From Pannonibacter carbonis (GTDB lineage Bacteria > Pseudomonadota > Alphaproteobacteria > Rhizobiales > Stappiaceae), in contig NZ_PUDR01000010.1 in the NCBI RefSeq assembly GCF_003012935.1, forward strand, positions 1 through 64,000: a stretch of 64,000 nt of DNA. Direction: 5' to 3'. The position numbers and the translations under genes were made by a program. Positions 1 to 64,000 of this stretch are shown one piece after another (within the stretch, counting starts at the first letter, position 1; the number at the start of each line of letters is the position of its first letter). The notes under the pieces were generated by a model. The model worked only from the letters and a program-made list of their open reading frames with translations. It did no database searches and was not told the DNA's origin.

Positions 1-111
1 GCTGTGGATCCTCACGCTTGGCTGAGCTCAACCCTCAGTGCCGTCGCCAACGGCCATCAGCAGGGTAAGGTCGTTGAACTGCTTCCATGGAACTTCGCTG
101 CAGAGGTGTGA
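1..111 (+). CDS. tnpC: IS66-family transposase (TnpC), C-terminal fragment cut by window edge
   Basis: The frame starting at base 1 is open to a TGA at 109-111 and ends in 36 residues containing VDPHAWL and, 23 residues later, VVELLPWNF. These match the C-terminal domain of IS66 transposases, where a DPQAWL-type helix is followed by DELLPWN near the end. The rest of the gene lies to the left of the window, so nothing can be said about whether the transposase is intact. The last 25 bases overlap the ATG at 87 used by the next open frame. Confidence 0.65.
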   Translation, partial: AVDPHAWLSSTLSAVANGHQQGKVVELLPWNFAAEV

Positions 112-127
112 CCGGCACACCGCTTAC
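1..127 (+). mobile_element. Right end of an IS66-family insertion sequence
   Basis: The first 111 bases read as the end of an IS66-type transposase, and 16 bases after its stop the sequence reads CCGCTTAC (120-127). Read outward this is GTAAGCGG, which resembles the conserved tip of IS66-family terminal inverted repeats. I therefore place the element's right end at about 127. The left end, tnpA/tnpB and the 8-bp target duplication that this family makes lie outside the window, so the exact boundary is inferred. Confidence 0.6.
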
Positions 128-1709
128 CGAGGAGGATCTCCCGGACCTGTTTCGGATCATTGCGGATGCTGTCGTTCATCTCGGAATCCCTACGCCGCAG
201 CATATCCGCGCGGCCTTCAGATATTGTGTTGGAGTGGATGTCGGCCTCGATGAAGCTGAGGGGCTCACCGGCTACTCGCTCTTTGACCTGACGCTCGCCG
301 CTTCTCGGGGAAAAGGCTGGCGCCGTGTTCTCCAGGCGGTTTCGACAGAGACGGCTCATGATGAAAAGTCGGGCGCCAAGTTGGAGTTCCGTCTGGAGGA
401 TCTGGCAGGTCTCGGTGAGGCCGCAGACTGGGGCAGGGAGCTGGCGCGTGATCTTGCTGATTGGCGAGGCGGAAAGCTGCCTTGGTCCGAGGTGGACCGT
501 GGCGTCCTTGTTGCCGGGCCTCCGGGAACCGGCAAGACGACCTTTGCCAAGGCCCTCGCGAACAGTTGCGGCGTCAATCTGGTAGCTGCCTCGCTGGCTC
601 AATGGCAGGCGGCAGGTCATCTGGGCGATCTGTTGAAAGCCATGCGCCGTTCATTCGCGGAAGCCAAGAAGAAAGCGCCATGCATCCTTTTCATCGACGA
701 ATTCGACGCTGTCGGCGACCGGGCCACGGCCCGCGGAGACAACGCCCTTTACATCATCGAGAAGATCAATGGTCTGCTGGAATGTCTCGACGGCATCGAC
801 GGTCGCGAGGGTGTCGTCGTGGTCGGTGCATGCAATCACCCTAACCTGATCGATCCGGCGCTCCTGCGGCCGGGGCGGCTGGAGCGCACCGTCCGTATTC
901 CGTTGCCGGATGCCGCCGCCAGGGAGCAGATCCTGAAATGGCATTTGAATGGCTGTCTCAGCGGCGAGCCGATCCGGGATATCGCTGATCGGATGGAGGG
1001 CTGCTCTGGCGCGGATATTGAAAAGCTGGTGCGTGACGCTAAGAGGATCGCTCGCAGGAATGGCCGGGCACTGTACCTTGATGATCTGACAGTTCTTCTG
1101 CCGCAGAGGATCCAGTTTGATCCTGAGGACTTGAGACGTATGGCCGTGCACGAAGCTGGACATGCCGTCGTACATGCGGCTGTAGGGGACGGTGAAATCG
1201 TTCGGCTGTCGATCTATCCCGATTACGTACCGAGTCGTTCCCGCGGAGAGGCCGGAGCACTTTCAATCCGGATCATGAAGCCGAAATGCAGCACCCGAAA
1301 GGATCATGAAGCGCAGCTGATGGTGCATATGGCAGGCCTCGCAGCGGAGGAGCTCATCTTTGGCGCCTTTTCCGACGGTGGTGGTGGTGTGCCGCAATCG
1401 GATCTTGCCTTCGCAACACAGCTGGCAACCGAAATGGAGGCAAGCGTCGGCCTGGGCGACAGTCTCGTCCAGCTTCTGAATTGCGGGTCGAGCCGCGTGC
1501 CCGATCTCCTGCTGAGAGACCGCGTACTGCGGCGCCGGGTGGAGGAGACGCTGGAAAAGGCCTTCGAGGGCGCCCGGACAATTCTCGTGGAGAAGGGAGC
1601 GACCCATCAGGCTTTGGTAGAGGCGCTGCTGGAGCGTCATGACCTTCAGGGAAGCGAGGTGTTGGAGATTATTTCCGGGGCCAAACAGCACTACCGGACG
1701 GCAGTGTGA
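87..1709 (+). CDS. Soluble FtsH-like AAA+ ATPase with M41 zinc metalloprotease domain, probably 5'-truncated
   Basis: The 540-residue frame has an AAA+ module with Walker A GPPGTGKTT (about residues 144-152), Walker B ILFIDEFDAVGDR and an arginine-finger region ending LLRPGRLER. It is followed by an M41 peptidase domain with zinc motif HEAGH at 355-359 and a later QSDL aspartate positioned like the third ligand of FtsH. Unlike FtsH there is no membrane segment, so it should be a cytosolic ATP-dependent protease. The only usable upstream ATG, at 87, lies inside the IS66 transposase end and has no Shine-Dalgarno sequence; codons before about 127 are IS sequence. The native N-terminus was therefore probably removed by the insertion. 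Both catalytic domains are intact, so a shortened product may still be made. Confidence 0.75.
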   Translation: MELRCRGVTGTPLTEEDLPDLFRIIADAVVHLGIPTPQHIRAAFRYCVGVDVGLDEAEGLTGYSLFDLTLAASRGKGWRRVLQAVSTETAHDEKSGAKLEFRLEDLAGLGEAADWGRELARDLADWRGGKLPWSEVDRGVLVAGPPGTGKTTFAKALANSCGVNLVAASLAQWQAAGHLGDLLKAMRRSFAEAKKKAPCILFIDEFDAVGDRATARGDNALYIIEKINGLLECLDGIDGREGVVVVGACNHPNLIDPALLRPGRLERTVRIPLPDAAAREQILKWHLNGCLSGEPIRDIADRMEGCSGADIEKLVRDAKRIARRNGRALYLDDLTVLLPQRIQFDPEDLRRMAVHEAGHAVVHAAVGDGEIVRLSIYPDYVPSRSRGEAGALSIRIMKPKCSTRKDHEAQLMVHMAGLAAEELIFGAFSDGGGGVPQSDLAFATQLATEMEASVGLGDSLVQLLNCGSSRVPDLLLRDRVLRRRVEETLEKAFEGARTILVEKGATHQALVEALLERHDLQGSEVLEIISGAKQHYRTAV

Positions 1710-1753
1710 TCGTTCCGGCTCGGCGAGGCCTCGACATTGAAAACAAAAACAAG

Positions 1754-1774
1754 CGCCGGGGGGCACCCCCGGCG
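1754..1774 (-). terminator. Intrinsic terminator between the convergent AAA/M41 and integrase genes
   Basis: An 8-bp GC stem CGCCGGGG/CCCCGGCG closes a short loop. Read on the minus strand it is followed by a T-rich tract (positions 1753 down to about 1740), so it best serves the integrase coming from the right; on the plus strand the downstream run is weak. The rest of 1710-2001 shows no convincing gene. Confidence 0.6.
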
Positions 1775-2001
1775 TTGCTTAATGCGCTGATCCTTGACTT
1801 TTATGCAGCTGAAACCAAGGTCGACGGGCGATAAATGCTCGCATGAGTGGAGCGAGCAATGGGCGATCGTCGGAACGTCTTCGTTTCGTGGAGATGATCG
1901 CCCGACGCAGCGAACTAGGCGATGTAGGCCGCAAGGGCCTGGTAGCCGCGTACGGAGTGGGGCTTAGTGACGCTCAATGAGCACCCGGGCAATTGCACGA
2001 A

Positions 2002-4074
2002 CTAAGCCCGCTTCCCCCTCATTCCCCTTTTCCCAACTGGATCCTCGTACCAAGGTGCAGGCTCTTTCGCGTCAACGAAGCTCAGCAGCCGGATCGGCTT
2101 TGGTTCCAGATGCCCGGTCACGACCGGATATCGTGACAAGAGGTCTTTGAGAAGCGGAAGCCCGGCAGGGTTGGTGTAGCGGATGGTTGTCTGGCTCGCG
2201 CCGTCGCGGCCGTGAATGTCCTCGATCAGTTCAGGAGAGACGCCGTTCTGCTTTAGTGTATCCGCATGCCCGTGACGGAGGGCGTGAAGGACGCGGAGCC
2301 AGTGTGGCCCGCCTTTTGCGGCATTGGCGACAAAGAGCGGATTGAAATTCTTGTAGAAGCGATCGCCCGGATCGGCATTCTTGCGATCGAATGGATTGCA
2401 GAGTTCGGGGAAGAGCGGCCGATAGCCGAGCGACCGGACCTTTTCGACATAGTCCAGAAATCCGAGGCGGAGCATCTCGGGAGGAGCTGGAAGCATGCGG
2501 GCTGATTGCGGCGTCTTGAGGCTGCGGATTTCATTGCTCTTGATATCGATGGCCCAGCCTGACGCCGTCTTGACCACATCGTCGACCGTCAGTCCGGCGG
2601 CTTCGGCCCGGCGCGTTCCCAGATAGACGAGCATCATCGGCAGGAAGTAGAGCGAGTTATGGATTGTCTCGGAGCCGCTCAGAGCCATTTCAACCTCTGA
2701 CACGCAGCCCGAAAAGACCGGCATCTGGAACATCAATTCGGTTTTGTCCGGCCCGGGTTTCGGCGTGAGAGACGCCAGTTCCGAGGCGCGCTTCTTCGAT
2801 GGGCGCAAGCCCTTCATTTCAAATGAAACAATGGAGTGACCGCGTGCGGCCAGAAAGTCACGGAAGGTCTGGAGGTTGCCCAGATGCTTGCGGATCGTCT
2901 GCGCACCCAGACCGACCCTGGCGCCGCTGTCGTCGTCCGCCTCTTCAAGCATCTTCTGGCCCAGGGCGCGGAGTTCCGGCACGGACAAGGACCGCAGTCT
3001 TGAGCTCTGGCCGTAATTGGTCGGAACAAGGCTGAAATAGTCACGCAGGGCGGCAAGATGTGCCTGACGGATCTGGCCGGAGTGCTCAACACCGTTTTCG
3101 ACGAGGATGTCTATGAACATCCGTACGACAACACCGACGTCACTCGCGGTTTCCGGTCTCCATTCCTTGCGCTTGTTGCGCAGAAGAATGTCGAATTTCT
3201 CGAGGAAGTCGGCGACAGGCAGATTTGCAGGACTTTCATCGGCGACGATTTCCCCGTCTTCGATGATCTTGGTTTCAACCGTCCGCGGCTCTGACGTGGC
3301 GGGCAAAGCCTCTTGCCGAGCTGCGGCATGAACCGCCGCGGGTTCCAGCACAGGCTGAAGAGAAAGTGGCTCATCGCAAGGGATTAGCTCGCGCGCGATT
3401 GGCTCCGGTTCTGGTTTTTCTGTCGATGGATAAAGCGATTGCGTGTTGAGGAGAACGTCCGCCTTGGCACGGAAGATCTCACTCCGGGCGCGCTCGATAT
3501 TGAGTCTTGTGACGTCGAGGCCGACGTCGCCCATGTCGTCCTTAAGTGGTTTTTCGAACAGGTGCGTGCGGGCGAACTGCCGCTCCTGTCGGTAGGTCTC
3601 CGCAATGACCGGAATGAAATCGACGGGGACATTGTGCTGGAGGAGGTGTCGTCGTCCAGGGCAATCAACGTCGAACGACAGATCAGTCGCCGTGCCAAAG
3701 ACCTCAAGCAGGCGGAACGCCCAGCCGTTCATCAGGTCTGCTTCGAGATGATAGGACTTGTGACTGGTGCCGGTCGCTTTTGACGCGGTGACGAGATCGT
3801 CCATCATCTCGCACATGCGATCGATTTCCGCCTTGAACAGCGCCTTCAGAGCGTCTTGTCGTGATGTCCCCAAGTTCCGCCGAAACCTCATTTCTGAGAG
3901 CATGGTGTTCAGGCGGCGTGCCATGAACCGTGCCCGGTGGTGATCCGATTGTCTCAGGCTGAATGACAGCTTCTGGTTAAGGTCGGATTGAGAAAGGCTA
4001 CTCGGGAGGCGAGGGCGCCAGTACCAGATATTTCCACGGCGAAGGAGATTTTGAACGTCGTGTCGACGAGCCAT
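2002..4074 (-). CDS. Tyrosine-type site-specific recombinase (phage/island integrase)
   Basis: This 690-residue protein has an N-terminal region (WYWRPRLP, then SFSLRQSDHHRAR) like the short arm-binding domain of many proteobacterial integrases, a long middle region, a core SAM-like domain around residues 270-440 and a C-terminal catalytic domain. Active-site residues are visible: GxRxxE with Arg488 and Glu491, HxxR at 597-600, a further His621, and the nucleophile Tyr633 in TIRYTNP. It catalyses integration and excision by strand exchange at att sites. The neighbouring tRNA-Gln gene (4216-4289) is the likely target. AAGGATA lies about 10 nt upstream of the ATG. At 690 residues it is much longer than classical phage integrases (about 400). 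Confidence 0.9.
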   Translation of the reverse strand: MARRHDVQNLLRRGNIWYWRPRLPSSLSQSDLNQKLSFSLRQSDHHRARFMARRLNTMLSEMRFRRNLGTSRQDALKALFKAEIDRMCEMMDDLVTASKATGTSHKSYHLEADLMNGWAFRLLEVFGTATDLSFDVDCPGRRHLLQHNVPVDFIPVIAETYRQERQFARTHLFEKPLKDDMGDVGLDVTRLNIERARSEIFRAKADVLLNTQSLYPSTEKPEPEPIARELIPCDEPLSLQPVLEPAAVHAAARQEALPATSEPRTVETKIIEDGEIVADESPANLPVADFLEKFDILLRNKRKEWRPETASDVGVVVRMFIDILVENGVEHSGQIRQAHLAALRDYFSLVPTNYGQSSRLRSLSVPELRALGQKMLEEADDDSGARVGLGAQTIRKHLGNLQTFRDFLAARGHSIVSFEMKGLRPSKKRASELASLTPKPGPDKTELMFQMPVFSGCVSEVEMALSGSETIHNSLYFLPMMLVYLGTRRAEAAGLTVDDVVKTASGWAIDIKSNEIRSLKTPQSARMLPAPPEMLRLGFLDYVEKVRSLGYRPLFPELCNPFDRKNADPGDRFYKNFNPLFVANAAKGGPHWLRVLHALRHGHADTLKQNGVSPELIEDIHGRDGASQTTIRYTNPAGLPLLKDLLSRYPVVTGHLEPKPIRLLSFVDAKEPAPWYEDPVGKRGMRGKRA

Positions 4075-4215
4075 AGCCCAGTATCCTTGAGCCAGACGGC
4101 GCTCATGGGCATCACGTCTGGGGACCAGTTTTGGGCATCACTTGGTCAAATCGACTGAGAATGCGGATTTCTTGATCCGATTATCTCAATGATATCAATA
4201 ACTTGGAAGGGCGTT

Positions 4216-4289
4216 GGCTGGGGAACCTGGATTCGAACCAGGACTAACGGAGTCAGAGTCCGTGGGTCTACCGTTAACCTATTCCCCAG
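4216..4289 (-). tRNA. tRNA-Gln (anticodon CTG)
   Basis: Read on the minus strand the cloverleaf is complete: 7-bp acceptor stem TGGGGAA/TTCCCCA, anticodon stem ACGGA/TCCGT closing a loop with anticodon CTG, the T-arm GGTTCGAATCC, discriminator G and an encoded CCA at 4218-4216. It decodes CAG glutamine codons. Its 3' end faces the integrase gene, so it is the likely attachment site of the island on the left and is preserved on integration. Confidence 0.95.
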
Positions 4290-4627
4290 TAGACGCTGCG
4301 GCTGCTGTCCGCGCCGCGATGTGAGGGGCTTATAGCTGCAGGTTCGGACGGGATCAACAGGCTCTTGCAAAAAGTTTTGTCGCCTGTGGATGACTGAGGG
4401 ATGACAGTCGTGAGGTGCCAGACCGCCGCAAGGGGCGGCTCGCTTTGCGGTGCAAGCCGGGTGACGCCATTTCGCGCAGATGCCGGCCCGCGCTGTCTCG
4501 CGGTGCAGCAAGCGCTGGCCCGCAGGTGTCCTTTGCGTGCGCGGGGGCAACCTGTTACACTTTCGTCAACAACACGATCAGGCGCGCCCGGCCCATCCGG
4601 CTGAGGCTGCGCGAAAAGGACATCGAA
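4290..4627. other. Intergenic region upstream of tRNA-Gln (-) and ppx/gppA (+)
   Basis: No supported gene. An open frame in the ppx/gppA phase extends to 4415, but its encoded sequence is unremarkable and the ribosome-binding site lies just before the GTG at 4628. The promoter of tRNA-Gln should lie on the minus strand just above 4289 and that of ppx/gppA on the plus strand; I see no clear consensus boxes. Confidence 0.5.
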
Positions 4628-6595
4628 GTGGACGACTCGGGTCAGGACGCCCCCGGCACAGGACGGGGGCAGGCTGGCGCGGCGTCGCCTCCCGTGGCAG
4701 CCAATGGGCGGCCGCGTTCCAAGAAGCGTCGTCGCCAGGGCAAGGGACCTGCCGGCGGCGGACGGGGAGGCGAATCCGGTGCTCCGGCACCGAAGCTGCA
4801 GGCGGAAACGTCTTCGGCGCCGCGTCCGGCGCAAAAGAAGGGCAAACGGCGCAACCGACCCAACAGGGCGGAGCGCCGGGCCGACATGCTGGGGGATCCA
4901 GGCGCTGTTGCGCCGCCCGCAGAAGCCCGAACCGGGCCAGGACGTCGCCAGGGCAAACGCCGGGGCGGCGCGAAGTCGTTTGCTGTGACTGGTCGGCAGG
5001 AGCAGCCGGAACGTCCGCAGCAGGCTGGCTCGCACAGGGGCGAGGGGCGATCGGCCCATGCCCAGCCGGCTGGCTCGGTTTCTGGCTCTGGCTCTGGTTC
5101 TGGCAGTGCCTCTGGGTCTGGTGGCGTCTCCTTGCTCGCCGGACCTGATCCGGCGGTGTTGGGCGTCGCGGCGATCCGGTCATCGGACGCCGGTTCGGGC
5201 GGATCCGGCCACAATACCCCGGGCAACCGGCGTCGCCGGGCGCGCGGGCGGCCAAGCGGTCATTTTCGCGCCGATTCCCAGGGCGGGGCACCCGCGGGGG
5301 GCAGCGCTGCGCCTGGCACCCCGGGTAACCAAGCCGAGGGTTCTCTTGCCCCTGGTTCCCGGGTCCCTGGTTCTGAGGCCCCTGGTTTTCATGCCCCTGG
5401 TTTTCAGGGGGACGCCGGCTCAAGGTCGTCCGTTTTGCCGGTCCGGGCGGGCGCAGGTGGACGGAACGTCACCCGGGAGCATGCGCCCGATCACGGCATG
5501 TGGCGCGGTTCCGGTGCCGTTCCAGGCGCCAGTTCCGGCAGTGTGTCCACTGTTTCTGGCCGCGCGCCCGACAACCGGCTTTATGCTGCGCTGGACCTTG
5601 GGACCAACAATTGCCGCCTGCTGATCGCCCGCCCGGAAGAGCGCGGCTTCAAGGTGGTTGATGCCTTCTCGCGCATCGTGCGGCTTGGCGAGGGCGTTGG
5701 CGCCAGCGGGCTGCTGTCCGATGCGGCGATGGACCGGGCCATCGATGCACTCGACAATTGCCAGCGCAAGCTGGTCGAGCGGGGCGTCTCGCGGTTCCGG
5801 CTGATCGCCACCGAGGCCTGCCGGGCTGCTGGCAACGGCGAAGAATTCATTGCCAGGGTACAGCGGGAAACCGGGCTGGCGCTGGAGATTGTCAACCGCG
5901 AGACCGAGGCGCGGCTTGCGGTCGCCGGCTGTGCGACGCTTGTCGACCGGGAGGCGGAGGGGGTGCTGCTGTTCGATATCGGCGGCGGCTCATCTGAAAT
6001 CGTCTGGCTGGACCTGCGCAACCGGGGCAACGCGCGAGGCTATGCGCTGACTCGTTTCATCCGGGCCTGGACCTCGTTGCCCGTGGGTGTTGTCAATCTC
6101 GCCGAACGCCATGGCGGCATGCATGTGACGCACGAGATCTTCGAGGACATGGTCAATGATGTCTCCGAGCATCTGCAGGGCTTTGCCGTCGGGTCTGCCT
6201 TGAATGAGGCGATCGATGCCGGACAGGTGCATATGCTGGGCACCTCCGGCACGGTGACAACGCTGGCCGGGGTACATTTTGGTCTCAGGCGTTATGACCG
6301 GCGGCGGGTGGATGGCGCCTGGCTGGCCGATGAGGATGTCGCGGCGATGATCGAGAAGCTGAGGGCGATGTCCTATGACGAGCGGATCGACAATCCTTGC
6401 ATCGGGGCGGACCGGGCCGATCTGGTGCTGGCCGGTTGCGCCATTCTCGAGGCCATCCGTCGGCGCTGGACCTGCTCGCGGCTGCGGGTTGCGGACCGGG
6501 GCCTGCGCGAGGGAATTCTGACGGAACTGATGGCTGCCGACGGCGTCTGGTCGCGCGGCAACCGGCCCCAGCGGGGGCAGAAAGGAAAGACATGA
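4628..6595 (+). CDS. Ppx/GppA family phosphatase with long low-complexity N-terminal extension
   Basis: From about residue 317 to 655 the protein is a typical Ppx/GppA phosphatase of the actin-like ATPase fold: phosphate-binding [12 protein letters not shown] (from Asp323), the acidic region around ATEACR, and the second phosphate loop DIGGGSSEI. Such enzymes hydrolyse polyphosphate and/or pppGpp. The first ~316 residues are unusual: basic Lys/Arg/Gly/Pro-rich, then Ser-Gly repeats, then five-residue APGxx repeats. I chose GTG 4628 because AAAAGGA sits 7 nt upstream; the frame is open further upstream without a good start. The TGA overlaps the rlmE ATG (ATGA), implying translational coupling. 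Whether it prefers polyphosphate or pppGpp cannot be told. Confidence 0.85.
5348..5407 (+). repeat. Four tandem 15-bp in-frame repeats within the ppx/gppA extension
   Basis: Four consecutive 15-bp units of the form GYCCCTGGTTYYNNN encode [15 protein letters not shown] and APGFQ. Because the unit is a multiple of three, gain or loss of copies would change length without breaking the frame. A shorter hexamer-type Ser-Gly repeat lies upstream at about 5079-5128. Confidence 0.85.
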
Positions 6596-7329
6596 CCGAC
6601 GGCAAACGCGGTTCAGGCGAGCGCGGCCTGCATGTGCGCGTCAAGACGGCGGCCAAGCGGACGGTGTCCTCGACCCGCTGGCTCGAACGCCATCTCAACG
6701 ACCCCTATGTGCGCCGGTCCAAGATGGACGGTTACCGCTCGCGGGCGGCCTACAAGCTGATCGAGATCGACGACAAGCTGGGCCTCCTGAAGCCTGGCGC
6801 CCGGGTTGTTGACCTTGGGGCAGCGCCCGGCGGATGGTGCCAGATCGCAGTCGACCGGGTCGTGTCCTCGCCGGACACCCCCACCGTCGTCGGCATCGAC
6901 TATCTCGACATGGACCATATTCCGGGCGTGACCTTTCTCAAGAAGGACTTCCTTGACGAAGATGCGCCGGATGCTCTGCTCGCCGCGCTTGGCGGGCACA
7001 AGCCTGATGTGGTGCTGTCAGACATGGCGGCACCGACGACGGGGCACCGGCAGACCGATCACCTGCGCACGACTCACCTGTTCGAGGTGGCGATCCAGTT
7101 TGCGCTGGAGAACCTTGCCCCTGGTGGCGCGTTCCTGGCGAAGGTGTTCCGGGGCGGGACAGAGGGGCAGCTTCTGGCGCTGCTGAAGCGCGATTTCGTT
7201 TCGGTCGCCCATCTCAAGCCGCCCGCCAGTCGTAAGGAAAGCCCGGAACTTTACGTCGTTGCCAAGGGTTTCCGCGGTAAAAGTGCCCCTGGCACTGTCT
7301 TTGGACGCGGCGACGACGAGGACATGTGA
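6592..7329 (+). CDS. rlmE: 23S rRNA (uridine-2552) 2'-O-methyltransferase RlmE (FtsJ/RrmJ)
   Basis: The 245-residue protein methylates the 2'-OH of U2552 in the A-loop of 23S rRNA during late 50S assembly, using SAM. The SAM-binding motif [11 protein letters not shown] and the K-D-K-E catalytic tetrad of this family are visible: Lys in RSRAAYKL, Asp in [10 protein letters not shown], Lys in LAKVF and Glu in ESPELYVV. It is slightly longer than the E. coli enzyme (209 residues) because of an N-terminal extension. AAAGGAAAG precedes the ATG, which overlaps the ppx/gppA stop by 4 nt, so the two are co-translated. This pairing is frequent in rhizobia. Confidence 0.95.
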
Positions 7330-7371
7330 GCCTGTCCAATTGGCGGGGTCTTAACTGCAATCCGGGACTGA

Positions 7372-9015
<1,644 letters not shown>

Positions 9016-9080
9016 CGGGTAGAGCCACAGGTGACCGGGATGGGCGCCGTGGTGCCCGCCTGAAACACTGGAGCAATGAC

Positions 9081-10373
9081 ATGAAAGATGGTGGACGGAT
9101 CGCCGCGGCCATCGAAGTGCTGGGCGAGGTGGAAAGCCGCCGCCGCCCGGTGCAGGATGCGCTGAAGGACTGGGGCAACGCCCACCGTTTTGCCGGGTCT
9201 GGAGATCGTACGATCATCGGCAACCTGGTGTTCGATGCCCTGCGGCACAAGCAGAGCCTCGGCTGGCAGATGCAGGACAGCAGTGCCCGTGCGCTGGCGC
9301 TGGCGACTTACGCGCTCAACTGGCAGCAGGGTCTGGCGCGGCTGGAAGAGGTGATGGCCGATGACCGGCATGCGCCGGAGGCGTTGAGCGAAGCCGAAAA
9401 GGCCGCGCTGACCACGCCGCGTGCGGACGCGGCGCCCGATGCCATCGCCGCAGACGTGCCGGAATGGCTTTGGCCGGCCTTTGCCGCCGCGCTTGGCGAC
9501 AACGCCGTCGCCGAAGGCCAGGCACTGGCGCGCCGGGCCCCCATCGACATGCGCGCCAACACGCTGAAGGCGTCACGGGACAAGGTCCTCAAGCGCCTCG
9601 CCCATATCGAGCTGAAGGAAACGGCGCTGTCGCCGTTCGGCCTCAGGGTCGAGCCGAAGCCGGGTGCGGCGCGTCTGCCGCATGTGCAGGCCGAGGAAGG
9701 CTATCGCAAGGGCTGGTTCGAACTGCAGGACGAGGCAAGCCAGATCGCGGCCCTGGTGGCTGGGGCAAAGCCGGGTGAACAGGTGCTGGATTTCTGTGCT
9801 GGTGGCGGCGGCAAGACGCTGGCGCTGGCAGCCCTGATGGAAAACCGCGGCCAGATCTATGCCTATGACAATGATCGTCTGCGGCTGGCCCCGATCCATG
9901 AGCGGCTGGCCCGCGCCGGCGCCCGCAATGTGCAGGTCCGCGATCCGCGAACGGGAACGCTTGAGGATCTGGAAGGTCAGATGGACCTCGTTTTCGTCGA
10001 CGCGCCTTGCACGGGAACCGGCGTCTGGCGCCGGCGGCCGGATTCCAAGTGGCGTCTCAGCGAGAAGGCCCTTGCTGACCGGATCGAGGAACAGGCACGG
10101 GTGCTGGATGCGGCGGCCCGATTCGTCAAGCCGGGCGGCCGGCTGGTCTATGCCACCTGTTCGATCCTGGATGCGGAAAACCGCGGCCAGATCGAGGCCT
10201 TCCTTGCCCGGGACGCGCGCTTTGCCCGGAGGTCTGCGGCGAGTGCATTTGCTGCAGCGCTGCCGGGCAAGCCGATGCCTGCTCACGTCAGCCCGGAAGG
10301 TCATGTCCTGCTGACACCTGCCTCCACAGATACGGACGGCTTCTTCCTTTCGGTTGTGGCCCGGACGGTCTGA
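9081..10373 (+). CDS. rsmB: RsmB/NOP-family RNA (cytosine-C5) methyltransferase
   Basis: This 430-residue SAM-dependent methyltransferase is of the RsmB type that modifies C967 of 16S rRNA. An N-terminal helical NusB-like region is followed by a Rossmann methyltransferase domain with motif I LDFCAGGGGKTLALA, the acidic residue in AYDNDRLRL, motif IV DAPCTGTG carrying one active-site Cys, and motif VI YATCSIL carrying the nucleophilic Cys. Both cysteines are present, so it should be active. It sits 65 bp after guaB, possibly in the same transcript. Assignment to rsmB rather than a paralogous NOP-family enzyme is likely but not proven. Confidence 0.88.
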   Translation: MKDGGRIAAAIEVLGEVESRRRPVQDALKDWGNAHRFAGSGDRTIIGNLVFDALRHKQSLGWQMQDSSARALALATYALNWQQGLARLEEVMADDRHAPEALSEAEKAALTTPRADAAPDAIAADVPEWLWPAFAAALGDNAVAEGQALARRAPIDMRANTLKASRDKVLKRLAHIELKETALSPFGLRVEPKPGAARLPHVQAEEGYRKGWFELQDEASQIAALVAGAKPGEQVLDFCAGGGGKTLALAALMENRGQIYAYDNDRLRLAPIHERLARAGARNVQVRDPRTGTLEDLEGQMDLVFVDAPCTGTGVWRRRPDSKWRLSEKALADRIEEQARVLDAAARFVKPGGRLVYATCSILDAENRGQIEAFLARDARFARRSAASAFAAALPGKPMPAHVSPEGHVLLTPASTDTDGFFLSVVARTV

Positions 10374-10388
10374 TTTTTGACGAGCGAG

Positions 10389-10410
10389 CGCGGCCTTGAA
10401 CGCCGCGTTT
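10389..10410 (+). terminator. Probable intrinsic terminator after rsmB
   Basis: CGCGGC and GCCGCG form a short GC stem around CTTGAAC and are followed by TTTCGATTTT. It lies 15 bp after the rsmB stop and before the convergent TPR gene. The stem is short, hence moderate confidence. Confidence 0.5.
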
Positions 10411-10519
10411 CGATTTTGGAACTTGTGAGGCAAGCACGAAGCCGGCGCAGGCGGCAGAAGCTGCGGTCGATGGCACGTCATGAACTGAGGTGCCGGTTGT
10501 CGCTCCGGTTTGACCCGGA

Positions 10520-11740
10520 TCAGCCTTGATGCGTCTCAGCCGCGTCGATACCTGTAGCGCCTTCGTCCTCAGCGGTGTCTGGCGCTGCCATATGGGCCTC
10601 GGACTGCAAGGGGGGCAGTTCTACCCCGTCGTCGTCAGGATCATTCCCCAGAACCGAGGGAGCCGTTGCATGCGGCGACCAGACAAGGTCCGGCATGGGC
10701 ACGGTGCGGTGACGTTCAATGACATCGCGAACCCAGTCCGGCACGCTGCGGCCATTGGCAATGGCAGTCAGGATTTCACGGGCGGCCAGGCGTTCGCCCA
10801 TGGCGGCAAGAGCCGCCCCGACCGCATTTCCGGCATCGCGGTTGTCGCTCTGATCGGTCCAGGCGTCGTCGGCATGTCGCAAGGCCGCGCGCAAGTCGCC
10901 CGCCTTGCGGGCAAGCAGCGACAGTCGAACCTTGACCCCGGCATCCCCGGGCTCGAGGCGCAGCGACGTCTCATAGGCATTGCGGGCCGAAAGGAGATCG
11001 CCCTGGGCTGCCAGGACGTCCGCCAGGCAGGTGAAGGCCTCGGCCGAAACGGCTCCGGACAGGGTGGCCCGCTCGGCCAGGTCGCGCGCCTCGTCAAGAC
11101 GACTGCGTTTCAGCATGAGACGCGACAGGCCGGTGAGGGCAGGGGCATAGCCTTCGTCGATGCGCAGGGCTGCTCGATAGGCCGCAATGGCGGTGCCCGG
11201 ACGAGGATCGGTCGTCGTTGCATCGCCGAGCAGGGTGAGCGCCGGCGCACTTTCCGGCATCAAGGCAGCGAGCCGCGCCGCAAGTCCCTGCGCCTCGTCC
11301 AGATTGTCTTGCCGGATCAGGATGCTGGCCAGGCCGTAAAGAGCATTGTGATTGTCCGCATCCTCTGCAAGAGCGGCACGAAATGCAGCCTCCGCATTGG
11401 TCAGATCTCCCAGCAGGAACTGGCAGTTGCCAAGGTTGGCGCGGGCGCGGGTGTGATCGGGATGGGCAAAGAGGATCTTGCGCAATTGCGCCGCAGCGTC
11501 CTCGAGCTGACCATTGCGCATGGCTTCGGTCGCCTGAAGATAGGCGTCCTCGACCTCCTCCTGGGATCGGCGCGCGCTTTCGAGGCTCGGCACGGGAGGT
11601 ATGGTCGCTGCCTGAGCTTCCAAGGCAAGTTCGGCAGCAGTCCGAGTTTCTGGATCTGTCCGGCCTTTTGACGGACACGTCTCGGCAGCGCTGTCCGCTG
11701 CGCGCGCAACCTCTGTTGTGGACATGTCGGCCGTAGTCAT
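10520..11740 (-). CDS. Tetratricopeptide-repeat protein
   Basis: The 406-residue protein has no signal peptide or membrane segment. After a variable N-terminus (1-65) it has about six to seven TPR-like 34-residue units (about 65-300), recognised by pairs such as NGQLEDAAAQLRKIL..HPDHTRARANLG and GDLTNAEAAFRAAL..DNHNALYGLA. The acidic C-terminus (DPDDDGVELPPLQ, DTAEDEGATG) is probably disordered. TPR arrays act as protein-protein scaffolds; the partner cannot be told from here. Its promoter side faces the 390-bp region before the MarR gene. The repeat pattern shows this strand is the coding one rather than the long opposite open frame. Confidence 0.8.
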   Translation of the reverse strand: MTTADMSTTEVARAADSAAETCPSKGRTDPETRTAAELALEAQAATIPPVPSLESARRSQEEVEDAYLQATEAMRNGQLEDAAAQLRKILFAHPDHTRARANLGNCQFLLGDLTNAEAAFRAALAEDADNHNALYGLASILIRQDNLDEAQGLAARLAALMPESAPALTLLGDATTTDPRPGTAIAAYRAALRIDEGYAPALTGLSRLMLKRSRLDEARDLAERATLSGAVSAEAFTCLADVLAAQGDLLSARNAYETSLRLEPGDAGVKVRLSLLARKAGDLRAALRHADDAWTDQSDNRDAGNAVGAALAAMGERLAAREILTAIANGRSVPDWVRDVIERHRTVPMPDLVWSPHATAPSVLGNDPDDDGVELPPLQSEAHMAAPDTAEDEGATGIDAAETHQG

Positions 11741-12132
11741 GGCGAAGGACCGTTTCCCCTCTTAATCGGGCCTGGGACCTGTCTGCAGAGCCGGGTCTGC
11801 CGGCGGTACTACACCTGACCGCAGCTGTGTGCCTGCCCCGAGTGCCTGTGCATTGCCCTGGAACTCAGACCGAATCGTCCTTGCCGCGTGTGCGGTAACC
11901 ATATCCAGTCTGGTGCCCCGGGTCAAAAGCTGCCCTCGCTATGGGATAGTCGGTGGCTCGCGATGCCCGTGAAAGCTGTGGAGGAGCTGGAACTGCGACG
12001 CGCAAGATCTTTTCACTTGAAGTGAAATTGATATGACATGGGCTGTATCCGGCTTGGTTGCTTGCGTTGGGCAGGCGTGATGTCCGGAAATGTGACCAGG
12101 ATGGTAACCGGGACAGCCCGGGGGAGACAAGG
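11741..12132. other. Intergenic region between the TPR and MarR genes
   Basis: No supported gene. It must carry the divergent promoters of the TPR gene (left) and the MarR gene (right). The one clear signal is the 17-bp palindrome at 12011-12027. Confidence 0.5.
12011..12027. promoter_or_regulatory. Perfect 17-bp palindrome, candidate MarR operator
   Basis: TTTCACTT-G-AAGTGAAA is perfectly symmetric and sits 105 bp before the MarR start. TTCA-N7-TGAA type palindromes of this size are typical MarR-family operators, and the site overlaps a plausible -10 element (TTGATATGA) just downstream. Autoregulation is inferred from position and shape. Confidence 0.6.
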
Positions 12133-12639
12133 ATGGCGGCCAAGGGCGGCAAATCGGCAGCGGGGGCGACAAGCGCCCCGGCACAGGTCAGCCTGTTCGA
12201 CAGCGAGCCGGCGATCGGGCTCGACAATTTCCTGCCGCTGAAGATCCTGGCCACGGCTCGCCTCGTCGAGCGGCGCCTGGTGAAGGCGCTGCAGGGCGAT
12301 CATGGCATCGCCTTGCCGGAATGGCTGGTCCTGTCGGCACTGATCGAGACAGGGGAGGGGTCTGTCCGGGACCTGGGCGCGCGGACCGGGCTGGATGCGG
12401 TCGCCATCAGCCGCGCGGCCATGCGGCTGACGGACCGAAAGCTGCTGAAGAAAACCGAAAACCGGCAGGACCGCCGGCTGGTCGTGCTGAAGCCGACCAA
12501 GGCCGGGCGGGATCTGGCCGGGGAAATCGGACACAAGCTGGGGCCGCTCGAAGGCGAGATATTCAAAGGGCTGGGCGCGTCGGATCGCATCCGGCTGGCC
12601 AGTCTGCTGGCGGCCTTGCAGACCAAGGATGGCGCCTGA
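12133..12639 (+). CDS. MarR-family transcriptional regulator
   Basis: The 168-residue protein has the MarR winged-helix architecture: dimerisation helices around FLPLKILATARLVERR, the helix-turn-helix GSVRDLGARTGLDAVAISRAAM, and the wing KKTENRQDRRLVVLKPT with the family's D-R-R signature. The first 30 residues are a Gly/Ala-rich tail. ATG 12133 is chosen because GGGGAGACAAGG immediately precedes it. A perfect palindrome upstream suggests autoregulation. No transporter or enzyme gene is adjacent that would reveal its effector; guaA follows after 102 bp and may or may not be a target. Confidence 0.88.
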   Translation: MAAKGGKSAAGATSAPAQVSLFDSEPAIGLDNFLPLKILATARLVERRLVKALQGDHGIALPEWLVLSALIETGEGSVRDLGARTGLDAVAISRAAMRLTDRKLLKKTENRQDRRLVVLKPTKAGRDLAGEIGHKLGPLEGEIFKGLGASDRIRLASLLAALQTKDGA

Positions 12640-12741
12640 ACGCGACAGGTCAGGCCAGGGCAGGCGCGCCTGCGCGGTTTGCCTGTTGCAGACGTCAAGA
12701 ATCCGGTTCAAATCCGTCAGATGTCAGAGTAGAAGCTGCCC

Positions 12742-14313
12742 ATGACACAGCATGATCGCCTCCTCATCATCGACTTTGGCTCGCAGGTGACGCAGCTCAT
12801 CGCCCGGCGTCTGCGCGAGCTGAATGTCTACTGCGAAATCCATCCGTATCAGAAGGTCACCGACGCCTTTCTCGCCGCGTTCGCCCCGAAGGCCGTGATC
12901 TTCTCGGGCGGGCCGGATTCGGTGACCCGCGCGGGCTCGCCCCGCCCGCCGCAGTCGGTCTACACACTCGGCGTGCCGATCCTCGGCATCTGCTATGGTC
13001 AGCAGACCATGATGCAGGACCTCGGCGGCATGGTCGAAGGCGGCAAGATCTCCGGCGGTGGCGGCACGGCTGAATTCGGCCGCGCCTTCGTCACGCCCGC
13101 TGGCGACAAGCTGCCGCTGCTCGACGGCTGGTTCGAAGGCGAGCGCGAACAGGTCTGGATGAGCCACGGCGACCACGTCAGCAAGATCGCGCCGGGCTTC
13201 GAGGTCTATGGCGTGTCGCCGAACGCGCCCTATGCCATCACGGCCGATACCTCGCGCAATTTCTATGCGGTGCAGTTCCACCCGGAGGTGCACCACACGC
13301 CGAATGGCAAGAAGCTTTACGAGAATTTCGTCCGTCTGGCCGGCTTCTCCGGCGACTGGACCATGGGCGCCTACCGCGAGGACGCGATTGCCAAGATCCG
13401 CGCCCAGGTTGGCGACAGACAAGTGATCTGCGGCCTCTCCGGCGGCGTCGACAGCTCGGTTGCGGCCGTGCTGATCCATGAGGCCATCGGCGACCAGCTG
13501 ACTTGCGTCTTCGTCGATCACGGTCTTCTGCGCCAGGGCGAGGCGGAAGAAGTCGTCACCATGTTCCGGGACAACTACAACATCCGTCTCATTCACGCGG
13601 ATGAGCAGGAGCTGTTCCTCGGCGCGCTGGAAGGCGTGTCGGACCCGGAAGTGAAGCGCAAGACCATCGGCAAGCTGTTCATTGACGTGTTCCAGAAACA
13701 CGCCAACTCGATTGATGGCGCCGAGTTCCTGGCGCAGGGCACGCTCTATCCGGACGTGATCGAGAGCGTGAGCTTCTCGGGCGGCCCGTCGGTGACGATC
13801 AAGAGCCATCACAATGTCGGCGGACTGCCGGAAAAGATGGGCCTGAAACTGGTCGAGCCGCTGCGCGAGCTGTTCAAGGACGAGGTTCGTGCGCTTGGCC
13901 GCGAGCTGGGGCTGCCGGAGAAGTTCATCGGCCGTCACCCGTTCCCGGGGCCGGGCCTCGCCATCCGCTGCCCGGGCGAGATCACCCGCGAGAAGCTCGC
14001 CATCCTGCGCAAGGCGGATGCGGTCTATATCGACCAGATCCGCAAGCACGGTCTCTATGACGAGATCTGGCAGGCGTTTGTCGCGATCCTGCCCGTGCGC
14101 ACCGTTGGTGTGATGGGCGACGGACGCACGTACGACTTTGCCTGCGCGCTCCGGGCCGTGACCTCCGTCGACGGCATGACGGCGGACTACTACCCGTTCA
14201 CGCACGAGTTCCTCGGCGAAACCGCGACCCGCATCATCAACGAGGTCGAAGGCATCAACCGCGTCACCTACGACATCACCTCGAAGCCCCCGGGCACCAT
14301 CGAGTGGGAATGA
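12742..14313 (+). CDS. guaA: GMP synthase (glutamine-hydrolysing)
   Basis: This 523-residue enzyme converts XMP to GMP using ATP and glutamine, following GuaB in the pathway. The class I glutamine amidotransferase domain (about 1-205) has nucleophile Cys84 in ILGICYGQQ and the His/Glu pair in QFHPEVHHT. The ATP-pyrophosphatase domain begins with P-loop SGGVDSS (from 233) and the C-terminal dimerisation domain ends with GTIEWE, the usual GuaA terminus. Length and motifs are canonical. It is followed by a strong terminator. Confidence 0.98.
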
Positions 14314-14770
14314 TTCAGGCTTATCGGGGGGTATCCGACCTTATGCCGGAATGCGGAACACGAGCCGAAATGTATAGCTGAGGATCTCGCAGCCTTTTGT
14401 CATCTATCGCCGGGTTTGCCTCCGGAGTGTCGGTGTGGCTGATGCTATGGTGCACCTTGTCTCCGCCGAAAACCGCATAGACCGTCAGACGCTAGTGAGC
14501 GTCTGACGGTCTATTTTTCGCTTAACATGCTGAGAAAGCTAGAAAACGCCTGCCGGTAGGTCCATTTGGGGCCTGATATTGTAATGGGGCGCCCTCCGGT
14601 CAATTTTGACCGATTTGGCGGGCGCGGATGCCGTCATCAAAGCGCTGAAATCAAAAGACAAGTTATACAGGACCGTGGGCCGTGGCGGTTGACGCTGTGA
14701 TTGCGGTCATTATCCCCATCCGGCAGCGCACGTTTGCCGCCGAATGAAAGGATTTCTGTCCGGTGTAGCC
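14314..14770. other. Intergenic region between convergent guaA and the antiporter gene
   Basis: Holds the strong terminator at 14478-14518. No open frame or RNA gene could be supported in the remainder. Confidence 0.5.
14478..14518 (+). terminator. Strong Rho-independent terminator after guaA
   Basis: A perfect 16-bp inverted repeat (TAGACCGTCAGACGCT and its complement) with a 4-nt loop is followed directly by TTTTT. It ends transcription from guaA 165 bp after the stop. On the minus strand a shorter TTTT follows the stem after TGCGG, so it may also work weakly for the facing antiporter gene. Confidence 0.92.
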
Positions 14771-16042
14771 TTAGCCGTTGCCCTGCTGGATCGCGAGCGG
14801 CCGGGCTGCCGGCGCGCCGGCTTCTACGGGTACCAGATCTTCGGTCTTGCCGCGGATGTTGCGGTAGCGGGAGAGCAGGGGGGAGACGACCGGCATCGTC
14901 AGCATGGTCGAGCCGACGGCCATCAGTAGCAGGGCGGTGAAGGTCGTCGAGGTGATGATCTCTTTGTCGAGCAGGATGTTGGCGAAGATGATCATGATCA
15001 GGGCTTTGGTCTGGAGCAGCCAGCCTATGATCGACGCTTCGCCCGGTTCCCAGCGCAGCAGCCGGCCGGCGATCTGCACGCCGATCAGCTTGCCGGAGAC
15101 GGAGGCGACGAGCAGGAGCCCTGCGGCGGCCAGCACGCCGACGCCGCCCATGTCCCAGCTCGTTCGCAGGCCGGTCGACAGGAAGAACACCGGCATCACC
15201 GTCATCAGGACCGTCCCTCGGAAGGCGTCCATGTGCTCCAGCTTGTACCAGCGGCTGTCCAGCACGGCGCCGGAGAGGAAGGCACGGACCATGTAATGCA
15301 GCCCGGCCCAGTTGGCCGCAAGGCCGCAGGCAATCAGCCAGATCAGCCCGAGGATCCAGCGGTCCCGCTCTCCGGACGCGGCAATAATCCTGCGGGCGAG
15401 GAGGGCGGCGGGGATGAAGACGAGCAGGAAGCCGGCCTGTCGCGTTACCCGCTCCCAGTCGAGCAGGATCAAGGCCAGAACGGCCCAGATGGCCACGTCA
15501 TCAAGGCTGGCATACCTGAGGATGCGCTGGCCAAGGTTCGAGCGCAGGATGTCCATGTTCTCCATGAACAGGACCAGGATCGGCAGCGCGGTCACGGCAC
15601 AGGCCATTCCGATGCCGAGCAGCACCTGCCAGTAGGCTCCGCCGGGTCCGATCCAGCCGTCCGTGGCCAGCAGCATGGCGGCAGCCCCGGCCCCAAGCCC
15701 CAGCGGAACGATGAGCGCGAGCAAGGCGACTGTGCCTGTTTCCCTCCGCTTTGCCCAGGCTTCGTGCAAGTCGAGTTCGATACCAGCAATCCAGATGAAC
15801 ATCATCACAGCCCACCAGGCGATGCCGTTGAGGGCGGTGATGACCTTGTCCGTGAAGACCAGCGTGTAGACCTCCGGCAGTGCCGCGCCCAGAACGCCGG
15901 GCCCGAGCAGGATGCCGCCGACGATCTGCACCACGACCAGCGGCGCCCAGCTGCGCTGCCCGAGCAGGCGCCAGGCCAGATAGGGCAGGGTGAAGATCAC
16001 CAGCAGGGCCATGAGAAACAGTTCGGTGATCGGGATCTGCAT
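14771..16042 (-). CDS. CPA2-type cation:proton antiporter (KefB/NapA-like membrane domain)
   Basis: The 423-residue protein is almost entirely hydrophobic with about 11-12 predicted membrane segments, beginning with IPITELFLMALLVIF. Family features include VQIVGGILLGPGVLG in helix 2 and YASLDDVAIWAVLAL, which carries the ion-binding acidic pair seen in electrogenic CPA2 exchangers (DD). It should exchange Na+ or K+ for H+ across the inner membrane. The C-terminal TrkA-N/RCK regulatory domain of KefB/KefC is absent, so regulation would differ. It precedes nothing obvious in an operon: the azoreductase ends 82 bp upstream on the same strand, so read-through from the cluster is possible. Confidence 0.85.
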   Translation of the reverse strand: MQIPITELFLMALLVIFTLPYLAWRLLGQRSWAPLVVVQIVGGILLGPGVLGAALPEVYTLVFTDKVITALNGIAWWAVMMFIWIAGIELDLHEAWAKRRETGTVALLALIVPLGLGAGAAAMLLATDGWIGPGGAYWQVLLGIGMACAVTALPILVLFMENMDILRSNLGQRILRYASLDDVAIWAVLALILLDWERVTRQAGFLLVFIPAALLARRIIAASGERDRWILGLIWLIACGLAANWAGLHYMVRAFLSGAVLDSRWYKLEHMDAFRGTVLMTVMPVFFLSTGLRTSWDMGGVGVLAAAGLLLVASVSGKLIGVQIAGRLLRWEPGEASIIGWLLQTKALIMIIFANILLDKEIITSTTFTALLLMAVGSTMLTMPVVSPLLSRYRNIRGKTEDLVPVEAGAPAARPLAIQQGNG

Positions 16043-16124
16043 GTCTGACTCCGGGCAGGGAAGCGCGATGCCGGGTATCCCCCGGCATCCGAATTGCGGG
16101 ACGAACTGTCTGTCGACCTGCGGC

Positions 16125-16751
16125 CTACCAGCTCGGGCTCAGCGCAGCCAACCGGGCGCGGGCGGAAGCTAGCGAAGCTGCCGCAGCCTCCGGGCCACCC
16201 CACATGTTGCCGGCCGAGACGGCCTCCGACTGGGTGACGCCCATGAAGCCGAAGATCTGCCGCAGATACGGCGTCAGGTGATCGAAGGGCTCAGTTGGAG
16301 TGCCGGGCTGGTACTCGCCCGCGCTGGACCAGACGATCATCAGCTTCTTGTCGGCCGACAGGAGCGGTCCGAAGCCGGTGGCCGGGTCGAAGGAGAAGGT
16401 CTTGCCGACACGGATGATGAGATCGACATAGGACTTCAGCGTCCAGGGCAGGCCGAAATTGAACATCGGGGTGGCGATGACGATGTGGCTCGCCGCATGC
16501 AGGTCGGCGATGGCCTGATCCGAGGCAGCGAGGCGCTGGACCTGATCCGGCGTGCGATTCGTCTCCGGCGTCATGTTGGCGGCGATCCAGGCCTCGTCCG
16601 GCCCTGCGATCACATCCCGGCCCAGGGCACGCTGGCGCAGGTCGGCGTCCGGATTTGCCTTGTGCCAGTCGGCAATGAACCCGTCAGCTAGGGCGGCGCT
16701 GGTTGAATCGACGCGGGGTGAAAAGCTCAAGGAGAGCAGAGTCTTCTTCAT
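16125..16751 (-). CDS. azoR: FMN-dependent NADH-azoreductase (flavodoxin-fold quinone reductase)
   Basis: The 208-residue protein has the AzoR flavodoxin-like fold: N-terminal FMN phosphate-binding region LLSLSFSPRVDSTSAALAD, the active-site loop TPMFNFGLPWTLKSYVDLIIR, and the isoalloxazine-contacting WSSAGEY. AzoR enzymes reduce quinones and azo compounds by two electrons with NADH. The ATG at 16751 overlaps the amidase stop (ATGA), so it is the last gene of the tightly coupled operon; a longer in-frame reading upstream is just amidase sequence. In this context it may detoxify quinone by-products or supply reduced flavin to the halogenase; both roles are inference. Confidence 0.88.
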   Translation of the reverse strand: MKKTLLSLSFSPRVDSTSAALADGFIADWHKANPDADLRQRALGRDVIAGPDEAWIAANMTPETNRTPDQVQRLAASDQAIADLHAASHIVIATPMFNFGLPWTLKSYVDLIIRVGKTFSFDPATGFGPLLSADKKLMIVWSSAGEYQPGTPTEPFDHLTPYLRQIFGFMGVTQSEAVSAGNMWGGPEAAAASLASARARLAALSPSW

Positions 16752-18262
16752 CGAACTGTCCTGTCTTGGGGGAAGATTTCCGTCCGCGCGAGGGCAAGGG
16801 CGGCAGACACGGCAAGGTGGTCGGCACCCGGGCCCGCGACGATCTGGACGGCACGCGGCAAGCCCTCCGGCCCGAGGAGAACCGGGGCGATGGTGGCGGG
16901 GTTGCCGAGTACGTTGAACACGGCGGTTGCGCCGATGTTGAAGGGATGGCGGAAGGCGTGGCCATGGTGCGGCGCAGGTCCTGGCACCGGGGGGCATAGC
17001 AGCAGCGCATTTCCGGCAAGCATATCGGCCAGCTCGTCTGAGAGAGCCTGACCCTGGTCGCGCCAGCGCCGCCAGAGCCTGGGGCCGGTTGGATCAAGCC
17101 TTGCACTCCAGGCCAGCAGCAGCGCGGCAGTGGTGTGCTCGCCGCGGCCAGTCAAATGGCGTATGGATTGGCGGAGAAGCGGCAGACGAGTGCCGTCACC
17201 AACCAGCTGTTCCATTGTTACGTCAGCGGCACAATGCAGCGTGCCCATCCAGATCCAGAAGGCGCCCTTGAGCAGATCCGTTCGCACAGTCTGCAAACGC
17301 GCGCCCGCCGATTGCAGGTGACTTGCGGCCCGCTCGACCGCTGCAACCTGCGCCGGGTCCGTCCGCTCGCTGCCGGCTATGGAGGGCGCGGGCAACACAA
17401 AGACGGTGCATCCTTGCAGCTGGGCCGGGGTGGGCCGTGGCAAGTCGGAGGGAAGGGGAGCCTCCAGGCCCGGATGGATCCCGTCCGGACCTGCCATCAC
17501 CGACAGCAGCGGCCAGAGGTCTGCCGCCTCGCGGCACATTGGTCCGGGGGCAAAGAAGCGGGCCAGGGGCGCGGCAGCCGTATCGGGGCCCCGGTCCAGC
17601 GGGACATGCCCCGTGAGCGGAACCATTCCGGCCGTTGGCTTGTGCGCGTAGAGGCCGCAATAGGCGGCCGGGATGCGCACCGAGCCGCCGCCATCCGTGC
17701 CGACGGCAACGGTCACCGCGCCTGCGGCGACCAGCGCGGCATCACCGCCCGAGCTGCCGCCGGGGGTGCGGGACTTGTCCATGGGGTGACGGGCGCGTCC
17801 GGTGATGCGGTTCACCGTTTCCGGCCAGAGCGCCATTTCGGCCATGCTGCCAACACCGGCGATAACAGCACCAGCTGACCGGAGGCGCTGTACGACCGTG
17901 CCGTCCCGTTCAGCGATCCGGTCGCGGTGACGGGCGGCGCCCATCATCCACGGAGCGCCGGCAACCTTCAGGCCTTCCTTGACCGTGACCGGCAACCCAA
18001 GCAACGGCTGGCTGACCAGCGCTTCTGGGCCAAGCGCCCGGGCCATCCTGTCGGCGGCCCGGGCCGCGCGGCGGGCCTGATCCGGCAGCAGTCCAGCCAA
18101 GGCACCGAACCGGCGCCCGGCGGAGGACAGGCGCTGCAGTGCCTGTTCCGTCAGTTCGCTGGCTGACACTTCCTGGAGGGCGACCGCGACCGCAAGCGGT
18201 GCGGCCGCCCCCCTCTGAGCTGCGGGAGGCAGCAAGGATGCTGGCTGGTTGGCTGAAGTCAT
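16748..18262 (-). CDS. Amidase-signature family hydrolase
   Basis: The 504-residue protein has the full Ser-cisSer-Lys triad of the amidase signature family: Lys95 in PVTVKEGL, cis-Ser170 in TPGGSSGG and nucleophile Ser194 in GTDGGGSVRIP, with the family's 24-residue Ser-Ser spacing. It hydrolyses or transfers acyl groups at amide bonds; the substrate cannot be read from sequence. It overlaps both neighbours by 4 nt (halogenase before, azoreductase after). Beside an N-acyl amino acid synthase it could remove or exchange the acyl group of the product, or act as a maturation step. It is not GatA, since gatB and gatC are absent. Confidence 0.85.
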   Translation of the reverse strand: MTSANQPASLLPPAAQRGAAAPLAVAVALQEVSASELTEQALQRLSSAGRRFGALAGLLPDQARRAARAADRMARALGPEALVSQPLLGLPVTVKEGLKVAGAPWMMGAARHRDRIAERDGTVVQRLRSAGAVIAGVGSMAEMALWPETVNRITGRARHPMDKSRTPGGSSGGDAALVAAGAVTVAVGTDGGGSVRIPAAYCGLYAHKPTAGMVPLTGHVPLDRGPDTAAAPLARFFAPGPMCREAADLWPLLSVMAGPDGIHPGLEAPLPSDLPRPTPAQLQGCTVFVLPAPSIAGSERTDPAQVAAVERAASHLQSAGARLQTVRTDLLKGAFWIWMGTLHCAADVTMEQLVGDGTRLPLLRQSIRHLTGRGEHTTAALLLAWSARLDPTGPRLWRRWRDQGQALSDELADMLAGNALLLCPPVPGPAPHHGHAFRHPFNIGATAVFNVLGNPATIAPVLLGPEGLPRAVQIVAGPGADHLAVSAALALARTEIFPQDRTVR

Positions 18263-20094
18263 GCTGCAGCGTCCGCCGTGGGCTTGCGCATCAGGTCCGG
18301 GGAATGGGCAGGGGACTTTGCCGGAACGGCATCGTCCGCCGCCAGCAAAGGCGGAAGCTGCCGGGCCCGCTCAGCGGCCTGCCGGCGCTGGACGAGCCGC
18401 GACTGGGCCATGCCGATGTGCTTGTTCGGCGCAAAGAGAAAGGCGTGGGTCGGCGAGAACGGGCTCTGGTCGGCAGGCTTGCGGGAAGCAGCCCGCTCAT
18501 AGGTCCAGGGAACGAGGCCGATCAGGCCCGATCGCAGCAGATCGCCGCCGGCAAGCAGCGTCTGTCCGATCGCGAGCAACCAATGCTGCGGCTTGCCGAG
18601 CGGGGCCAGCAGGGCCAGTGCCTTCATCCGCAAATAGGCGCGCTTGCGGAAATAGCGGCTGATGAGGCGGCCACGGGGAATGTCATCCGGCCGGTAGTAG
18701 CTGAAAGGCACCGTTGTCTCGTAGAGCGCCGGCGCCCGGCGGATCAGCTCCTGCGGGTCCATGGTCATGGCGAGGGCGTCGAGCAGCTTCGGGAACGGAT
18801 AGACCGCAGGCTGCATGCCGCGCTTGTAGCGGGGCAGCAGCATCGCGACCTGTCTGGCGACACCGGCGTTCAGAAAGGCGCCGCTCATGTAGTTCGGCAC
18901 CACGAGGTGGAAATAGCCCATGTTGGCGACGATCAGCGTCCAGGCCATTTTCACCGGGTCATTCATGACCTCGTACCAGTGGCTCCACTGGTCCTGCAGG
19001 GCGAGCTGGGCCCGCAGGTGGCCTTCCAGCGCCTCGACATAGCAGGGGGACAGCATCCCGCCACGCGCCTTGCGGATCATGCCGGTGATTTGCGGGATCT
19101 GATGCGCCAGATAGGCAATGCCGGCGCTGTTGGCCGGGTCGAAGGTGAAGCCGGCGTCTCCCAGCAGGAACCAGCGTCCATTGCGGTCGTAGTAGCTGCT
19201 GGCTTCGTACATGTAGTTGAAGTAGCGGCTGTCATCGAGTTTGCGGCCGCTCAGGATCAGCGCCTTCAGCTGCGGATGGTCGCGCTCCAGCACCTCGCAG
19301 AGGCGCTCGAAGCCCATGCGCTTCTCGCCCATGACCTCCGGCCGGTAGGTGATGCCGAAGCTCACCATGTCCTCGCCGGTGTCGCTGCGCATCGGGATGA
19401 TCCAGATCCAGTAGCCCTCGCCGTAGAAGTGGTGGGTCACGTAATAGGACTCGAAGCAGTGTTGTTTCAGCTTGGCCAGCCGCAACCCGTCAAGAATGCG
19501 CCGGTCGAAGCCCTGCAGGCGGAACCAGTAGCTGCAGCGCTGGTAGGGCGGGTCCTGGTGCAGGCCGAACTGCTTGGTGAGGACGCGCATGCGTCCCGAG
19601 CAGTCGATGACATGATCGGCTTCGATCTGCCGGCTTGAGCCATCCGCAAGCTGCAGGTTGACCTGTTGCGGCGCGCCGGGCTGGTCCGACAGATCGACAC
19701 CGGTGACGCGGCCGGTGACACGGGTCACCAGCGGGTCGATCCGGGCATCGAGTTCGGCGTCGAAGCTGTGGCGGTTGAGGTTGTAGGAGGGCAGGCGGAT
19801 GATGCCGGGGGCCTCGTGCTGGATGTAGTCCGGTGCATCCGGATCTTCGCCGGGGGGCAGGCGGAAGTAATAGGTGAGGCCATACTTGTGCAGGTGGTCT
19901 TCCTCGAGATGTTCCCCGAGCCCAAGTGCCTTCATGAACTGGGCCGTCACCTCGACGGTGGATTCGCCCACAACCGGCAATCCCTCAGCTTCCGGGTCAA
20001 TCACCGTGATTTCCGCGTCGGCCATATCGCGCGCGAGGTACAGGGCCGCCATCTTGCCGGCGAGGCCGCGGCCGATGATCGCGATACGGGTCAT
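18259..20094 (-). CDS. Flavin-dependent halogenase (tryptophan-halogenase family)
   Basis: This 611-residue protein begins with a FAD-binding GxGxxG (8-13, IIGRGLAG), then the family box GEST (43-46), a lysine at 70 (DHLHKYG) aligning with the catalytic Lys that holds hypohalous acid or haloamine, and WxWxIP at 229-234 (WIWIIP), the motif separating halogenases from monooxygenases. A second FAD-contact region is WFLLGDAGFTFDPANSAG. All hallmarks are present, so it should halogenate an electron-rich, probably aromatic, substrate using FADH2, O2 and halide. The C-terminal ~130 residues are basic and family-variable. Start at 20094 (MTRIAIIG) overlaps the upstream oxidase stop by 4 nt. No dedicated flavin reductase is seen except possibly the azoreductase. 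Confidence 0.8.
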   Translation of the reverse strand: MTRIAIIGRGLAGKMAALYLARDMADAEITVIDPEAEGLPVVGESTVEVTAQFMKALGLGEHLEEDHLHKYGLTYYFRLPPGEDPDAPDYIQHEAPGIIRLPSYNLNRHSFDAELDARIDPLVTRVTGRVTGVDLSDQPGAPQQVNLQLADGSSRQIEADHVIDCSGRMRVLTKQFGLHQDPPYQRCSYWFRLQGFDRRILDGLRLAKLKQHCFESYYVTHHFYGEGYWIWIIPMRSDTGEDMVSFGITYRPEVMGEKRMGFERLCEVLERDHPQLKALILSGRKLDDSRYFNYMYEASSYYDRNGRWFLLGDAGFTFDPANSAGIAYLAHQIPQITGMIRKARGGMLSPCYVEALEGHLRAQLALQDQWSHWYEVMNDPVKMAWTLIVANMGYFHLVVPNYMSGAFLNAGVARQVAMLLPRYKRGMQPAVYPFPKLLDALAMTMDPQELIRRAPALYETTVPFSYYRPDDIPRGRLISRYFRKRAYLRMKALALLAPLGKPQHWLLAIGQTLLAGGDLLRSGLIGLVPWTYERAASRKPADQSPFSPTHAFLFAPNKHIGMAQSRLVQRRQAAERARQLPPLLAADDAVPAKSPAHSPDLMRKPTADAAA

Positions 20095-21701
20095 GCGAAA
20101 GTCTCCTGCAGAAGGGGGGCAACGGCATCGGTTGCGGCCCGGCGGCGGTAGCGCCCCGGCGAGATGAGGCCGTTCGGGTCGAGCGCGCTCTGGACCCTCT
20201 CGGCGAGCTGCCAGTAGGCGTCGTTGCCGGCCGTGGCCTCGTCCATGAGGCCGCTGTGGAACCGGTATGGGGGAAACCCGAGACGGCGCCCCTCGGCTAT
20301 GAGCGCGCGCAGGCATGCCAGCGCCCTGTCGCTGTTGTTCCGGTCGCGCGGGAACAAGAGCGGCACCGTGCTGTCAAAGGCCGAAACGGACAGGGTGGAG
20401 AAGGTGATTGGCGCGGCAAAGCCATGCGCGCCGCAGACCCTTGCGACCATGTCGATGTAGCGCCGGGCCGCGCGGCCCTCGATCGGCACGATCGGGGCGT
20501 ACCAGAGCAGACCGCAGCCGTCGCGGGCCGGATCCCGTCCGCTGTCTGGCATCGCCTCTGGCGCGCCGCCATAGGCAAGCGCCAGGGCAAATTCGCCCGG
20601 GTGGCCGGCCAGCATGCGATAGGCGGACCTGACAGGGGCGACGAGCGGGGACAGCGACCGCCCGATGAAGGGCAGACGGGCGAGCGTTTCGGCCAGACGC
20701 AGACGCTGGCTGTTGACGAAGGCCAGCCGCGCGGCAACGGGCTTCAGCGCCCGGCGCAACACCTTGCGGCCAGCCCGGACGACGTCTTTGTCGCCGTAGA
20801 CAACGCCGGTTCCGATCCAGGGCGCGCCTTTCAGGGCTTGGTCGCCAGCCAGGGCGCCGACCCGGGCCGCGTTCATGAGATTAATGCCACCGATGGTGAG
20901 ACCGCTGCGGGTGAGGAGCCCGCGCATGGCAGCGATGGTGCGTTCCAGATCCGCGTCATCCTTGAGCCAGAACACGAACATTTCGACGGCTGCCGGACGC
21001 GGCATCAGTTGCAACGTCACGCTGGTCACCACCGCGCCGCCATTCTGGCTGAACAGTCCGTCGAGATAGGGCCCGCTGCCCCATCGGTATCCGGTGGGTC
21101 TGGTCTGGTTCGGGGAGACGCTGAGGAAGGGCGAGCGATAGAGCGACCCGTCGGCAAGAACGGCGGTCAGGCCCAGCACGGCCTGAAAATGGTCGGTAAC
21201 CGGTGTCATGCCGTAGCCGCGTTCCAGCGCGTTGCCGACGAGGCTGCAGTCCGGTCCCGCGCCGGTGGTCGGCACCATAAACTCTGCGCCTCGCCCGGCC
21301 AGATAGGCCTCCAGCTGGCCCTGGGTGACGCCGGGCTCGACGGTGATCACGCCGAGGTCGGGATCGAAGGCGAGAATGCGCGTCATGGAGCTGAGGTCGA
21401 ACAGCACTCGCGTTTCAGTGCTGGCCGGACGCGCGGTGCCATAGCCCCAGTTGTGCCCGCTCGAGACGGGGTGAATGCTGAGCTTTTCGCGGCGCGCAAG
21501 GTCGAGGGCCGCGCGGATCTCGTCCTCGGTCTCAAGCAGCAGCACGAGCGGCGCGGCGGCGGGGTGCGGCCATTCCAGCGTGTCGTGACCGCGCGCGGCG
21601 GACCTTTCGGTGCCGGCAAGGCGACCCGCTGTGCCGCTGGTCCGGACCGCCTCGCGGAACCGCTCCAACGCCAAATCGGCCCGAGGGGAGTGTTGCGTCA
21701 C
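20091..21701 (-). CDS. FAD-linked oxidase of the vanillyl-alcohol oxidase/4-cresol dehydrogenase type
   Basis: The 536-residue protein has an N-terminal PCMH-type FAD domain (about 50-240) with SSGHNWGYG, like the S/GKNxGYG loop of p-cresol methylhydroxylase and VAO, then GVITVEPGVTQGQL and GAGPDCSLVGNALERGYG. The C-terminal FAD-oxidase domain ends with LDPNGLISPGRY, the usual terminus of this family. Relatives oxidise para-substituted phenols at the benzylic carbon or cleave their ethers. By family, a para-alkylphenol such as a tyrosine-derived moiety is the most likely substrate; this is inference. It overlaps both the methyltransferase and halogenase genes by 4 nt. Confidence 0.82.
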   Translation of the reverse strand: MTQHSPRADLALERFREAVRTSGTAGRLAGTERSAARGHDTLEWPHPAAAPLVLLLETEDEIRAALDLARREKLSIHPVSSGHNWGYGTARPASTETRVLFDLSSMTRILAFDPDLGVITVEPGVTQGQLEAYLAGRGAEFMVPTTGAGPDCSLVGNALERGYGMTPVTDHFQAVLGLTAVLADGSLYRSPFLSVSPNQTRPTGYRWGSGPYLDGLFSQNGGAVVTSVTLQLMPRPAAVEMFVFWLKDDADLERTIAAMRGLLTRSGLTIGGINLMNAARVGALAGDQALKGAPWIGTGVVYGDKDVVRAGRKVLRRALKPVAARLAFVNSQRLRLAETLARLPFIGRSLSPLVAPVRSAYRMLAGHPGEFALALAYGGAPEAMPDSGRDPARDGCGLLWYAPIVPIEGRAARRYIDMVARVCGAHGFAAPITFSTLSVSAFDSTVPLLFPRDRNNSDRALACLRALIAEGRRLGFPPYRFHSGLMDEATAGNDAYWQLAERVQSALDPNGLISPGRYRRRAATDAVAPLLQETFA

Positions 21702-22567
21702 AACGGGAACCCCAGACCACCCAGCCTCAGGAACAGCCGCATCTGCGCCAGCTCGGCCCGGCGGTGCGCCGACAGCTGGCGCTGCGCACGCGTAAAGGCA
21801 TCGACCGCGCGCTGGCCCGCCGGACCGGGGGCCGGAGTGCAGGCCACCATCAGGAGCGGGGCAATCACGCTGCGGTGCAAGGCTACGTCCATGCGGCCGA
21901 GACGCAGGATCTCCTGGTCGAAGTCTTCCGGGGTGAAGGCGGCATAGAGGCTGGCGCGATAGTCCTGACTGAGCGCGGGCGTTTCCGTCCGGGCGACCTT
22001 GCCGACAAAGATCTCGACCGCCTGGCGGGAGCGCAGGCGTCCGAAGTCCATCAGGTAAAGCTGACCTGACGGCTTCAGCACCCGGACGATTGACGAAAAG
22101 CAGCGCGACAGGCTGACCCGGTCCGGCAGGTGGTGCAGTGCCATCGAGGACATGATGGCATCCGCCTCATGCAGCCCGAAATCGTCCAGGCGCGAGAAGT
22201 CGGCCTCAAGATAGGTGACATTGCGCAATCCAAGCAGCTCGGCCTGCTGACGCGCGGTCTCGAGCATCACGGGAGCGAGGTCAGTGCCAATGAAGGACAC
22301 CTCCGGATTCCAGCTGGCAATCAGGTTCAGAAGGCGCCCGGAGCCGCATCCCAGATCGATCACCTGATTGCCCGGTGCAACGCGGGCAGAGACTTGCAAC
22401 GCGTTGTAAAGGTAAGGCCCGAACAGCGCGCCGCCTTCCTCGCCACAGCTGGAGTAGTCCTCCACCGTCTGCACGCCGTTCATGACCAGCTCGGTCTCCG
22501 GCGTACGCGGCAATTGCTTGCGCGCCGTCATCTCATGGAACACGGCGCGGGGAAGGTCGAGTGTCAT
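21698..22567 (-). CDS. Class I SAM-dependent methyltransferase
   Basis: The 289-residue protein has SAM motif I VIDLGCGSGRLLNL (from about residue 69), the acidic ribose-binding residue in FIGTDLAPVM, motif II with LEADFSRLDDF, and SSMALHHLPD plus VLKPSGQLYLMDFGR. This is the general small-molecule or protein methyltransferase fold (Methyltransf_25/UbiE-like). Acceptor atom and substrate are unknown; in the cluster a phenol or carboxylate of the product is plausible. It overlaps the N-acyl synthase stop and the oxidase start by 4 nt each. A hydrophobic, Leu-rich C-terminus (MRLFLRLGGLGFPL) is noted. Confidence 0.85.
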   Translation of the reverse strand: MTLDLPRAVFHEMTARKQLPRTPETELVMNGVQTVEDYSSCGEEGGALFGPYLYNALQVSARVAPGNQVIDLGCGSGRLLNLIASWNPEVSFIGTDLAPVMLETARQQAELLGLRNVTYLEADFSRLDDFGLHEADAIMSSMALHHLPDRVSLSRCFSSIVRVLKPSGQLYLMDFGRLRSRQAVEIFVGKVARTETPALSQDYRASLYAAFTPEDFDQEILRLGRMDVALHRSVIAPLLMVACTPAPGPAGQRAVDAFTRAQRQLSAHRRAELAQMRLFLRLGGLGFPL

Positions 22568-23475
22568 GCGGCACCATCCATCGAGAGGGAGAGGGCAGGG
22601 AAATGGCGGCGCAGGGCAGCAGCCTCCTGGTCCTCCATGGCTGTCGGGCAGAGCGAGAACCGCCGCAGAAGGCCACTGACTGCGCGGTCTTCCAAGGGGC
22701 CTTCAACGGCGATCGGCCGGCGAAAATCCGGGTGGGCGGAAAAGTCGAAGCGGTCAGACGGGGCGCAGAAAAAATCATAGAAATCGAGCCCTGAGCGCTG
22801 ATCGACGATCTGTCCACGGTAGATGCGGTGGAAGCGCATCTGCACGCCCGGGATGTCGAGGCGCATTGGCAGCGAGGCGGCATCGCGCAGGCCGGCGTAG
22901 TTCTGGACCCGGCCAAGCGGGCGGAACAGCAGCAGGTTCGAGTAGAAGAACCGCGCCGAAGGATGCACCGCGATCATGAGGTCATCGACATGCCGCCAGT
23001 AGCGGGCCCAGCGGTACATCATGTTGTAAAGCATGATGGAAAGGCCGGTCCGGCGTTGATCAGAGCGCACTGCGAGCGCCCCCACTTCCGCGACCTTGCG
23101 GAACAGCTGGCGCACGCCGGCGACTTCCGGGCCGTGAACCTTCTCCATGGGCAGGCCCAGATCGGAATCCTCGATCAGCGAGAGCGTGGCGAGAATCTGG
23201 TCGCACCGCTTGGCGATGAAAGTTGTTGTCGACGGCAGGAGGCTGATGACCTGCAGCCGCATCTGACCTTCGGCGACGATGCCGCGGCGCACGTAGCTCT
23301 CCTCCAGCAGCGCGAAGGCGCCTGCCATTTCCTCTTCCGTCGAGACGATCTTGAAGGTCACGTCCGGAAAGGAGATGTCGCTGGCACGGATGCGTCGCAT
23401 GGCAAATGAACGCATAAGTTGTGGTGGCAACAATGCGAAGTGAGCATTCTTGAAGCGGCCGAGCCGGTCTTTCAT
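22564..23475 (-). CDS. FeeM-like N-acyl amino acid synthase (GNAT/LuxI-fold acyltransferase)
   Basis: The 303-residue protein resembles the catalytic core of FeeM, which makes N-acyl amino acids (N-acyl tyrosine in the founding case) from acyl-ACP and a free amino acid. Matching features are the entry strand FKIVSTEEEMAGAFALLEESYVR, the strand pair LPSTTTFIAKR..ILATLSLIEDSDLGLPM, and EVGALAV with Glu130 followed by a GNAT-like RRTGLSIMLYNMMYRWA helix. No acyl carrier protein is nearby, so the acyl donor would be the fatty-acid ACP pool. It overlaps the methyltransferase by 4 nt. Alternatives within the fold are exosortase-associated acyltransferases, but no exosortase genes are present. Confidence 0.7.
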   Translation of the reverse strand: MKDRLGRFKNAHFALLPPQLMRSFAMRRIRASDISFPDVTFKIVSTEEEMAGAFALLEESYVRRGIVAEGQMRLQVISLLPSTTTFIAKRCDQILATLSLIEDSDLGLPMEKVHGPEVAGVRQLFRKVAEVGALAVRSDQRRTGLSIMLYNMMYRWARYWRHVDDLMIAVHPSARFFYSNLLLFRPLGRVQNYAGLRDAASLPMRLDIPGVQMRFHRIYRGQIVDQRSGLDFYDFFCAPSDRFDFSAHPDFRRPIAVEGPLEDRAVSGLLRRFSLCPTAMEDQEAAALRRHFPALSLSMDGAA

Positions 23476-23491
23476 GGCTTGTCTCCAACCA

Positions 23492-24223
23492 CTATGTCAG
23501 CGAGCGCAGGGCCCGAGTGGTGATCCGCCGGGTCGGCGGACAATCGTCTGTTTCACGCAGCCAGCGCTGACACAGGCTCCTGACCCAGTCGGGCCGGTCC
23601 TTGGCCGCGTCGTTGAGCCAGTTGGCGACGGAGTCCTGCGCGTATTTCTCGCCCTCGCGTCGCATTGGCTCCAGAAGGGGCAAGCCCCTGGCCGGGTCCT
23701 CGCGCAGGGCTGGGATATGCTTGCACCAGACGCCACGCGGCCGCAGCGCCTCCACGGCAAAACGCCGGATGTTCTCGTCAGCGTCGCCCGTCCAGCCGGC
23801 GAGCGCGGCAATCGACAGGTCGAGATCGCGCACCAGACGCGGCCGAACCGCCAACCAGGCCCATTCGCGGACGCCGAAATGTCCGTCCGCGGCGAAAGGC
23901 CGGACCATGGTCAGCACATCCGCCACCGCCGAATCATCGTTGTGACGCGCAAGGCCAAACAGGGCCAACCCACGCACGGTGTCGCTGGCATGGTCTGTCC
24001 AGGTGGCAAGGACGTCAGCGCCGAAGTGGGCGAGCAACGCCTCGCCGCACAGGGCCATCCGCCGCGAGATGCCTTCTTTCTGAAAGGCCGGAAGTCCGGC
24101 ACCCGGTGCGAGCGTCTCCATCAGGTCAGTGAAGTCGATCGCCAGGATCTCGCCCAGGTTGGACGCGGCAATTTCGCCGCGCGACAGGGCCGCCTTGCGT
24201 TCGGCGGTGAGATCGCCCGCCAT
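23492..24223 (-). CDS. AlkC-like HEAT-repeat DNA alkylation repair protein
   Basis: The 243-residue protein is all-helical HEAT-like. Its C-terminal half matches the AlkC/AlkD superfamily of alkylpurine DNA glycosylases: REWAWLAVRPRL, NIRRFAVEALRPRGVW, KYAQDSVANWLNDAAKDRPDWV and a terminal TRRITTRALRSL. These enzymes excise N3/N7-alkylated purines without base flipping. I chose ATG 24223, one base after the preceding stop (TGAcATG), over a TTG at 24277 that overlaps that gene. It is the second gene of the operon. In yatakemycin-type clusters a HEAT glycosylase protects the producer, so self-protection is plausible here but unproven; such genes also occur alone. Confidence 0.72.
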   Translation of the reverse strand: MAGDLTAERKAALSRGEIAASNLGEILAIDFTDLMETLAPGAGLPAFQKEGISRRMALCGEALLAHFGADVLATWTDHASDTVRGLALFGLARHNDDSAVADVLTMVRPFAADGHFGVREWAWLAVRPRLVRDLDLSIAALAGWTGDADENIRRFAVEALRPRGVWCKHIPALREDPARGLPLLEPMRREGEKYAQDSVANWLNDAAKDRPDWVRSLCQRWLRETDDCPPTRRITTRALRSLT

Positions 24224-24224
24224 G

Positions 24225-25595
24225 TCAGGCGATCCAGGCGCCGGAGAGATCAAGGTCGGGACTGGCAACGCCGACAAGGCGCAGGCTGCCCTCCGACCAG
24301 GTGATCAGCGTGTCGCGGCCTGTGATGTGGATGTCGACTGGCCCAACGTCGAAGGCGAGCACGTCACGGCGCAGATCGAAGCCGAACAACAGGTCATGGC
24401 CACCATCGCCGGCGCTGTAGCGAAACACGTCGCGGCCGCTTCCGGCATAGTAAATGTCATCGCCGGCACCGCCATTGACCACATAACCGGCGTTGCCAAG
24501 AAAGACCGTGTCATTGCCGCTGCCTGTATCGATCACGCCGTAAACCTGCGCGCCATTATCGATGCGGATCACGTCATTGCCCGCCCCCGTCAGGATGTCG
24601 CCGAAGATCTTGCTTCCGCTTCTCACATGAATGCTGTCGTTGCTTGCATCCGTCGAGATCGCCGCGCCGCTGCCGCCCTTGACCACGCCAGAGACGTCGA
24701 TGGTTGTTGTGGCGAAATCGCCTGTGACGATAGTTCCGCCGGTAGCGCCTTCCAGAAGGCCTTTCTGGTGGATGATCGCCCGGCCGATCCCGTCGCTACC
24801 GTCGATGTCACGGACATGGATGCCGATGCCATCGGCGTCGATGCGTCCGGTGTTGCGGATCTCGATGGTGCTCTGGGCTTCGGCGCGGATGCCGTCGCCG
24901 CTCGTGCACAGCGCGCCGCTGTTGGTGACGGTGACATTGGAATTGGCAAGCGCGGCGACCCGGTCGCCGGAGAAGGTAAGATCGACGCGGGCGGTTGCGA
25001 GTATCCCGTCGACATGGTCACCGCCCGTCAGCACGGCTGCCCGGTTGGTGACGAAACTGTTTTCACGGCCCTCGACCATGATCGCACATTCGCCGCCACG
25101 GGCCTCGATCAGTCCGTTTGTCACCGAATGGGCATCACCGGAGGCTGCCTGCGTCCGCAGGGCAAATCCGCGCTCGGAAATCATCACGCCGGTCGCGGTG
25201 ACATAGGCGTCAGCCAGCGCCGAGAAGGCCCCGATGGTGCCGCCGCCCTCGATCTGGGCGCGAACGGAGCCGGCGAATGTGACCCGGGCATCGCCCAGGA
25301 TCGCGCCGGCGGCAATCAGCTCGTCGACCGGTCCGGCGGGCTGAGGCTCGCCGGGCGGCACCGGCACGGGCAGGGTGACGATCGCACCGCTGCGGGCAGT
25401 GCTGCTGATCGTTCCGGTGACATTGACGGTTGCGCTTTCAAGGGAGACCGCAGCAACCGCCAGGGCGGCCGGTGCATCAATCGTCATGCTGCCAAGGAAA
25501 TTCAGGGTGGTCGCGGTTTCGTAAGTTCCTCCAAAGCCCCACAAGAATGAATTCGCGTTATAGTTGAAAACGCCAGCGCGAGAAAAAGTCGCCAT
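24225..25595 (-). CDS. Secreted beta-solenoid protein with RTX-like calcium-binding repeats
   Basis: The 456-residue protein lacks a Sec signal. Residues about 30-300 are short Ala/Val/Thr/Gly-rich strands with recurring N-x-G-x-I/L turns (TNSGAL, RNTGRID), typical of a parallel beta-helix. Residues about 310-410 carry GGxGxDx-type nonapeptides (GAGNDVI, GSGNDTV, GGAGDDI, GSGRDVF) that bind calcium in type I-secreted proteins, and the C-terminus is hydrophobic as in T1SS substrates. AGGAATAGAGAG precedes the ATG. It is the first gene of the operon, one base ahead of the AlkC-like gene. Surface or extracellular location is likely; function is unknown and no T1SS transporter is in the window. 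Confidence 0.72.
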   Translation of the reverse strand: MATFSRAGVFNYNANSFLWGFGGTYETATTLNFLGSMTIDAPAALAVAAVSLESATVNVTGTISSTARSGAIVTLPVPVPPGEPQPAGPVDELIAAGAILGDARVTFAGSVRAQIEGGGTIGAFSALADAYVTATGVMISERGFALRTQAASGDAHSVTNGLIEARGGECAIMVEGRENSFVTNRAAVLTGGDHVDGILATARVDLTFSGDRVAALANSNVTVTNSGALCTSGDGIRAEAQSTIEIRNTGRIDADGIGIHVRDIDGSDGIGRAIIHQKGLLEGATGGTIVTGDFATTTIDVSGVVKGGSGAAISTDASNDSIHVRSGSKIFGDILTGAGNDVIRIDNGAQVYGVIDTGSGNDTVFLGNAGYVVNGGAGDDIYYAGSGRDVFRYSAGDGGHDLLFGFDLRRDVLAFDVGPVDIHITGRDTLITWSEGSLRLVGVASPDLDLSGAWIA

Positions 25596-26097
25596 GGAAC
25601 TCTCTATTCCTAAAAATAATGGTTACACTATCCATTCCTATTTCCGTTTCGTTAATGCGTCAAGCGGGCTTGAACGGGGAGTGTGCGGCGCAGTGGTCAT
25701 CCACCGCCATTAAAACAAACAAAACTATAACGATCATTTAGCGTAAAATCCAAATAACTAGAGGAAAATTAGAAATATAATTCTGCTAACGCTCTGTATT
25801 GAATGTAATTTTAAAGTATTATACTTTCTAATGTTGAAGATAATTTTACAGTGCTATTGTAATTTCTTTTCGATTGATAGGCTAAAGCGTGCGATTTACA
25901 CGAAATTTGATGTGATCAATATATAAGTATTTTATGTAACTGAAATTGGTGTTTATGTCGCAACGGAATGTAATTTCAGGTTGTGTATGGCTGATTGTTC
26001 GTCGATCCTTGATAAAATCGCCACTGCTGTTAGATGCCATTGGTAGCTGATAATGTCTGCATTCAGGTGTTTGCGTATATGGGAAGGGTAATACCCT
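25596..26097. promoter_or_regulatory. AT-rich divergent promoter region between the cluster and the Rrf2 gene
   Basis: This 502-bp spacer is strikingly AT-rich compared with the GC-rich genes on either side and carries no supported gene. Symmetric elements visible are a perfect palindrome AAAGTAT-T-ATACTTT at 25813-25827, TTACA-N7-TGTAA at 25846-25862, and an inverted pair CTGAAATT (25940-25947)/AATTTCAG (25972-25979). These are candidate operators for the adjacent Rrf2 regulator or another factor; AT-richness also suits binding by xenogeneic silencers. GGGAAGGG before 26098 is the Rrf2 ribosome-binding site. Confidence 0.6.
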
Positions 26098-26550
26098 ATG
26101 GTTGTAAAGGATGCTTTGACCGGAGGGGTTGATCAGCGCTTCTCTGTTGCCGTGCACGCGATGTGTGTCCTCAGTTTTCGCTCGCCTGATTTGTCCAACG
26201 CGGTCTTCGTTGGTGAAAATATTTCGGTCAATCCACTTATCGTGAAGCGGATCATCGGCTCGATGGTCAAGGCCGGTCTGGCAGAAGCTGTGCTGGGCGC
26301 GCGTGGTGGATATCGTCTCGCTCGTGCGGCGGACCAGGTGACGCTTTGGGACATCTATTATGCTGTCCAGGGGTCCGGTCCATTTCGCAAGCGTCACGGA
26401 ATGCCAGAATCAAATTGTGATGAGGGCCGTGCAATCGACCGTGTCGTCTTTGACCTCTACACCGATCTCGATCTTGTCGTCGAAACGAGACTGAAGCAGG
26501 TCACGCTGGCGCAGATCCTGCAATGCGCAATGAAGGGCGAGCGCGTGTAA
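26098..26550 (+). CDS. Rrf2-family transcriptional regulator
   Basis: The 150-residue protein has the Rrf2 winged helix: RFSVAVHAMCVLSF, recognition region SVNPLIVKRIIGSMVKAG, and the wing AVLGARGGYRLARAADQVTLWDIYYAV, which contains the family's GxxGGY signature. The C-terminal region has a single Cys in ESNCDEG instead of the three-Cys cluster of IscR/NsrR, so classic Fe-S ligation is unlikely, although thiol or other redox sensing cannot be excluded. It is divergent from the eight-gene operon and is the obvious candidate regulator of it and of itself. Confidence 0.88.
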   Translation: MVVKDALTGGVDQRFSVAVHAMCVLSFRSPDLSNAVFVGENISVNPLIVKRIIGSMVKAGLAEAVLGARGGYRLARAADQVTLWDIYYAVQGSGPFRKRHGMPESNCDEGRAIDRVVFDLYTDLDLVVETRLKQVTLAQILQCAMKGERV

Positions 26551-26803
26551 AGCCCTTTGCTTGATCGATGTTGCCTTACCTGGCTCCGAGGCTAGGGGCC
26601 TGTCTGGCCTTCGTCGTTGACAAGTTGTAGCTGAGCGTCAACGGCTGGTGGTGCCATAGTTTCCTTCCGCCAGACGAGCGCGAGTGACACCTTTGAGACC
26701 AATCGCAAGGGTGCCTTCAGACCACTTGGCTTTCCAGGCATTGTCTGGCAACGGATGCACATCGCACCATCAGTTCCGGCAGCGGGTTTGGTAGCCGGGA
26801 TTT

Positions 26804-28987
26804 CTAACCGGTTTTGCTGAGCAGCAAGGGCAGGGCGGAGAGCGGTATCGGACGTCCCAGCAGGAAGCCCTGCACCTGGGGGCAGCCGATGCTTCGCAGC
26901 AGGTCCAACTGGTCCTCGCGCTCAACGCCTTCCGCGATCACGATCATGCCGAGCGCCTTGCCGAGGTCGATCACACTCCGGAGGATCGCCTTCACCCGTT
27001 CATCCGGTGCGTTCGGATCGAAACGGGCGATGAACGTGCGGTCAAGCTTGATGATGTCGACCGGAACCCAGCTGAGATAGTCCAGCGATGAATAGCCCTT
27101 GCCGAAGTCGTCCAGCGCGACGCGGACGCCGAGATTGCGCCATTCGGTGAGACGCTGGATCGCGATCTGTTCGTTTTCCAGGAACACCGATTCCGTGATC
27201 TCCAGTTCCAGGCGGTGCGGCGACAGGCTCGTATGGGCCAAGGTCTCCACGATTTTCATGGAGAAGCGCGGATTGCAGACCTGAAGCGGTGACACATTGA
27301 CGGCAATCGACAGGTGTGCGGGCCAGGATTGTGCCTGCCGGCAGGCTGTGGCCAGAACCCATTCGCCAACCTGTTCTATCAGGCCTGCTTCTTCCAGAAG
27401 CGGAATGAACCGGCTTGGGGGGACGGGGCGGCCCTGGTCGTCACGCCAGCGCAGCAAGGCCTCGAAGCCGAGCAGTTCGCGGGTATGGGTTGAGAAACGC
27501 GGTTGATAGTGCAGTTCGAAGTTCTGCTCTGCAACCGCCGTCCGCAGTGCGTCGACCATGTTGCGCCGCTGTGTCAGCGCATCAAGCATGGCCGGGCGGA
27601 AAAAGGCATAGTCGCTTGTCTTCGGCCGCTGGCTCTTTGTCGCATACATGGCGACATCCGCATCGACCAGGACATCGCGTGTGCCGCTCTCCGGGATGCC
27701 CGCGCCGCCCGTCCCCGGTGACATCGCGATCCCGATGCTCGCCCCCATCCGGAAGATCCGTGCGCTGGTCTCGATTGGCTGGCCGATGGTTGCAATCAGC
27801 TTGCGCGCCAGCGAACTGAGCACCGGGCGGGCGGTCTGGTTCTGCAGGACGACGACAAACTCGTCGCCGCCAAGCCGCGCCACAACATTGTCCGTCCCGA
27901 CTGTCCCGGAAATGCGCTGCGCTACCACCCGCAACACCTGGTCGCCGGCATCGTGACCATATCCGTCATTGACGACCTTGAAATCATTGAGGTCGATCAG
28001 AAGGACACCAAAACCATCGACGGCGCCGGCCTCGATCGCTGCGGTGATCCCGGCGATATGTTCACGCAGAAAGGCACGGTTGTGGAGGCCGGTGAGGGCA
28101 TCACGGAAAACCAGTTCCTTCAGTTCACGTTCGCGCTCACGCAACTGGGCCGTGGCCTGCCACTGCTCGGTCACATCAATCCGGCGCGACATGGTCGCCC
28201 CGGTCTTCGACTTGACCCTGGAATAAATATAAACCCGGCCACCGAGCGGCTGGATTTCCCGGTGGCTGTCGACAAGCCGGTCGGCGAGCCGGGCCCGCTC
28301 CGCGAGATAGGCGTCCGGGTCACTGCGGGCGAGGGGATCGTCGATTACGCCTGCTTCGAGGTCGAGCTTGTAGAGGTCGAGGTGTCGGGCGCCAAGCAGC
28401 CCCTGGCGGTCCGGATAATACGGAAAGACGCGGTGATAGGCCGGGTTGCTGAAGACGACTCCATCTTCCTCGTCGTAGAAGGAAATTGCCTCTTCACTCT
28501 GCTCCAGCGCTTCCAGAACCAGCTGTGACAGCTTGCGGCGCTGCAGCGTCAGGAGGCTGCTGCTTGTCAGCCTTGCCAGTTGATCGACGACCGTCTTGCC
28601 CTCTGCCGCGAGAGTTGCGGTTTCAAGCACGAAACCGCCGACGGGCTGATTGTTGCTGGTCAGCCTGTGAAAGACCAACGGGTGGCTGCCGGGCCGGGCA
28701 GGGGACACAGGCGGCGGGCCATCGGCGCCGGCAAGCCAGTCCCTGATCGCTTCAACCGGGAATTCTTCCATCCCGGTTGCAAAGGCTCGCCGAACCGTGC
28801 GCCTGTTCAGCGCAGCGACATAGCCGGACAGGTGTGTCGGCCCCAGCATTCGCTCGCACGCGGCATGGAGTGCGGTGAATATCCCCGCCTCATCCAGCGC
28901 CTGCTCCATGCTGATGGCGACATCCACAAAGTCTGCCGCGTAGTCATTGGATCGGGTCATAACAAAATTCAGGGAATCCGGTGGCAT
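26804..28987 (-). CDS. PAS-GGDEF-EAL cyclic-di-GMP turnover protein
   Basis: The 727-residue protein has an N-terminal region of unclear type (1-160), a PAS-like domain (about 165-280; SEEAISFYDEEDGVVFSNPAY), a coiled linker (QLRERERELKELVFRDALTG), a GGDEF domain with intact RLGGDEF, and an EAL domain with GFEALLRW, DDFGKGYSSLDYL and the acidic residues of ITESVF. Both catalytic signatures are complete, so it may make and degrade c-di-GMP, one activity usually dominating. No membrane segment is visible, so it should be cytosolic. I chose ATG 28987; the frame continues to a GTG at 29128 with no better ribosome-binding site, so the start is uncertain. Confidence 0.9.
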   Translation of the reverse strand: MPPDSLNFVMTRSNDYAADFVDVAISMEQALDEAGIFTALHAACERMLGPTHLSGYVAALNRRTVRRAFATGMEEFPVEAIRDWLAGADGPPPVSPARPGSHPLVFHRLTSNNQPVGGFVLETATLAAEGKTVVDQLARLTSSSLLTLQRRKLSQLVLEALEQSEEAISFYDEEDGVVFSNPAYHRVFPYYPDRQGLLGARHLDLYKLDLEAGVIDDPLARSDPDAYLAERARLADRLVDSHREIQPLGGRVYIYSRVKSKTGATMSRRIDVTEQWQATAQLRERERELKELVFRDALTGLHNRAFLREHIAGITAAIEAGAVDGFGVLLIDLNDFKVVNDGYGHDAGDQVLRVVAQRISGTVGTDNVVARLGGDEFVVVLQNQTARPVLSSLARKLIATIGQPIETSARIFRMGASIGIAMSPGTGGAGIPESGTRDVLVDADVAMYATKSQRPKTSDYAFFRPAMLDALTQRRNMVDALRTAVAEQNFELHYQPRFSTHTRELLGFEALLRWRDDQGRPVPPSRFIPLLEEAGLIEQVGEWVLATACRQAQSWPAHLSIAVNVSPLQVCNPRFSMKIVETLAHTSLSPHRLELEITESVFLENEQIAIQRLTEWRNLGVRVALDDFGKGYSSLDYLSWVPVDIIKLDRTFIARFDPNAPDERVKAILRSVIDLGKALGMIVIAEGVEREDQLDLLRSIGCPQVQGFLLGRPIPLSALPLLLSKTG

Positions 28988-29413
28988 TCGTTCCAAAAGA
29001 TCGCAGACAAGGGGTAAATGTTCCACTTCTTTTGTGTGACGGTTTGGTGTCAGCTGCTTGCGCATCTGCCCTGTCGGGTCCCTTCCCAAGCGGAATACAG
29101 TGCTTGGTAGATGAAACCCCGATTGCACTTATGGCGGATTTTTCAAGGAACTCCCTCGGAATGGATGATCCGGCCCGTTGCGGCAGGGCTCTCCGACCCC
29201 GCCGCAGAACTATGCGCCGCACATTCGCCAGCGGTTGCATCGGCTCAGGATCATGGATCGGCGTGGCTGGTTCAACCCGCGCTCAGGCCATCCAACCCGC
29301 GCGAGGCAAAAGAGCGGCTGGCGGCCTGACAAGTCCATTCGGTCTCGGTCGCCGCGCGGCCAACACGGGGCGATATCAATCGCCATTCACGAGCCTGTGC
29401 AAGCTCCGGCTGG

Positions 29414-29598
29414 ACCGCGATTTCTGAACTGATAAGCTGCCAAGGTGGAACAGGTCGCGCTCGGAGTGCGTTCCGGCTGGATTGACGGAGGGCTGGTTAT
29501 GCTGCAACCTATGCGTATATCAGTTCGGAAATCGCGGTCTGGTCGATAACACGCTCTAGACAGCACCAAATAAGGCGGCTCCTCCGGGGGCCGCTTTT
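29414..29598 (+). ncRNA. Candidate small RNA: long hairpin plus orphan terminator
   Basis: Arms 29414-29435 and 29518-29539 are complementary over 22 bases with one mismatch that becomes a G-U pair in RNA, closing an 82-nt loop. Thirty-five bases later lies an intrinsic terminator in plus orientation, although the nearest plus-strand gene upstream ends at 26550. Together this fits a structured non-coding transcript of about 200 nt. No known RNA family is recognised and no promoter was identified, so this is a candidate only; a decayed mobile element with inverted ends is the main alternative. Confidence 0.35.
29575..29598 (+). terminator. Intrinsic terminator without an upstream plus-strand gene
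   Basis: GCGGCTCC and GGGGCCGC form an 8-bp stem (one G-U) around a TCCG tetraloop and are followed by TTTT. It sits 72 bp before the next plus-strand gene start. Confidence 0.65.
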
Positions 29599-29670
29599 CA
29601 TTTGCGCGGTTCCCATTTCGGTTCGGGGTATGCTGAATGCTGCGGAAAGCAGGCAGGGGAGGCATCGGGC

Positions 29671-30396
29671 ATGATCACGTTTTGCGATCTGGACGATCAG
29701 AACCCGGCGCTCAGCCTGTCGCCGCTGGTGCGCGGGGTGGAAAAGACGCTTGGGTGGATGGCGGAGCATGGCGGCATTCCGTTGACGCCGGCCAAGGCCT
29801 TCAAGCGCTCCTTCGTGCATTGGGCGGCGGCTGAGTTTGCTTGGCCGGGGCACACGGCAGATGAGCTTTTTGCCGTCTGCAAGGTGCTGAATGAGGCCGA
29901 TTTCATGCCGTTGCATATGCTGCACGGTCTCATGCTCTCCATGCGGCTTGGCCGCCGTTACAAGGGTGAATTCAGGCTGACGAAGGCCGGTCAGGATCTC
30001 ACGGGCCGGTCGGGGCTGATCTTCAGCACCATGGTTCCGGTCTTCCTGTTCCACCTCAATCACGCCAGTCTGTCCGCCCGCAATGAAGAGGCTGTTCCTC
30101 TGGTCAACTGGGATGTGTTTCTGAACGTTCTGAATGTCGAGACACAAAATGGTACCACCGGCGGCGAGCTGCGCCGCGTGTTTTTCGGCGAACCGGAATC
30201 AGGCCCCGTCTGGCAGCACGACTGCATGATGAGCGGCCTCTACATTAATGTTCTGCGTCCACTTTGCTGGGCAGGGCTTTTGCAGAAAACAGAAGACGCC
30301 GGAAACTTCCGCGTTAGCGAGGCCGTGTTCACGAAAACACCCCTGTGGCAGGCGGCCTTGCGGCTGGATACGGATGGCATGGAGCGGGCCAGATAA
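29671..30396 (+). CDS. Protein of unknown function (241 residues)
   Basis: I do not recognise the family with confidence. ATG 29671 follows a good ribosome-binding site (AGGGGAGG, 8 nt upstream), which rules out the earlier in-frame ATG at 29602. The protein is mixed alpha-rich and soluble, without signal peptide or membrane segments. The first half (LVRGVEKTLGWMAEHGGIPLTPAKAFKR, then GEFRLTKAGQDL) looks like paired winged-helix elements with LT/GxLT turns, as seen in uncharacterised plasmid- and island-borne proteins. The second half contains NWDVFLNVLNVET and ends in RVSEAVFTKTPLW. It stands alone between a GGDEF-EAL gene and a LysR gene transcribed towards it. Confidence 0.7.
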   Translation: MITFCDLDDQNPALSLSPLVRGVEKTLGWMAEHGGIPLTPAKAFKRSFVHWAAAEFAWPGHTADELFAVCKVLNEADFMPLHMLHGLMLSMRLGRRYKGEFRLTKAGQDLTGRSGLIFSTMVPVFLFHLNHASLSARNEEAVPLVNWDVFLNVLNVETQNGTTGGELRRVFFGEPESGPVWQHDCMMSGLYINVLRPLCWAGLLQKTEDAGNFRVSEAVFTKTPLWQAALRLDTDGMERAR

Positions 30397-30436
30397 GGGG
30401 AGATGCGTGAGCCGCCCGAGCCGGTGTGCCCCTGCT

Positions 30437-31345
30437 TCAGCCGGCAGCAATCCCGCGGAAAATCTGGCGGATCGTTGACGTTACGTGTGAGAGCACCTGA
30501 TCGCTGGTCTGCCGCCTGTGCCAGGCGAGATGAAGCGGAAAGCCATCAACGGCAATCGGCGGCGTTGCGCTGACGAGGCTGCCATCTTTCTGCCAGGCAA
30601 AACTGTGGCTGGGCAGCAGTGCCAGAAAATCGGTTCGCATCAGCAGATCCGGAACAAGCTGGAAGGTTGGAACAACGAGCCCGACCCGGCGGCTCAGCCC
30701 CATGGTCGCCAATTGTACATCGACCGGGGTGCGTTGATCGCCACGCCCGGAGACAATGACATGTGGCCAGGCTAGCCACGTTTCCAGATCCAGATGGCCT
30801 TGAGCCGGATGCCCCTTGCGCATGGCAACAACATAAGTCTCCTGCAGCAGCGTGACGCGCATGATGTCGTCGGGCTCGGACACGAATACGGAGATCGCCA
30901 GATCCGTATCGCCATTGATCAGCGCTGACACTGCCGCGCCCGATCCATGCCAGGGCTGGATGATGACTGTAATCCCCGGGGCGGATTGCCGTAATGTTTC
31001 AAGAAGCGGACCGGTCATGATGCAGGCCGGAAGATCGGCGGTCACGATGCGGACTGTTCGCTCGATTTCCTGCAAGGGGACATCCTTTGGGCCGGTCAGA
31101 CCCTGTATCCCCGCAAGAACCGACTTGAGCGGGGCACGCAGGGCTTCTCCGCGCGCCGTGCGCAGCATTCCGCCCCGGCCCCGTTCCAGCAAGTCATCCC
31201 CAAAGAGATGCCGGCAACGCTGCAGCGCACTCGAAACGGCTGGCTGCGACAGGTTCAGCCTTTGCGCCGCCCTCGAGACATGCGCCTCATCAAGCAGGGC
31301 GTCGAGAATAACCAGAAGGTTGAGGTCGATGGATCTTAAATTCAT
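30437..31345 (-). CDS. LysR-family transcriptional regulator
   Basis: The 302-residue protein has an N-terminal winged helix typical of LysR proteins (NLRSIDLNLLVILDAL, then SRAAQRLNLSQPAVSSALQR; residues 1-65), a linker helix and a C-terminal periplasmic-binding-fold effector domain. The effector region (VRIVTADLPACIMTGPLLE, LINGDTDLAISVF) resembles the NodD/LinR-like subgroup. It is divergent from a quinone reductase gene with a 91-bp spacer containing an inverted repeat. By the usual LysR layout it should regulate that gene, probably in response to an aromatic or quinone-type effector (inference). Confidence 0.92.
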   Translation of the reverse strand: MNLRSIDLNLLVILDALLDEAHVSRAAQRLNLSQPAVSSALQRCRHLFGDDLLERGRGGMLRTARGEALRAPLKSVLAGIQGLTGPKDVPLQEIERTVRIVTADLPACIMTGPLLETLRQSAPGITVIIQPWHGSGAAVSALINGDTDLAISVFVSEPDDIMRVTLLQETYVVAMRKGHPAQGHLDLETWLAWPHVIVSGRGDQRTPVDVQLATMGLSRRVGLVVPTFQLVPDLLMRTDFLALLPSHSFAWQKDGSLVSATPPIAVDGFPLHLAWHRRQTSDQVLSHVTSTIRQIFRGIAAG

Positions 31346-31354
31346 GAAACAGAT

Positions 31355-31374
31355 AATGACATATATCGATCATT
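31355..31374. promoter_or_regulatory. Candidate LysR operator between the regulator and quinone reductase genes
   Basis: AATGA-N10-TCATT is a symmetric element of LysR size lying 10-29 bp upstream of the regulator start and about 65 bp upstream of the quinone reductase, as expected for a shared divergent control site. The surrounding sequence is AT-rich relative to both genes. Confidence 0.5.
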
Positions 31375-31436
31375 GATTGGAGTGATTTTTATCCAGCATC
31401 TAGCCTTCGGTCATCACAGACAAGCAGGAGGCAGAC

Positions 31437-32039
31437 GTGAACAAGACCCTCATTCTTCTCTTTCACCCGGACATCAGAAGATCAAAGGCAAATGCAGCCC
31501 TAGCGGCGGCGGCACAGCCGTTGGCCGATACTGAAGTCGTCGATGTGCAGGCGCGCTATCCCAGCGGTCAGATCGACATGTTCACCGATGGCGCCGTAGA
31601 AGCTAAGATGCTGCTTAGCGCCTCCCGCATCGTGCTGCAGTTCCCGATCCAGTGGTACTCGACCCCTGCGCTCCTCAAGGCATGGCAGGATGCAGTTCTG
31701 ACACGTATGTATTATGTCAAGGCCAGCACAGAGGGAGCCCGGCTGGCCGGGACGCCGCTGATGATTGCGGCGACTGCCGGCAATGTCGCCGAAGCCTATG
31801 GGTCCGATGGCCAAAACCACTATACGATCGGCGAAATTTTGACGCCGCTGAAAGCCATGGCCCATCGGTGCGGATTGCCTTGGCACGCGCCTCACATCCT
31901 GTTTGCAGCGGGGCACCTGTCGGACGGTGCCCTGGCGGACGCTGCCGCACATTACGTCACGGCGCTGAAGCGTTTTGCCGCGTGGGCTCCGGCACCGGTC
32001 GCGGTTTCACCTTCAATCCTGCAAAATGAGGGAGTCTGA
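31437..32039 (+). CDS. NAD(P)H:quinone oxidoreductase, flavodoxin-like (KefF/MdaB-type)
   Basis: The 200-residue protein has the NQO1/KefF fold: LILLFHPDIRRSKANAALA for FMN or FAD phosphate binding, VLQFPIQWYSTPALLKAWQDAV (the P-W-x2-P-x-LKxW loop of the family), and TAGNVAEAYG near the flavin ring. It reduces quinones by two electrons at the expense of NAD(P)H. The GTG start is supported by AGGAGG five to six nt upstream. It is the first gene of a two-gene unit with the membrane protein downstream (3-nt gap) and is probably controlled by the divergent LysR protein. Confidence 0.9.
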   Translation: MNKTLILLFHPDIRRSKANAALAAAAQPLADTEVVDVQARYPSGQIDMFTDGAVEAKMLLSASRIVLQFPIQWYSTPALLKAWQDAVLTRMYYVKASTEGARLAGTPLMIAATAGNVAEAYGSDGQNHYTIGEILTPLKAMAHRCGLPWHAPHILFAAGHLSDGALADAAAHYVTALKRFAAWAPAPVAVSPSILQNEGV

Positions 32040-32042
32040 GCC

Positions 32043-32441
32043 ATGACCAGACTGTCGCACGATACACTTCAGCACCTCGGCCGTGGCACACCTGCCGTTT
32101 ATCTCTGGTCGGCGCGGCTTCTGCCTGTAGTGATTGCAGGTCAGTTCCTGCTTGCCGGGCAAGCCCTCTTCGGCGGCCATTCCTGGGAGATGCATGGCAC
32201 GTTGGGTGGCCTTGCTGCTCTGCCCGTGATTGTTCTTGCCGCCGGGGCCACAGCTTTTCGTCATCTGCGCGGGTTCGGCTGGTGGGCCGCCCTGATCGCG
32301 GGGCTGTATATCCTGCAGGTTCTGCTCGGCGCGGGGGGACCAGCGGCACTTGCCTTTCATCCGTTCAATGCGGCTCTCCTGCTTACGGCTTCCCTCATCC
32401 TTCTGTTCAAGGTGGAGAGGCGGCGCAACCATCACCTATGA
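32043..32441 (+). CDS. Small four-helix membrane protein (DUF6220-like)
   Basis: The 132-residue protein has four predicted membrane helices (about 23-43, 52-72, 80-97, 104-122) and a conserved-looking pair of histidines in HGTLGGL and FHPFNAALLL at membrane ends. This pattern resembles DUF6220 and small cytochrome-like integral proteins; the histidines could hold a haem, but that is speculation. It starts 3 nt after the quinone reductase stop and is surely co-transcribed, hinting at a membrane redox role. Confidence 0.65.
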   Translation: MTRLSHDTLQHLGRGTPAVYLWSARLLPVVIAGQFLLAGQALFGGHSWEMHGTLGGLAALPVIVLAAGATAFRHLRGFGWWAALIAGLYILQVLLGAGGPAALAFHPFNAALLLTASLILLFKVERRRNHHL

Positions 32442-32546
32442 CGAGTGGGTATCAGCTCGCAGATATGCCATTGGGCTCTCACAGCACATGTCCACAAACA
32501 CTCAGCTTTAGATATGGGGAGAAAGTTATCTGAGAAAGCAGAATAA

Positions 32547-32636
32547 TGGCGGAGGGGGTGGGATTCGAACCCACGGAGCGCTCTCACGCTCGCCGGTTTT
32601 CAAGACCGGTGCCTTAAACCACTCGGCCACCCCTCC
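32547..32636 (-). tRNA. tRNA-Ser (anticodon TGA)
   Basis: A 90-nt class II tRNA on the minus strand: acceptor stem GGAGGGG/CCCCTCC, D-arm GGCCGAGTGG, anticodon stem CCGGT/ACCGG with anticodon TGA, a long variable arm GCGAGCGTGAGAGCGC, T-arm GGTTCGAATCC, discriminator G and an encoded CCA. It reads UCA serine codons. Confidence 0.96.
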
Positions 32637-33425
32637 GTTGTTTTCCGTTTCTCGCCTTTGCGCGGGAATGTCAAGCGCAGCGCCGGGCTTAAGATGGGGA
32701 CCGCGCTCGCTGGAGGCCTGACATGATCCGATCGCGAGGATAGCACGGCCCGCAATTGCCGCGCTGACCGGGCTGCCTGGCAGGGGACGACGTGACATGG
32801 GAAAGGCGGCAAAAGGGGAGGGGGCCGTCGACCCATGAACTGTGGGCAGGGGTCGGGTCGACGGCCGGTGCCGGGAGGGCCCCAGCCTGCAGCGCGGCGG
32901 GGCGGCCTGCTGCAGTGACATCTAGGTAGCATTGCCAGGCCAAACCGAAGTGTGACGGCCATCACACTCCGGGCGGTTCGGGATCACGTCGCGGGGCGGC
33001 CTGGTAGATCCGCTGGCGGACTGGCTGACAGTTGCGACAAGCCTTGGTATCTGAGTCGGTGGACCGGGGCGCAAGACGGCCATACGGGCTGGAACGCCTG
33101 GGAGACTGGCGCTCCCGAACCCGGATTTGGTGGCACGTTGAACAGGTTTCTGCCGGCCGGCTGCCGCAGGTCAGGACCTTGCGGTGATTTGGGCACTTGG
33201 CGGCGCGGTAAGGATCGGGTAACGACTATAGCGTTAACTGCGATCAGCGGCATTCTGCGGGGGCGGGATGCGGCTGTTGCGTGCGCGCAGTCGTTCAGGG
33301 ATACGTCCATCGGGATGTGATCAGAACGGCGACTGCGCCACGATCGCGAGACAAGAGCCGGACAACCGGTGAACTGGACCGCGTGAGCCTGGGGCCGCCA
33401 GACGCGTGATGAGTGGGACGGCAGT
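32637..33425. other. 789-bp intergenic region upstream of the rlpA-like gene
   Basis: No supported gene. The tRNA-Ser promoter should lie on the minus strand at the left end, and the promoter of the plus-strand envelope operon at the right end. Overlapping short frames exist on both strands, but none has a ribosome-binding site, a recognisable motif or a consistent coding pattern. Confidence 0.5.
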
Positions 33426-34853
33426 ATGCAAGGTAATGGCGTGAGCCGACTGAGCCCGAAAGCCGGGACCGATCTGACGAATGCCGCCGCAGGTGGCTGC
33501 GTTTCCGGATCCGTTTCCCCGATCGATCCGAGCTGTGCTGCGTCCAGTCGTTCTTCTTCCCGTCGGCTGACATCCGGGATCCTGGTGGCGGTTGCAGCAG
33601 CGCTGGCTTTGGCCGGCTGCGCCTCGACCCCGCCGAAGAAGCGCTCCAGCGAGTATTTTCCGGAATCCAAATATGGTGTGAAGGCCAGCCCGCGCGTTGT
33701 CGCCGATGGCCAGGCCGTGCCGAAGGGCGGTGGCCGCGACATCACCGGCAAGCCCTACAAGGTTGCCGGCCGCTGGTATCATCCCAAGGAAGATCCGAAT
33801 TACAAGAAGACGGGTTTTGCCTCCTGGTATGGCGAGGCCTTTCATGGCCGCAAGACGGCCAATGGCGAGATCTATGATCGCAACGCGCTGACCGCAGCGC
33901 ACACGACCATGCCGCTGCCCTCCTATGCGCGGGTGACGAATGTCGCCAACGGTCGCTCGATGATCGTGCGTGTCAATGATCGTGGACCGTTCCATGGCAA
34001 CCGCGAGATCGACCTGTCGCAGCGTGTCGCCAAGATGCTCGGCACAAAGGCTGCGGGCGTTGCCAAGGTCAAGGTCGAGTATGTCGGCCGCGCGCCGTTG
34101 CACGGCCGGGACGAAGCCTTCCTGATGGCCTCCTACAGTGGCCCGGATGCCGTGACGCCGGGCGGCACGATGCCGGGCACGATGATTGCCCAGGCAACGC
34201 CGCCACCGGCTACTGCAGCGCCTGCAGCTTCAGCGGTGGCAGCGCCCGTGATGATGGCATCGGCGGCCGATACGCTTGGCGCCGCGGCCTCTACAGGCGG
34301 CATACGTGCTCCGTCTCCGCGGCCATTCCTGATGATGGCGACCCTGACGGTTGCAAGCACTTCGGGGTCCACCCCGGTATCCAATCCGGCCTATCAGGTC
34401 GCCTTCGATCCGGCTGCCGCCTTCGAGGCCGGCGCTGCGTCGGTCATGGTGGCCTCCGCCTCGACAGTCACGACCAGCGGCCAGTTCCAGCCAGTTGCAG
34501 CTCCGGCGAGCCTTCCGGCCGCGCCCGCTGCCACACTTCCGACTGGCGGTGTCCAGCCCGTGTCCTACGGCAGCACCCCGGCCGCCGCACCGGCCATTGG
34601 CACGCCGCCGCAGAGCCTCGGCACGTTGCCGGTCCGTCTTCCGGCGCAGGGCCTGTCGCAGCCGGCAGCCTACGCCCCCCAGCCTGTCTCCTCGCCGTTT
34701 GACGGCCTGCAGCCAGCTGGCAATGGCCCGCGCAACCTGCTTCTGGGCGGCGCGATCTCGTCCTATGCGGCCAACACCCGCATCTCCGGCGCGCATTCGG
34801 CCTTCTCCGCCTTCGAGGCAACTTCTGTTCCCCTCAGCAGCCTGAATCGCTAG
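33426..34853 (+). CDS. rlpA: RlpA-like septal ring lipoprotein / lytic transglycosylase
   Basis: The 475-residue protein carries a lipobox LALAGC with Cys65 and then a double-psi beta-barrel domain (about 125-215): GFASWYGEAFHGRKTANGE, YDRNALTAAHTTMPLP, VNDRGPFHGNREIDLS. RlpA proteins cut naked glycan strands at the septum. The C-terminal half (about 230-475) is low-complexity Ala/Pro/Ser/Thr-rich and no SPOR domain is visible. The lipobox is unusually far from the start (Arg-Arg at 46-47), so the first ~45 residues may not be translated; no better start codon is evident. It heads a plus-strand block with dacF, tmk, holB and metG. Confidence 0.87.
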   Translation: MQGNGVSRLSPKAGTDLTNAAAGGCVSGSVSPIDPSCAASSRSSSRRLTSGILVAVAAALALAGCASTPPKKRSSEYFPESKYGVKASPRVVADGQAVPKGGGRDITGKPYKVAGRWYHPKEDPNYKKTGFASWYGEAFHGRKTANGEIYDRNALTAAHTTMPLPSYARVTNVANGRSMIVRVNDRGPFHGNREIDLSQRVAKMLGTKAAGVAKVKVEYVGRAPLHGRDEAFLMASYSGPDAVTPGGTMPGTMIAQATPPPATAAPAASAVAAPVMMASAADTLGAAASTGGIRAPSPRPFLMMATLTVASTSGSTPVSNPAYQVAFDPAAAFEAGAASVMVASASTVTTSGQFQPVAAPASLPAAPAATLPTGGVQPVSYGSTPAAAPAIGTPPQSLGTLPVRLPAQGLSQPAAYAPQPVSSPFDGLQPAGNGPRNLLLGGAISSYAANTRISGAHSAFSAFEATSVPLSSLNR

Positions 34854-34921
34854 ACTTGTCCGGCCTCTGACTGGCCTGCCGAATCCTGCGGCGGAGGTCT
34901 TTGGCGGGGAGGGTGTGCCGC

Positions 34922-36103
34922 GTGGCGTCTGAGCGTTTCCTCGACTGGTTCCGGGCGGTTGGCCTGAGCCTCTGGCTACTGGTGGCCGGACTGCTGGCGT
35001 TCCCTGCTGCGGCCGCCGAAGTCGTCGCGACCAAGGCGCCCATCGCCTATCTCTATGACACCACTGCCGACACGCTTTTGTTCGCCAAGGAGGCCGACAA
35101 GCCGTTTTCGCCGGGGTCACTTGCCAAGATCATGACGGCTGCGGTGGTGTTCGATGCGCTGGCCAAGGGCGAGATCAGCGCCGACACGCTGTACACGGTG
35201 TCCGAACACGCCTGGCGCACGGGCGGTGCGCCGTCGCGCGGAGCAACGATGTTTGCCGCCGTGAAAAGCCAGATTGCCGTGTCGGATCTGCTGGCCGGCT
35301 TGATTGTGCACAACGCCAATGACGCGGCGCTGATTCTGGCCGAGGGACTGTCTGGATCCGATGCGGCCTTTGCCGAGCGGATGACGGCCTTCGGCAAGGC
35401 GATCGGATTGACCAATTCGCGCTTTGCCAGTTCGACCGGACAGGATGGCGACGGCTCGAGCGTCACGGCCCGCGACATGGCTCTGCTCGGGCGGCACCTC
35501 CTGGGACAGCACCGGGACAGGCTGGAGCTGTTCACCCGGCCGGAATTCACCTGGAACAACATCTTCCAGCGCAACAAGAACCCGTTCCTGGGCGAGATCC
35601 GCGGGCTGGACGGCTTTGGCGGCGGCCAGTCTGAGCGGGACGGGTTTTCCGGACTGATCACGGTCGAACGGGAGGGACGGCGGATTGTCGGCGTGCTCGC
35701 CGGATTGCCGACGGACAAGGCCCGGTTGACGGCGCTGAAGGAATTTGCCGATACGGCCTGGGACAGCTTTGCGACGGTGGTGCTCTATGAGCCCGGCGCG
35801 AGGGTGGGCGAAGCGCGGGTGTTCGGCGGTGTTGAGACCGCTGTGCCGCTGGTGGCACGGGACCGGATCGCGGTGTTGCTGCCGCTCGGCGCCAGCATGA
35901 GCTACCGGTTGCGGCTCGTCTATTCGGGGCCTTTGCTTGCCCCGGTTGCGCCCGGTGCGCCGGCGGGCGAGCTGAGGGTCATTGGCCCGGACGACGCGGT
36001 GGTCTACAAGGCACCGCTGGTCACGGGTGACGGCATTGCCGAGGGCACGCTGAGCCAGCGCGCGCTGAATGGCGTGACCGAACTTCTGTTTGGCTGGATG
36101 TAA
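34922..36103 (+). CDS. DacF-like D-alanyl-D-alanine carboxypeptidase family protein with degenerate active site
   Basis: The 393-residue protein has a signal peptide (WLLVAGLLAFPAAAA), an S11-type penicillin-binding-protein domain and a C-terminal beta domain like PBP5. The SxxK motif is present (SLAK, 66-69), but SxN is NAN at 131-133 and the KTG box is GGG at 233-235 in LDGFGGGQSERDGF, where relatives read DGxKTGxT. It may therefore be inactive or have altered chemistry; a regulatory or binding role is possible. I prefer GTG 34922 because GGGGAGGG lies 8 nt upstream; a TTG at 34901 is in frame. It sits 68 bp after rlpA and 42 bp before tmk. Confidence 0.85.
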   Translation: MASERFLDWFRAVGLSLWLLVAGLLAFPAAAAEVVATKAPIAYLYDTTADTLLFAKEADKPFSPGSLAKIMTAAVVFDALAKGEISADTLYTVSEHAWRTGGAPSRGATMFAAVKSQIAVSDLLAGLIVHNANDAALILAEGLSGSDAAFAERMTAFGKAIGLTNSRFASSTGQDGDGSSVTARDMALLGRHLLGQHRDRLELFTRPEFTWNNIFQRNKNPFLGEIRGLDGFGGGQSERDGFSGLITVEREGRRIVGVLAGLPTDKARLTALKEFADTAWDSFATVVLYEPGARVGEARVFGGVETAVPLVARDRIAVLLPLGASMSYRLRLVYSGPLLAPVAPGAPAGELRVIGPDDAVVYKAPLVTGDGIAEGTLSQRALNGVTELLFGWM

Positions 36104-36145
36104 GGAAACCGGCGGCTTTCGGGCTGCGTCAGGCAAGAGGTCAGG

Positions 36146-36796
36146 GTGCGCGGCAGGTTCATTACCTTTGAGGGCGGCGAGGGCGCAGGCAAGTCGACGC
36201 AGATCCGCCGGCTGCGCGAGCGGCTGGAGAAGGCCGGGCTGGCCGTGACAGTAACGCGTGAACCGGGCGGGTCGCCCGGCGCAGAAATGATCCGTGAGGT
36301 GCTCTTGTCCGGCAAGGCCAAGAGCCTCGGGCCGCGCGGTGAGGCGATGCTGTTTGCTGCCGCCCGCGCCGATCATGTCGATGCCACCATCCGCCCGGCG
36401 CTGGAGGCCGGAGCCTGGGTCCTGTGTGACCGCTACGCCGATTCCACCCGGGTCTATCAAGGCGAGGCCGGGGTCGACCGGCAGATGCTGGATCTGCTGG
36501 AACTTGCGGCGACCGCCGGGCTGAAGCCGGATCTGACGATCCTGATCGACGTGCCGGCCGAGATCGGGCTGAAGCGGGTGGAGGCGCGCAGCTACAATCC
36601 GGCCGGTGCCGCACCGGATCGCTTTGAAACCGACACGCTGGCCGTTCACGAGCGGCGGCGGGCGCTGTTCCTGGAGCTGGCCGACAGAGAGCCCGACCGG
36701 ATTGCCGTCGTTGACGGCACAGGCGACGCGGTCACGGTGGAAGCCGCGATCTGGCAGACGGTGGAAGCGCGGCTGGGACTGGCCGGACATGGCTAG
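36146..36796 (+). CDS. tmk: Thymidylate kinase
   Basis: The 216-residue enzyme phosphorylates dTMP to dTDP. It has the P-loop FEGGEGAGKST, the DRY-type substrate motif CDRYADSTRVYQG and a lid region with KRVEARS. The GTG start at 36146 is eleven bases after AAGAGGT. Its last 8 bases overlap the holB start, as often seen in alphaproteobacteria, linking dTTP supply with the clamp-loader subunit. Confidence 0.96.
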   Translation: MRGRFITFEGGEGAGKSTQIRRLRERLEKAGLAVTVTREPGGSPGAEMIREVLLSGKAKSLGPRGEAMLFAAARADHVDATIRPALEAGAWVLCDRYADSTRVYQGEAGVDRQMLDLLELAATAGLKPDLTILIDVPAEIGLKRVEARSYNPAGAAPDRFETDTLAVHERRRALFLELADREPDRIAVVDGTGDAVTVEAAIWQTVEARLGLAGHG

Positions 36797-37862
36797 GGTG
36801 CAGGAAATCGAGGCCGCGCCCGAAATCGACGACATCGATGGTGTCGATCTGCCCCGGGCCCAGATGCACCTGTTTGGCCATGAGGCGGCCGAGCGCGAAC
36901 TGATCGGGGCCTATGGCTCGTCGCGGTTCCACCATGCCTGGTTGATCGGCGGGTCGAAGGGCATTGGCAAGGCAACGCTGGCGTTCCGCTTTGCCCGCTT
37001 CGCGCTGGCCCATCCCGACCGGTTCTCACCGGCGGTGGCGGCGGCCGAAAGCCTGGCTGTGGCGCCGGAGCATCCGGTAGCGCGGCAGGTGGCGGCCGGA
37101 GCCCACCCCAACATCCTGCATCTGCGCCGTCCCTGGGACGACAAGGGCAAGCGCTTCAAGCAGGCGCTGCCGGTGGAGGAGGTGCGCCGCACCGTGTCGT
37201 TCTTCGGCACCACGGCCTCGGGCGCAGGCTGGCGCATCTGTATCGTGGATGCGGCCGACGACATGAATGCGTCCTCGGCCAATGCGCTCTTGAAGATCCT
37301 TGAGGAACCGCCGGCCAACTCCGTGTTCCTGGTGCTCTCGCATGCCCCCGGACGCCTGCTGCCGACGATCCGCTCGCGCTGCCGGCGGCTGGACCTCATG
37401 CCCTTGCCGCAAGCCGTGCTGGAACAGGCGCTGCCGGCTGTAACGGGCGAGCGCCCGGACGCGGCGACGCAGGCCGATGTTGCCCGCTTTGCCGACGGGA
37501 GCCTGCGGTCTGCCCTGTTGCTGATGGGCGGGGAGGGGCTGGCCGTCAACCGCGGCTTCCTGGCGCTCACCGACCGTCTGCCGCAGATCGACGTCATCAA
37601 GCTGCATGCCTTCGCCGATCTTGTGGCGGCGCGAGGCCAGTCCGACAACTGGGATGCATTCCTTGTCGTGGCCCGTGACTGGCTGCACAAGCGCCTGACC
37701 GGAGCTGATCTTGCCAGCCCCTCCCGGCTTGTCAGGTGGACGGAGGTATGGGAAAAGATGGGCCGCGCGGCGGCCGATGCCGAAGCGCTCAATCTCGACA
37801 AGAAACAGGTTGTGATCGACGTGTTCCGGAGCCTTTCCGAAGTCATGCGAATGCCGGGTTGA
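36789..37862 (+). CDS. holB: DNA polymerase III subunit delta'
   Basis: The 357-residue protein is the delta' subunit of the clamp loader. It shows the AAA+ fold with FHHAWLIGGSKGIGKATLAFRFAR (a P-loop with an altered GxxxxGKA end), the Walker B-like CIVDAADDMNASSANALLKILEEPP with the family's S-A-N-A-L-L-K sensor region, and the SRC motif (IRSRCRRLDL). ATG 36789 lies within the tmk end. The zinc-binding cysteines of E. coli HolB are not evident, which is common in alphaproteobacteria. Confidence 0.93.
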   Translation: MARVQEIEAAPEIDDIDGVDLPRAQMHLFGHEAAERELIGAYGSSRFHHAWLIGGSKGIGKATLAFRFARFALAHPDRFSPAVAAAESLAVAPEHPVARQVAAGAHPNILHLRRPWDDKGKRFKQALPVEEVRRTVSFFGTTASGAGWRICIVDAADDMNASSANALLKILEEPPANSVFLVLSHAPGRLLPTIRSRCRRLDLMPLPQAVLEQALPAVTGERPDAATQADVARFADGSLRSALLLMGGEGLAVNRGFLALTDRLPQIDVIKLHAFADLVAARGQSDNWDAFLVVARDWLHKRLTGADLASPSRLVRWTEVWEKMGRAAADAEALNLDKKQVVIDVFRSLSEVMRMPG

Positions 37863-37950
37863 GCGTTCCTCCAACGCGTCGCCGCCGCTGATCTTTGCCC
37901 GGTCCCTACTCCGATCCCTGTCCGCCCCTCGCTGAAAGCGCCCGACCCTG

Positions 37951-39513
37951 ATGACCGACAAGCCCCGCTACTACATCACCACCGCGATCTCCTATCCCAA
38001 TGGCGTGCCGCATATCGGCCATGCCTATGAGGCGATTGCGACGGACGCCATGGCGCGGTTCCAGCGGCTGGACGGCAAGGACGTGTTCTTCCTGACCGGT
38101 ACGGACGAGCACGGCCAGAAGATGCTGCAGACGGCGCGCAAGGAGGGCATCACGCCCCGCGAGCTGGCTGACCGCAACTCGGCCCGGTTCCGCGCGATGG
38201 TCGAGACGCTCGGCTGCACCAACAACGACTTCATCCGCACCAGCGAGGAGCGGCACTACAAGTCGAGCCAGGAAATCTGGCGCCGGATGCTGGCCAATGG
38301 CGACATTTACAAGGACAGCTATTCGGGTTGGTACTCTGTCCGGGACGAGGCCTACTACCAGGAAGGCGAGACGGAGCTGCGCCCGGACGGGGTGCGCTAC
38401 GGCCCGCAGGGCACGCCCGTGGAATGGGTCGAGGAGGAGAGCTACTTCTTCCGCCTCAGCGCCTATCAGGATCGCCTGCTGGCCCATTACGAGGCCAACC
38501 CCGATTTCATCGGCCCGTCGGAGCGCCGCAACGAGATCGTCAGCTTCGTCAGCCGCGGCCTGAAAGACCTCTCCGTATCGCGCACCACCTTCGACTGGGG
38601 CATCCCCGTGCCGGACGACGAGCGGCATGTGATGTATGTCTGGGTGGACGCGCTCACCAACTACATCACCGGCGTCGGTTTCCCGGATGAGAGCGATCCG
38701 AAGTGGGCCTACTGGCCGGCGGATGTGCATGTCATCGGCAAGGACATCATCCGCTTCCACGCGGTTTACTGGCCCGCCTTCCTGATGGCAGCTGGCATCG
38801 CGCTGCCGAAGCGCGTCTTCGCGCATGGCTTCCTGTTCAACCGCGGCGAGAAGATGTCGAAGTCGGTCGGCAACGTCATCGATCCGTTCAACCTCGTCGA
38901 GCATTACGGCCTTGATCAGACGCGCTATTTCTTCCTGCGCGAGGTGCCGTTCGGCCAGGACGGCAATTACAGCCACGAGGCCATCGTCAACCGCATCAAT
39001 GCGGATCTGGCCAATGACCTTGGCAACCTGGCCTCGCGCTCGCTGTCGATGATCGCCAAGAACTGTGACGGCGCGCTGCCGCAGCCGGGGGCGTTCTCGG
39101 AGGCCGACCAGGCAATGCTGGATCAGGCGGACGCCATGCTGGAGACCTGCCGCGCGGCTTTCGGCAAGCAGGAGATCCATCAGGCGCTCAATTGCGTCTG
39201 GGCGTGCGTGGCCGAGGCCAACCGCTATTTCGCCGCGCAAGAGCCCTGGGCGCTGAAGAAGACCGACCCTGCGCGCATGAACACCGTGCTCTATGTCACG
39301 GCCGAGGTGATCCGCCAGATCGCGATCCTGGCCCAGCCGGTGACGCCGCTGGCGGCCTCCAAGCTGCTGGATGGCTTGCAGGTTCCGGCGGGCCAGCGCA
39401 GCTTTGCAACGCTTGGCGCGGCCGGGCGGCTGGCGCCGGGTGTTGCCATCACCAAGCCGGAACAGGCCTTCCCGCGCTATGTCGAGCCGGAGGCAGAGGC
39501 GGGCGAGGGCTGA
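37951..39513 (+). CDS. metG: Methionyl-tRNA synthetase
   Basis: The 520-residue class Ia synthetase charges tRNA-Met. HIGH appears as HIGH at 21-24 and the second ATP motif as KMSKS at 301-305, with the anticodon-binding helical domain at about 370-510. The connective peptide is of the short zinc-free type ([13 protein letters not shown]), and the C-terminal tRNA-binding/dimerisation domain of the E. coli enzyme is absent, matching other alphaproteobacterial MetG proteins of about 515 residues. It follows holB after an 88-bp gap. Confidence 0.97.
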
Positions 39514-39590
39514 GCGGAGAGGAGCGAAAGCCCGGGTCTGGCCCCTTGAGCAAGATCCTTGAGCGAGGAGATCGTCCGTTACCGCAGCAT

Positions 39591-39741
39591 CCCTCTCCCC
39601 CCTTGAGGGGGAGATGCCCCCGATAGGGGGCAGAGGGGGGTAACGGTCCCTCCGATCATCCGGGACGTGGTTTCGTGTCGACAGGCTGACACCCCCCTCT
39701 GTCTGCTGTCGCAGACATCTCCCCCTCAAGGGGGGAGAGGG
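39591..39741. repeat. RIME-like composite palindromic intergenic repeat
   Basis: Two palindromic halves built of C- and G-runs (CTCCCCCCTTGAGGGGGAG at the left, CTCCCCCTCAAGGGGGGAG at the right) face each other, each joined to a GCAGAGGGGGGT-type segment, so the whole block is also an inverted repeat. Elements of this form (RIME) are dispersed between rhizobial genes. It lies between metG and tatD and could form strong RNA hairpins. Confidence 0.8.
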
Positions 39742-39865
39742 AGCCAGACGATACGGGGAAGCAAGATCCGGAACAGGAACGACAGGCGCAGGGCAGGTCT
39801 CGGGGAACCCGGAAACGTCCACAACCTGTCCTTTGGTTTTACAGTCGTTTTCCACAGGATGTCCC

Positions 39866-40654
39866 ATGCTTGTCGACAGTCATTGCCACCTGGATTTCCC
39901 CGACTTTGCCGAGGAGCGCGATGCGGTCATCGCGCGCGCGCATGCGGCCGGGGTGAAGCTGATGGTGTCAATCTCGACCCGCGTGCGGAAATTCCCGCAA
40001 GTGCTTGCAATCGCTGAACATTACGACAGCGTCTATTGCTCCGTCGGCACCCATCCGCACAATGCCCATGAGGAACTGGACATCACGGCCGATGAGCTGG
40101 AGCGTCTGGCGGCGCACCCGAAGGTGGTCGCCATCGGCGAATGCGGCCTCGATTATTTCTACGACAAGTCGCCGCGCGAGGCGCAGGCGGCAGGTCTCGT
40201 CACCCATATCGAGGCGGCGCGCCGGACCCAGCTGCCGCTGGTGATCCATTCGCGCGACGCCGATGACGACATGATCGCCATCCTGAGCGCCGAGATGGAA
40301 AAGGGTGCTTTCCCGGCGGTGCTGCACTGCTTTTCGTCGGGGCCCGAGCTTGCCCGGCGCGGGGTGGAGTTGGGGCTTTACGTCTCCTTCTCCGGCATCC
40401 TGACCTTCAAGCGCTCCGACGAGATCCGCGCGATTGCCGCCAGCGTGCCGCGTGACCGGCTGCTGGTGGAAACCGACAGCCCCTATCTGGCGCCGCAGCC
40501 CCGGCGCGGCCAGCGCAACGAACCGGCCTATACCGCCTTCACCAACGAGACGCTGGCCGAGGTGCACGGGGTGTCGCCGGAGGAGATGGCGCGGCAGACG
40601 AGCGAGAATTTCTTCCGTCTCTTTTCCAAGGTGCCGCGCCCGGAGGCTGCATGA
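39866..40654 (+). CDS. TatD-family metal-dependent hydrolase
   Basis: The 262-residue TIM-barrel protein has the TatD metal site: DSHCHLDF at the N-terminus (His6, His8), the Glu in IGECGLDYFY, VIHSRDADDD, and LHCFSS, ending with the ETDSPYLAP strand. TatD proteins are Mg-dependent DNases or general phosphoesterases. The start ATG 39866 (MLVDSH) is the usual family N-terminus; the in-frame codon at 39833 is not needed. Its stop overlaps the next gene by ATGA. Confidence 0.93.
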   Translation: MLVDSHCHLDFPDFAEERDAVIARAHAAGVKLMVSISTRVRKFPQVLAIAEHYDSVYCSVGTHPHNAHEELDITADELERLAAHPKVVAIGECGLDYFYDKSPREAQAAGLVTHIEAARRTQLPLVIHSRDADDDMIAILSAEMEKGAFPAVLHCFSSGPELARRGVELGLYVSFSGILTFKRSDEIRAIAASVPRDRLLVETDSPYLAPQPRRGQRNEPAYTAFTNETLAEVHGVSPEEMARQTSENFFRLFSKVPRPEAA

Positions 40655-41475
40655 GCGCAGAGCTGGAAATCACCATCCTTGGCTGCGGCTCGTCCGGCGG
40701 TGTGCCCCGGATCGGCAACGACTGGGGCAGCTGCGATCCACGCAACCCTAAGAACCGGCGGCGGCGCTGCTCGATCCTCGTGCGCCGGATCGGTGAGGCC
40801 GGGGTCACGACCGTGCTGATCGACACCGGCCCGGACATGCGCGAACAGCTGCTGGACGCCGGGGTCGATCACGTCGATGCCGTGCTCTACACCCACGCCC
40901 ACGCCGACCACCTGCACGGGATCGATGACCTGCGCATGTTTGCCATCCGCGAGCGCCGGCGCATTCCCGTCTACATGGACGCTGAAACCTCGCGCCGCTC
41001 GCGCGAGGCCTTTGGCTATTGTTTCGAGACGCCGCCGGGCTCGTCCTATCCGCCGATCCTCGACGAATTCCGGCTGGTGAAGGACGTGGAAACGGTGGTC
41101 AGCGGGCAGGGGGGCGACATCCGCTTCCTGCCCATCGAAGTGCATCACGGCGACATCGATGCCCTCGGATTCCGCTTCGACGATGTGGCCTACCTGCCCG
41201 ACGTTTCCGGCATTCCGGAGGCGGCGGTGACGCGCTTTGCCGGGCTCAGGCTCTGGATCATTGACGCCCTGCGGCGGACGCAGCACCCGAGCCATTTCTC
41301 GCTCGCTGATGCGCTCGGCTGGATCGCCGACCTGCAGCCGGCGCAGGCGGTCTTGACCAACATGCACAACGACATGGACCATGCGGCGCTGACGCAGGAA
41401 TTGCCCAAGGGCGTCATTCCGGCGCATGACGGAATGGTGCTGCGCCTTGGTGAGGGAACTGTTTCCCTGGGTTGA
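40651..41475 (+). CDS. PhnP-like MBL-fold phosphodiesterase
   Basis: The 274-residue metallo-beta-lactamase-fold protein has the metal-binding box THAHADHLHG (His82, His84, Asp86, His87), an upstream DTGPD and later VHHGD and IDALRR. The N-terminal GCGSSGGVPRIG is typical of PhnP/RNase-Z-like phosphodiesterases acting on cyclic phosphates. It overlaps tatD by 4 nt, a constant pairing in rhizobia. No phn genes are nearby, so a role in phosphonate use is unlikely. Confidence 0.9.
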   Translation: MSAELEITILGCGSSGGVPRIGNDWGSCDPRNPKNRRRRCSILVRRIGEAGVTTVLIDTGPDMREQLLDAGVDHVDAVLYTHAHADHLHGIDDLRMFAIRERRRIPVYMDAETSRRSREAFGYCFETPPGSSYPPILDEFRLVKDVETVVSGQGGDIRFLPIEVHHGDIDALGFRFDDVAYLPDVSGIPEAAVTRFAGLRLWIIDALRRTQHPSHFSLADALGWIADLQPAQAVLTNMHNDMDHAALTQELPKGVIPAHDGMVLRLGEGTVSLG

Positions 41476-41503
41476 ACGCTGCCGAGGTCCCCGCCTGAAC
41501 TTG

Positions 41504-42346
41504 CTAAGTCTCGGCAAACCGTGTGGCGAGCCGCACCAGGCCGGCGATGTCGATTTCTTCGGCGCGGGCGGTGGGGGCGATGCCGCAGTCGGTGATGCGT
41601 TGTTCTGCATCCGGCTTCAGCGCTTTCAGGGAAGCGCGCAGCATCTTGCGGCGCTGGCCAAAGGCGCAGGCGGTCAGGCGTTCGAGGTCTTTCAGCTTGC
41701 CCGGCAGGGGGGCCAGGTTCGGCTCGAGGTGGACCACGGCGGAGGTGACCTTCGGCGGCGGCGTGAAGGCCTGCGGGCCGATGTCGAAGAGGATGCGGGC
41801 GCGGGTGCGCCATCCGGCCAGCACGCCGAGCCGGCCATAGTGGTTGTCGCCGACGGTTGCTGTGATCCGCTCGCCGACTTCCTTCTGGAACATCAACGTC
41901 AATGACGACCAGAACGGCGGCCAGTCGTCCGTCGTGATCCAGTTCAACAAAAGCTGGGTACCGACATTGTAAGGAAGGTTGGCAACGATCCGGATCGGGT
42001 AGCCTTCACTGAGCGAAGCGACATCGACCTTCAACGCGTCGCCCTCGATGACATCAAGCCGGCCCGGGTAGCGGGCGCTGATCTCGGCAAGGGCGGGAAG
42101 GCAGCGGCTGTCCTTCTCTATGGCGACGACCTTGCGCGCACCATTGGCCAAAAGGGCGCGGGTGAGGCCGCCCGGCCCTGGTCCGACTTCGACAATTGTT
42201 GCATTCGTCAGGTCGCCGGCGGCCCGGGCGATGCGCGAGGTCAGGTTCAGGTCGAGCAAAAAGTTCTGGCCAAGCGACTTCTTGGCATCAAGGCCATGGG
42301 TGCGGATGACATCGCGCAGTGGCGGCAGGTCGTCGATCTGGCTCAT
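41504..42346 (-). CDS. rsmA: 16S rRNA (adenine-1518/1519-N6) dimethyltransferase
   Basis: The 280-residue KsgA enzyme dimethylates two adenines in helix 45 during 30S assembly. It contains [14 protein letters not shown] motif [19 protein letters not shown], the Asp of EGDAL, and catalytic motif IV NLPYNV. It overlaps pdxA by 4 nt (ATGA) and ends the lptF-to-rsmA operon. Confidence 0.97.
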
Positions 42347-43380
42347 GCGGCCTTGTCATCCTTGTTGAGCGTGTCGTTCCGGCCAAGGGCGTCTGCCATG
42401 CGGACGGCTGCGGCAAAACTGTCGGGCCGCGCCCTGCCGGTTCCGGCTATGTCGAAAGCTGTGCCATGATCGGGCGACGTGCGCACGAAAGGCAGGCCAA
42501 GCGTCACGTTGACAGTGTCGTCAAAGCCGATGGTCTTGACCGGGATCAGCACCTGGTCGTGATACATCCCGAGAACCACATCATAGGTTTGCCGGGCCGC
42601 CTCATGGAACAGCGTGTCGGCCGGCCAGGGACCTGAGACGTTCAGGCCTTCATCCTTCAGCACTTCGAGCACCGGCGCGATCAGGTCACGGTCCTCGGTT
42701 CCCATGCTGCCACCTTCGCCGGCATGGGGGTTGAGGCCGGCAACGGCAATGCGTGGATGGTCCAGTCCAAAGCGGGTGACGAGGTCGGCGTGGACGATCC
42801 GGGCGGTGTCCGCGATTAGTTTTGCGGTCAGCAGTTGCGGCACGCTCATCAGCGGCACGTGAATGGTGACGGGCACAACCATCAGCTTGGGCCCGGCAAG
42901 CAGCATGACCGGCAAAAAGGGGCCGGGCGCAAACCGGGTTGCGAGTTCACCGAGATACTCCGTATGCCCGGGATGGCGGAAGCCCGCGTCGTAGAGCACC
43001 TTCTTGGAAATCGGATTGGTGACAACTGCGGCGGCCAGGCCCTGTCTCACATCGTCGACACAGGCATCGATGGATGCGATCACGCTTGCTCCGGTCGTCT
43101 GCGCCGGCGCGCCTGGATGGTCTTCGATTGCCCTGCCGGTCGGGACTACGGGCAATGCGTCATCAAACACATGTGCTGCGGTCTGCGGCGTACAGATGAC
43201 AACCGGAATATCAAGCCCGAGACGGGCGGCCCTTGCACGGAAAAACTCTGGATCCCCGCGCAGATAGAAGGGCGGCAACTCGAATGCCGCGCGCTGGTCC
43301 CAGGACAGAAGCGTGACATCGGGACCAATTCCGGCGGGCTCGCCGCAGGTGACGGCGAGGGCAGGGCGGAAGGATGTCAT
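42343..43380 (-). CDS. pdxA: 4-hydroxythreonine-4-phosphate dehydrogenase
   Basis: This 345-residue enzyme carries out the NAD-dependent oxidation and decarboxylation of 4-phosphohydroxy-threonine in DXP-dependent pyridoxal-phosphate synthesis. Visible features are [11 protein letters not shown] at the N-terminus, metal-binding [16 protein letters not shown] and [10 protein letters not shown] with its metal-binding His. Length is canonical. It starts 14 bp after surA in the conserved surA-pdxA-rsmA order. Confidence 0.97.
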
Positions 43381-43394
43381 GGCGCTGGCCTGTG

Positions 43395-44330
43395 TTATTT
43401 GTAGACAATGACCGCCGCGCGGCGCAGTTCCTGGATGTAGCGCCTGGAAAGCTGATCGCCTTCCTTCTGGCGCAGATCGTCCTCAATGGCGGTGCGGGCG
43501 GAAATATCGGACTTGATCTCGCGCTTCTTGCAGACGGCGATCATCTGGATCCCGCGATCGCCATCCTGCGGAGCGGTCAGGCGGCCAACTTCCGTCTTGC
43601 CGATCTCGTCCTTCATGTTGGGCGGGAGTTCGGTTTCAAGACGGAATCCTACAGACTTTACCACGACTTCTGACAGCGCGCGGGCCTGGGGTACACCCTG
43701 CTCGCAGGAAGTAAAGCTCTTGCGCAGGCTTTCGGCCTCGCGTTTGCGCTGGGTCTTGAAGGCGCCGCTCGACTTTGCCGGAACGACAAAGATCACCTGC
43801 TGCAGTTCATACTCGATGCTGATTGCCTGTTGCTGCTTGTCTTTTTCGTTTGATTGCTGCTTCTGCAGCGCGTTGACGATGTCAGATTCGCTAATCTGTA
43901 CTTCAGTGCGGAAGCGCATGCGGACGAGTTGTTGCCAGGCCAGTTCGGCCTTTAGCCGGTTGCGCAGTGTGTCCGGATTGACGCCAGCCTGGCGCAGGGC
44001 TGCAGCAAGGTTTGCCGGGGTCAGCTTGACGCGGCTGGCGATGCTGGCAAAAGCACCATCGACCTCGGATTTCGAGACATTGATGCCCATGCGGCGGGCT
44101 TCGCGGAGCTTCAGGACCTCGTCGATCAGTTCTTCCTGCGCTTCGCGGGTTGCGGCACCGCTGCTCTTGCGCTGGGTCAGGCTGATCAGGCGGGCACGCT
44201 GGCTGATATCATAGGACGTGACAGCCTGGTCGGCGACGATGACCTTGATGGCGGACTGCGCCACGGCGTGCGATGCAGGGGCGGTTGCCAAAAACAAGGC
44301 CATGCATGCGAGGCGAAATGACTTCTTCAT
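43395..44330 (-). CDS. surA: SurA-like periplasmic chaperone
   Basis: The 311-residue protein has a signal peptide (KKSFRLACMALFLATAPASHAVAQ) and the SurA N-terminal chaperone domain (VIVADQAVTSYDISQRARLI, DEVLKLREARRMGI, SEVDGAFASIA). The C-terminal portion resembles a single parvulin-like domain but is weakly conserved, so isomerase activity is doubtful. It escorts outer-membrane proteins such as LptD through the periplasm. I chose ATG 44330, preceded by AGGT, over an upstream frame to 44435. A 212-bp gap separates it from lptD. Confidence 0.9.
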   Translation of the reverse strand: MKKSFRLACMALFLATAPASHAVAQSAIKVIVADQAVTSYDISQRARLISLTQRKSSGAATREAQEELIDEVLKLREARRMGINVSKSEVDGAFASIASRVKLTPANLAAALRQAGVNPDTLRNRLKAELAWQQLVRMRFRTEVQISESDIVNALQKQQSNEKDKQQQAISIEYELQQVIFVVPAKSSGAFKTQRKREAESLRKSFTSCEQGVPQARALSEVVVKSVGFRLETELPPNMKDEIGKTEVGRLTAPQDGDRGIQMIAVCKKREIKSDISARTAIEDDLRQKEGDQLSRRYIQELRRAAVIVYK

Positions 44331-44542
44331 GTTCAGACCTGCCGGGCCTTGATGCCCGGCGCCTCCCTGTTGCCGTTCGGACCAGCCGTGCCGTGCTGTC
44401 CCCCGATCTTCACCCTCATTCCCCAGAACTTCCAAGAACTTTCAAGAGTTCTCCTATCAGCCCATGACGTCAAACCATGGCCAAAGTTTGGAAGTCAGGC
44501 CTGTTCCGATCTGCGGTTGCCCATTTTTGCAAATGAACCGGG

Positions 44543-46942
44543 CTAGAACGAACCTGTCGAAACTTGCGTATCGCCAATCGTGCGCAGGCCAAAGCGGAAG
44601 AAGACTGTCCGATCGACAGACTCGTTGTTGTTGCGGCTGCGGTCTTCCTGATAGGCGACGGAGAGGGAGAACCCTTCGTCGTCGTAGCCGATGCCGAAAC
44701 CATTCTGAACCACGTTGCGGTTTTGCATGTCGTAACGCAGCGAGCCAAATATGCGCCAATTGTCGCTCAGCCGAAGGCTGGAGGCTCCGAGCATTTCTTC
44801 ACGGGGCTTGTCGATGCCAAGGTCCGGCTGTGCTCCGAGGAAGGCATAGGCAAGACTGCTGACGACGGGGCCATAGGTCGCTGTCGCCTGGGCCTGCATC
44901 CGTCGGACGGCAAAGCTTCTTTCGTCAAACCGCGCCTGGGCTCCAAGCTTCACACCGTGGCGCGTATCGAAATAGGCGCTGCCGACATAGTCCGACCGCC
45001 CGGTCTCGAGACCCGAATTCTGGGTTGCTCCCAGAAGGTCGGGCCTGGCGTAGGAATTGCGGCCTGCCAGGTGGAAGGAGCGGCCGAACATGGCGCTCAG
45101 ATACTCGCCGCTATCGAACTGCAGTTTGTAGTTCAAGCCGATATTGGCGCGGGTACCGCCCTCGGCACGGTCAAAGCCGGAAAACTTGTCATAATCAAAC
45201 AGGGTTGAAGCATCGAAGACGAGGCTCTGCGCATCATCGTTCGGCAGCTGCCCGATCCGCTGTTCATCCGGACGGACGATGATCTGCGCCACCGGCTCGA
45301 TGATCTGGTTGCCGCCATCGAATGCCGCGACGAAGGGATAGCGGTATTCAAGTCCGGCTGCCGGCATGAAGCGGCCGGCAAACGCATCGTCTGTCAGCTC
45401 GGTGACGTTCTTGTCCTGCGAGGCCAGGAAGAACAGGTCGCCGCGGACATAGGCAAACGGGGTGAAGACCTGGCCGATCGGGTCGATCACGGTCCGGCGC
45501 CAGTCAGTCTGGACGCTGAGGCGGCTGAAAGTTCCATCGATCCCGCGGAACCGGTCGACGCCGTTGAAGGCAAAGGCGTCGGTCTTGCTGCGGGTCAGGC
45601 TGGTGAAGTTGCTGGACAGCGACAGCTCGCCACCGGCGACCGGGTTCTCGAAGACATAATTGTAATCGACGACCGGCAGTACGTAAGGCTGCTTGTCCTG
45701 CAAGCTGCTGCCGACCTTGGCGAAGGGGCCGACCGGATCATGTCCGTCAGGCGCGGAATTATAGTCTTCCTGCGAGATCTGGAAGGCATAGGCCTTCACC
45801 GAGAGCGCGTTGCGTTCGGTCTGACCGGCGAGATAGATCTGCGAGACTTCGTCGCTCTTGGCGAAGCTGACACTGTCATAGTCGCGCAGGAATGCACGGT
45901 CGGTCTTGTGGGTGAGGTCCCAGCCCCAGTACCAGTCGCGGGAGATGCGGAACTCGCCATCGGTGTGGATTGCACCGCGCCAGCGGCGGTCTCCCGATGT
46001 GCCCCGAAACTCTGAAGGCTTGGCTTGGAAGAGGCCCGCGGCGGCCACCCGGTAGGAGCCCGAAACAAGGCGCTGGCGCCATACCGCCTCACTGAGGACA
46101 CCTTGCTTTGAAAGCGGCGTCAGGGTGGCGCTGAGATCATAGCTTGGATCCAGCGCCCAGAAGTAGGGCAGCGCCACGCCGACACCCAGCCGGCGGGAAT
46201 AAACGCCTGAAGGCATCAGGAAACCGGTCTTCCGCTTGACGGTCGGATCCGGCATCGAGAGATAGGGCATGTAGGCAATCGGTTGCCCGAAGAACTCCAG
46301 CGAGGCGTCCTCGAATTGGACAACCTGTTCCTGCTGGTTGTGAATGATCTTCTGGGCGCGCAGCCGCCAGAGCGGCGGCTTGTCCGCAGGGCGCCCGGCA
46401 TTGGTGTAGACCGTATAGAGACCATTCTCGAAGGTCGTCACATTGCCGGCGCTGCGGGTGGCACGATCGGCAATGAACCGGGTGCGTTCGGGCGTGTCGA
46501 GTTGCAACGAATTGGCAAAGCCCTCGGCGAAGTCATCCGAGAGCTGCATTTCATTGGTCGTGACGACGTTTCCGTCCGGCTCGGTCAGGCGCACATAGCC
46601 GCGGGCGACCATCTTGCCGTTCTTGCGGTCGAAATCGACACGCTCGGCCTCGAGCGTGAAGCCGTCATAGAAAATCTCGACCTTGCCGATGGCAGAGATC
46701 AGGTCGCGGTCAAAATCATAAGTGAGTTCACCGGCTTCCAGCAGCATCTGCGCATCTGGCTTGATGCGGGCCTGGAGGGCGCCGGCAAGCGAATCCTGGG
46801 CGTGGACCGGTGCGGTTCCGGTAGTGGCGGCAACCAGACTGGTGGCAATGACGAGACCTAGGCCGCGGATGAACAATCCACGCGCCGGGCGCACAGCACC
46901 TTGCTTCAGGAAAGAGGGGGCGAAACGCGAAGCAAGCGCCAT
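44543..46942 (-). CDS. lptD: LPS-assembly outer-membrane protein LptD
   Basis: The 799-residue protein inserts LPS into the outer leaflet of the outer membrane. After a signal peptide (LVIATSLVAATTGTAPVHA) come an OstA-type jellyroll (about 60-190; AGELTYDFDRDLISAIGKVEI, ARGYVRLTEPDGNVV) and a large C-terminal beta-barrel with alternating aromatic strands, ending GDTQVSTGSF. ATG 46942 shares one base with the lptG stop (TGATG). Only scattered cysteines are present, so the disulphide scheme of E. coli LptD is not conserved. Confidence 0.95.
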   Translation of the reverse strand: MALASRFAPSFLKQGAVRPARGLFIRGLGLVIATSLVAATTGTAPVHAQDSLAGALQARIKPDAQMLLEAGELTYDFDRDLISAIGKVEIFYDGFTLEAERVDFDRKNGKMVARGYVRLTEPDGNVVTTNEMQLSDDFAEGFANSLQLDTPERTRFIADRATRSAGNVTTFENGLYTVYTNAGRPADKPPLWRLRAQKIIHNQQEQVVQFEDASLEFFGQPIAYMPYLSMPDPTVKRKTGFLMPSGVYSRRLGVGVALPYFWALDPSYDLSATLTPLSKQGVLSEAVWRQRLVSGSYRVAAAGLFQAKPSEFRGTSGDRRWRGAIHTDGEFRISRDWYWGWDLTHKTDRAFLRDYDSVSFAKSDEVSQIYLAGQTERNALSVKAYAFQISQEDYNSAPDGHDPVGPFAKVGSSLQDKQPYVLPVVDYNYVFENPVAGGELSLSSNFTSLTRSKTDAFAFNGVDRFRGIDGTFSRLSVQTDWRRTVIDPIGQVFTPFAYVRGDLFFLASQDKNVTELTDDAFAGRFMPAAGLEYRYPFVAAFDGGNQIIEPVAQIIVRPDEQRIGQLPNDDAQSLVFDASTLFDYDKFSGFDRAEGGTRANIGLNYKLQFDSGEYLSAMFGRSFHLAGRNSYARPDLLGATQNSGLETGRSDYVGSAYFDTRHGVKLGAQARFDERSFAVRRMQAQATATYGPVVSSLAYAFLGAQPDLGIDKPREEMLGASSLRLSDNWRIFGSLRYDMQNRNVVQNGFGIGYDDEGFSLSVAYQEDRSRNNNESVDRTVFFRFGLRTIGDTQVSTGSF

Positions 46943-48033
46943 CAGCCGTCTTCCTGATTGAGCAGGATCGTCAATCCCATGAGAACTCCAAACACACCCG
47001 GGGCCCAAGCGGCGACAAGTGGCGGTACAATACCTGCACCACCGAAATCGCGCGCGAGCTCCGACAGAACGTAAAGCACGAAGCCAGCAAGGATTCCACC
47101 CAGAATCATCTGGCCGAGCCCGCCAAATCGAGAAACCTTTAGCGAAACAGCCGCCGCGATCAGAACCATCGCCAACAAAAGCAGGGGACGGGCGAGAAGC
47201 GACTGATATTGAAGCGTATATCGGTAGGCTGGCAGACCTGCTCGACGGGCAAGTTCGATGAAGCGGGGCAGGTCCCAGAAAGAGATTGATTCGGGCGCAC
47301 CGATGCTCTCGCGCACTTCCGTCGGGGTCAGGAACGTCGACACCTTGTAGGCACCATAGGCCTGCGGGTCAGCCTGCGTTGTGTAGACGGTTGCGTCCGT
47401 CAGGTTCCAGTACTCTTCGAAAAGACGCGCTTCACGGGCTTCGATGCGCTCCTGGAATGTGCCGGTGTGATCAAAGGTGAATATGGTCACCCCGCGCAGC
47501 ACGGTGCCCTGGAACAGCAACTGTTCGGCATGAAGAACCGATTCGCCATCGACGCCATCCTGCCGCAGCCAGACCGAGTTGGTGGTCTGCAGCAGGAATG
47601 TTTCCTCCGCCCCGAAGATGCCTGCGGCCAGGGTGTCCGAACGTTGCTGCATCCAGACGGCGAGCGGGTTATAGGCCACCACCGAAAGCACCCCGAGAAG
47701 CAGCGCCACAAGCGCGGCAGGTGCCCCGAACTGCCACACCGAGATGCCGGCGGCGCGAGTGATCACAAGCTCGAGCGCCCGGCTGAGGGTGACAAAGGCA
47801 AGGATCGCACCGAACAGCACTGCAAAGGGGATCACCTGTTCCAGCAACAGAGGTACGCGCAACAGCGAAATGAGGCTGACGCGCAGGACAGAAACGTCAC
47901 CGCGTTCCCCCGCGCGGCGCAACAATTCGAGCACATCGAACAGATAGATCAGGACCGCAGCGAGCAGGAACAGGCCAAGGATCGCCTTCAGGAACCGTGT
48001 GGAGAGATAGACCGTGAGGGTTCTGCCGAGCAT
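46942..48033 (-). CDS. lptG: LPS export ABC transporter permease LptG
   Basis: The 363-residue inner-membrane protein has three N-terminal helices (LTVYLSTRFLKAILGLFLLAAVLIYLF onward), a periplasmic beta-jellyroll (about 130-265) and three C-terminal helices (LLARPLLLLAMVLIAAAVSL, MILGGILAGFVLYVL). With LptF and the ATPase LptB it extracts LPS from the inner membrane. It starts one base after the lptF stop. The ATG at 48033 (MLGRTLTVY) is the family N-terminus; the frame extends further without conservation. Confidence 0.95.
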   Translation of the reverse strand: MLGRTLTVYLSTRFLKAILGLFLLAAVLIYLFDVLELLRRAGERGDVSVLRVSLISLLRVPLLLEQVIPFAVLFGAILAFVTLSRALELVITRAAGISVWQFGAPAALVALLLGVLSVVAYNPLAVWMQQRSDTLAAGIFGAEETFLLQTTNSVWLRQDGVDGESVLHAEQLLFQGTVLRGVTIFTFDHTGTFQERIEAREARLFEEYWNLTDATVYTTQADPQAYGAYKVSTFLTPTEVRESIGAPESISFWDLPRFIELARRAGLPAYRYTLQYQSLLARPLLLLAMVLIAAAVSLKVSRFGGLGQMILGGILAGFVLYVLSELARDFGGAGIVPPLVAAWAPGVFGVLMGLTILLNQEDG

Positions 48034-48034
48034 C

Positions 48035-49219
48035 TCAGGCGCCCCTGCCATTGGTGCGGCCCTGCAGGCGCTGCTGGATCGCCTCAAACCCGTCGGTGAT
48101 GCGTTCCAGGTTTCGGCTGAGCCAGAGCGGAGCGGAATGTTCGGATTGCAGGATGCTCCAGATCGCCAACCCCATGCCGCCGAGCGGAACCAGATAGTAG
48201 CTGATCATCATCGCGTCATCGCCGGCGGTCAGTGATGTTACCCCAAAGCCGGCCGTCCGTAGCAGGATGCAGCCGGTCAAAGCCCCCAGAATGGCCATGC
48301 CACGGCTTTGCCGTGTGGTGCGTGCCTGACCTAGGAAGGCAAAGACGATCAAGGAAAAGGCCAAGGGATAGAGCGGCTGGCTCATGCGGTTGTGCAATTC
48401 GCCGATCAGCCGCTCGCGGTTGCCGCGCGCATAGTCGTCGATGCCGCGTTCGAAGATCAGGGCATAGGTCGAGCGCTCCGACGCCTTGTAGACCGGTTCG
48501 CTGGCCTGCGGCATCAGGCTCGAGAGATCAAAGGCGTAGGACTGAAAACGGACGATGGAGATGTCGCCCTGACGCTTCGGCCGGCGCTGGATCGTGCCGT
48601 TCTGCATGATCAGCAGCGTGCGGCCGGCCGCCTCGACGATGTTTCCCTGGTGTGCCTGATAGGTGAAAATCGTTTCCGGATCGCGCGTGTCATGCAGCAG
48701 CAGGCCGTCCAGCTTGCCGTCGCCGCTGCGGTTGCGGATGTGGAAGGTGAGGCCATCCTCGACCGTGATGAAACGTCCGGGCCTCACGATGTTGGCCACA
48801 AGGTCAACGCGCACGCGCGCAATCTCGTCGCGCAACTGCGCCAGGCCCTGTGGCGCGACATAAAGCGAGAACAGCGCCGTTGCCGATGTCACGCCCAGGG
48901 CAAACAACAGCACCGGCTGCAGCACCAGCCAGCGTGACCCGCCCGTGGCATTTATGACGATTAGTTCGCTGTCGCTGGACAGGGCGTTCAGCACCAGGAT
49001 CAGGGCGATCATCAGCGCAAAGGGCGCAACGATGACGACCAGGAACGGCATCGCCAGCATGGTGATCGAGATGAATTGGACGATCGTCTGCCCCTTGGAG
49101 GTCACGAGGTCCAACTGACGCAGGGCCTGGGTCGCCCAGACGACGCCGGTCATGGCAGTCAGTGTCATGACAAACACAAACAGGGCACGCCGGATGATGT
49201 ATCGTTCAAGCGTCTTCAT
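48035..49219 (-). CDS. lptF: LPS export ABC transporter permease LptF
   Basis: The 394-residue partner of LptG has the same YjgP/YjgQ layout: three N-terminal helices ([38 protein letters not shown]), a periplasmic domain and three C-terminal helices ([31 protein letters not shown]-like). I chose ATG 49219 ([11 protein letters not shown]), the usual N-terminus, over an ATG at 49279. It is the first gene of the minus-strand lptF-lptG-lptD-surA-pdxA-rsmA string and is divergent from pepA across 212 bp. Confidence 0.95.
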
Positions 49220-49431
49220 TTCGATCAGCCGAAGCGCCCTTTCAGGCACGAGTTGTCCAAAATCCATGCCCCGCTGCACGCCCCCGATCTCCGATTAGCA
49301 TGGAAGGGAATGAACAGCACGCAAACAAGCGGATGAATTTGACAATAATTTTAGCAAGGCTTGCGAGCGCAACGCCGGCACGCCATGGTGCCGCAACAGA
49401 CAAGCAACAACACATGGAACCCATACAAATC

Positions 49432-50925
49432 ATGAGCAAGCTCACAAAGATCCAGTTCGGCAAGGCCGTATCCCAGCCGGGCGTTGTGGTGATCCTGGCC
49501 GATGACGCCCTGGCCAGCGGTGCCCTCGGCACAGGTGTCCTTGAGAGCCTCTCAGGCGGTCTGGCCCGCGCTGCAAAGGCTGGAGCCTTTGCAGGCAAGC
49601 GCGGCAGCAAGCTCGACCTGATCGCCCCGGGAGGTCTCGACCTTGACCGTCTGATCGTGATTGGCCTCGGCAAGGCGGCAGAGTTGAAGGGCACCGACTG
49701 GATGAAGCTTGGCGGCACAGTTCAGGCAGCTGTTGCTGCAGCCAAGGCCGAACATGCCCTTGTCTATCTGGAGACCGCAGCGGGTGAGGTCAGTGCCGAT
49801 GATGCGGCCGATTTTGCGCTTGGCGCGGTCCTGCGCAGCCACACGTTCGATACCTACAAGACCAAGAAGGACGAGGATGCAACTCCGTCCGAAGTGACGC
49901 TGAACATCGCTGGCGTCGACCCGAAGGCGGCCAAGAAGGCCTGGGCCGTCAAGGAAGGGCTCGGCGAGGGCGTGCTTCTTGCCCGGGATCTTGTCAACGA
50001 GCCGGCCAATGTGCTGGGACCGGTCGAGTTCGCCGATCGCGCCGCAAAGCTGGAGAAACTCGGCGTCGAGATCGAGATCCTGACCGAGAAGGAAATGAAG
50101 AAGCTGAAGATGGCCGCGCTGCTCGGCGTTGCCCAGGGCTCCGTGCGCCCGCCGCGTCTGGTCATCATGCGCTGGAACGGGGCTAAGAAGGACGAGGCAC
50201 CGGTCGCTTTCGTTGGCAAGGGCGTTGTCTTCGACACCGGCGGCATCTCGATCAAGCCGGCTGCAGGCATGGAAGACATGAAGGGCGACATGGGCGGAGC
50301 CGCCGCTGTCACCGGTCTCATGCATGCGCTGGCCACGCGCAAGGCCAAGGTCAACGCCATCGGCGTCATCGGTCTGGTCGAGAACATGCCCGATGGCAAC
50401 GCGCAGCGTCCGGGCGACATCGTGCGTGCCATGTCCGGCACCACGATCGAGATCCTCAACACCGATGCCGAAGGCCGCCTCGTGCTGGCCGATGCGCTCT
50501 GGTACACGCAGGACCGTTTCAAGCCGAAGTTCATGATTGACCTGGCGACCCTGACCGGCGCCGTGATCATTGCCCTCGGCACGCAGAACGCTGGCCTTTT
50601 CTCCAACAACGACGAACTTGCCCAGCGGCTGACGGAATCGGGCCTCAGCACCGGCGAGACTGTCTGGCGGCTGCCCTTGTCCAAGGCCTATGACAAGCTG
50701 ATCGACACGCCGAATGCCGATGTGAAGAACACCGGTGGCCGCACGGCAGGATCCATCACGGCGGCGCAGTTCCTGCAGCGCTTCGTCAACGATCTGCCCT
50801 GGGCGCATCTCGATGTCGCAGGCACGGCGATGGGCTCAGACAAGGACGAGATCAGCCAGGGCTGGGCATCCGGCTTCGGCGTGCGTCTGCTCGACGAGCT
50901 GGTGCGGGCCCACTACGAGGACTGA
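49432..50925 (+). CDS. pepA: Leucyl (cytosol) aminopeptidase
   Basis: The 497-residue M17 enzyme removes N-terminal residues from peptides and in some bacteria also binds DNA. The metal-binding catalytic domain shows [26 protein letters not shown] and the signature [13 protein letters not shown] chose ATG 49432 (MSKLTKIQF); an ATG six codons earlier is in frame, and neither has a strong ribosome-binding site. A terminator follows at 51026. Confidence 0.95.
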
Positions 50926-51025
50926 CCACGACACAGCAACGGGTGCGCCTTGCGCGCCCGTCGTTTCTCCATGATCCGTTGCTCTGGTTGGGAGCAGGAG
51001 TTGCCGATCCACTGATCGCCAACAA

Positions 51026-51053
51026 AAAACCCGCCGGTTATCCAGCGGGTTTT
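51026..51053 (+). terminator. Intrinsic terminator after pepA
   Basis: AAAACCCGC and GCGGGTTTT form a 9-bp stem with further inner pairing (CGG/CC). The flanking A- and T-runs make it usable in both directions, so it can end pepA (+) and the small minus-strand ORF at 51096-51218. Confidence 0.85.
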
Positions 51054-51095
51054 CAACAGTTTGTTCAGTGCCGGAACCAGCACTTTTCCCCGGTC

Positions 51096-51218
51096 CTAGC
51101 AGGCCTTATAGGCCTGACAGGCGGTTGCAGGCTCCGTCACGATAAGGCCGAGGGCTGCGGTTGCACCAGCAAGCCCGAGAACCAGCGTGAAAAACAGCGC
51201 AACGCGAACAACCATCAT
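51096..51218 (-). CDS. 40-residue secreted or membrane-anchored micro-protein
   Basis: An ATG preceded by CGGGGGTTG opens a 40-codon frame: a start with one Arg, a hydrophobic stretch VALFFTLVLGLAGATAALGL and a short tail ending CQAYKAC just before the stop. This looks like a signal peptide or single membrane anchor followed by a tiny Cys-pair tail (C-x5-C). A bidirectional terminator lies 43 bp beyond its stop. The family is not recognised; the ribosome-binding site, codon pattern and terminator support a real gene, but its size limits certainty. The rest of 50926-51436 holds nothing else recognisable. Confidence 0.55.
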   Translation of the reverse strand: MMVVRVALFFTLVLGLAGATAALGLIVTEPATACQAYKAC

Positions 51219-51436
51219 CAACCCCCGAGAACCCTGCATGTGAAACTTTGTCGCGCGCGACGCGGGTTAACGAGTCGCTGCGCACATCATCAGAAAATAG
51301 GGCCTGCAAATTTGTGTCCGGTTAATGCTAGGAGTCCGGGCATCTGTCTATGCGTTATTTTTGCGTCGCACATCTTTGCCAGGGATTGTTGCCGTGTCGC
51401 ATCACAAAGAAACGTCGAGACCGGAGAGGAAGCCAC

Positions 51437-51889
51437 GTGGCCACTGAAGTCCTGTTCTACCACCTGATGAGCCAGCCTCTTGAAGCGGTGCTGCCCGGGC
51501 TGCTGCTGAAGTGCCTGGAGCGAGACTGGACCGTGGTGGTGCAATGCGGGTCGCAAGACAGGGTCGCCGCGCTGGATGCACATCTTTGGTCATTTTCCGA
51601 CGACAGCTTTCTGCCCCACGGCACGGCCGCAGACGGCCTTGCCGAACACCAGCCAATCTATCTGACGGACGGCGAGGAAAACCCCAACGGCGCAGAGGTG
51701 CGTTTTCTGGTCGGCCGGGCGCGCCCCGGTAGCATCGATGGCTACAGCCGGATCGTCGTCATGTTCGACGGTGAGAACCCCGATGCGCTCGCCGAGGCGC
51801 GCAGTCACTGGAAGATGTTCAAGGGGCAGGGCGCCGAGGTGACCTACTGGCAGCAGAAAGCCAATGGCGGCTGGGAGCGCAAGGCCTAG
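51437..51889 (+). CDS. holC: DNA polymerase III subunit chi
   Basis: The 150-residue protein shows the chi fold and typical features: EVLFYHLMSQPLEAVLPGLLLKCLERDW at the N-terminus, DAHLWSFSDDSFLPHGT, QPIYLT and VVMFDGENPDAL. Chi links the clamp loader to SSB. The GTG start at 51437 follows GAGAGGAAG. In many rhizobia it follows pepA, as here (510 bp gap). Confidence 0.93.
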   Translation: MATEVLFYHLMSQPLEAVLPGLLLKCLERDWTVVVQCGSQDRVAALDAHLWSFSDDSFLPHGTAADGLAEHQPIYLTDGEENPNGAEVRFLVGRARPGSIDGYSRIVVMFDGENPDALAEARSHWKMFKGQGAEVTYWQQKANGGWERKA

Positions 51890-52253
51890 GCTGGTCTGGA
51901 TGCGAGTACTTTCTGAAATGTTCAAGGATGCCGTTTGCAGCTTTCAAGTTATTGCTGTGAGATGATGGTCTAGCTAAGCCGGCTGAGGGCCGCCGCCATT
52001 GCAATAGCCGTGCGGCTGTAAATCATCGCCTGACAACAGCCCTTGTCCTTCCATTATCGCTCGGCCGTCCTACATTACGTTTGCAGTTGTGCGTTGCTGT
52101 TGCCGCACATGCGAACGCTGTGCCGCAAGAGGCGGTCAAGCGCGAAATTTTAAGCAAGGCGGCCGATTTTCATTGTGCCCGGGGGGTAAAGGGGGTAACA
52201 GGCCCCCCTGACTGGGTTCCCTCCCTGTTTTGTTCAGGATGGCGGAAGGGCTA
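51890..52253. other. 364-bp intergenic region before the carboxynorspermidine decarboxylase gene
   Basis: No supported gene. Near its right end (about 52180-52210) a G-run and C-run (GGGGGTAACAGGCCCCCC) could form a hairpin in the leader of the polyamine gene. GGAAGGG at 52243-52250 is the ribosome-binding site of that gene. Confidence 0.45.
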
Positions 52254-53354
52254 ATGATGATTCCCACTCCCTATTATCTCATCGACAAGTCGAAGCTTCT
52301 TCCGAACATGGAGAAGATCGCGTGGCTGCGCGAGACCTCTGGTGCCAAGTCTCTCCTGGCCCTGAAATGCTTTGCAGCCTGGTCCGTGTTCGATTTCATG
52401 TCGCAGTACATGGACGGCACGACGTCCTCATCGCTCTATGAAGTGAAGCTTGGCCGCGACAAGTTCCCGGGCGAGACCCATGCCTATTCGGTTGCCTATG
52501 CCGATGACGAGATCGATGAAGTCGTCGCAGTGTCGGACAAGATCCTGTTCAACACCATCGGCCAGTTGCAGCGGTTCGAGACGCAGTCTGCAGGACATGT
52601 GCGGGGGCTGCGCGTCAACCCCGGCGTGTCGACCTCTGACTTTGACCTCGCCGACCCGGCGCGGCCGTTCTCGCGCCTTGGCGAGCATGACCCGGATAAG
52701 ATCGCGACCGTGGCCGACCAGATCACCGGCTTCATGTTCCACAACAACTGCGAGAATGAGGATTTCGACCGCTTCGACGCCATGCTCGGCCATATCGAGC
52801 AGCGTTTCGGCTTCCTGATCCGGCAGATGAAATGGATAAGCCTGGGCGGCGGCATCCATTTTACCGGCGAAGGTTATCCGCTGGAGAAATTCGCCGAGCG
52901 GCTGAAGCGCTTTGCCGGCGAAAACGAGGTGCAGGTCTATCTGGAGCCGGGCGAGGCGGCGATCACCAAGTCCACCACGCTGGAAGTGAGCGTGCTGGAC
53001 ACGCTCTACAACGGCAAGAACCTCGCCATCGTCGACAGCTCGATCGAGGCGCATATGCTCGACCTGCTGATCTACCGGCTGAACGCCAAGATGGAGCCGA
53101 ATGCCGGCGACCATGAATGGATGGTTTGCGGCAAGTCGTGCCTGGCCGGGGACATCTTCGGCGAGTTCCGCTTCCCCGAGCCGCTGAAGGCCGGCGACCG
53201 GCTCTCCATGCAGGATGCGGCCGGCTACACGATGGTCAAGAAGAACTGGTTCAACGGCGTGAAGATGCCGGCGATAGCGGTGAAGGAACTGGACGGGGCC
53301 GTGCGCCTTGCCCGTGACTTCACCTATGACGATTTCACGGCTGCCCTGTCGTGA
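52254..53354 (+). CDS. nspC: Carboxynorspermidine/carboxyspermidine decarboxylase
   Basis: The 366-residue PLP enzyme of the alanine-racemase fold decarboxylates carboxy(nor)spermidine to (nor)spermidine. It has the N-terminal TPYYLIDKSKLL, the PLP-lysine strand SLLALKCFA, HNNCEN, the GGGIHF phosphate loop, EPGEAA, and the substrate Cys region VCGKSCLAGD. I chose ATG 52254, 3 nt after GGAAGGGCTA; other in-frame ATGs at 52230, 52239 and 52257 are possible. With the dehydrogenase 54 bp downstream it forms the two-step route used by many alphaproteobacteria to make spermidine without S-adenosylmethionine decarboxylase. Confidence 0.93.
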   Translation: MMIPTPYYLIDKSKLLPNMEKIAWLRETSGAKSLLALKCFAAWSVFDFMSQYMDGTTSSSLYEVKLGRDKFPGETHAYSVAYADDEIDEVVAVSDKILFNTIGQLQRFETQSAGHVRGLRVNPGVSTSDFDLADPARPFSRLGEHDPDKIATVADQITGFMFHNNCENEDFDRFDAMLGHIEQRFGFLIRQMKWISLGGGIHFTGEGYPLEKFAERLKRFAGENEVQVYLEPGEAAITKSTTLEVSVLDTLYNGKNLAIVDSSIEAHMLDLLIYRLNAKMEPNAGDHEWMVCGKSCLAGDIFGEFRFPEPLKAGDRLSMQDAAGYTMVKKNWFNGVKMPAIAVKELDGAVRLARDFTYDDFTAALS

Positions 53355-53408
53355 TCAAGGGCCCGGTGGCCCATCGTTTGACTGCCCCTTTATGACTCAA
53401 GGAGGACT

Positions 53409-54656
53409 ATGGGCGAAATGAAGCGCAACATACTCATCATCGGCGCCGGTGGCGTAGCGCAGGTTGTCGCGCACAAATGTGCGCAGAACAACGACCTGCT
53501 CGGCGACATTCACATTGCTTCGCGCAATCCCGCGAAGTGCGAGCGGATCATCGACAGCATCCGCGAGAAAGGCAGCCTGAAGGTCGAGGGCGCTCTTGAA
53601 GCCCATGCCCTGAATGCAATGGACACGGCGGCAGTCGCCGCGCTGATCCGCAAGACCGGGTGTCAGATCGTCATCAACGTTGGCTCATCCTTCGTCAACA
53701 TGACTGTTCTGGATGCCTGCATCGAGACGGGCGTGGCCTACATGGACACGGCCATCCACGAAGATCCGAAGAAGATCTGCGAGACGCCGCCCTGGTACGG
53801 CAATTACGAGTGGAAGCGCCGCGAGTCCTGCGCCGACAAGGGCATCACCGCCATCCTCGGCGTCGGCTTCGACCCGGGCGTGGTCAATGCCTATGCGCGC
53901 CTCGCCATCGACGAATACGTGACTGAGCCGGAGTCGATTGACATCATCGACATCAACGCCGGTTCGCATGGCCGCTGGTTCTCGACCAACTTCGACCCGG
54001 AAATCAACTTCCGCGAGTTCACCGGCACGGTCTATTCCTGGCAGAACGGTGGCTGGCAGGAGAACAAGATGTTCGAGGTCGGCAAGTCCTGGGACATGCC
54101 ACTCGTGGGCCCGCAGCAGACCTATCTGACCGGCCATGACGAAGTGCATTCCCTGTCGGCCAACTATCCGCAGGCGGACGTGCGCTTCTGGATGGGCTTC
54201 TCGGATCACTACATCAACGTCTTCACCGTACTGAAGAACCTCGGTCTTCTGTCCGAACAGCCGGTCAAGACGGCCGAAGGGCTTGAAGTGGTGCCGCTAA
54301 AGGTGGTCAAGGCCGTGCTGCCGGATCCCTCGTCGCTTGCCCCGGATTACACCGGCAAGACCTGCATCGGCACGCTGGTGAAGGGCAAGAAGGACGGCAA
54401 GCCGGCCGAAGTTCTGGTCTTCAACATCGCCGATCACAAGGACGCCTACAACGAAGTCGGCTCGCAGGGCATCAGCTACACCGCCGGCGTGCCGCCGGTC
54501 GCCGCTGCCATGCTGATTGCCGACGGCACGTGGGATGTGGGTGCGATGAAGAACGTCGAGGAGCTTGACCCCAAGCCCTTCCTCGCGCTCCTCAACCGCA
54601 TCGGCCTGCCGACCGAGATCAAGGACGCCTCCGGAACCCGGCCCTTTGTTGGCTGA
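53409..54656 (+). CDS. Carboxynorspermidine/carboxyspermidine dehydrogenase (saccharopine dehydrogenase family)
   Basis: The 415-residue protein has a Rossmann NAD(P) motif (ILIIGAGGVAQVVAHKCA), then NVGSSFVNMTVLDACIETGVAYMDTA and GVGFDPGVVNAYAR, and a C-terminal saccharopine dehydrogenase-like domain. It joins a diamine with aspartate semialdehyde reductively to give the carboxy-triamine decarboxylated by the neighbouring enzyme. The start is fixed by AGGAGG 5 nt before ATG 53409. It ends in a terminator at 54680. Confidence 0.93.
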   Translation: MGEMKRNILIIGAGGVAQVVAHKCAQNNDLLGDIHIASRNPAKCERIIDSIREKGSLKVEGALEAHALNAMDTAAVAALIRKTGCQIVINVGSSFVNMTVLDACIETGVAYMDTAIHEDPKKICETPPWYGNYEWKRRESCADKGITAILGVGFDPGVVNAYARLAIDEYVTEPESIDIIDINAGSHGRWFSTNFDPEINFREFTGTVYSWQNGGWQENKMFEVGKSWDMPLVGPQQTYLTGHDEVHSLSANYPQADVRFWMGFSDHYINVFTVLKNLGLLSEQPVKTAEGLEVVPLKVVKAVLPDPSSLAPDYTGKTCIGTLVKGKKDGKPAEVLVFNIADHKDAYNEVGSQGISYTAGVPPVAAAMLIADGTWDVGAMKNVEELDPKPFLALLNRIGLPTEIKDASGTRPFVG

Positions 54657-54679
54657 CCTGAACTGCGCATGAGTGTTGG

Positions 54680-54708
54680 AAACCCCGGATCGAAAGGTCC
54701 GGGGTTTT
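54680..54708 (+). terminator. Intrinsic terminator after the polyamine dehydrogenase gene
   Basis: AAACCCCGGA and TCCGGGGTTT form a 10-bp stem around an 8-nt loop, followed by T, 23 bp after the stop. It closes the two-gene polyamine unit. Confidence 0.85.
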
Positions 54709-54733
54709 CGTTTGCGGGCGACTTTTTATGCGG

Positions 54734-54923
54734 CGTCATCCCGGACCAGCTGAGCGCCAGCGAAGCGCCGAGCCGGGATCCAGATATCAGCCGCGCGGAG
54801 CGCGACACACTGGTCCAGCGCGCGCCTGTCAGGCGAAATTGCATTTGCGCTCGCTGCCGCTCGCACGGGCTCGCTGGATTCCGGATCTGCGGTTCACTGC
54901 CGCTCACCTTGTCCGGAATGACG
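54734..54923. repeat. Palindromic intergenic repeat with CGTCATCCCGGAC ends
   Basis: The block begins CGTCATCCCGGAC and ends GTCCGGAATGACG, near-perfect complements, with inner matching pieces (GGGATCCAGA and CTGGATTCCGG). Repeats with these ends are dispersed in many alphaproteobacterial genomes. It separates the polyamine genes from the dehydrogenase at 55067; nothing else in 54709-55066 is recognisable. Confidence 0.75.
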
Positions 54924-55066
54924 GGGAGGAGGGGAGGCATGGATTTCGTTACGGGGCCATGCGCCATGTCATGGGCTGTTGCGCGGCGATGTGTATCACT
55001 GTCGGCAACGCCCCCTCAGACGGGGCACGCAGCCAATCATGCCATCATCCCATCCGGAGCCCGACA

Positions 55067-56083
55067 ATGTCCGATGCCCGCTACCGTGTCGATGTGTTCA
55101 GCGCCAAGCCCTATGACGCCCGGTTTCTGGATGCGGCGGCAGCAAGGGTGGAGGCGCCGGTCAGCCTCGTTTATCACGACATGCGCCTCACGGAGCGGAC
55201 CATGCCGCTGGCGCGCGGGGCGGATGTGGTCTGCGCCTTCGTCAATGACACGCTGTCGGCGCCGGTGCTCGACGGACTGTCGGATTACGGGGTGAAACTC
55301 GTTGCGCTGCGCTCGGCCGGGTTCAACCATGTTGACCTCAAGGCCGCAGAGGCCTGCGGCATTCAGGTGGCCCGCGTGCCGGCCTACTCGCCGCATGCGG
55401 TGGCGGAGCACGCGGTGGCCCTGATGCTGACGCTGAACCGCAAGACCCACCGCGCCTACAACCGGGTGCGGGACGGCAATTTCGCGCTGGACGGGCTGAT
55501 GGGGTTCGACTTCCATGGGCGCACGGTCGGCATCATCGGCACCGGTCTCATCGGCGAGGTGCTGGCGCGGATCATGACCGGTTTCGGCTGCCGCGTGGTG
55601 GCGCATGACCCGGTGCCAAACCCTGCCTGCCTCGCGCTTGGCGTCACCTATCTGCCGCTGGCCGAACTCTTCGCCGCCGCTGACATCCTGTCGCTGCAGT
55701 GCCCGCTGACGCCAGCCACGTTTCATCTCATAAATGATGAAACGATTGCGCAGATGCGCCCCGGCGTCATGCTGGTGAACACCTCGCGCGGGGCGGTCAT
55801 CGACACGGCCGCCGTGATCCGGGGGCTGAAGAGCGGCCAGATCGGCGCCCTCGGTCTCGATGTCTATGAGGAGGAAAGCCAGCTGTTCTTCGAGGACCTG
55901 TCGGACCGGATCATCCCGGATGACCTCTTTGCCCGGCTCCTGACTTTCCCGAATGTGCTCATCACCGGCCACCAGGGCTTCTTCACCGAGGACGCGCTGA
56001 CGGCCATCGCCGAGACGACCATCGCCAATGTCACGAGCTTCCTCTCAACCGGTGCCCCGCTGCATCCGGTGAAGGCACCCTGA
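55067..56083 (+). CDS. LdhA-like D-2-hydroxyacid dehydrogenase
   Basis: The 338-residue protein is of the D-lactate dehydrogenase type: NAD motif [17 protein letters not shown], catalytic Arg in NTSRGAVID, the Glu in [17 protein letters not shown] (an LdhA hallmark) and the His in TGHQGFFT. It should reduce pyruvate or a related 2-oxoacid with NADH in the cytosol. ATG 55067 gives the family N-terminus; the frame continues upstream through the intergenic repeat, which is not coding. Exact substrate is uncertain. Confidence 0.88.
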
Positions 56084-56095
56084 CGCAAACGCCAG

Positions 56096-56800
56096 TCAGG
56101 CCCGCCCGAACAGCGCCGGCAGGTCCGTGAGGCTCTTGAGCTGGATCGCTTTCGGATGGTCATCGGGGAAGTCGGCCGCTTCCAGCGCCCAGAGCAGCGG
56201 GTAGGGGACGTGAATGGCGGTGGCGCCCAGTTCAAGGACGGGCAGGATGTCGGAGCGCACCGAGTTGCCGATCATGATCACCTTCGACATGTCGTCGGTG
56301 TAGCGGGCAAAAACCCGGGCGTAGACCTCCGGCGACTTCTCGCTGACCACATCGACGGCGGTGAAGTGCTTCTGCAGGCCCGAGGCGGCGATCTTGCGTT
56401 CCTGGTCGAACAGGTCGCCCTTGGTGATGAGGATCAGCGGGGCGATGCCCCGGATGGCGGCGAGGGCCTCGCGCACGCCGACGAGCGGCTCGACCGGGTG
56501 GCCGAGCATGTCCTGTCCCGCCGCCAGGATCTCGCCGATCACCGTCGCCGGCACCTTGCTATCGGTGACCTCGATGGCCGTCTCGATCATCGACAGGATG
56601 AAGCCCTTGATGCCGTAGCCATAGTGGTGGACGTTGCGCCGTTCGGCGGCCACCAGCCGTTCCTCGATGCGGTTCTTCTCGCAATAGGGCGCGAGCAATT
56701 CGGCGAAGCGGGCTTCCGTCAGCTTGAAGAAGCTCTCGTTGTGCCAGAGCGTGTCATCGGCATCGAAGGCGATCACGGCGGGAGACTGCAGCAGCGGCAT
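56096..56800 (-). CDS. HAD-superfamily phosphatase
   Basis: The 234-residue protein has the HAD motifs: I AFDADDTLWHNE with the nucleophile and acid aspartates, II LILITKG, III with Lys in VVSEKSPE and IV MIGNSVRSDI with its acidic residue. The long helical cap after motif I resembles the YjjG/haloacid dehalogenase-like group that dephosphorylates small metabolites. Its stop is 12 bp from the convergent dehydrogenase stop. Substrate unknown. Confidence 0.88.
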   Translation of the reverse strand: MPLLQSPAVIAFDADDTLWHNESFFKLTEARFAELLAPYCEKNRIEERLVAAERRNVHHYGYGIKGFILSMIETAIEVTDSKVPATVIGEILAAGQDMLGHPVEPLVGVREALAAIRGIAPLILITKGDLFDQERKIAASGLQKHFTAVDVVSEKSPEVYARVFARYTDDMSKVIMIGNSVRSDILPVLELGATAIHVPYPLLWALEAADFPDDHPKAIQLKSLTDLPALFGRA

Positions 56801-56833
56801 GGACAGGCTTTCTGGTGGGGGTGACGGGTGGGC

Positions 56834-57115
56834 TCAGGGCCATTGCCGGGCGCCATGAAGCAGGCGCAGGATGAGGATCGAACCGGCCTGTTCGGTGTAG
56901 ACAACGATATAGGTCTGCCGAACGACCAGCTCCCGTGTTGATGCGACACGGCCCGGGCGGCCGAGGTCAGGATGACGCGTCAGTGTTGCGACGCGGGCTT
57001 CCACATCTTGCTTGAACGCCGTTGCGGCAGCTGGATTGTCCGCCGCGATGTAGTCGATGATCGCAAGAAAGTCCTGCGCTGCCAATGGGTGCCACGCCAG
57101 CCGCACCGCAGACAC
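56834..57115 (-). CDS. ParE/RelE-family toxin
   Basis: The 93-residue protein shows the ParE fold: N-terminal LAWHPLAAQDFLAIIDYIAADNPAAATAF helices, HPDLGRPGR, and VVRQTYIVVYTEQAGSILILRLLHGARQWP, the usual C-terminal strand with LHGARQWP. ParE-type members poison gyrase, RelE-type cleave mRNA; the two cannot be told apart here. It uses a GTG start two bases after the antitoxin stop, so the pair is translationally coupled. Confidence 0.9.
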   Translation of the reverse strand: MSAVRLAWHPLAAQDFLAIIDYIAADNPAAATAFKQDVEARVATLTRHPDLGRPGRVASTRELVVRQTYIVVYTEQAGSILILRLLHGARQWP

Positions 57116-57117
57116 CC

Positions 57118-57420
57118 TCAGTCGCCGCTGTCAAGTCGGCCGCGTGCAATCCGCCGGTCTGCTGCCGCCATGACGTCCTCATGCGACACGGGGGCCGAAA
57201 GGTCGTTCAGCGCCTCGGCCACCTTGTCCCGAAACCAGGCGTCATGGGCTTCCGTATCCAGCAACAGCTTCGGGGGAAGGACACCGTCCTGTGCGATCCG
57301 GGTCACGAGGATACGCACCGCATCCGACAGGGATAGCCCGGTGCCATCCAGTGCGGCTGCGGCACGTGCCTTCGTCTCGTCTTCAATCCGGACATGCAGC
57401 ATGCCGGTCTTGGAGGTCAT
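57118..57420 (-). CDS. RelB/DinJ-family antitoxin
   Basis: The 100-residue protein has an N-terminal ribbon-helix-helix domain (MLHVRIEDETKARAAAAL, GLSLSDAVRILVTRI) that binds operator DNA as a dimer, and a variable C-terminal segment that would wrap the toxin. It precedes the ParE-like toxin, the usual order, and the complex would autorepress the pair. A likely chromosomal type II toxin-antitoxin module. Confidence 0.9.
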   Translation of the reverse strand: MTSKTGMLHVRIEDETKARAAAALDGTGLSLSDAVRILVTRIAQDGVLPPKLLLDTEAHDAWFRDKVAEALNDLSAPVSHEDVMAAADRRIARGRLDSGD

Positions 57421-57493
57421 GAGAAGTCTCCTGGGCTGTTGGCCGCGCGTCTGGTTCCTGCCGACTGTATCTCAAACGCGATACGCTATCAAT

Positions 57494-59365
57494 TCACCCT
57501 GCCTCCAGTTCCGAAGACAGGGCCAGCCAATCCTCCTCGGTCGACGTCAGCTTCTTTTCGCAGAAGGCGCGTTCCTTGGCGAATTTGGAGGCCCGTTCGG
57601 GATCACGGGTGAAAAAGTCAGGATCGGCCATCATGGCGTCGATCTTGGCGATCTTTTCCTGAAGCCTGGCCATTTCGGCTTCCGCAGCTTCCAGCTTCTT
57701 GCGCAGGGGCGCGTTCTGGGCCCGTCTTACGGCCGCCTCGCGGCGCTTTTCCTGCGCGTTGGCGGCGCGGGCCTCCTCTTCGCGGGCCTTTCGGACGGCG
57801 TCCGGACCTTGCAGGATGTAGCGGCGGTAGTCTTCCATGTCGCCGTCGAAATTCTTCACGCCGCCATCGGCGACGAGCCAGAGCTGGTCGGCGCAGGCTT
57901 CCACCAGGTGGCGGTCGTGCGAGATCAGCACGACGGCGCCCTCGAATTCGTTCAGGGCCTGAACCAGCGCCTCGCGGCTGTCGATATCGAGGTGGTTGGT
58001 CGGTTCATCGAGGATGATCAGGTTTGGTCCATCGAACGTGGCAAGGCCCAGCAACAACCGGGCCTTCTCGCCGCCGGACAGGTCCTTGGCCGGGGTTTCC
58101 ATGCGGTCGGTTGGCAGGCCGAAACGGGCAACGCGGGCGCGGACCTGTGCCTCGGCCGCCTGCGGCATCAGGCTGCGCACATGGGCGACCGCGCTTTCGG
58201 CCGGGCGCAGTTCATCGAGCTGATGCTGAGCAAAGAAGGCGATCTTCAGCTTGGATGCGCGCGTGATTTCGCCGCCCTTCGGAGCAAGACGCTCGGAAAT
58301 GAGCTTGGCGAAGGTGGACTTGCCGTTGCCGTTGGAGCCGAGCAGGGCGATGCGGTCATCGGTATCGATGTTGAGGGTGAGGCGTGACAGGACAACGCGC
58401 GCGTCGTAGCCGACCGACACATTTTCCAGCTTCAGGATCGGCGGAGCGAGCCGGCCCTGGGGCGCGGGAAAGTGGATCGGCTTGGCGCTTTCCTCGGTGA
58501 GCGGCACGATTGTGTCCATGCGCTCCAGCATCTTGAGGCGCGACTGGGCCTGGCGGGCCTTCGAGGCCTTGGCGCGGAAGCGGTCGACGAAGGCCTGCAT
58601 GTGCTTGCGCTGCGTGTCCTGCTTTTCCTTGGCCTTCTGCTGCAGGATCATGGTCTCGCGCCGCTGCCGGTCGAAACTGTCATAGCCGCCGCGATAGAAG
58701 GTCAGCTTGCCACGGTCGAGATGAACGATGGAATCCACCGCCTTGTTGAGCAGTTCGCGGTCATGCGAAATCAGCAGAACCTGATGCGGATAGCGGGCGA
58801 TGTAGGTCTCCAGCCACAGCGTACCTTCAAGATCGAGGTAGTTGGTCGGTTCATCGAGCAGCAGCAGGTCGGGCTCGGAAAACAGCACCGCAGCCAGCGC
58901 CACGCGCATGCGCCAGCCGCCCGAGAAGGCCGAACAGGGCCGGCGCTGTGCCTCGGCATCAAAGCCCAGACCGAACAGGATCGAGGAGGCACGGGCTTCT
59001 GCCGTATGAGCAGATATATCGGCAAGGCGTGTGTGGATGGCGGCAATGCGGTTCGGATCGGTGGCCGTGTCGGCTTCCGCAAGCAGGGCGGCGCGTTCCG
59101 TGTCGGCTGCCAGAACGACCTCGATCAGGCTTTGCTCCGTGCCCGGCGCTTCCTGGGCGACCTGTCCGATGCGGGATGACTTGGGAATGCTGATCGAGCC
59201 GGTTTCCGACGTCAGGTCGCCGGTGATCAGTTTGAAAAGCGTCGACTTTCCAGCGCCATTGCGCCCGACGAGACCGGTCTTGGTGCGGGCTGGGAGGATA
59301 ACGCTGGCGCCATCGATCAGAAGGCGGCCGGCGATGCGATAGGTGAGGTCATTGATCTGAAGCAT
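57494..59365 (-). CDS. ABC-F family ATPase (Uup/EttA-like)
   Basis: The 623-residue soluble protein has two ABC cassettes: Walker A GRNGAGKST and GSNGNGKST, signatures SGGWRMR and SGGEKAR, Walker B LLLLDEPTNYLDL and LIILDEPTNHLDI, with the P-site linker in between (MILQQKAKEKQDTQRKHMQAFVDRF, KARQAQSRLKMLERM). A C-terminal coiled coil (EEEARAANAQEKRREAAVRRA onward) is Uup/YheS-like. It acts on the ribosome to relieve stalling. ATG 59365 (MLQINDL) starts the first cassette; the frame opens earlier without conservation. Confidence 0.95.
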   Translation of the reverse strand: MLQINDLTYRIAGRLLIDGASVILPARTKTGLVGRNGAGKSTLFKLITGDLTSETGSISIPKSSRIGQVAQEAPGTEQSLIEVVLAADTERAALLAEADTATDPNRIAAIHTRLADISAHTAEARASSILFGLGFDAEAQRRPCSAFSGGWRMRVALAAVLFSEPDLLLLDEPTNYLDLEGTLWLETYIARYPHQVLLISHDRELLNKAVDSIVHLDRGKLTFYRGGYDSFDRQRRETMILQQKAKEKQDTQRKHMQAFVDRFRAKASKARQAQSRLKMLERMDTIVPLTEESAKPIHFPAPQGRLAPPILKLENVSVGYDARVVLSRLTLNIDTDDRIALLGSNGNGKSTFAKLISERLAPKGGEITRASKLKIAFFAQHQLDELRPAESAVAHVRSLMPQAAEAQVRARVARFGLPTDRMETPAKDLSGGEKARLLLGLATFDGPNLIILDEPTNHLDIDSREALVQALNEFEGAVVLISHDRHLVEACADQLWLVADGGVKNFDGDMEDYRRYILQGPDAVRKAREEEARAANAQEKRREAAVRRAQNAPLRKKLEAAEAEMARLQEKIAKIDAMMADPDFFTRDPERASKFAKERAFCEKKLTSTEEDWLALSSELEAG

Positions 59366-59595
59366 GGGCGGATCTTTGGGGGAGCTTTGCAGCGTTTGCA
59401 AGCATCTCGCACAGGACTTTGGCTGTTCCCTGCACGGAGTTGCCAAGGTGTGGCGAGAAATCTCCACGGGCCCTTGCAGGGCGTGCGGGGCAAAGCTATA
59501 GGAACGCGCGAGTTTCCGGCCCGGGGCAATCTGCCCGGGCCATAAGCTGCCCGCCGCTTTTCAAGCGGATTTGACACTTTCAGGAAAGACGACCC

Positions 59596-60018
59596 ATGGC
59601 CATTGAACGCACCTTCTCCATGATCAAGCCGGACGCAACCAAGCGCAACCTGACCGGCGCCATCACTGCCAAGCTCGAGGAAGCCGGCCTGCGCGTCGTT
59701 GCATCCAAGCGCGTCTGGATGAGCTTGCGTCAGGCTGAAGCCTTCTACGCCGTCCACAAGGACCGTCCGTTCTTCGGCGAACTGACCGAGTTCATGTCCT
59801 CGGGACCGACCGTTGTTCAGGTTCTGGAAGGCGAAAACGCCATCCTGAAGAACCGTGAAGTGATGGGCGCCACCAACCCGGCCAACGCCGAAGAAGGCAC
59901 CATCCGCAAGCTGTTTGCCCTGTCGATCGGCGAGAACTCGGTGCATGGTTCCGACGCTCCGGAAACCGCTGCAGAAGAAATCGCGTTCTGGTTCGCCGGC
60001 AACGAGATCGTCGGCTAA
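59596..60018 (+). CDS. ndk: Nucleoside diphosphate kinase
   Basis: The 140-residue enzyme balances nucleoside triphosphates by ping-pong phosphate transfer. It has the N-terminal [11 protein letters not shown], the phosphohistidine His117 in NSVHGSDA, and nucleotide-contact residues in [25 protein letters not shown] precedes the ATG. A strong terminator follows. Confidence 0.98.
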
Positions 60019-60045
60019 TCAGCTGACCATCACGCAAAATCAAAG

Positions 60046-60073
60046 GCCGGCTCCGCGAGGGGCCGGCTTTTTT
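60046..60073 (+). terminator. Intrinsic terminator after ndk
   Basis: GCCGGCTCC and GGGGCCGGC pair over 9 bp (one G-U) around GCGA and run straight into TTTTTT, 27 bp after the ndk stop. Confidence 0.92.
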
Positions 60074-60215
60074 CGTGTCCTGGCACAGGGGCCAAACTGG
60101 CACCTCGATTCTGCGCCGTCTGTTGCTTGACTTCGCTGGCGCAAGGTCTGAAACCTCGGTCAACGTCGCCTGATCGGAGCTTTCGTCCGCTCAGGCACCA
60201 GCCAGCGAGTGTTTC

Positions 60216-62318
60216 ATGAACAAGCCCGCCACGATCACTGCCTTCTCCGCCTGCCCGCACGACTGTCCCTCGACCTGCGCGCTCGAGGTGGAGGTGACGG
60301 CGGAGGGGCGGATTGGCCGCCTGCGCGGGGCGCCGGACAATGACTACACGGCCGGCGTCATCTGCGCCAAGGTGGCCCGCTACACCGAGCGGCTGTATCA
60401 TCCCGACCGGTTGACCCGCCCGCTCCGGCGCGTCGGAGCCAAGGGCGAGGGGCGCTTCGAGCCCATCTCCTGGGACGCGGCGCTCGATCTCATCGCTGAG
60501 AAGTTCCTCGACGCCGAGGCCCGCTTCGGCACCGAGACGATCTGGCCCTATCATTATGCCGGGACCATGGGGCTGGTACAGCGTGACGCAATCCACCGGT
60601 TCCGCCACGCCAAGGGCACCTCGCGCCAGTTCGACAGCTTCTGCACCAACATGGCCTGGACCGGCTATGTCGCCGGCACGGGCCGGCTGTCAGGCCCCGA
60701 TCCGCGCGAGATCGCCCGCGCCGACCAGGTGGTGATCTGGGGCACCAATGCGGTGGCGACGCAGGTCAACGTGATGACCCACGCGATTGCCGCCCGCAAG
60801 CAGCGCGGCGCGCGGATCATCGTCGTCGACGTCTACCGCACCGAGACGATGAAACAGGCGGATGTGGGCGTGATCGTCAAGCCGGGCAGCGATGCGGCGC
60901 TCGCCTGCGCCGTCATGCATGTGCTGTTCCGCGACGGTCTTGCCGACCGGGCCTATCTCGCCCGCTACACCGACTGTCCGGATGCGCTGGAAGCGCATCT
61001 GGCGAGCCGTACACCGGAGTGGGCGGAGGCCATCTGCGGTGTGCCTGCGGCTGACATCGTCAGCCTTGCCCACATGATCGGCAGCGTGAAAAAGACCTTC
61101 TTCCGTCTCGGCTACGGCTTCACCCGCACGCGCAACGGCGCGGTGTCCATGCATGCGGCGGCCAGCATCGCCGCGGTGACGGGCTGCTGGCAGTATGAGG
61201 GCGGCGGCGCCTTCCACAACAACGGGGCGATCTACCAGCTCAACAAGGCGATGGTGGAAGCCCCGGAGCTGAAGACGGCAACGCGCCTCCTCGACCAGAG
61301 CCTCGTTGGCCGGGTTTTGACAGGTGATCCAGAAGCTTTGGCCGGTGGCGCGCCGGTGACGGCCATGCTGATCCAGAACACCAACCCCGCGTCGGTTGCT
61401 CCCGAGCAACGGCTTGTGACCGCAGGATTCGCCCGCGAGGATCTCTTCACCGTCGTGCATGAGCAGTTCATGACGGATACCGCGCGCCATGCCGACATCG
61501 TGCTGCCGGCGACGCAGTTCCTCGAACATGACGACATCTACAAGGGCGGCGGCCACCAGTATCTGATCTTCGGTCCGAAGCTGACCGAGGCCCCCGGCGA
61601 GGCGCGCGAGAACCTGTTCGTCATCAATGAACTGGCCCGCCGTCTCGGGGCGAAGGATCATCCTGGGTTCCACATGACCGCGCGCGAGCATGTCGACTGG
61701 ATGCTGGTCAATTCCGGCTATGGCACGCTCGACGACCTGGAGGCCGGGCGCTGGAAGGACATGCAGCCTGAATTCGAGCAGGCGCATTTCCTTGACGGCT
61801 TCGGACATGCGGATGGCAAGTTCCATTTCCGCGTCGACTGGGCTGAGACCCTGGCCCCGAACCGGCCAGAGCACGGCAAGGCCTTTGGGCCCGTTGCCAC
61901 AATGCCGGAATTGCCGGACTACTGGGACGCCGTCGAGAAGGCGGACAAGGACCATCCGTTCCGCCTGGTGACAGCGCCGGCGCGATCCTTCCTCAATTCA
62001 ACCTTCTCCGAGACCGCTGGCTCGGTGAAGAAGGAAGGCGGTCGGCCCGAGGTCTGGCTGACGGCACAGGACGCCGCGAAGGCCGGCGTGGCCGACGGCG
62101 ACAAGGTGGTGATGGGCAACGCGCGCGGCGAGGTCGTCCTGCACGCCCGGGTGATCGAGGGGCTGGTGCAGGGGACGGTGATCTCCGAAGGGTTGTGGCC
62201 CAACTCCGCCTTCGAGACCGGCTGCGGCATCAACACGCTGACCGGCGCCGACCCGGTCGCCCCTTACGGCGGGGCAGCATTCCACGATACGGCGGTCTGG
62301 ATCCGGCCAGCGATATAG
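60216..62318 (+). CDS. Molybdopterin oxidoreductase (DMSO-reductase superfamily)
   Basis: The 700-residue protein has an N-terminal [4Fe-4S] site (Cys13, Cys17, Cys21, Cys50; C-x3-C-x3-C-x28-C), the large molybdopterin domains (VIWGTNAVATQVN, IIVVDVYRTETMKQADVGVIVKPGSDAAL) and a C-terminal molydopterin-dinucleotide-binding domain (PARSFLNSTFSET onward). No twin-arginine signal is seen, so it should be cytosolic. It matches the single-subunit group found alone in many proteobacteria, whose substrate is generally unknown; no electron-transfer subunits are nearby. A moeA gene for cofactor synthesis lies 1.1 kb away on the other strand. Confidence 0.9.
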   Translation: MNKPATITAFSACPHDCPSTCALEVEVTAEGRIGRLRGAPDNDYTAGVICAKVARYTERLYHPDRLTRPLRRVGAKGEGRFEPISWDAALDLIAEKFLDAEARFGTETIWPYHYAGTMGLVQRDAIHRFRHAKGTSRQFDSFCTNMAWTGYVAGTGRLSGPDPREIARADQVVIWGTNAVATQVNVMTHAIAARKQRGARIIVVDVYRTETMKQADVGVIVKPGSDAALACAVMHVLFRDGLADRAYLARYTDCPDALEAHLASRTPEWAEAICGVPAADIVSLAHMIGSVKKTFFRLGYGFTRTRNGAVSMHAAASIAAVTGCWQYEGGGAFHNNGAIYQLNKAMVEAPELKTATRLLDQSLVGRVLTGDPEALAGGAPVTAMLIQNTNPASVAPEQRLVTAGFAREDLFTVVHEQFMTDTARHADIVLPATQFLEHDDIYKGGGHQYLIFGPKLTEAPGEARENLFVINELARRLGAKDHPGFHMTAREHVDWMLVNSGYGTLDDLEAGRWKDMQPEFEQAHFLDGFGHADGKFHFRVDWAETLAPNRPEHGKAFGPVATMPELPDYWDAVEKADKDHPFRLVTAPARSFLNSTFSETAGSVKKEGGRPEVWLTAQDAAKAGVADGDKVVMGNARGEVVLHARVIEGLVQGTVISEGLWPNSAFETGCGINTLTGADPVAPYGGAAFHDTAVWIRPAI

Positions 62319-62403
62319 TTTCACAGGACGCGAAATAATTGCAATTCATGTGAAATGATTATGTGGTTGACGCTGCAGAGGTCCTCGGGGCGGCGGCCTT
62401 GCG

Positions 62404-63306
62404 TCACGCCACGGGCTGGCAGTCCGGCGAGGCGGCGACTATCGGGTGTGCAGCATGCGTCTCGCGCAAGACCAGAATCGGCTGGTTCCGGCTCTGGAAA
62501 TAGGGCGGCTGGCGCAGATAGCGGACTTCCGAGCCCGGGAGGTTGGTCTCTGCTCTTCCGCCGTAATTCTCGCCGATGATGCAGAGGGATGACGCGAGCG
62601 ACGGATCGGCCTTCAGGCAATCCCGCACGGCCTTGGTGAAGACGCCGGGGCCGGTCAATTGCAGGATTGCCGATTTCGGATTGTGAAACACCCGGTTTGC
62701 GTAGGTGTCTGCATAGTCGCAGATGTAGTCAATCGTGCGCTTCAGGAACGGATGCCCGGCTGCAAAGCCGAAGGACCACTGGATGATGTTCTGCCCAGGA
62801 TGCGGGAAGAAGCCGAGGATTTCCCGGTCCGGCAGGATGTTGCATTCACTCAGTTCATGCGAAAGCACGGCGGTTGCGCCTGCGGGATGGAGGGCGCGGA
62901 TCGGACACGTCACGGCCTTGTTGATGTCGAAATAGTAGCCACCTCTGTCATGCAGCAGGCAGTAGCGGAAAATGTCGGCGCGCATCGGCCCAAACTGTGC
63001 CCCGCAGTAGATCGGGTATACCGGATGCTCCCCCCAGGTCCTTGCCATGTAGTCATCCCGCACCTTGCGATCCATCAGGACGAACTGCAGGTCTGGATTG
63101 TTGGCCCTGAAGGCCTGCAGGGCAGCCAGATGGCGCTTGCCGAACAGGTTCTCTTCCCAGGTTTGATAGACGACCGGGGGGATAGCTGATCGAGAAGTTT
63201 CCGGAGTGATAGCATGTTCGGCGTCTAGAAGTGGAGAAAGTGGATAGTCGAACAGGCGGGCGCGGATATGCTTTGTCCGCTTCAAGAACGATCTTTTTAG
63301 TCTCAT
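62404..63306 (-). CDS. Family 32-like (DXD) glycosyltransferase
   Basis: The 300-residue protein matches sugar-binding DXD-motif glycosyltransferases of the OCH1/capsular type: IPPVVYQTWEENLFGKRH, NPDLQFVLMD, the block RADIFRYCLLHDRGGYYFDINK with the DxN/D metal motif, and a C-terminal LTGPGVFTKAV. It transfers a hexose to a surface polysaccharide or glycolipid, probably at the cytosolic face. The start is unclear: ATG 63306 gives a basic N-terminus, while upstream ATG 63348 or TTG 63381 would add a hydrophobic segment that could act as an anchor. The codons before 63306 are more AT-rich than the rest. Confidence 0.83.
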   Translation of the reverse strand: MRLKRSFLKRTKHIRARLFDYPLSPLLDAEHAITPETSRSAIPPVVYQTWEENLFGKRHLAALQAFRANNPDLQFVLMDRKVRDDYMARTWGEHPVYPIYCGAQFGPMRADIFRYCLLHDRGGYYFDINKAVTCPIRALHPAGATAVLSHELSECNILPDREILGFFPHPGQNIIQWSFGFAAGHPFLKRTIDYICDYADTYANRVFHNPKSAILQLTGPGVFTKAVRDCLKADPSLASSLCIIGENYGGRAETNLPGSEVRYLRQPPYFQSRNQPILVLRETHAAHPIVAASPDCQPVA

Positions 63307-63457
63307 GCTCAAACAAATAAGTAACGTTACGTTAGTCGCCTCAAGCATCCACGCGATCAGGACTATCTTGAGACGCACCAAGGTGGGGCGCCAGACCTAT
63401 AGACCTTGCACAGTGTCCGGAATATGGCGGGAGTATCTTTCCGGTTGAAAACCCCGC

Positions 63458-64000
63458 TTAGACCACCAAAATATCCACCTTCTCACCCGCGACCATCGCC
63501 GGAGCATGTGGCGGGCGGATGATGAGGGCGCCGGAGGCGGCCAGAAGCCCGAGCATGGAACTGTCCTGCCGGTCAAAGGGCGTGACGCTGCGGGTGCCGT
63601 CGGGATGGGTGGTGAGACGGGCGCGCAGATAGTCCTGGCGCTGGTCATTCGCTGGCACAGGCGCGGTCAGCGTTGCCGTCGTCTGGCCCGTGCCGTCCGG
63701 CTGGCCTGTCAGGCGATAGAGCAGCGGGCGCAGGAACAGGAGGGCGCAGACAAGGCTCGACACCGGGTTGCCCGGCAGGCCAAGCACTTTCGTGCGGCCG
63801 AGGTGACCGGCCATCAGCGGCTTGCCCGGCCGCATGGCGATCTTCCAGAAGGCCAGCTCCATGCCCTCGCTGCCCAGCACCGACTGCACCAGATCATGAT
63901 CGCCGACCGAGGCGCCGCCGAGCGTCACCAGCACATCGGCCCCGGCGGCGATGCCCTCGCGCACCTTGAGGGCGATGGCGGTCGGATCATCGGCGGCAAT
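63458..64000 (-). CDS. moeA: Molybdopterin molybdotransferase MoeA, C-terminal part (cut by window edge)
   Basis: About 180 C-terminal residues are visible: VLVTLGGASVGDHDLVQ (family's TGGxSxGxxD site), ELAFWKIAMRPGKPLMAG, KVLGLPGNPVSSLV and the C-terminal beta domain ending with GEKVDILVV. MoeA inserts molybdate into adenylylated molybdopterin. The 5' part lies beyond the right edge. It fits the nearby molybdopterin oxidoreductase only loosely, since moeA is usually grouped with other cofactor genes that may lie to the right. Confidence 0.93.
   Translation of the reverse strand: MAADDPTAIALKVREGIAAGADVLVTLGGASVGDHDLVQSVLGSEGMELAFWKIAMRPGKPLMAGHLGRTKVLGLPGNPVSSLVCALLFLRPLLYRLTGQPDGTGQTTATLTAPVPANDQRQDYLRARLTTHPDGTRSVTPFDRQDSSMLGLLAASGALIIRPPHAPAMVAGEKVDILVV

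Follow-up and report, generated by a model that had tools for sequence, protein, structure and literature searches.

A mobile gene cluster with a candidate route to halogenated N-acyl aromatics and an AlkC-type protein

Introduction

Two kinds of described gene cluster come closest to the locus reported here. The thalassotalic acid, kyonggic acid, stieleriacine and Mycobacterium tuberculosis tyz clusters share with it an N-acyl amino acid synthase as entry enzyme; N-acyl tyrosine producers are reported from at least three phyla, and in Stieleria a tailoring methyltransferase lies near the synthase, as it does here (PMC12479983). As far as these producers are described, they use ThiF and nitroreductase genes, whereas the present locus carries a VAO-type flavoenzyme, a halogenase-like enzyme, an amidase and an AlkC-type protein.

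The second kind makes genotoxins. AlkD-type glycosylases are reported in such clusters, and two of them, YtkR2 and C10R5, make their hosts resistant (PMC8626424); these proteins, from the yatakemycin and CC-1065 clusters respectively, are AlkD homologues (PMC8626424, PMC8934636, PMC9040887). By the available accounts these clusters, like those of AlkZ (azinomycin) and TxnU/LldU, combine a DNA-alkylation repair protein with tailoring enzymes, as is also seen here. In contrast to them, our locus encodes an AlkC-type rather than an AlkD- or AlkZ-type protein within a small operon of the N-acyl amino acid type, and its product is a putative genotoxin at most. No such cluster was found among the literature matches listed.

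Our best reading, to which we give about even odds, is that the locus encodes a mobile pathway that runs with no PKS, NRPS or carrier protein from within the cluster, yields an electrophilic N-acyl aromatic bearing halogen, and brings along protection for the producer.

Results

A tightly coupled operon with a divergent regulator

The window, the whole 64,000-nt stretch of Pannonibacter carbonis DNA analysed here, carries eight co-directional minus-strand genes at 16125-25595, flanked by an antiporter gene and a divergent regulator gene:

14771..16042, minus strand: CPA2-family cation:proton antiporter, 423 aa (PF00999, 3.8e-25)
16125..16751, minus strand: AzoR-type FMN-dependent NAD(P)H:quinone/azo reductase, 208 aa (Flavodoxin_2, 1.6e-38)
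16748..18262, minus strand: amidase-signature hydrolase, 504 aa (PF01425, 5.9e-70)
18259..20094, minus strand: flavin-dependent halogenase-like enzyme, 611 aa (PF04820, Trp_halogenase, 5.3e-17)
20091..21701, minus strand: VAO/4-cresol-dehydrogenase-type FAD enzyme, 536 aa, GTG start (FAD_binding_4)
21698..22567, minus strand: class I SAM methyltransferase, 289 aa (Methyltransf_25, 1.6e-19)
22564..23475, minus strand: FeeM-like N-acyl amino acid synthase, 303 aa (PF21926, 7.2e-35; FeeM 2g0b, 4.9e-8)
23492..24223, minus strand: short AlkC-type HEAT-repeat protein, putative alkylpurine DNA glycosylase, 243 aa (HEAT_2; AlkC 5vhv profile)
24225..25595, minus strand: protein with RTX-like repeats near its C-terminus, 456 aa (no Pfam match)
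26098..26550, plus strand: divergent Rrf2-family regulator, 150 aa (PF02082, 7.1e-24)
14653..25671, no strand: block of 11 kb shared with Rhizobium sp. FKY42 at 91.7% DNA identity (blastn)

An earlier note on this DNA had described eight minus-strand genes with five 4-nt overlaps and gaps of 1 and 16 nt, and the recomputed spacing agreed exactly: the overlaps join FeeM/methyltransferase, methyltransferase/VAO, VAO/halogenase, halogenase/amidase and amidase/azoreductase, with 1 nt between the RTX-repeat and HEAT-repeat genes and 16 nt between the latter and feeM. The enzyme families it had named are upheld by Pfam, NCBIfam, PDB and profile matches, and its statement that PKS, NRPS and carrier-protein domains are absent holds among the operon proteins at a threshold of E 0.001. 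Its span, 16125..26550, was right at the end of the Rrf2 gene but stopped short on the left, where it omitted the antiporter. Families, coupling and co-occurrence thus stood; the note had overlooked the relationship to AlkC, the membership of the antiporter, the mobility of the cluster and the covalent-FAD column of the VAO-type enzyme.

The antiporter gene lies 82 nt downstream of the operon. Because it falls inside the 11-kb block common with L001 and follows azoR in five of six loci (identity 62-96% in L001, L013 and L014, 24% in L005), we assign it to the unit, although L002 has no antiporter after azoR, which counts against our best reading. Its only Pfam domain is Na_H_Exchanger, and it scores 72 bits against TIGR00932, under the cut-off of 238. 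A Kef-type efflux pair of AzoR and antiporter was considered and rejected, since the KefF score is 20 bits against a cut-off of 210 and the antiporter has no regulatory domain. The Rrf2 protein matches the HypR model under its cut-off (6.4e-12), and two cysteines invariant in all four orthologues suggest that it is perhaps a thiol-based regulator.

The RTX-repeat gene is accessory and lies outside the conserved core. It opens the operon in two loci, is in two frames in L001, lies beyond the operon in L002 and is absent from L013, on which grounds we rejected it as core component or substrate; the NCBIfam RTX match of its product is weak (2.4e-4, far under the cut-off). In our best reading the unit is therefore nine genes plus this accessory one, antiporter and Rrf2 regulator included. 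No dedicated exporter, and no flavin reductase besides AzoR, is evident in the cluster, and both absences count against that reading.

The cluster is rare, conserved in order and horizontally mobile

The order of the seven core genes, AlkC-FeeM-methyltransferase-VAO-halogenase-amidase-AzoR, is kept in all six cluster loci found, which come from two of the five genomes of the window's genus, Rhizobium sp. FKY42, Defluviimonas denitrificans, a MAG contig and a Methylorubrum populi plasmid (L006, L007, L011 and L012 are fragments of either the window or G001 and are not counted separately). The core genes are unscattered in the relatives that hold the cluster, in line with the co-occurrence that the earlier note had proposed to look for. 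All five 4-nt overlaps recur in four of the loci (the window, L014, L001 and L013); L002 and L005 keep the core order with other short spacings. Since the order is intact even in L005, whose seven core proteins are 45-66% identical to those of the window, the arrangement is not due to chance. We doubt the 'Frankiales' origin of L005, because its GC content is 0.562 against 0.682 for the locus around the same genome's guaA. Two halogenase relatives (L003 and L004, both in one MAG) stand without the cluster, which counts against our best reading.

The halogenase is present in one of 397 order-level genomes, the window's own, and the cluster is rare. It has also moved horizontally, as synonymous divergence between the window and FKY42 is 0.12-0.52 for cluster genes against 1.01 for guaA (for FKY42 the housekeeping comparison consists of one guaA and one metG gene, and the dS value is that of guaA). 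Outside the 11-kb block, blastn finds no match above 120 bp between L001 and the window. Two Tn3 transposase genes lie directly downstream of the cluster in L001, and the M. populi cluster is carried by a mobilizable plasmid, where a gene for an IS1380 transposase lies next to that for Rrf2. The ten genes are under purifying selection, with dN/dS of 0.07-0.28 against G001. No clean empty site was found in genomes of the window's genus, in which the flanks are rearranged; in G003, guaA and a match to window positions 33175-41457 lie on separate contigs. A GGDEF gene (26804-29128) was rejected as a flank marker, as G001-G004 give partial domain matches only.

Predicted pathway enzymes

FeeM enzymes convert acyl-ACP to N-acyl amino acids. 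The FeeM-like protein scores 120.5 bits against PF21926, above the curated cut-off of 27, and is a predicted N-acyl amino acid synthase whose specific amino acid is not readable from sequence. The methyltransferase is 51-98% identical to those of the five other loci.

The VAO-type enzyme matches PDB 9fge (9.1e-49) and 4-cresol dehydrogenase (3.2e-46), and resembles the 4-cresol dehydrogenase/vanillyl-alcohol oxidase family in its phenolate-site columns as well as in homology: the Tyr/Tyr/Arg columns, which correspond to the phenolate-binding Tyr95, Tyr473 and Arg474 of 4-cresol dehydrogenase, are retained in all six orthologues, so that the para-phenol substrate which the earlier note had suggested gains support. 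It departs from that family at the covalent-FAD column, Tyr384 in 4-cresol dehydrogenase and usually Tyr or His in the family, where five of the six orthologues have Asp and L013 has Asn; the chemistry may therefore differ from that of 4-cresol dehydrogenase. The Asp167 column likewise differs and holds Glu.

The halogenase-like protein has profile matches to ChlB4, CmlS and PltA. GxGxxG, a catalytic Lys, WxWxIP and DPxxSxG are the motifs of flavin-dependent halogenases, and the earlier note's description of the enzyme as motif-complete extends to all eight sequences compared, two of them from outside the cluster (GxGxxG, Lys70, WxWxIP, FDPxxSxG); the Lys column aligns with the Lys of ChlB4, PltA and CmlS. 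Halogenation is the predicted activity, but because the NCBIfam score for CmlS (52 bits) only modestly exceeds those for the hydroxylating relatives GoxB (42), LodB (39) and QhpG (38), the enzyme could instead hydroxylate.

The amidase retains VKEGL, GGSSGG and DGGGSVR in 6/6 loci. In favour of our best reading, its matches within the amidase-signature family include ClbL of the colibactin pathway (1.2e-31) and a fatty acid amide hydrolase (2.2e-29). The similarity to these is only moderate, however, and other proteins match better, urethanases being the best group; that a generic amidase and urethanases, and not ClbL, head its PDB matches counts against that reading. The AzoR-type protein matches PDB azoreductases down to 6.7e-29, and its gene is present in all six loci.

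A small HEAT-repeat protein related to AlkC

The HEAT-repeat protein is a short relative of AlkC (AlkC 5vhv, 2.9e-25; AlkD2, 1.5e-5), with putative glycosylase activity, and the orthologue on the plasmid bears the annotation 'DNA alkylation repair protein'. Its score of 19.3 bits against PF08713 speaks against our best reading, being just under the curated cut-off of 21, which is why a PF08713 search of 21 genomes gave matches in six without the window's genome among them. Glu121 and Glu156 are described as functional residues of AlkC (PMC11514114). In our mapping of that numbering, the Glu156 column is Glu158 of the window protein and is invariant in all eight sequences; the Glu121 column has Trp in the window protein, and Glu120, three residues earlier, is invariant in all eight. 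The gene precedes feeM in all six cluster loci and has a dN/dS of 0.07 against G001, and is therefore no loose passenger.

Outside the cluster, the closest AlkC-type relatives in the plasmid collection, among the matches listed (20 of 27 records), lie in a MarR-AlkC-DUF6616 cassette in six of six examined; the count omits H15 (a second plasmid of the same Klebsiella strain as H14) and H16-H27, which match part of the AlkC-type protein. The hosts are Sphingopyxis, Paracoccus, Klebsiella, Aeromonas and Shinella, and no pathway genes were seen in the examined stretches around the cassette. The arrangement resembles the pattern of a regulated resistance gene. That AlkC relatives also occur without biosynthetic genes counts against our best reading.

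Discussion

We propose that the FeeM-like enzyme would use acyl-ACP to acylate an aromatic amino acid, most likely tyrosine, with a fatty acid, and that the VAO-type enzyme would abstract hydride at the benzylic position of the resulting para-alkylphenol to give a para-quinone methide, whose side chain could settle in a dehydro or a hydroxylated form. The halogenase would act on the ring and the methyltransferase on the ring or carboxylate, while the amidase would cut the amide, perhaps removing the acyl group, and so release or unmask the product. Electrophiles of the quinone-methide or quinone type would arise along such a pathway, and for this reason four of the genes may protect the producer: the AlkC-type glycosylase would excise adducted bases, the AzoR-type enzyme would reduce quinones or supply reduced flavin to the halogenase, the antiporter would counter stress from ions or pH, and Rrf2 would sense the electrophile via cysteine. 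The substrate, the order of steps, the product and its reactivity are all parts of this proposal.

The same four apparently protective genes, and the AlkC relatives in regulator-linked cassettes, would also suit a mobile detoxification or stress cassette. Rrf2 would then respond to a biocide of phenolic or electrophilic nature, the enzymes would inactivate it through N-acylation, methylation, oxidation and hydrolysis of an amide, and AlkC, AzoR and the antiporter would keep the damage small. Tn3 transposases, a mobilizable plasmid and IS1380 are settings common for resistance genes, and M. populi P-1M is described as a household-biofilm isolate, with chlorine tolerance in many Methylobacterium strains (PMC4911468). 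The FeeM family is a synthetic one, however, a halogenase-type enzyme would be odd in such a cassette, and the tight coupling of FeeM, methyltransferase, VAO, halogenase and amidase suggests a single anabolic line; we regard detoxification as a rather doubtful explanation. The FeeM homology and the spread of N-acyl tyrosines across phyla would also allow a product that is not genotoxic, a signal or antibiotic lipid of the N-acyl (dehydro)tyrosine type, with another oxidase in the pathway and AlkC as a passenger. For this the VAO-type enzyme might stand in for the nitroreductase in 2,3-desaturation. Against it, ThiF and nitroreductase genes have been proposed to serve the 2,3-dehydro clusters; neither domain was found in the ten proteins searched or the antiporter, which led us to reject the tyz/stieleriacine type of pathway itself. 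The constant place of the AlkC-type gene and its strong constraint speak against a passenger, and we consider such a lipid unlikely.

Much more improbable is a cluster that matures a cofactor or peptide, with the halogenase-like enzyme as a hydroxylase or protein-modifying monooxygenase. The weak GoxB, LodB and QhpG matches and the place of the RTX-repeat gene at the head of some operons point that way, but the halogenase scores are higher, WxWxIP and the aligned Lys are present, and the RTX-repeat protein cannot be a required substrate because the M. populi plasmid lacks its gene.

Returning to the pathway with producer protection, a more specific version can be offered only tentatively: a plasmid- and transposon-associated route by which an N-acylated tyrosine would become a halogenated genotoxin of the quinone-methide kind, set free by the amidase, with self-resistance through an AlkC-type glycosylase of the type found elsewhere in the MarR-AlkC-DUF6616 resistance cassette.

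If our reading is right, a small, mobile set of genes would lead to halogenated N-acyl aromatics by a route that cluster finders built around PKS and NRPS genes may overlook, and AlkC would join the glycosylase types that serve self-resistance. It would also imply an environmental gene pool resisting a DNA-damaging compound yet to be named, and would give the three-gene MarR-AlkC-DUF6616 cassette its first candidate target.

Operon layout and gene families

On rechecking the sequence, the eight minus-strand genes described in the earlier note were found with exactly the overlaps and gaps claimed for them, and two further genes flank the operon:

14771-16042, CPA2-type antiporter, downstream of the operon with a spacing of 82 nt
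16125-25595, minus strand, the eight-gene operon
26098-26550, Rrf2 regulator gene, divergent, upstream of the operon

Pfam and NCBIfam scans together with PDB sequence searches also bore out the enzyme families that had been named, a FeeM-type acyltransferase, a class I methyltransferase, a VAO/4-cresol-type FAD enzyme and an amidase-signature enzyme, the last with matches that include ClbL and fatty acid amide hydrolases. They likewise gave a halogenase-like flavoenzyme, nearest to ChlB4, CmlS and PltA, and an AzoR-type reductase. The antiporter and the Rrf2 regulator were assigned from the Pfam and NCBIfam scans, the antiporter having no PDB sequence match at 0.01. The 456-aa first gene had no Pfam match and matched RTX repeats only, weakly; this RTX-repeat gene heads the operon in two loci. 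For the HEAT gene that follows, the ORF tool lists a TTG start, upstream of a possible ATG start at 24223 that lies 1 base past the RTX-repeat gene stop.

In Rhizobium sp. FKY42, the RTX-repeat gene (L001 2366-3729) is split over two reading frames, and is therefore either broken or the product of an assembly error.

Distribution of the cluster

Six loci carry the cluster: three from a scan of genome contigs, one from a plasmid collection, the window itself and that of the same-genus genome G001 (L014). The co-occurrence of the families in a fixed order held throughout, with the seven-gene core (AlkC-type HEAT, FeeM, methyltransferase, VAO, halogenase, amidase and AzoR genes) in the same order at 6/6 loci, the AlkC gene of L005 being truncated by the contig start. 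The contig scan returned five loci with a halogenase relative, of which L001 (FKY42), L002 and L005 (Defluviimonas denitrificans and a MAG contig) have the cluster; the remaining pair, each from MAG SP126, lack it. In the plasmid collection, 3/72,556 records had a halogenase match at 1e-20, a single one exceeding 60% identity; the further cluster found there lies on pMPPM04 of Methylorubrum populi P-1M (L013), a mobilizable plasmid of 41 kb that carries virB and relaxase genes. Its cluster runs Rrf2, AlkC, FeeM, methyltransferase, VAO, halogenase, amidase, reductase, antiporter. An antiporter comes next after the core in five of the six loci (that of L005 is 24% identical), and a TauE-type gene takes its place in L002. 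Rrf2 is present in four of the six (window, L014, L013 and L002, where it sits on the operon's far side), with the L001 contig running out after 2.4 kb of upstream sequence and L005 truncated.

Sampled genomes gave few relatives. Of 87 family genomes, 2 had the halogenase at 1e-30; a threshold of 1e-60 left 1/397 order genomes and 1/385 class genomes, the single hit being the genome of the window itself; FeeM relatives at 0.001 occurred in 5/61, three of them only 28-33% identical.

The two SP126 halogenase relatives (L003 10001-11752 and L004 10001-11923; 59% and 54% identical) belong to one Rhodobacteraceae MAG, and a GMC oxidoreductase gene comes after the L004 copy.

Mobility and selection

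Over the block 14653-25671 the window and Rhizobium sp. FKY42 share 91.7% identity, and outside it the L001 locus and the window share no match above 120 bp. Directly downstream of the block FKY42 carries two Tn3 transposases and a resolvase, on one side only, and on the other the contig breaks off. Nine cluster genes show a synonymous divergence of 0.12-0.52 from their FKY42 counterparts, versus 1.01 for guaA, and the MetG proteins are 71% identical. The distance from guaA to the cluster is about 260 kb in G001 versus 0.5 kb in the window. Compared with G001, dN/dS is 0.07-0.28 across the ten genes of the unit, which are thus under purifying selection.

Window 14313-33175 had no long match in the stretches and searches made of the same-genus genomes G001-G004, save the cluster in G001. 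A conserved tRNA-Ser (32547-32636) lies near its right end, and a 138-bp segment (29470-29607), surrounded by otherwise unmatched sequence, matches a site in G002 at 97% identity. Between metG and a TatD-like gene, an intergenic element of about 150 bp (39582-39744) is an interspersed repeat, matched dozens of times, in either orientation, in the four genomes of the same genus.

Active sites and the AlkC-type protein

In 6/6 VAO orthologues, the Tyr of NWGYG aligns with 4-cresol dehydrogenase Tyr95 and the Tyr-Arg of PYR with Tyr473-Arg474, residue numbers shifted by one relative to the chain index; at the column of the FAD-linking Tyr the residue is Asp, replaced in L013 by Asn. In the halogenase, GxGxxG, Lys70, WxWxIP and FDPxxSxG are kept in 8/8 sequences, counting the two SP126 relatives from outside the cluster. 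Two Cys are invariant in the four Rrf2 orthologues, with a third in the window only; since the iron-sulphur members of the Rrf2 family carry a cluster of three Cys, thiol sensing seems the more likely mode.

A profile of the six HEAT-gene cluster orthologues, one partial, found AlkC (alkylpurine DNA glycosylase, 5vhv) at 2.9e-25 and AlkD2 at 1.5e-5. The window protein scores 19.3 bits against PF08713, just below the cut-off of 21, and all six orthologues match at E up to 1; the one on the M. populi plasmid is annotated 'DNA alkylation repair protein'. The AlkC match stops at chain residue 233/361 or 241/369 in the PDB profile search, so the C-terminal part of AlkC, an Ig-like domain, is missing. 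A passage of a review (PMC11514114) ties AlkC function to Glu121 and Glu156, a numbering that we mapped onto the alignment ourselves. The Glu156 column is window Glu158, an invariant Glu in 8/8 sequences (alignment A6), and at the Glu121 column the window has Trp, with an invariant Glu three residues earlier.

A candidate pathway and its rivals

The most economical reading is a pathway of N-acylation, benzylic oxidation via a quinone methide, halogenation of the ring, methylation and hydrolysis of an amide, in which the producer would be protected by excising bases, reducing quinones, balancing ions and sensing electrophiles; past the families, their order, mobility and active-site columns, these are steps that we infer. 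Its main competitor is the idea of a detoxification cassette, with which the transposon context fits, as does the origin of M. populi P-1M in a household biofilm (PMC4911468). As a third reading, the product could be a non-genotoxic N-acyl dehydrotyrosine lipid. The view that no described locus has this gene set stood up in the open-licence literature among the matches listed, where halogenase and N-acyl amino acid synthase were co-mentioned in one paper, in separate places.

On Nitratidesulfovibrio plasmids (hits H5-H7), a FeeM-like match lies inside a gene annotated as a ThiF family adenylyltransferase, an arrangement reminiscent of how ThiF and NAS are paired in N-acyl tyrosine clusters.

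AlkC-type relatives outside the cluster

The AlkC-type protein matched 27 plasmid-collection records by tblastn, eight of them covering at least 80% of the protein (M. populi and seven others). Gene context was examined in six of those seven and revealed consecutive MarR, AlkC-type and DUF6616 genes in each (6/6). Gene tables showed this for Sphingopyxis, two Paracoccus and Klebsiella, and ORF lists for Aeromonas and Shinella, whose records have no gene table; Pfam confirmed MarR and DUF6616 in all six:

about 6444-8130 in each of L038, L039, L040, L041, L042 and L043, MarR - short AlkC-type - DUF6616 cassette

Although the collection is named for plasmids, its Aeromonas (4.9 Mb) and Shinella (4.6 Mb) records may be chromosomes. 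The Klebsiella cassette is directly followed by a recombinase and a Tn3 transposase, and several transposases lie close to that of Paracoccus. Together with the recurrent three-gene arrangement, these neighbours suggest that the AlkC-type subfamily acts like a mobile, regulated resistance gene.
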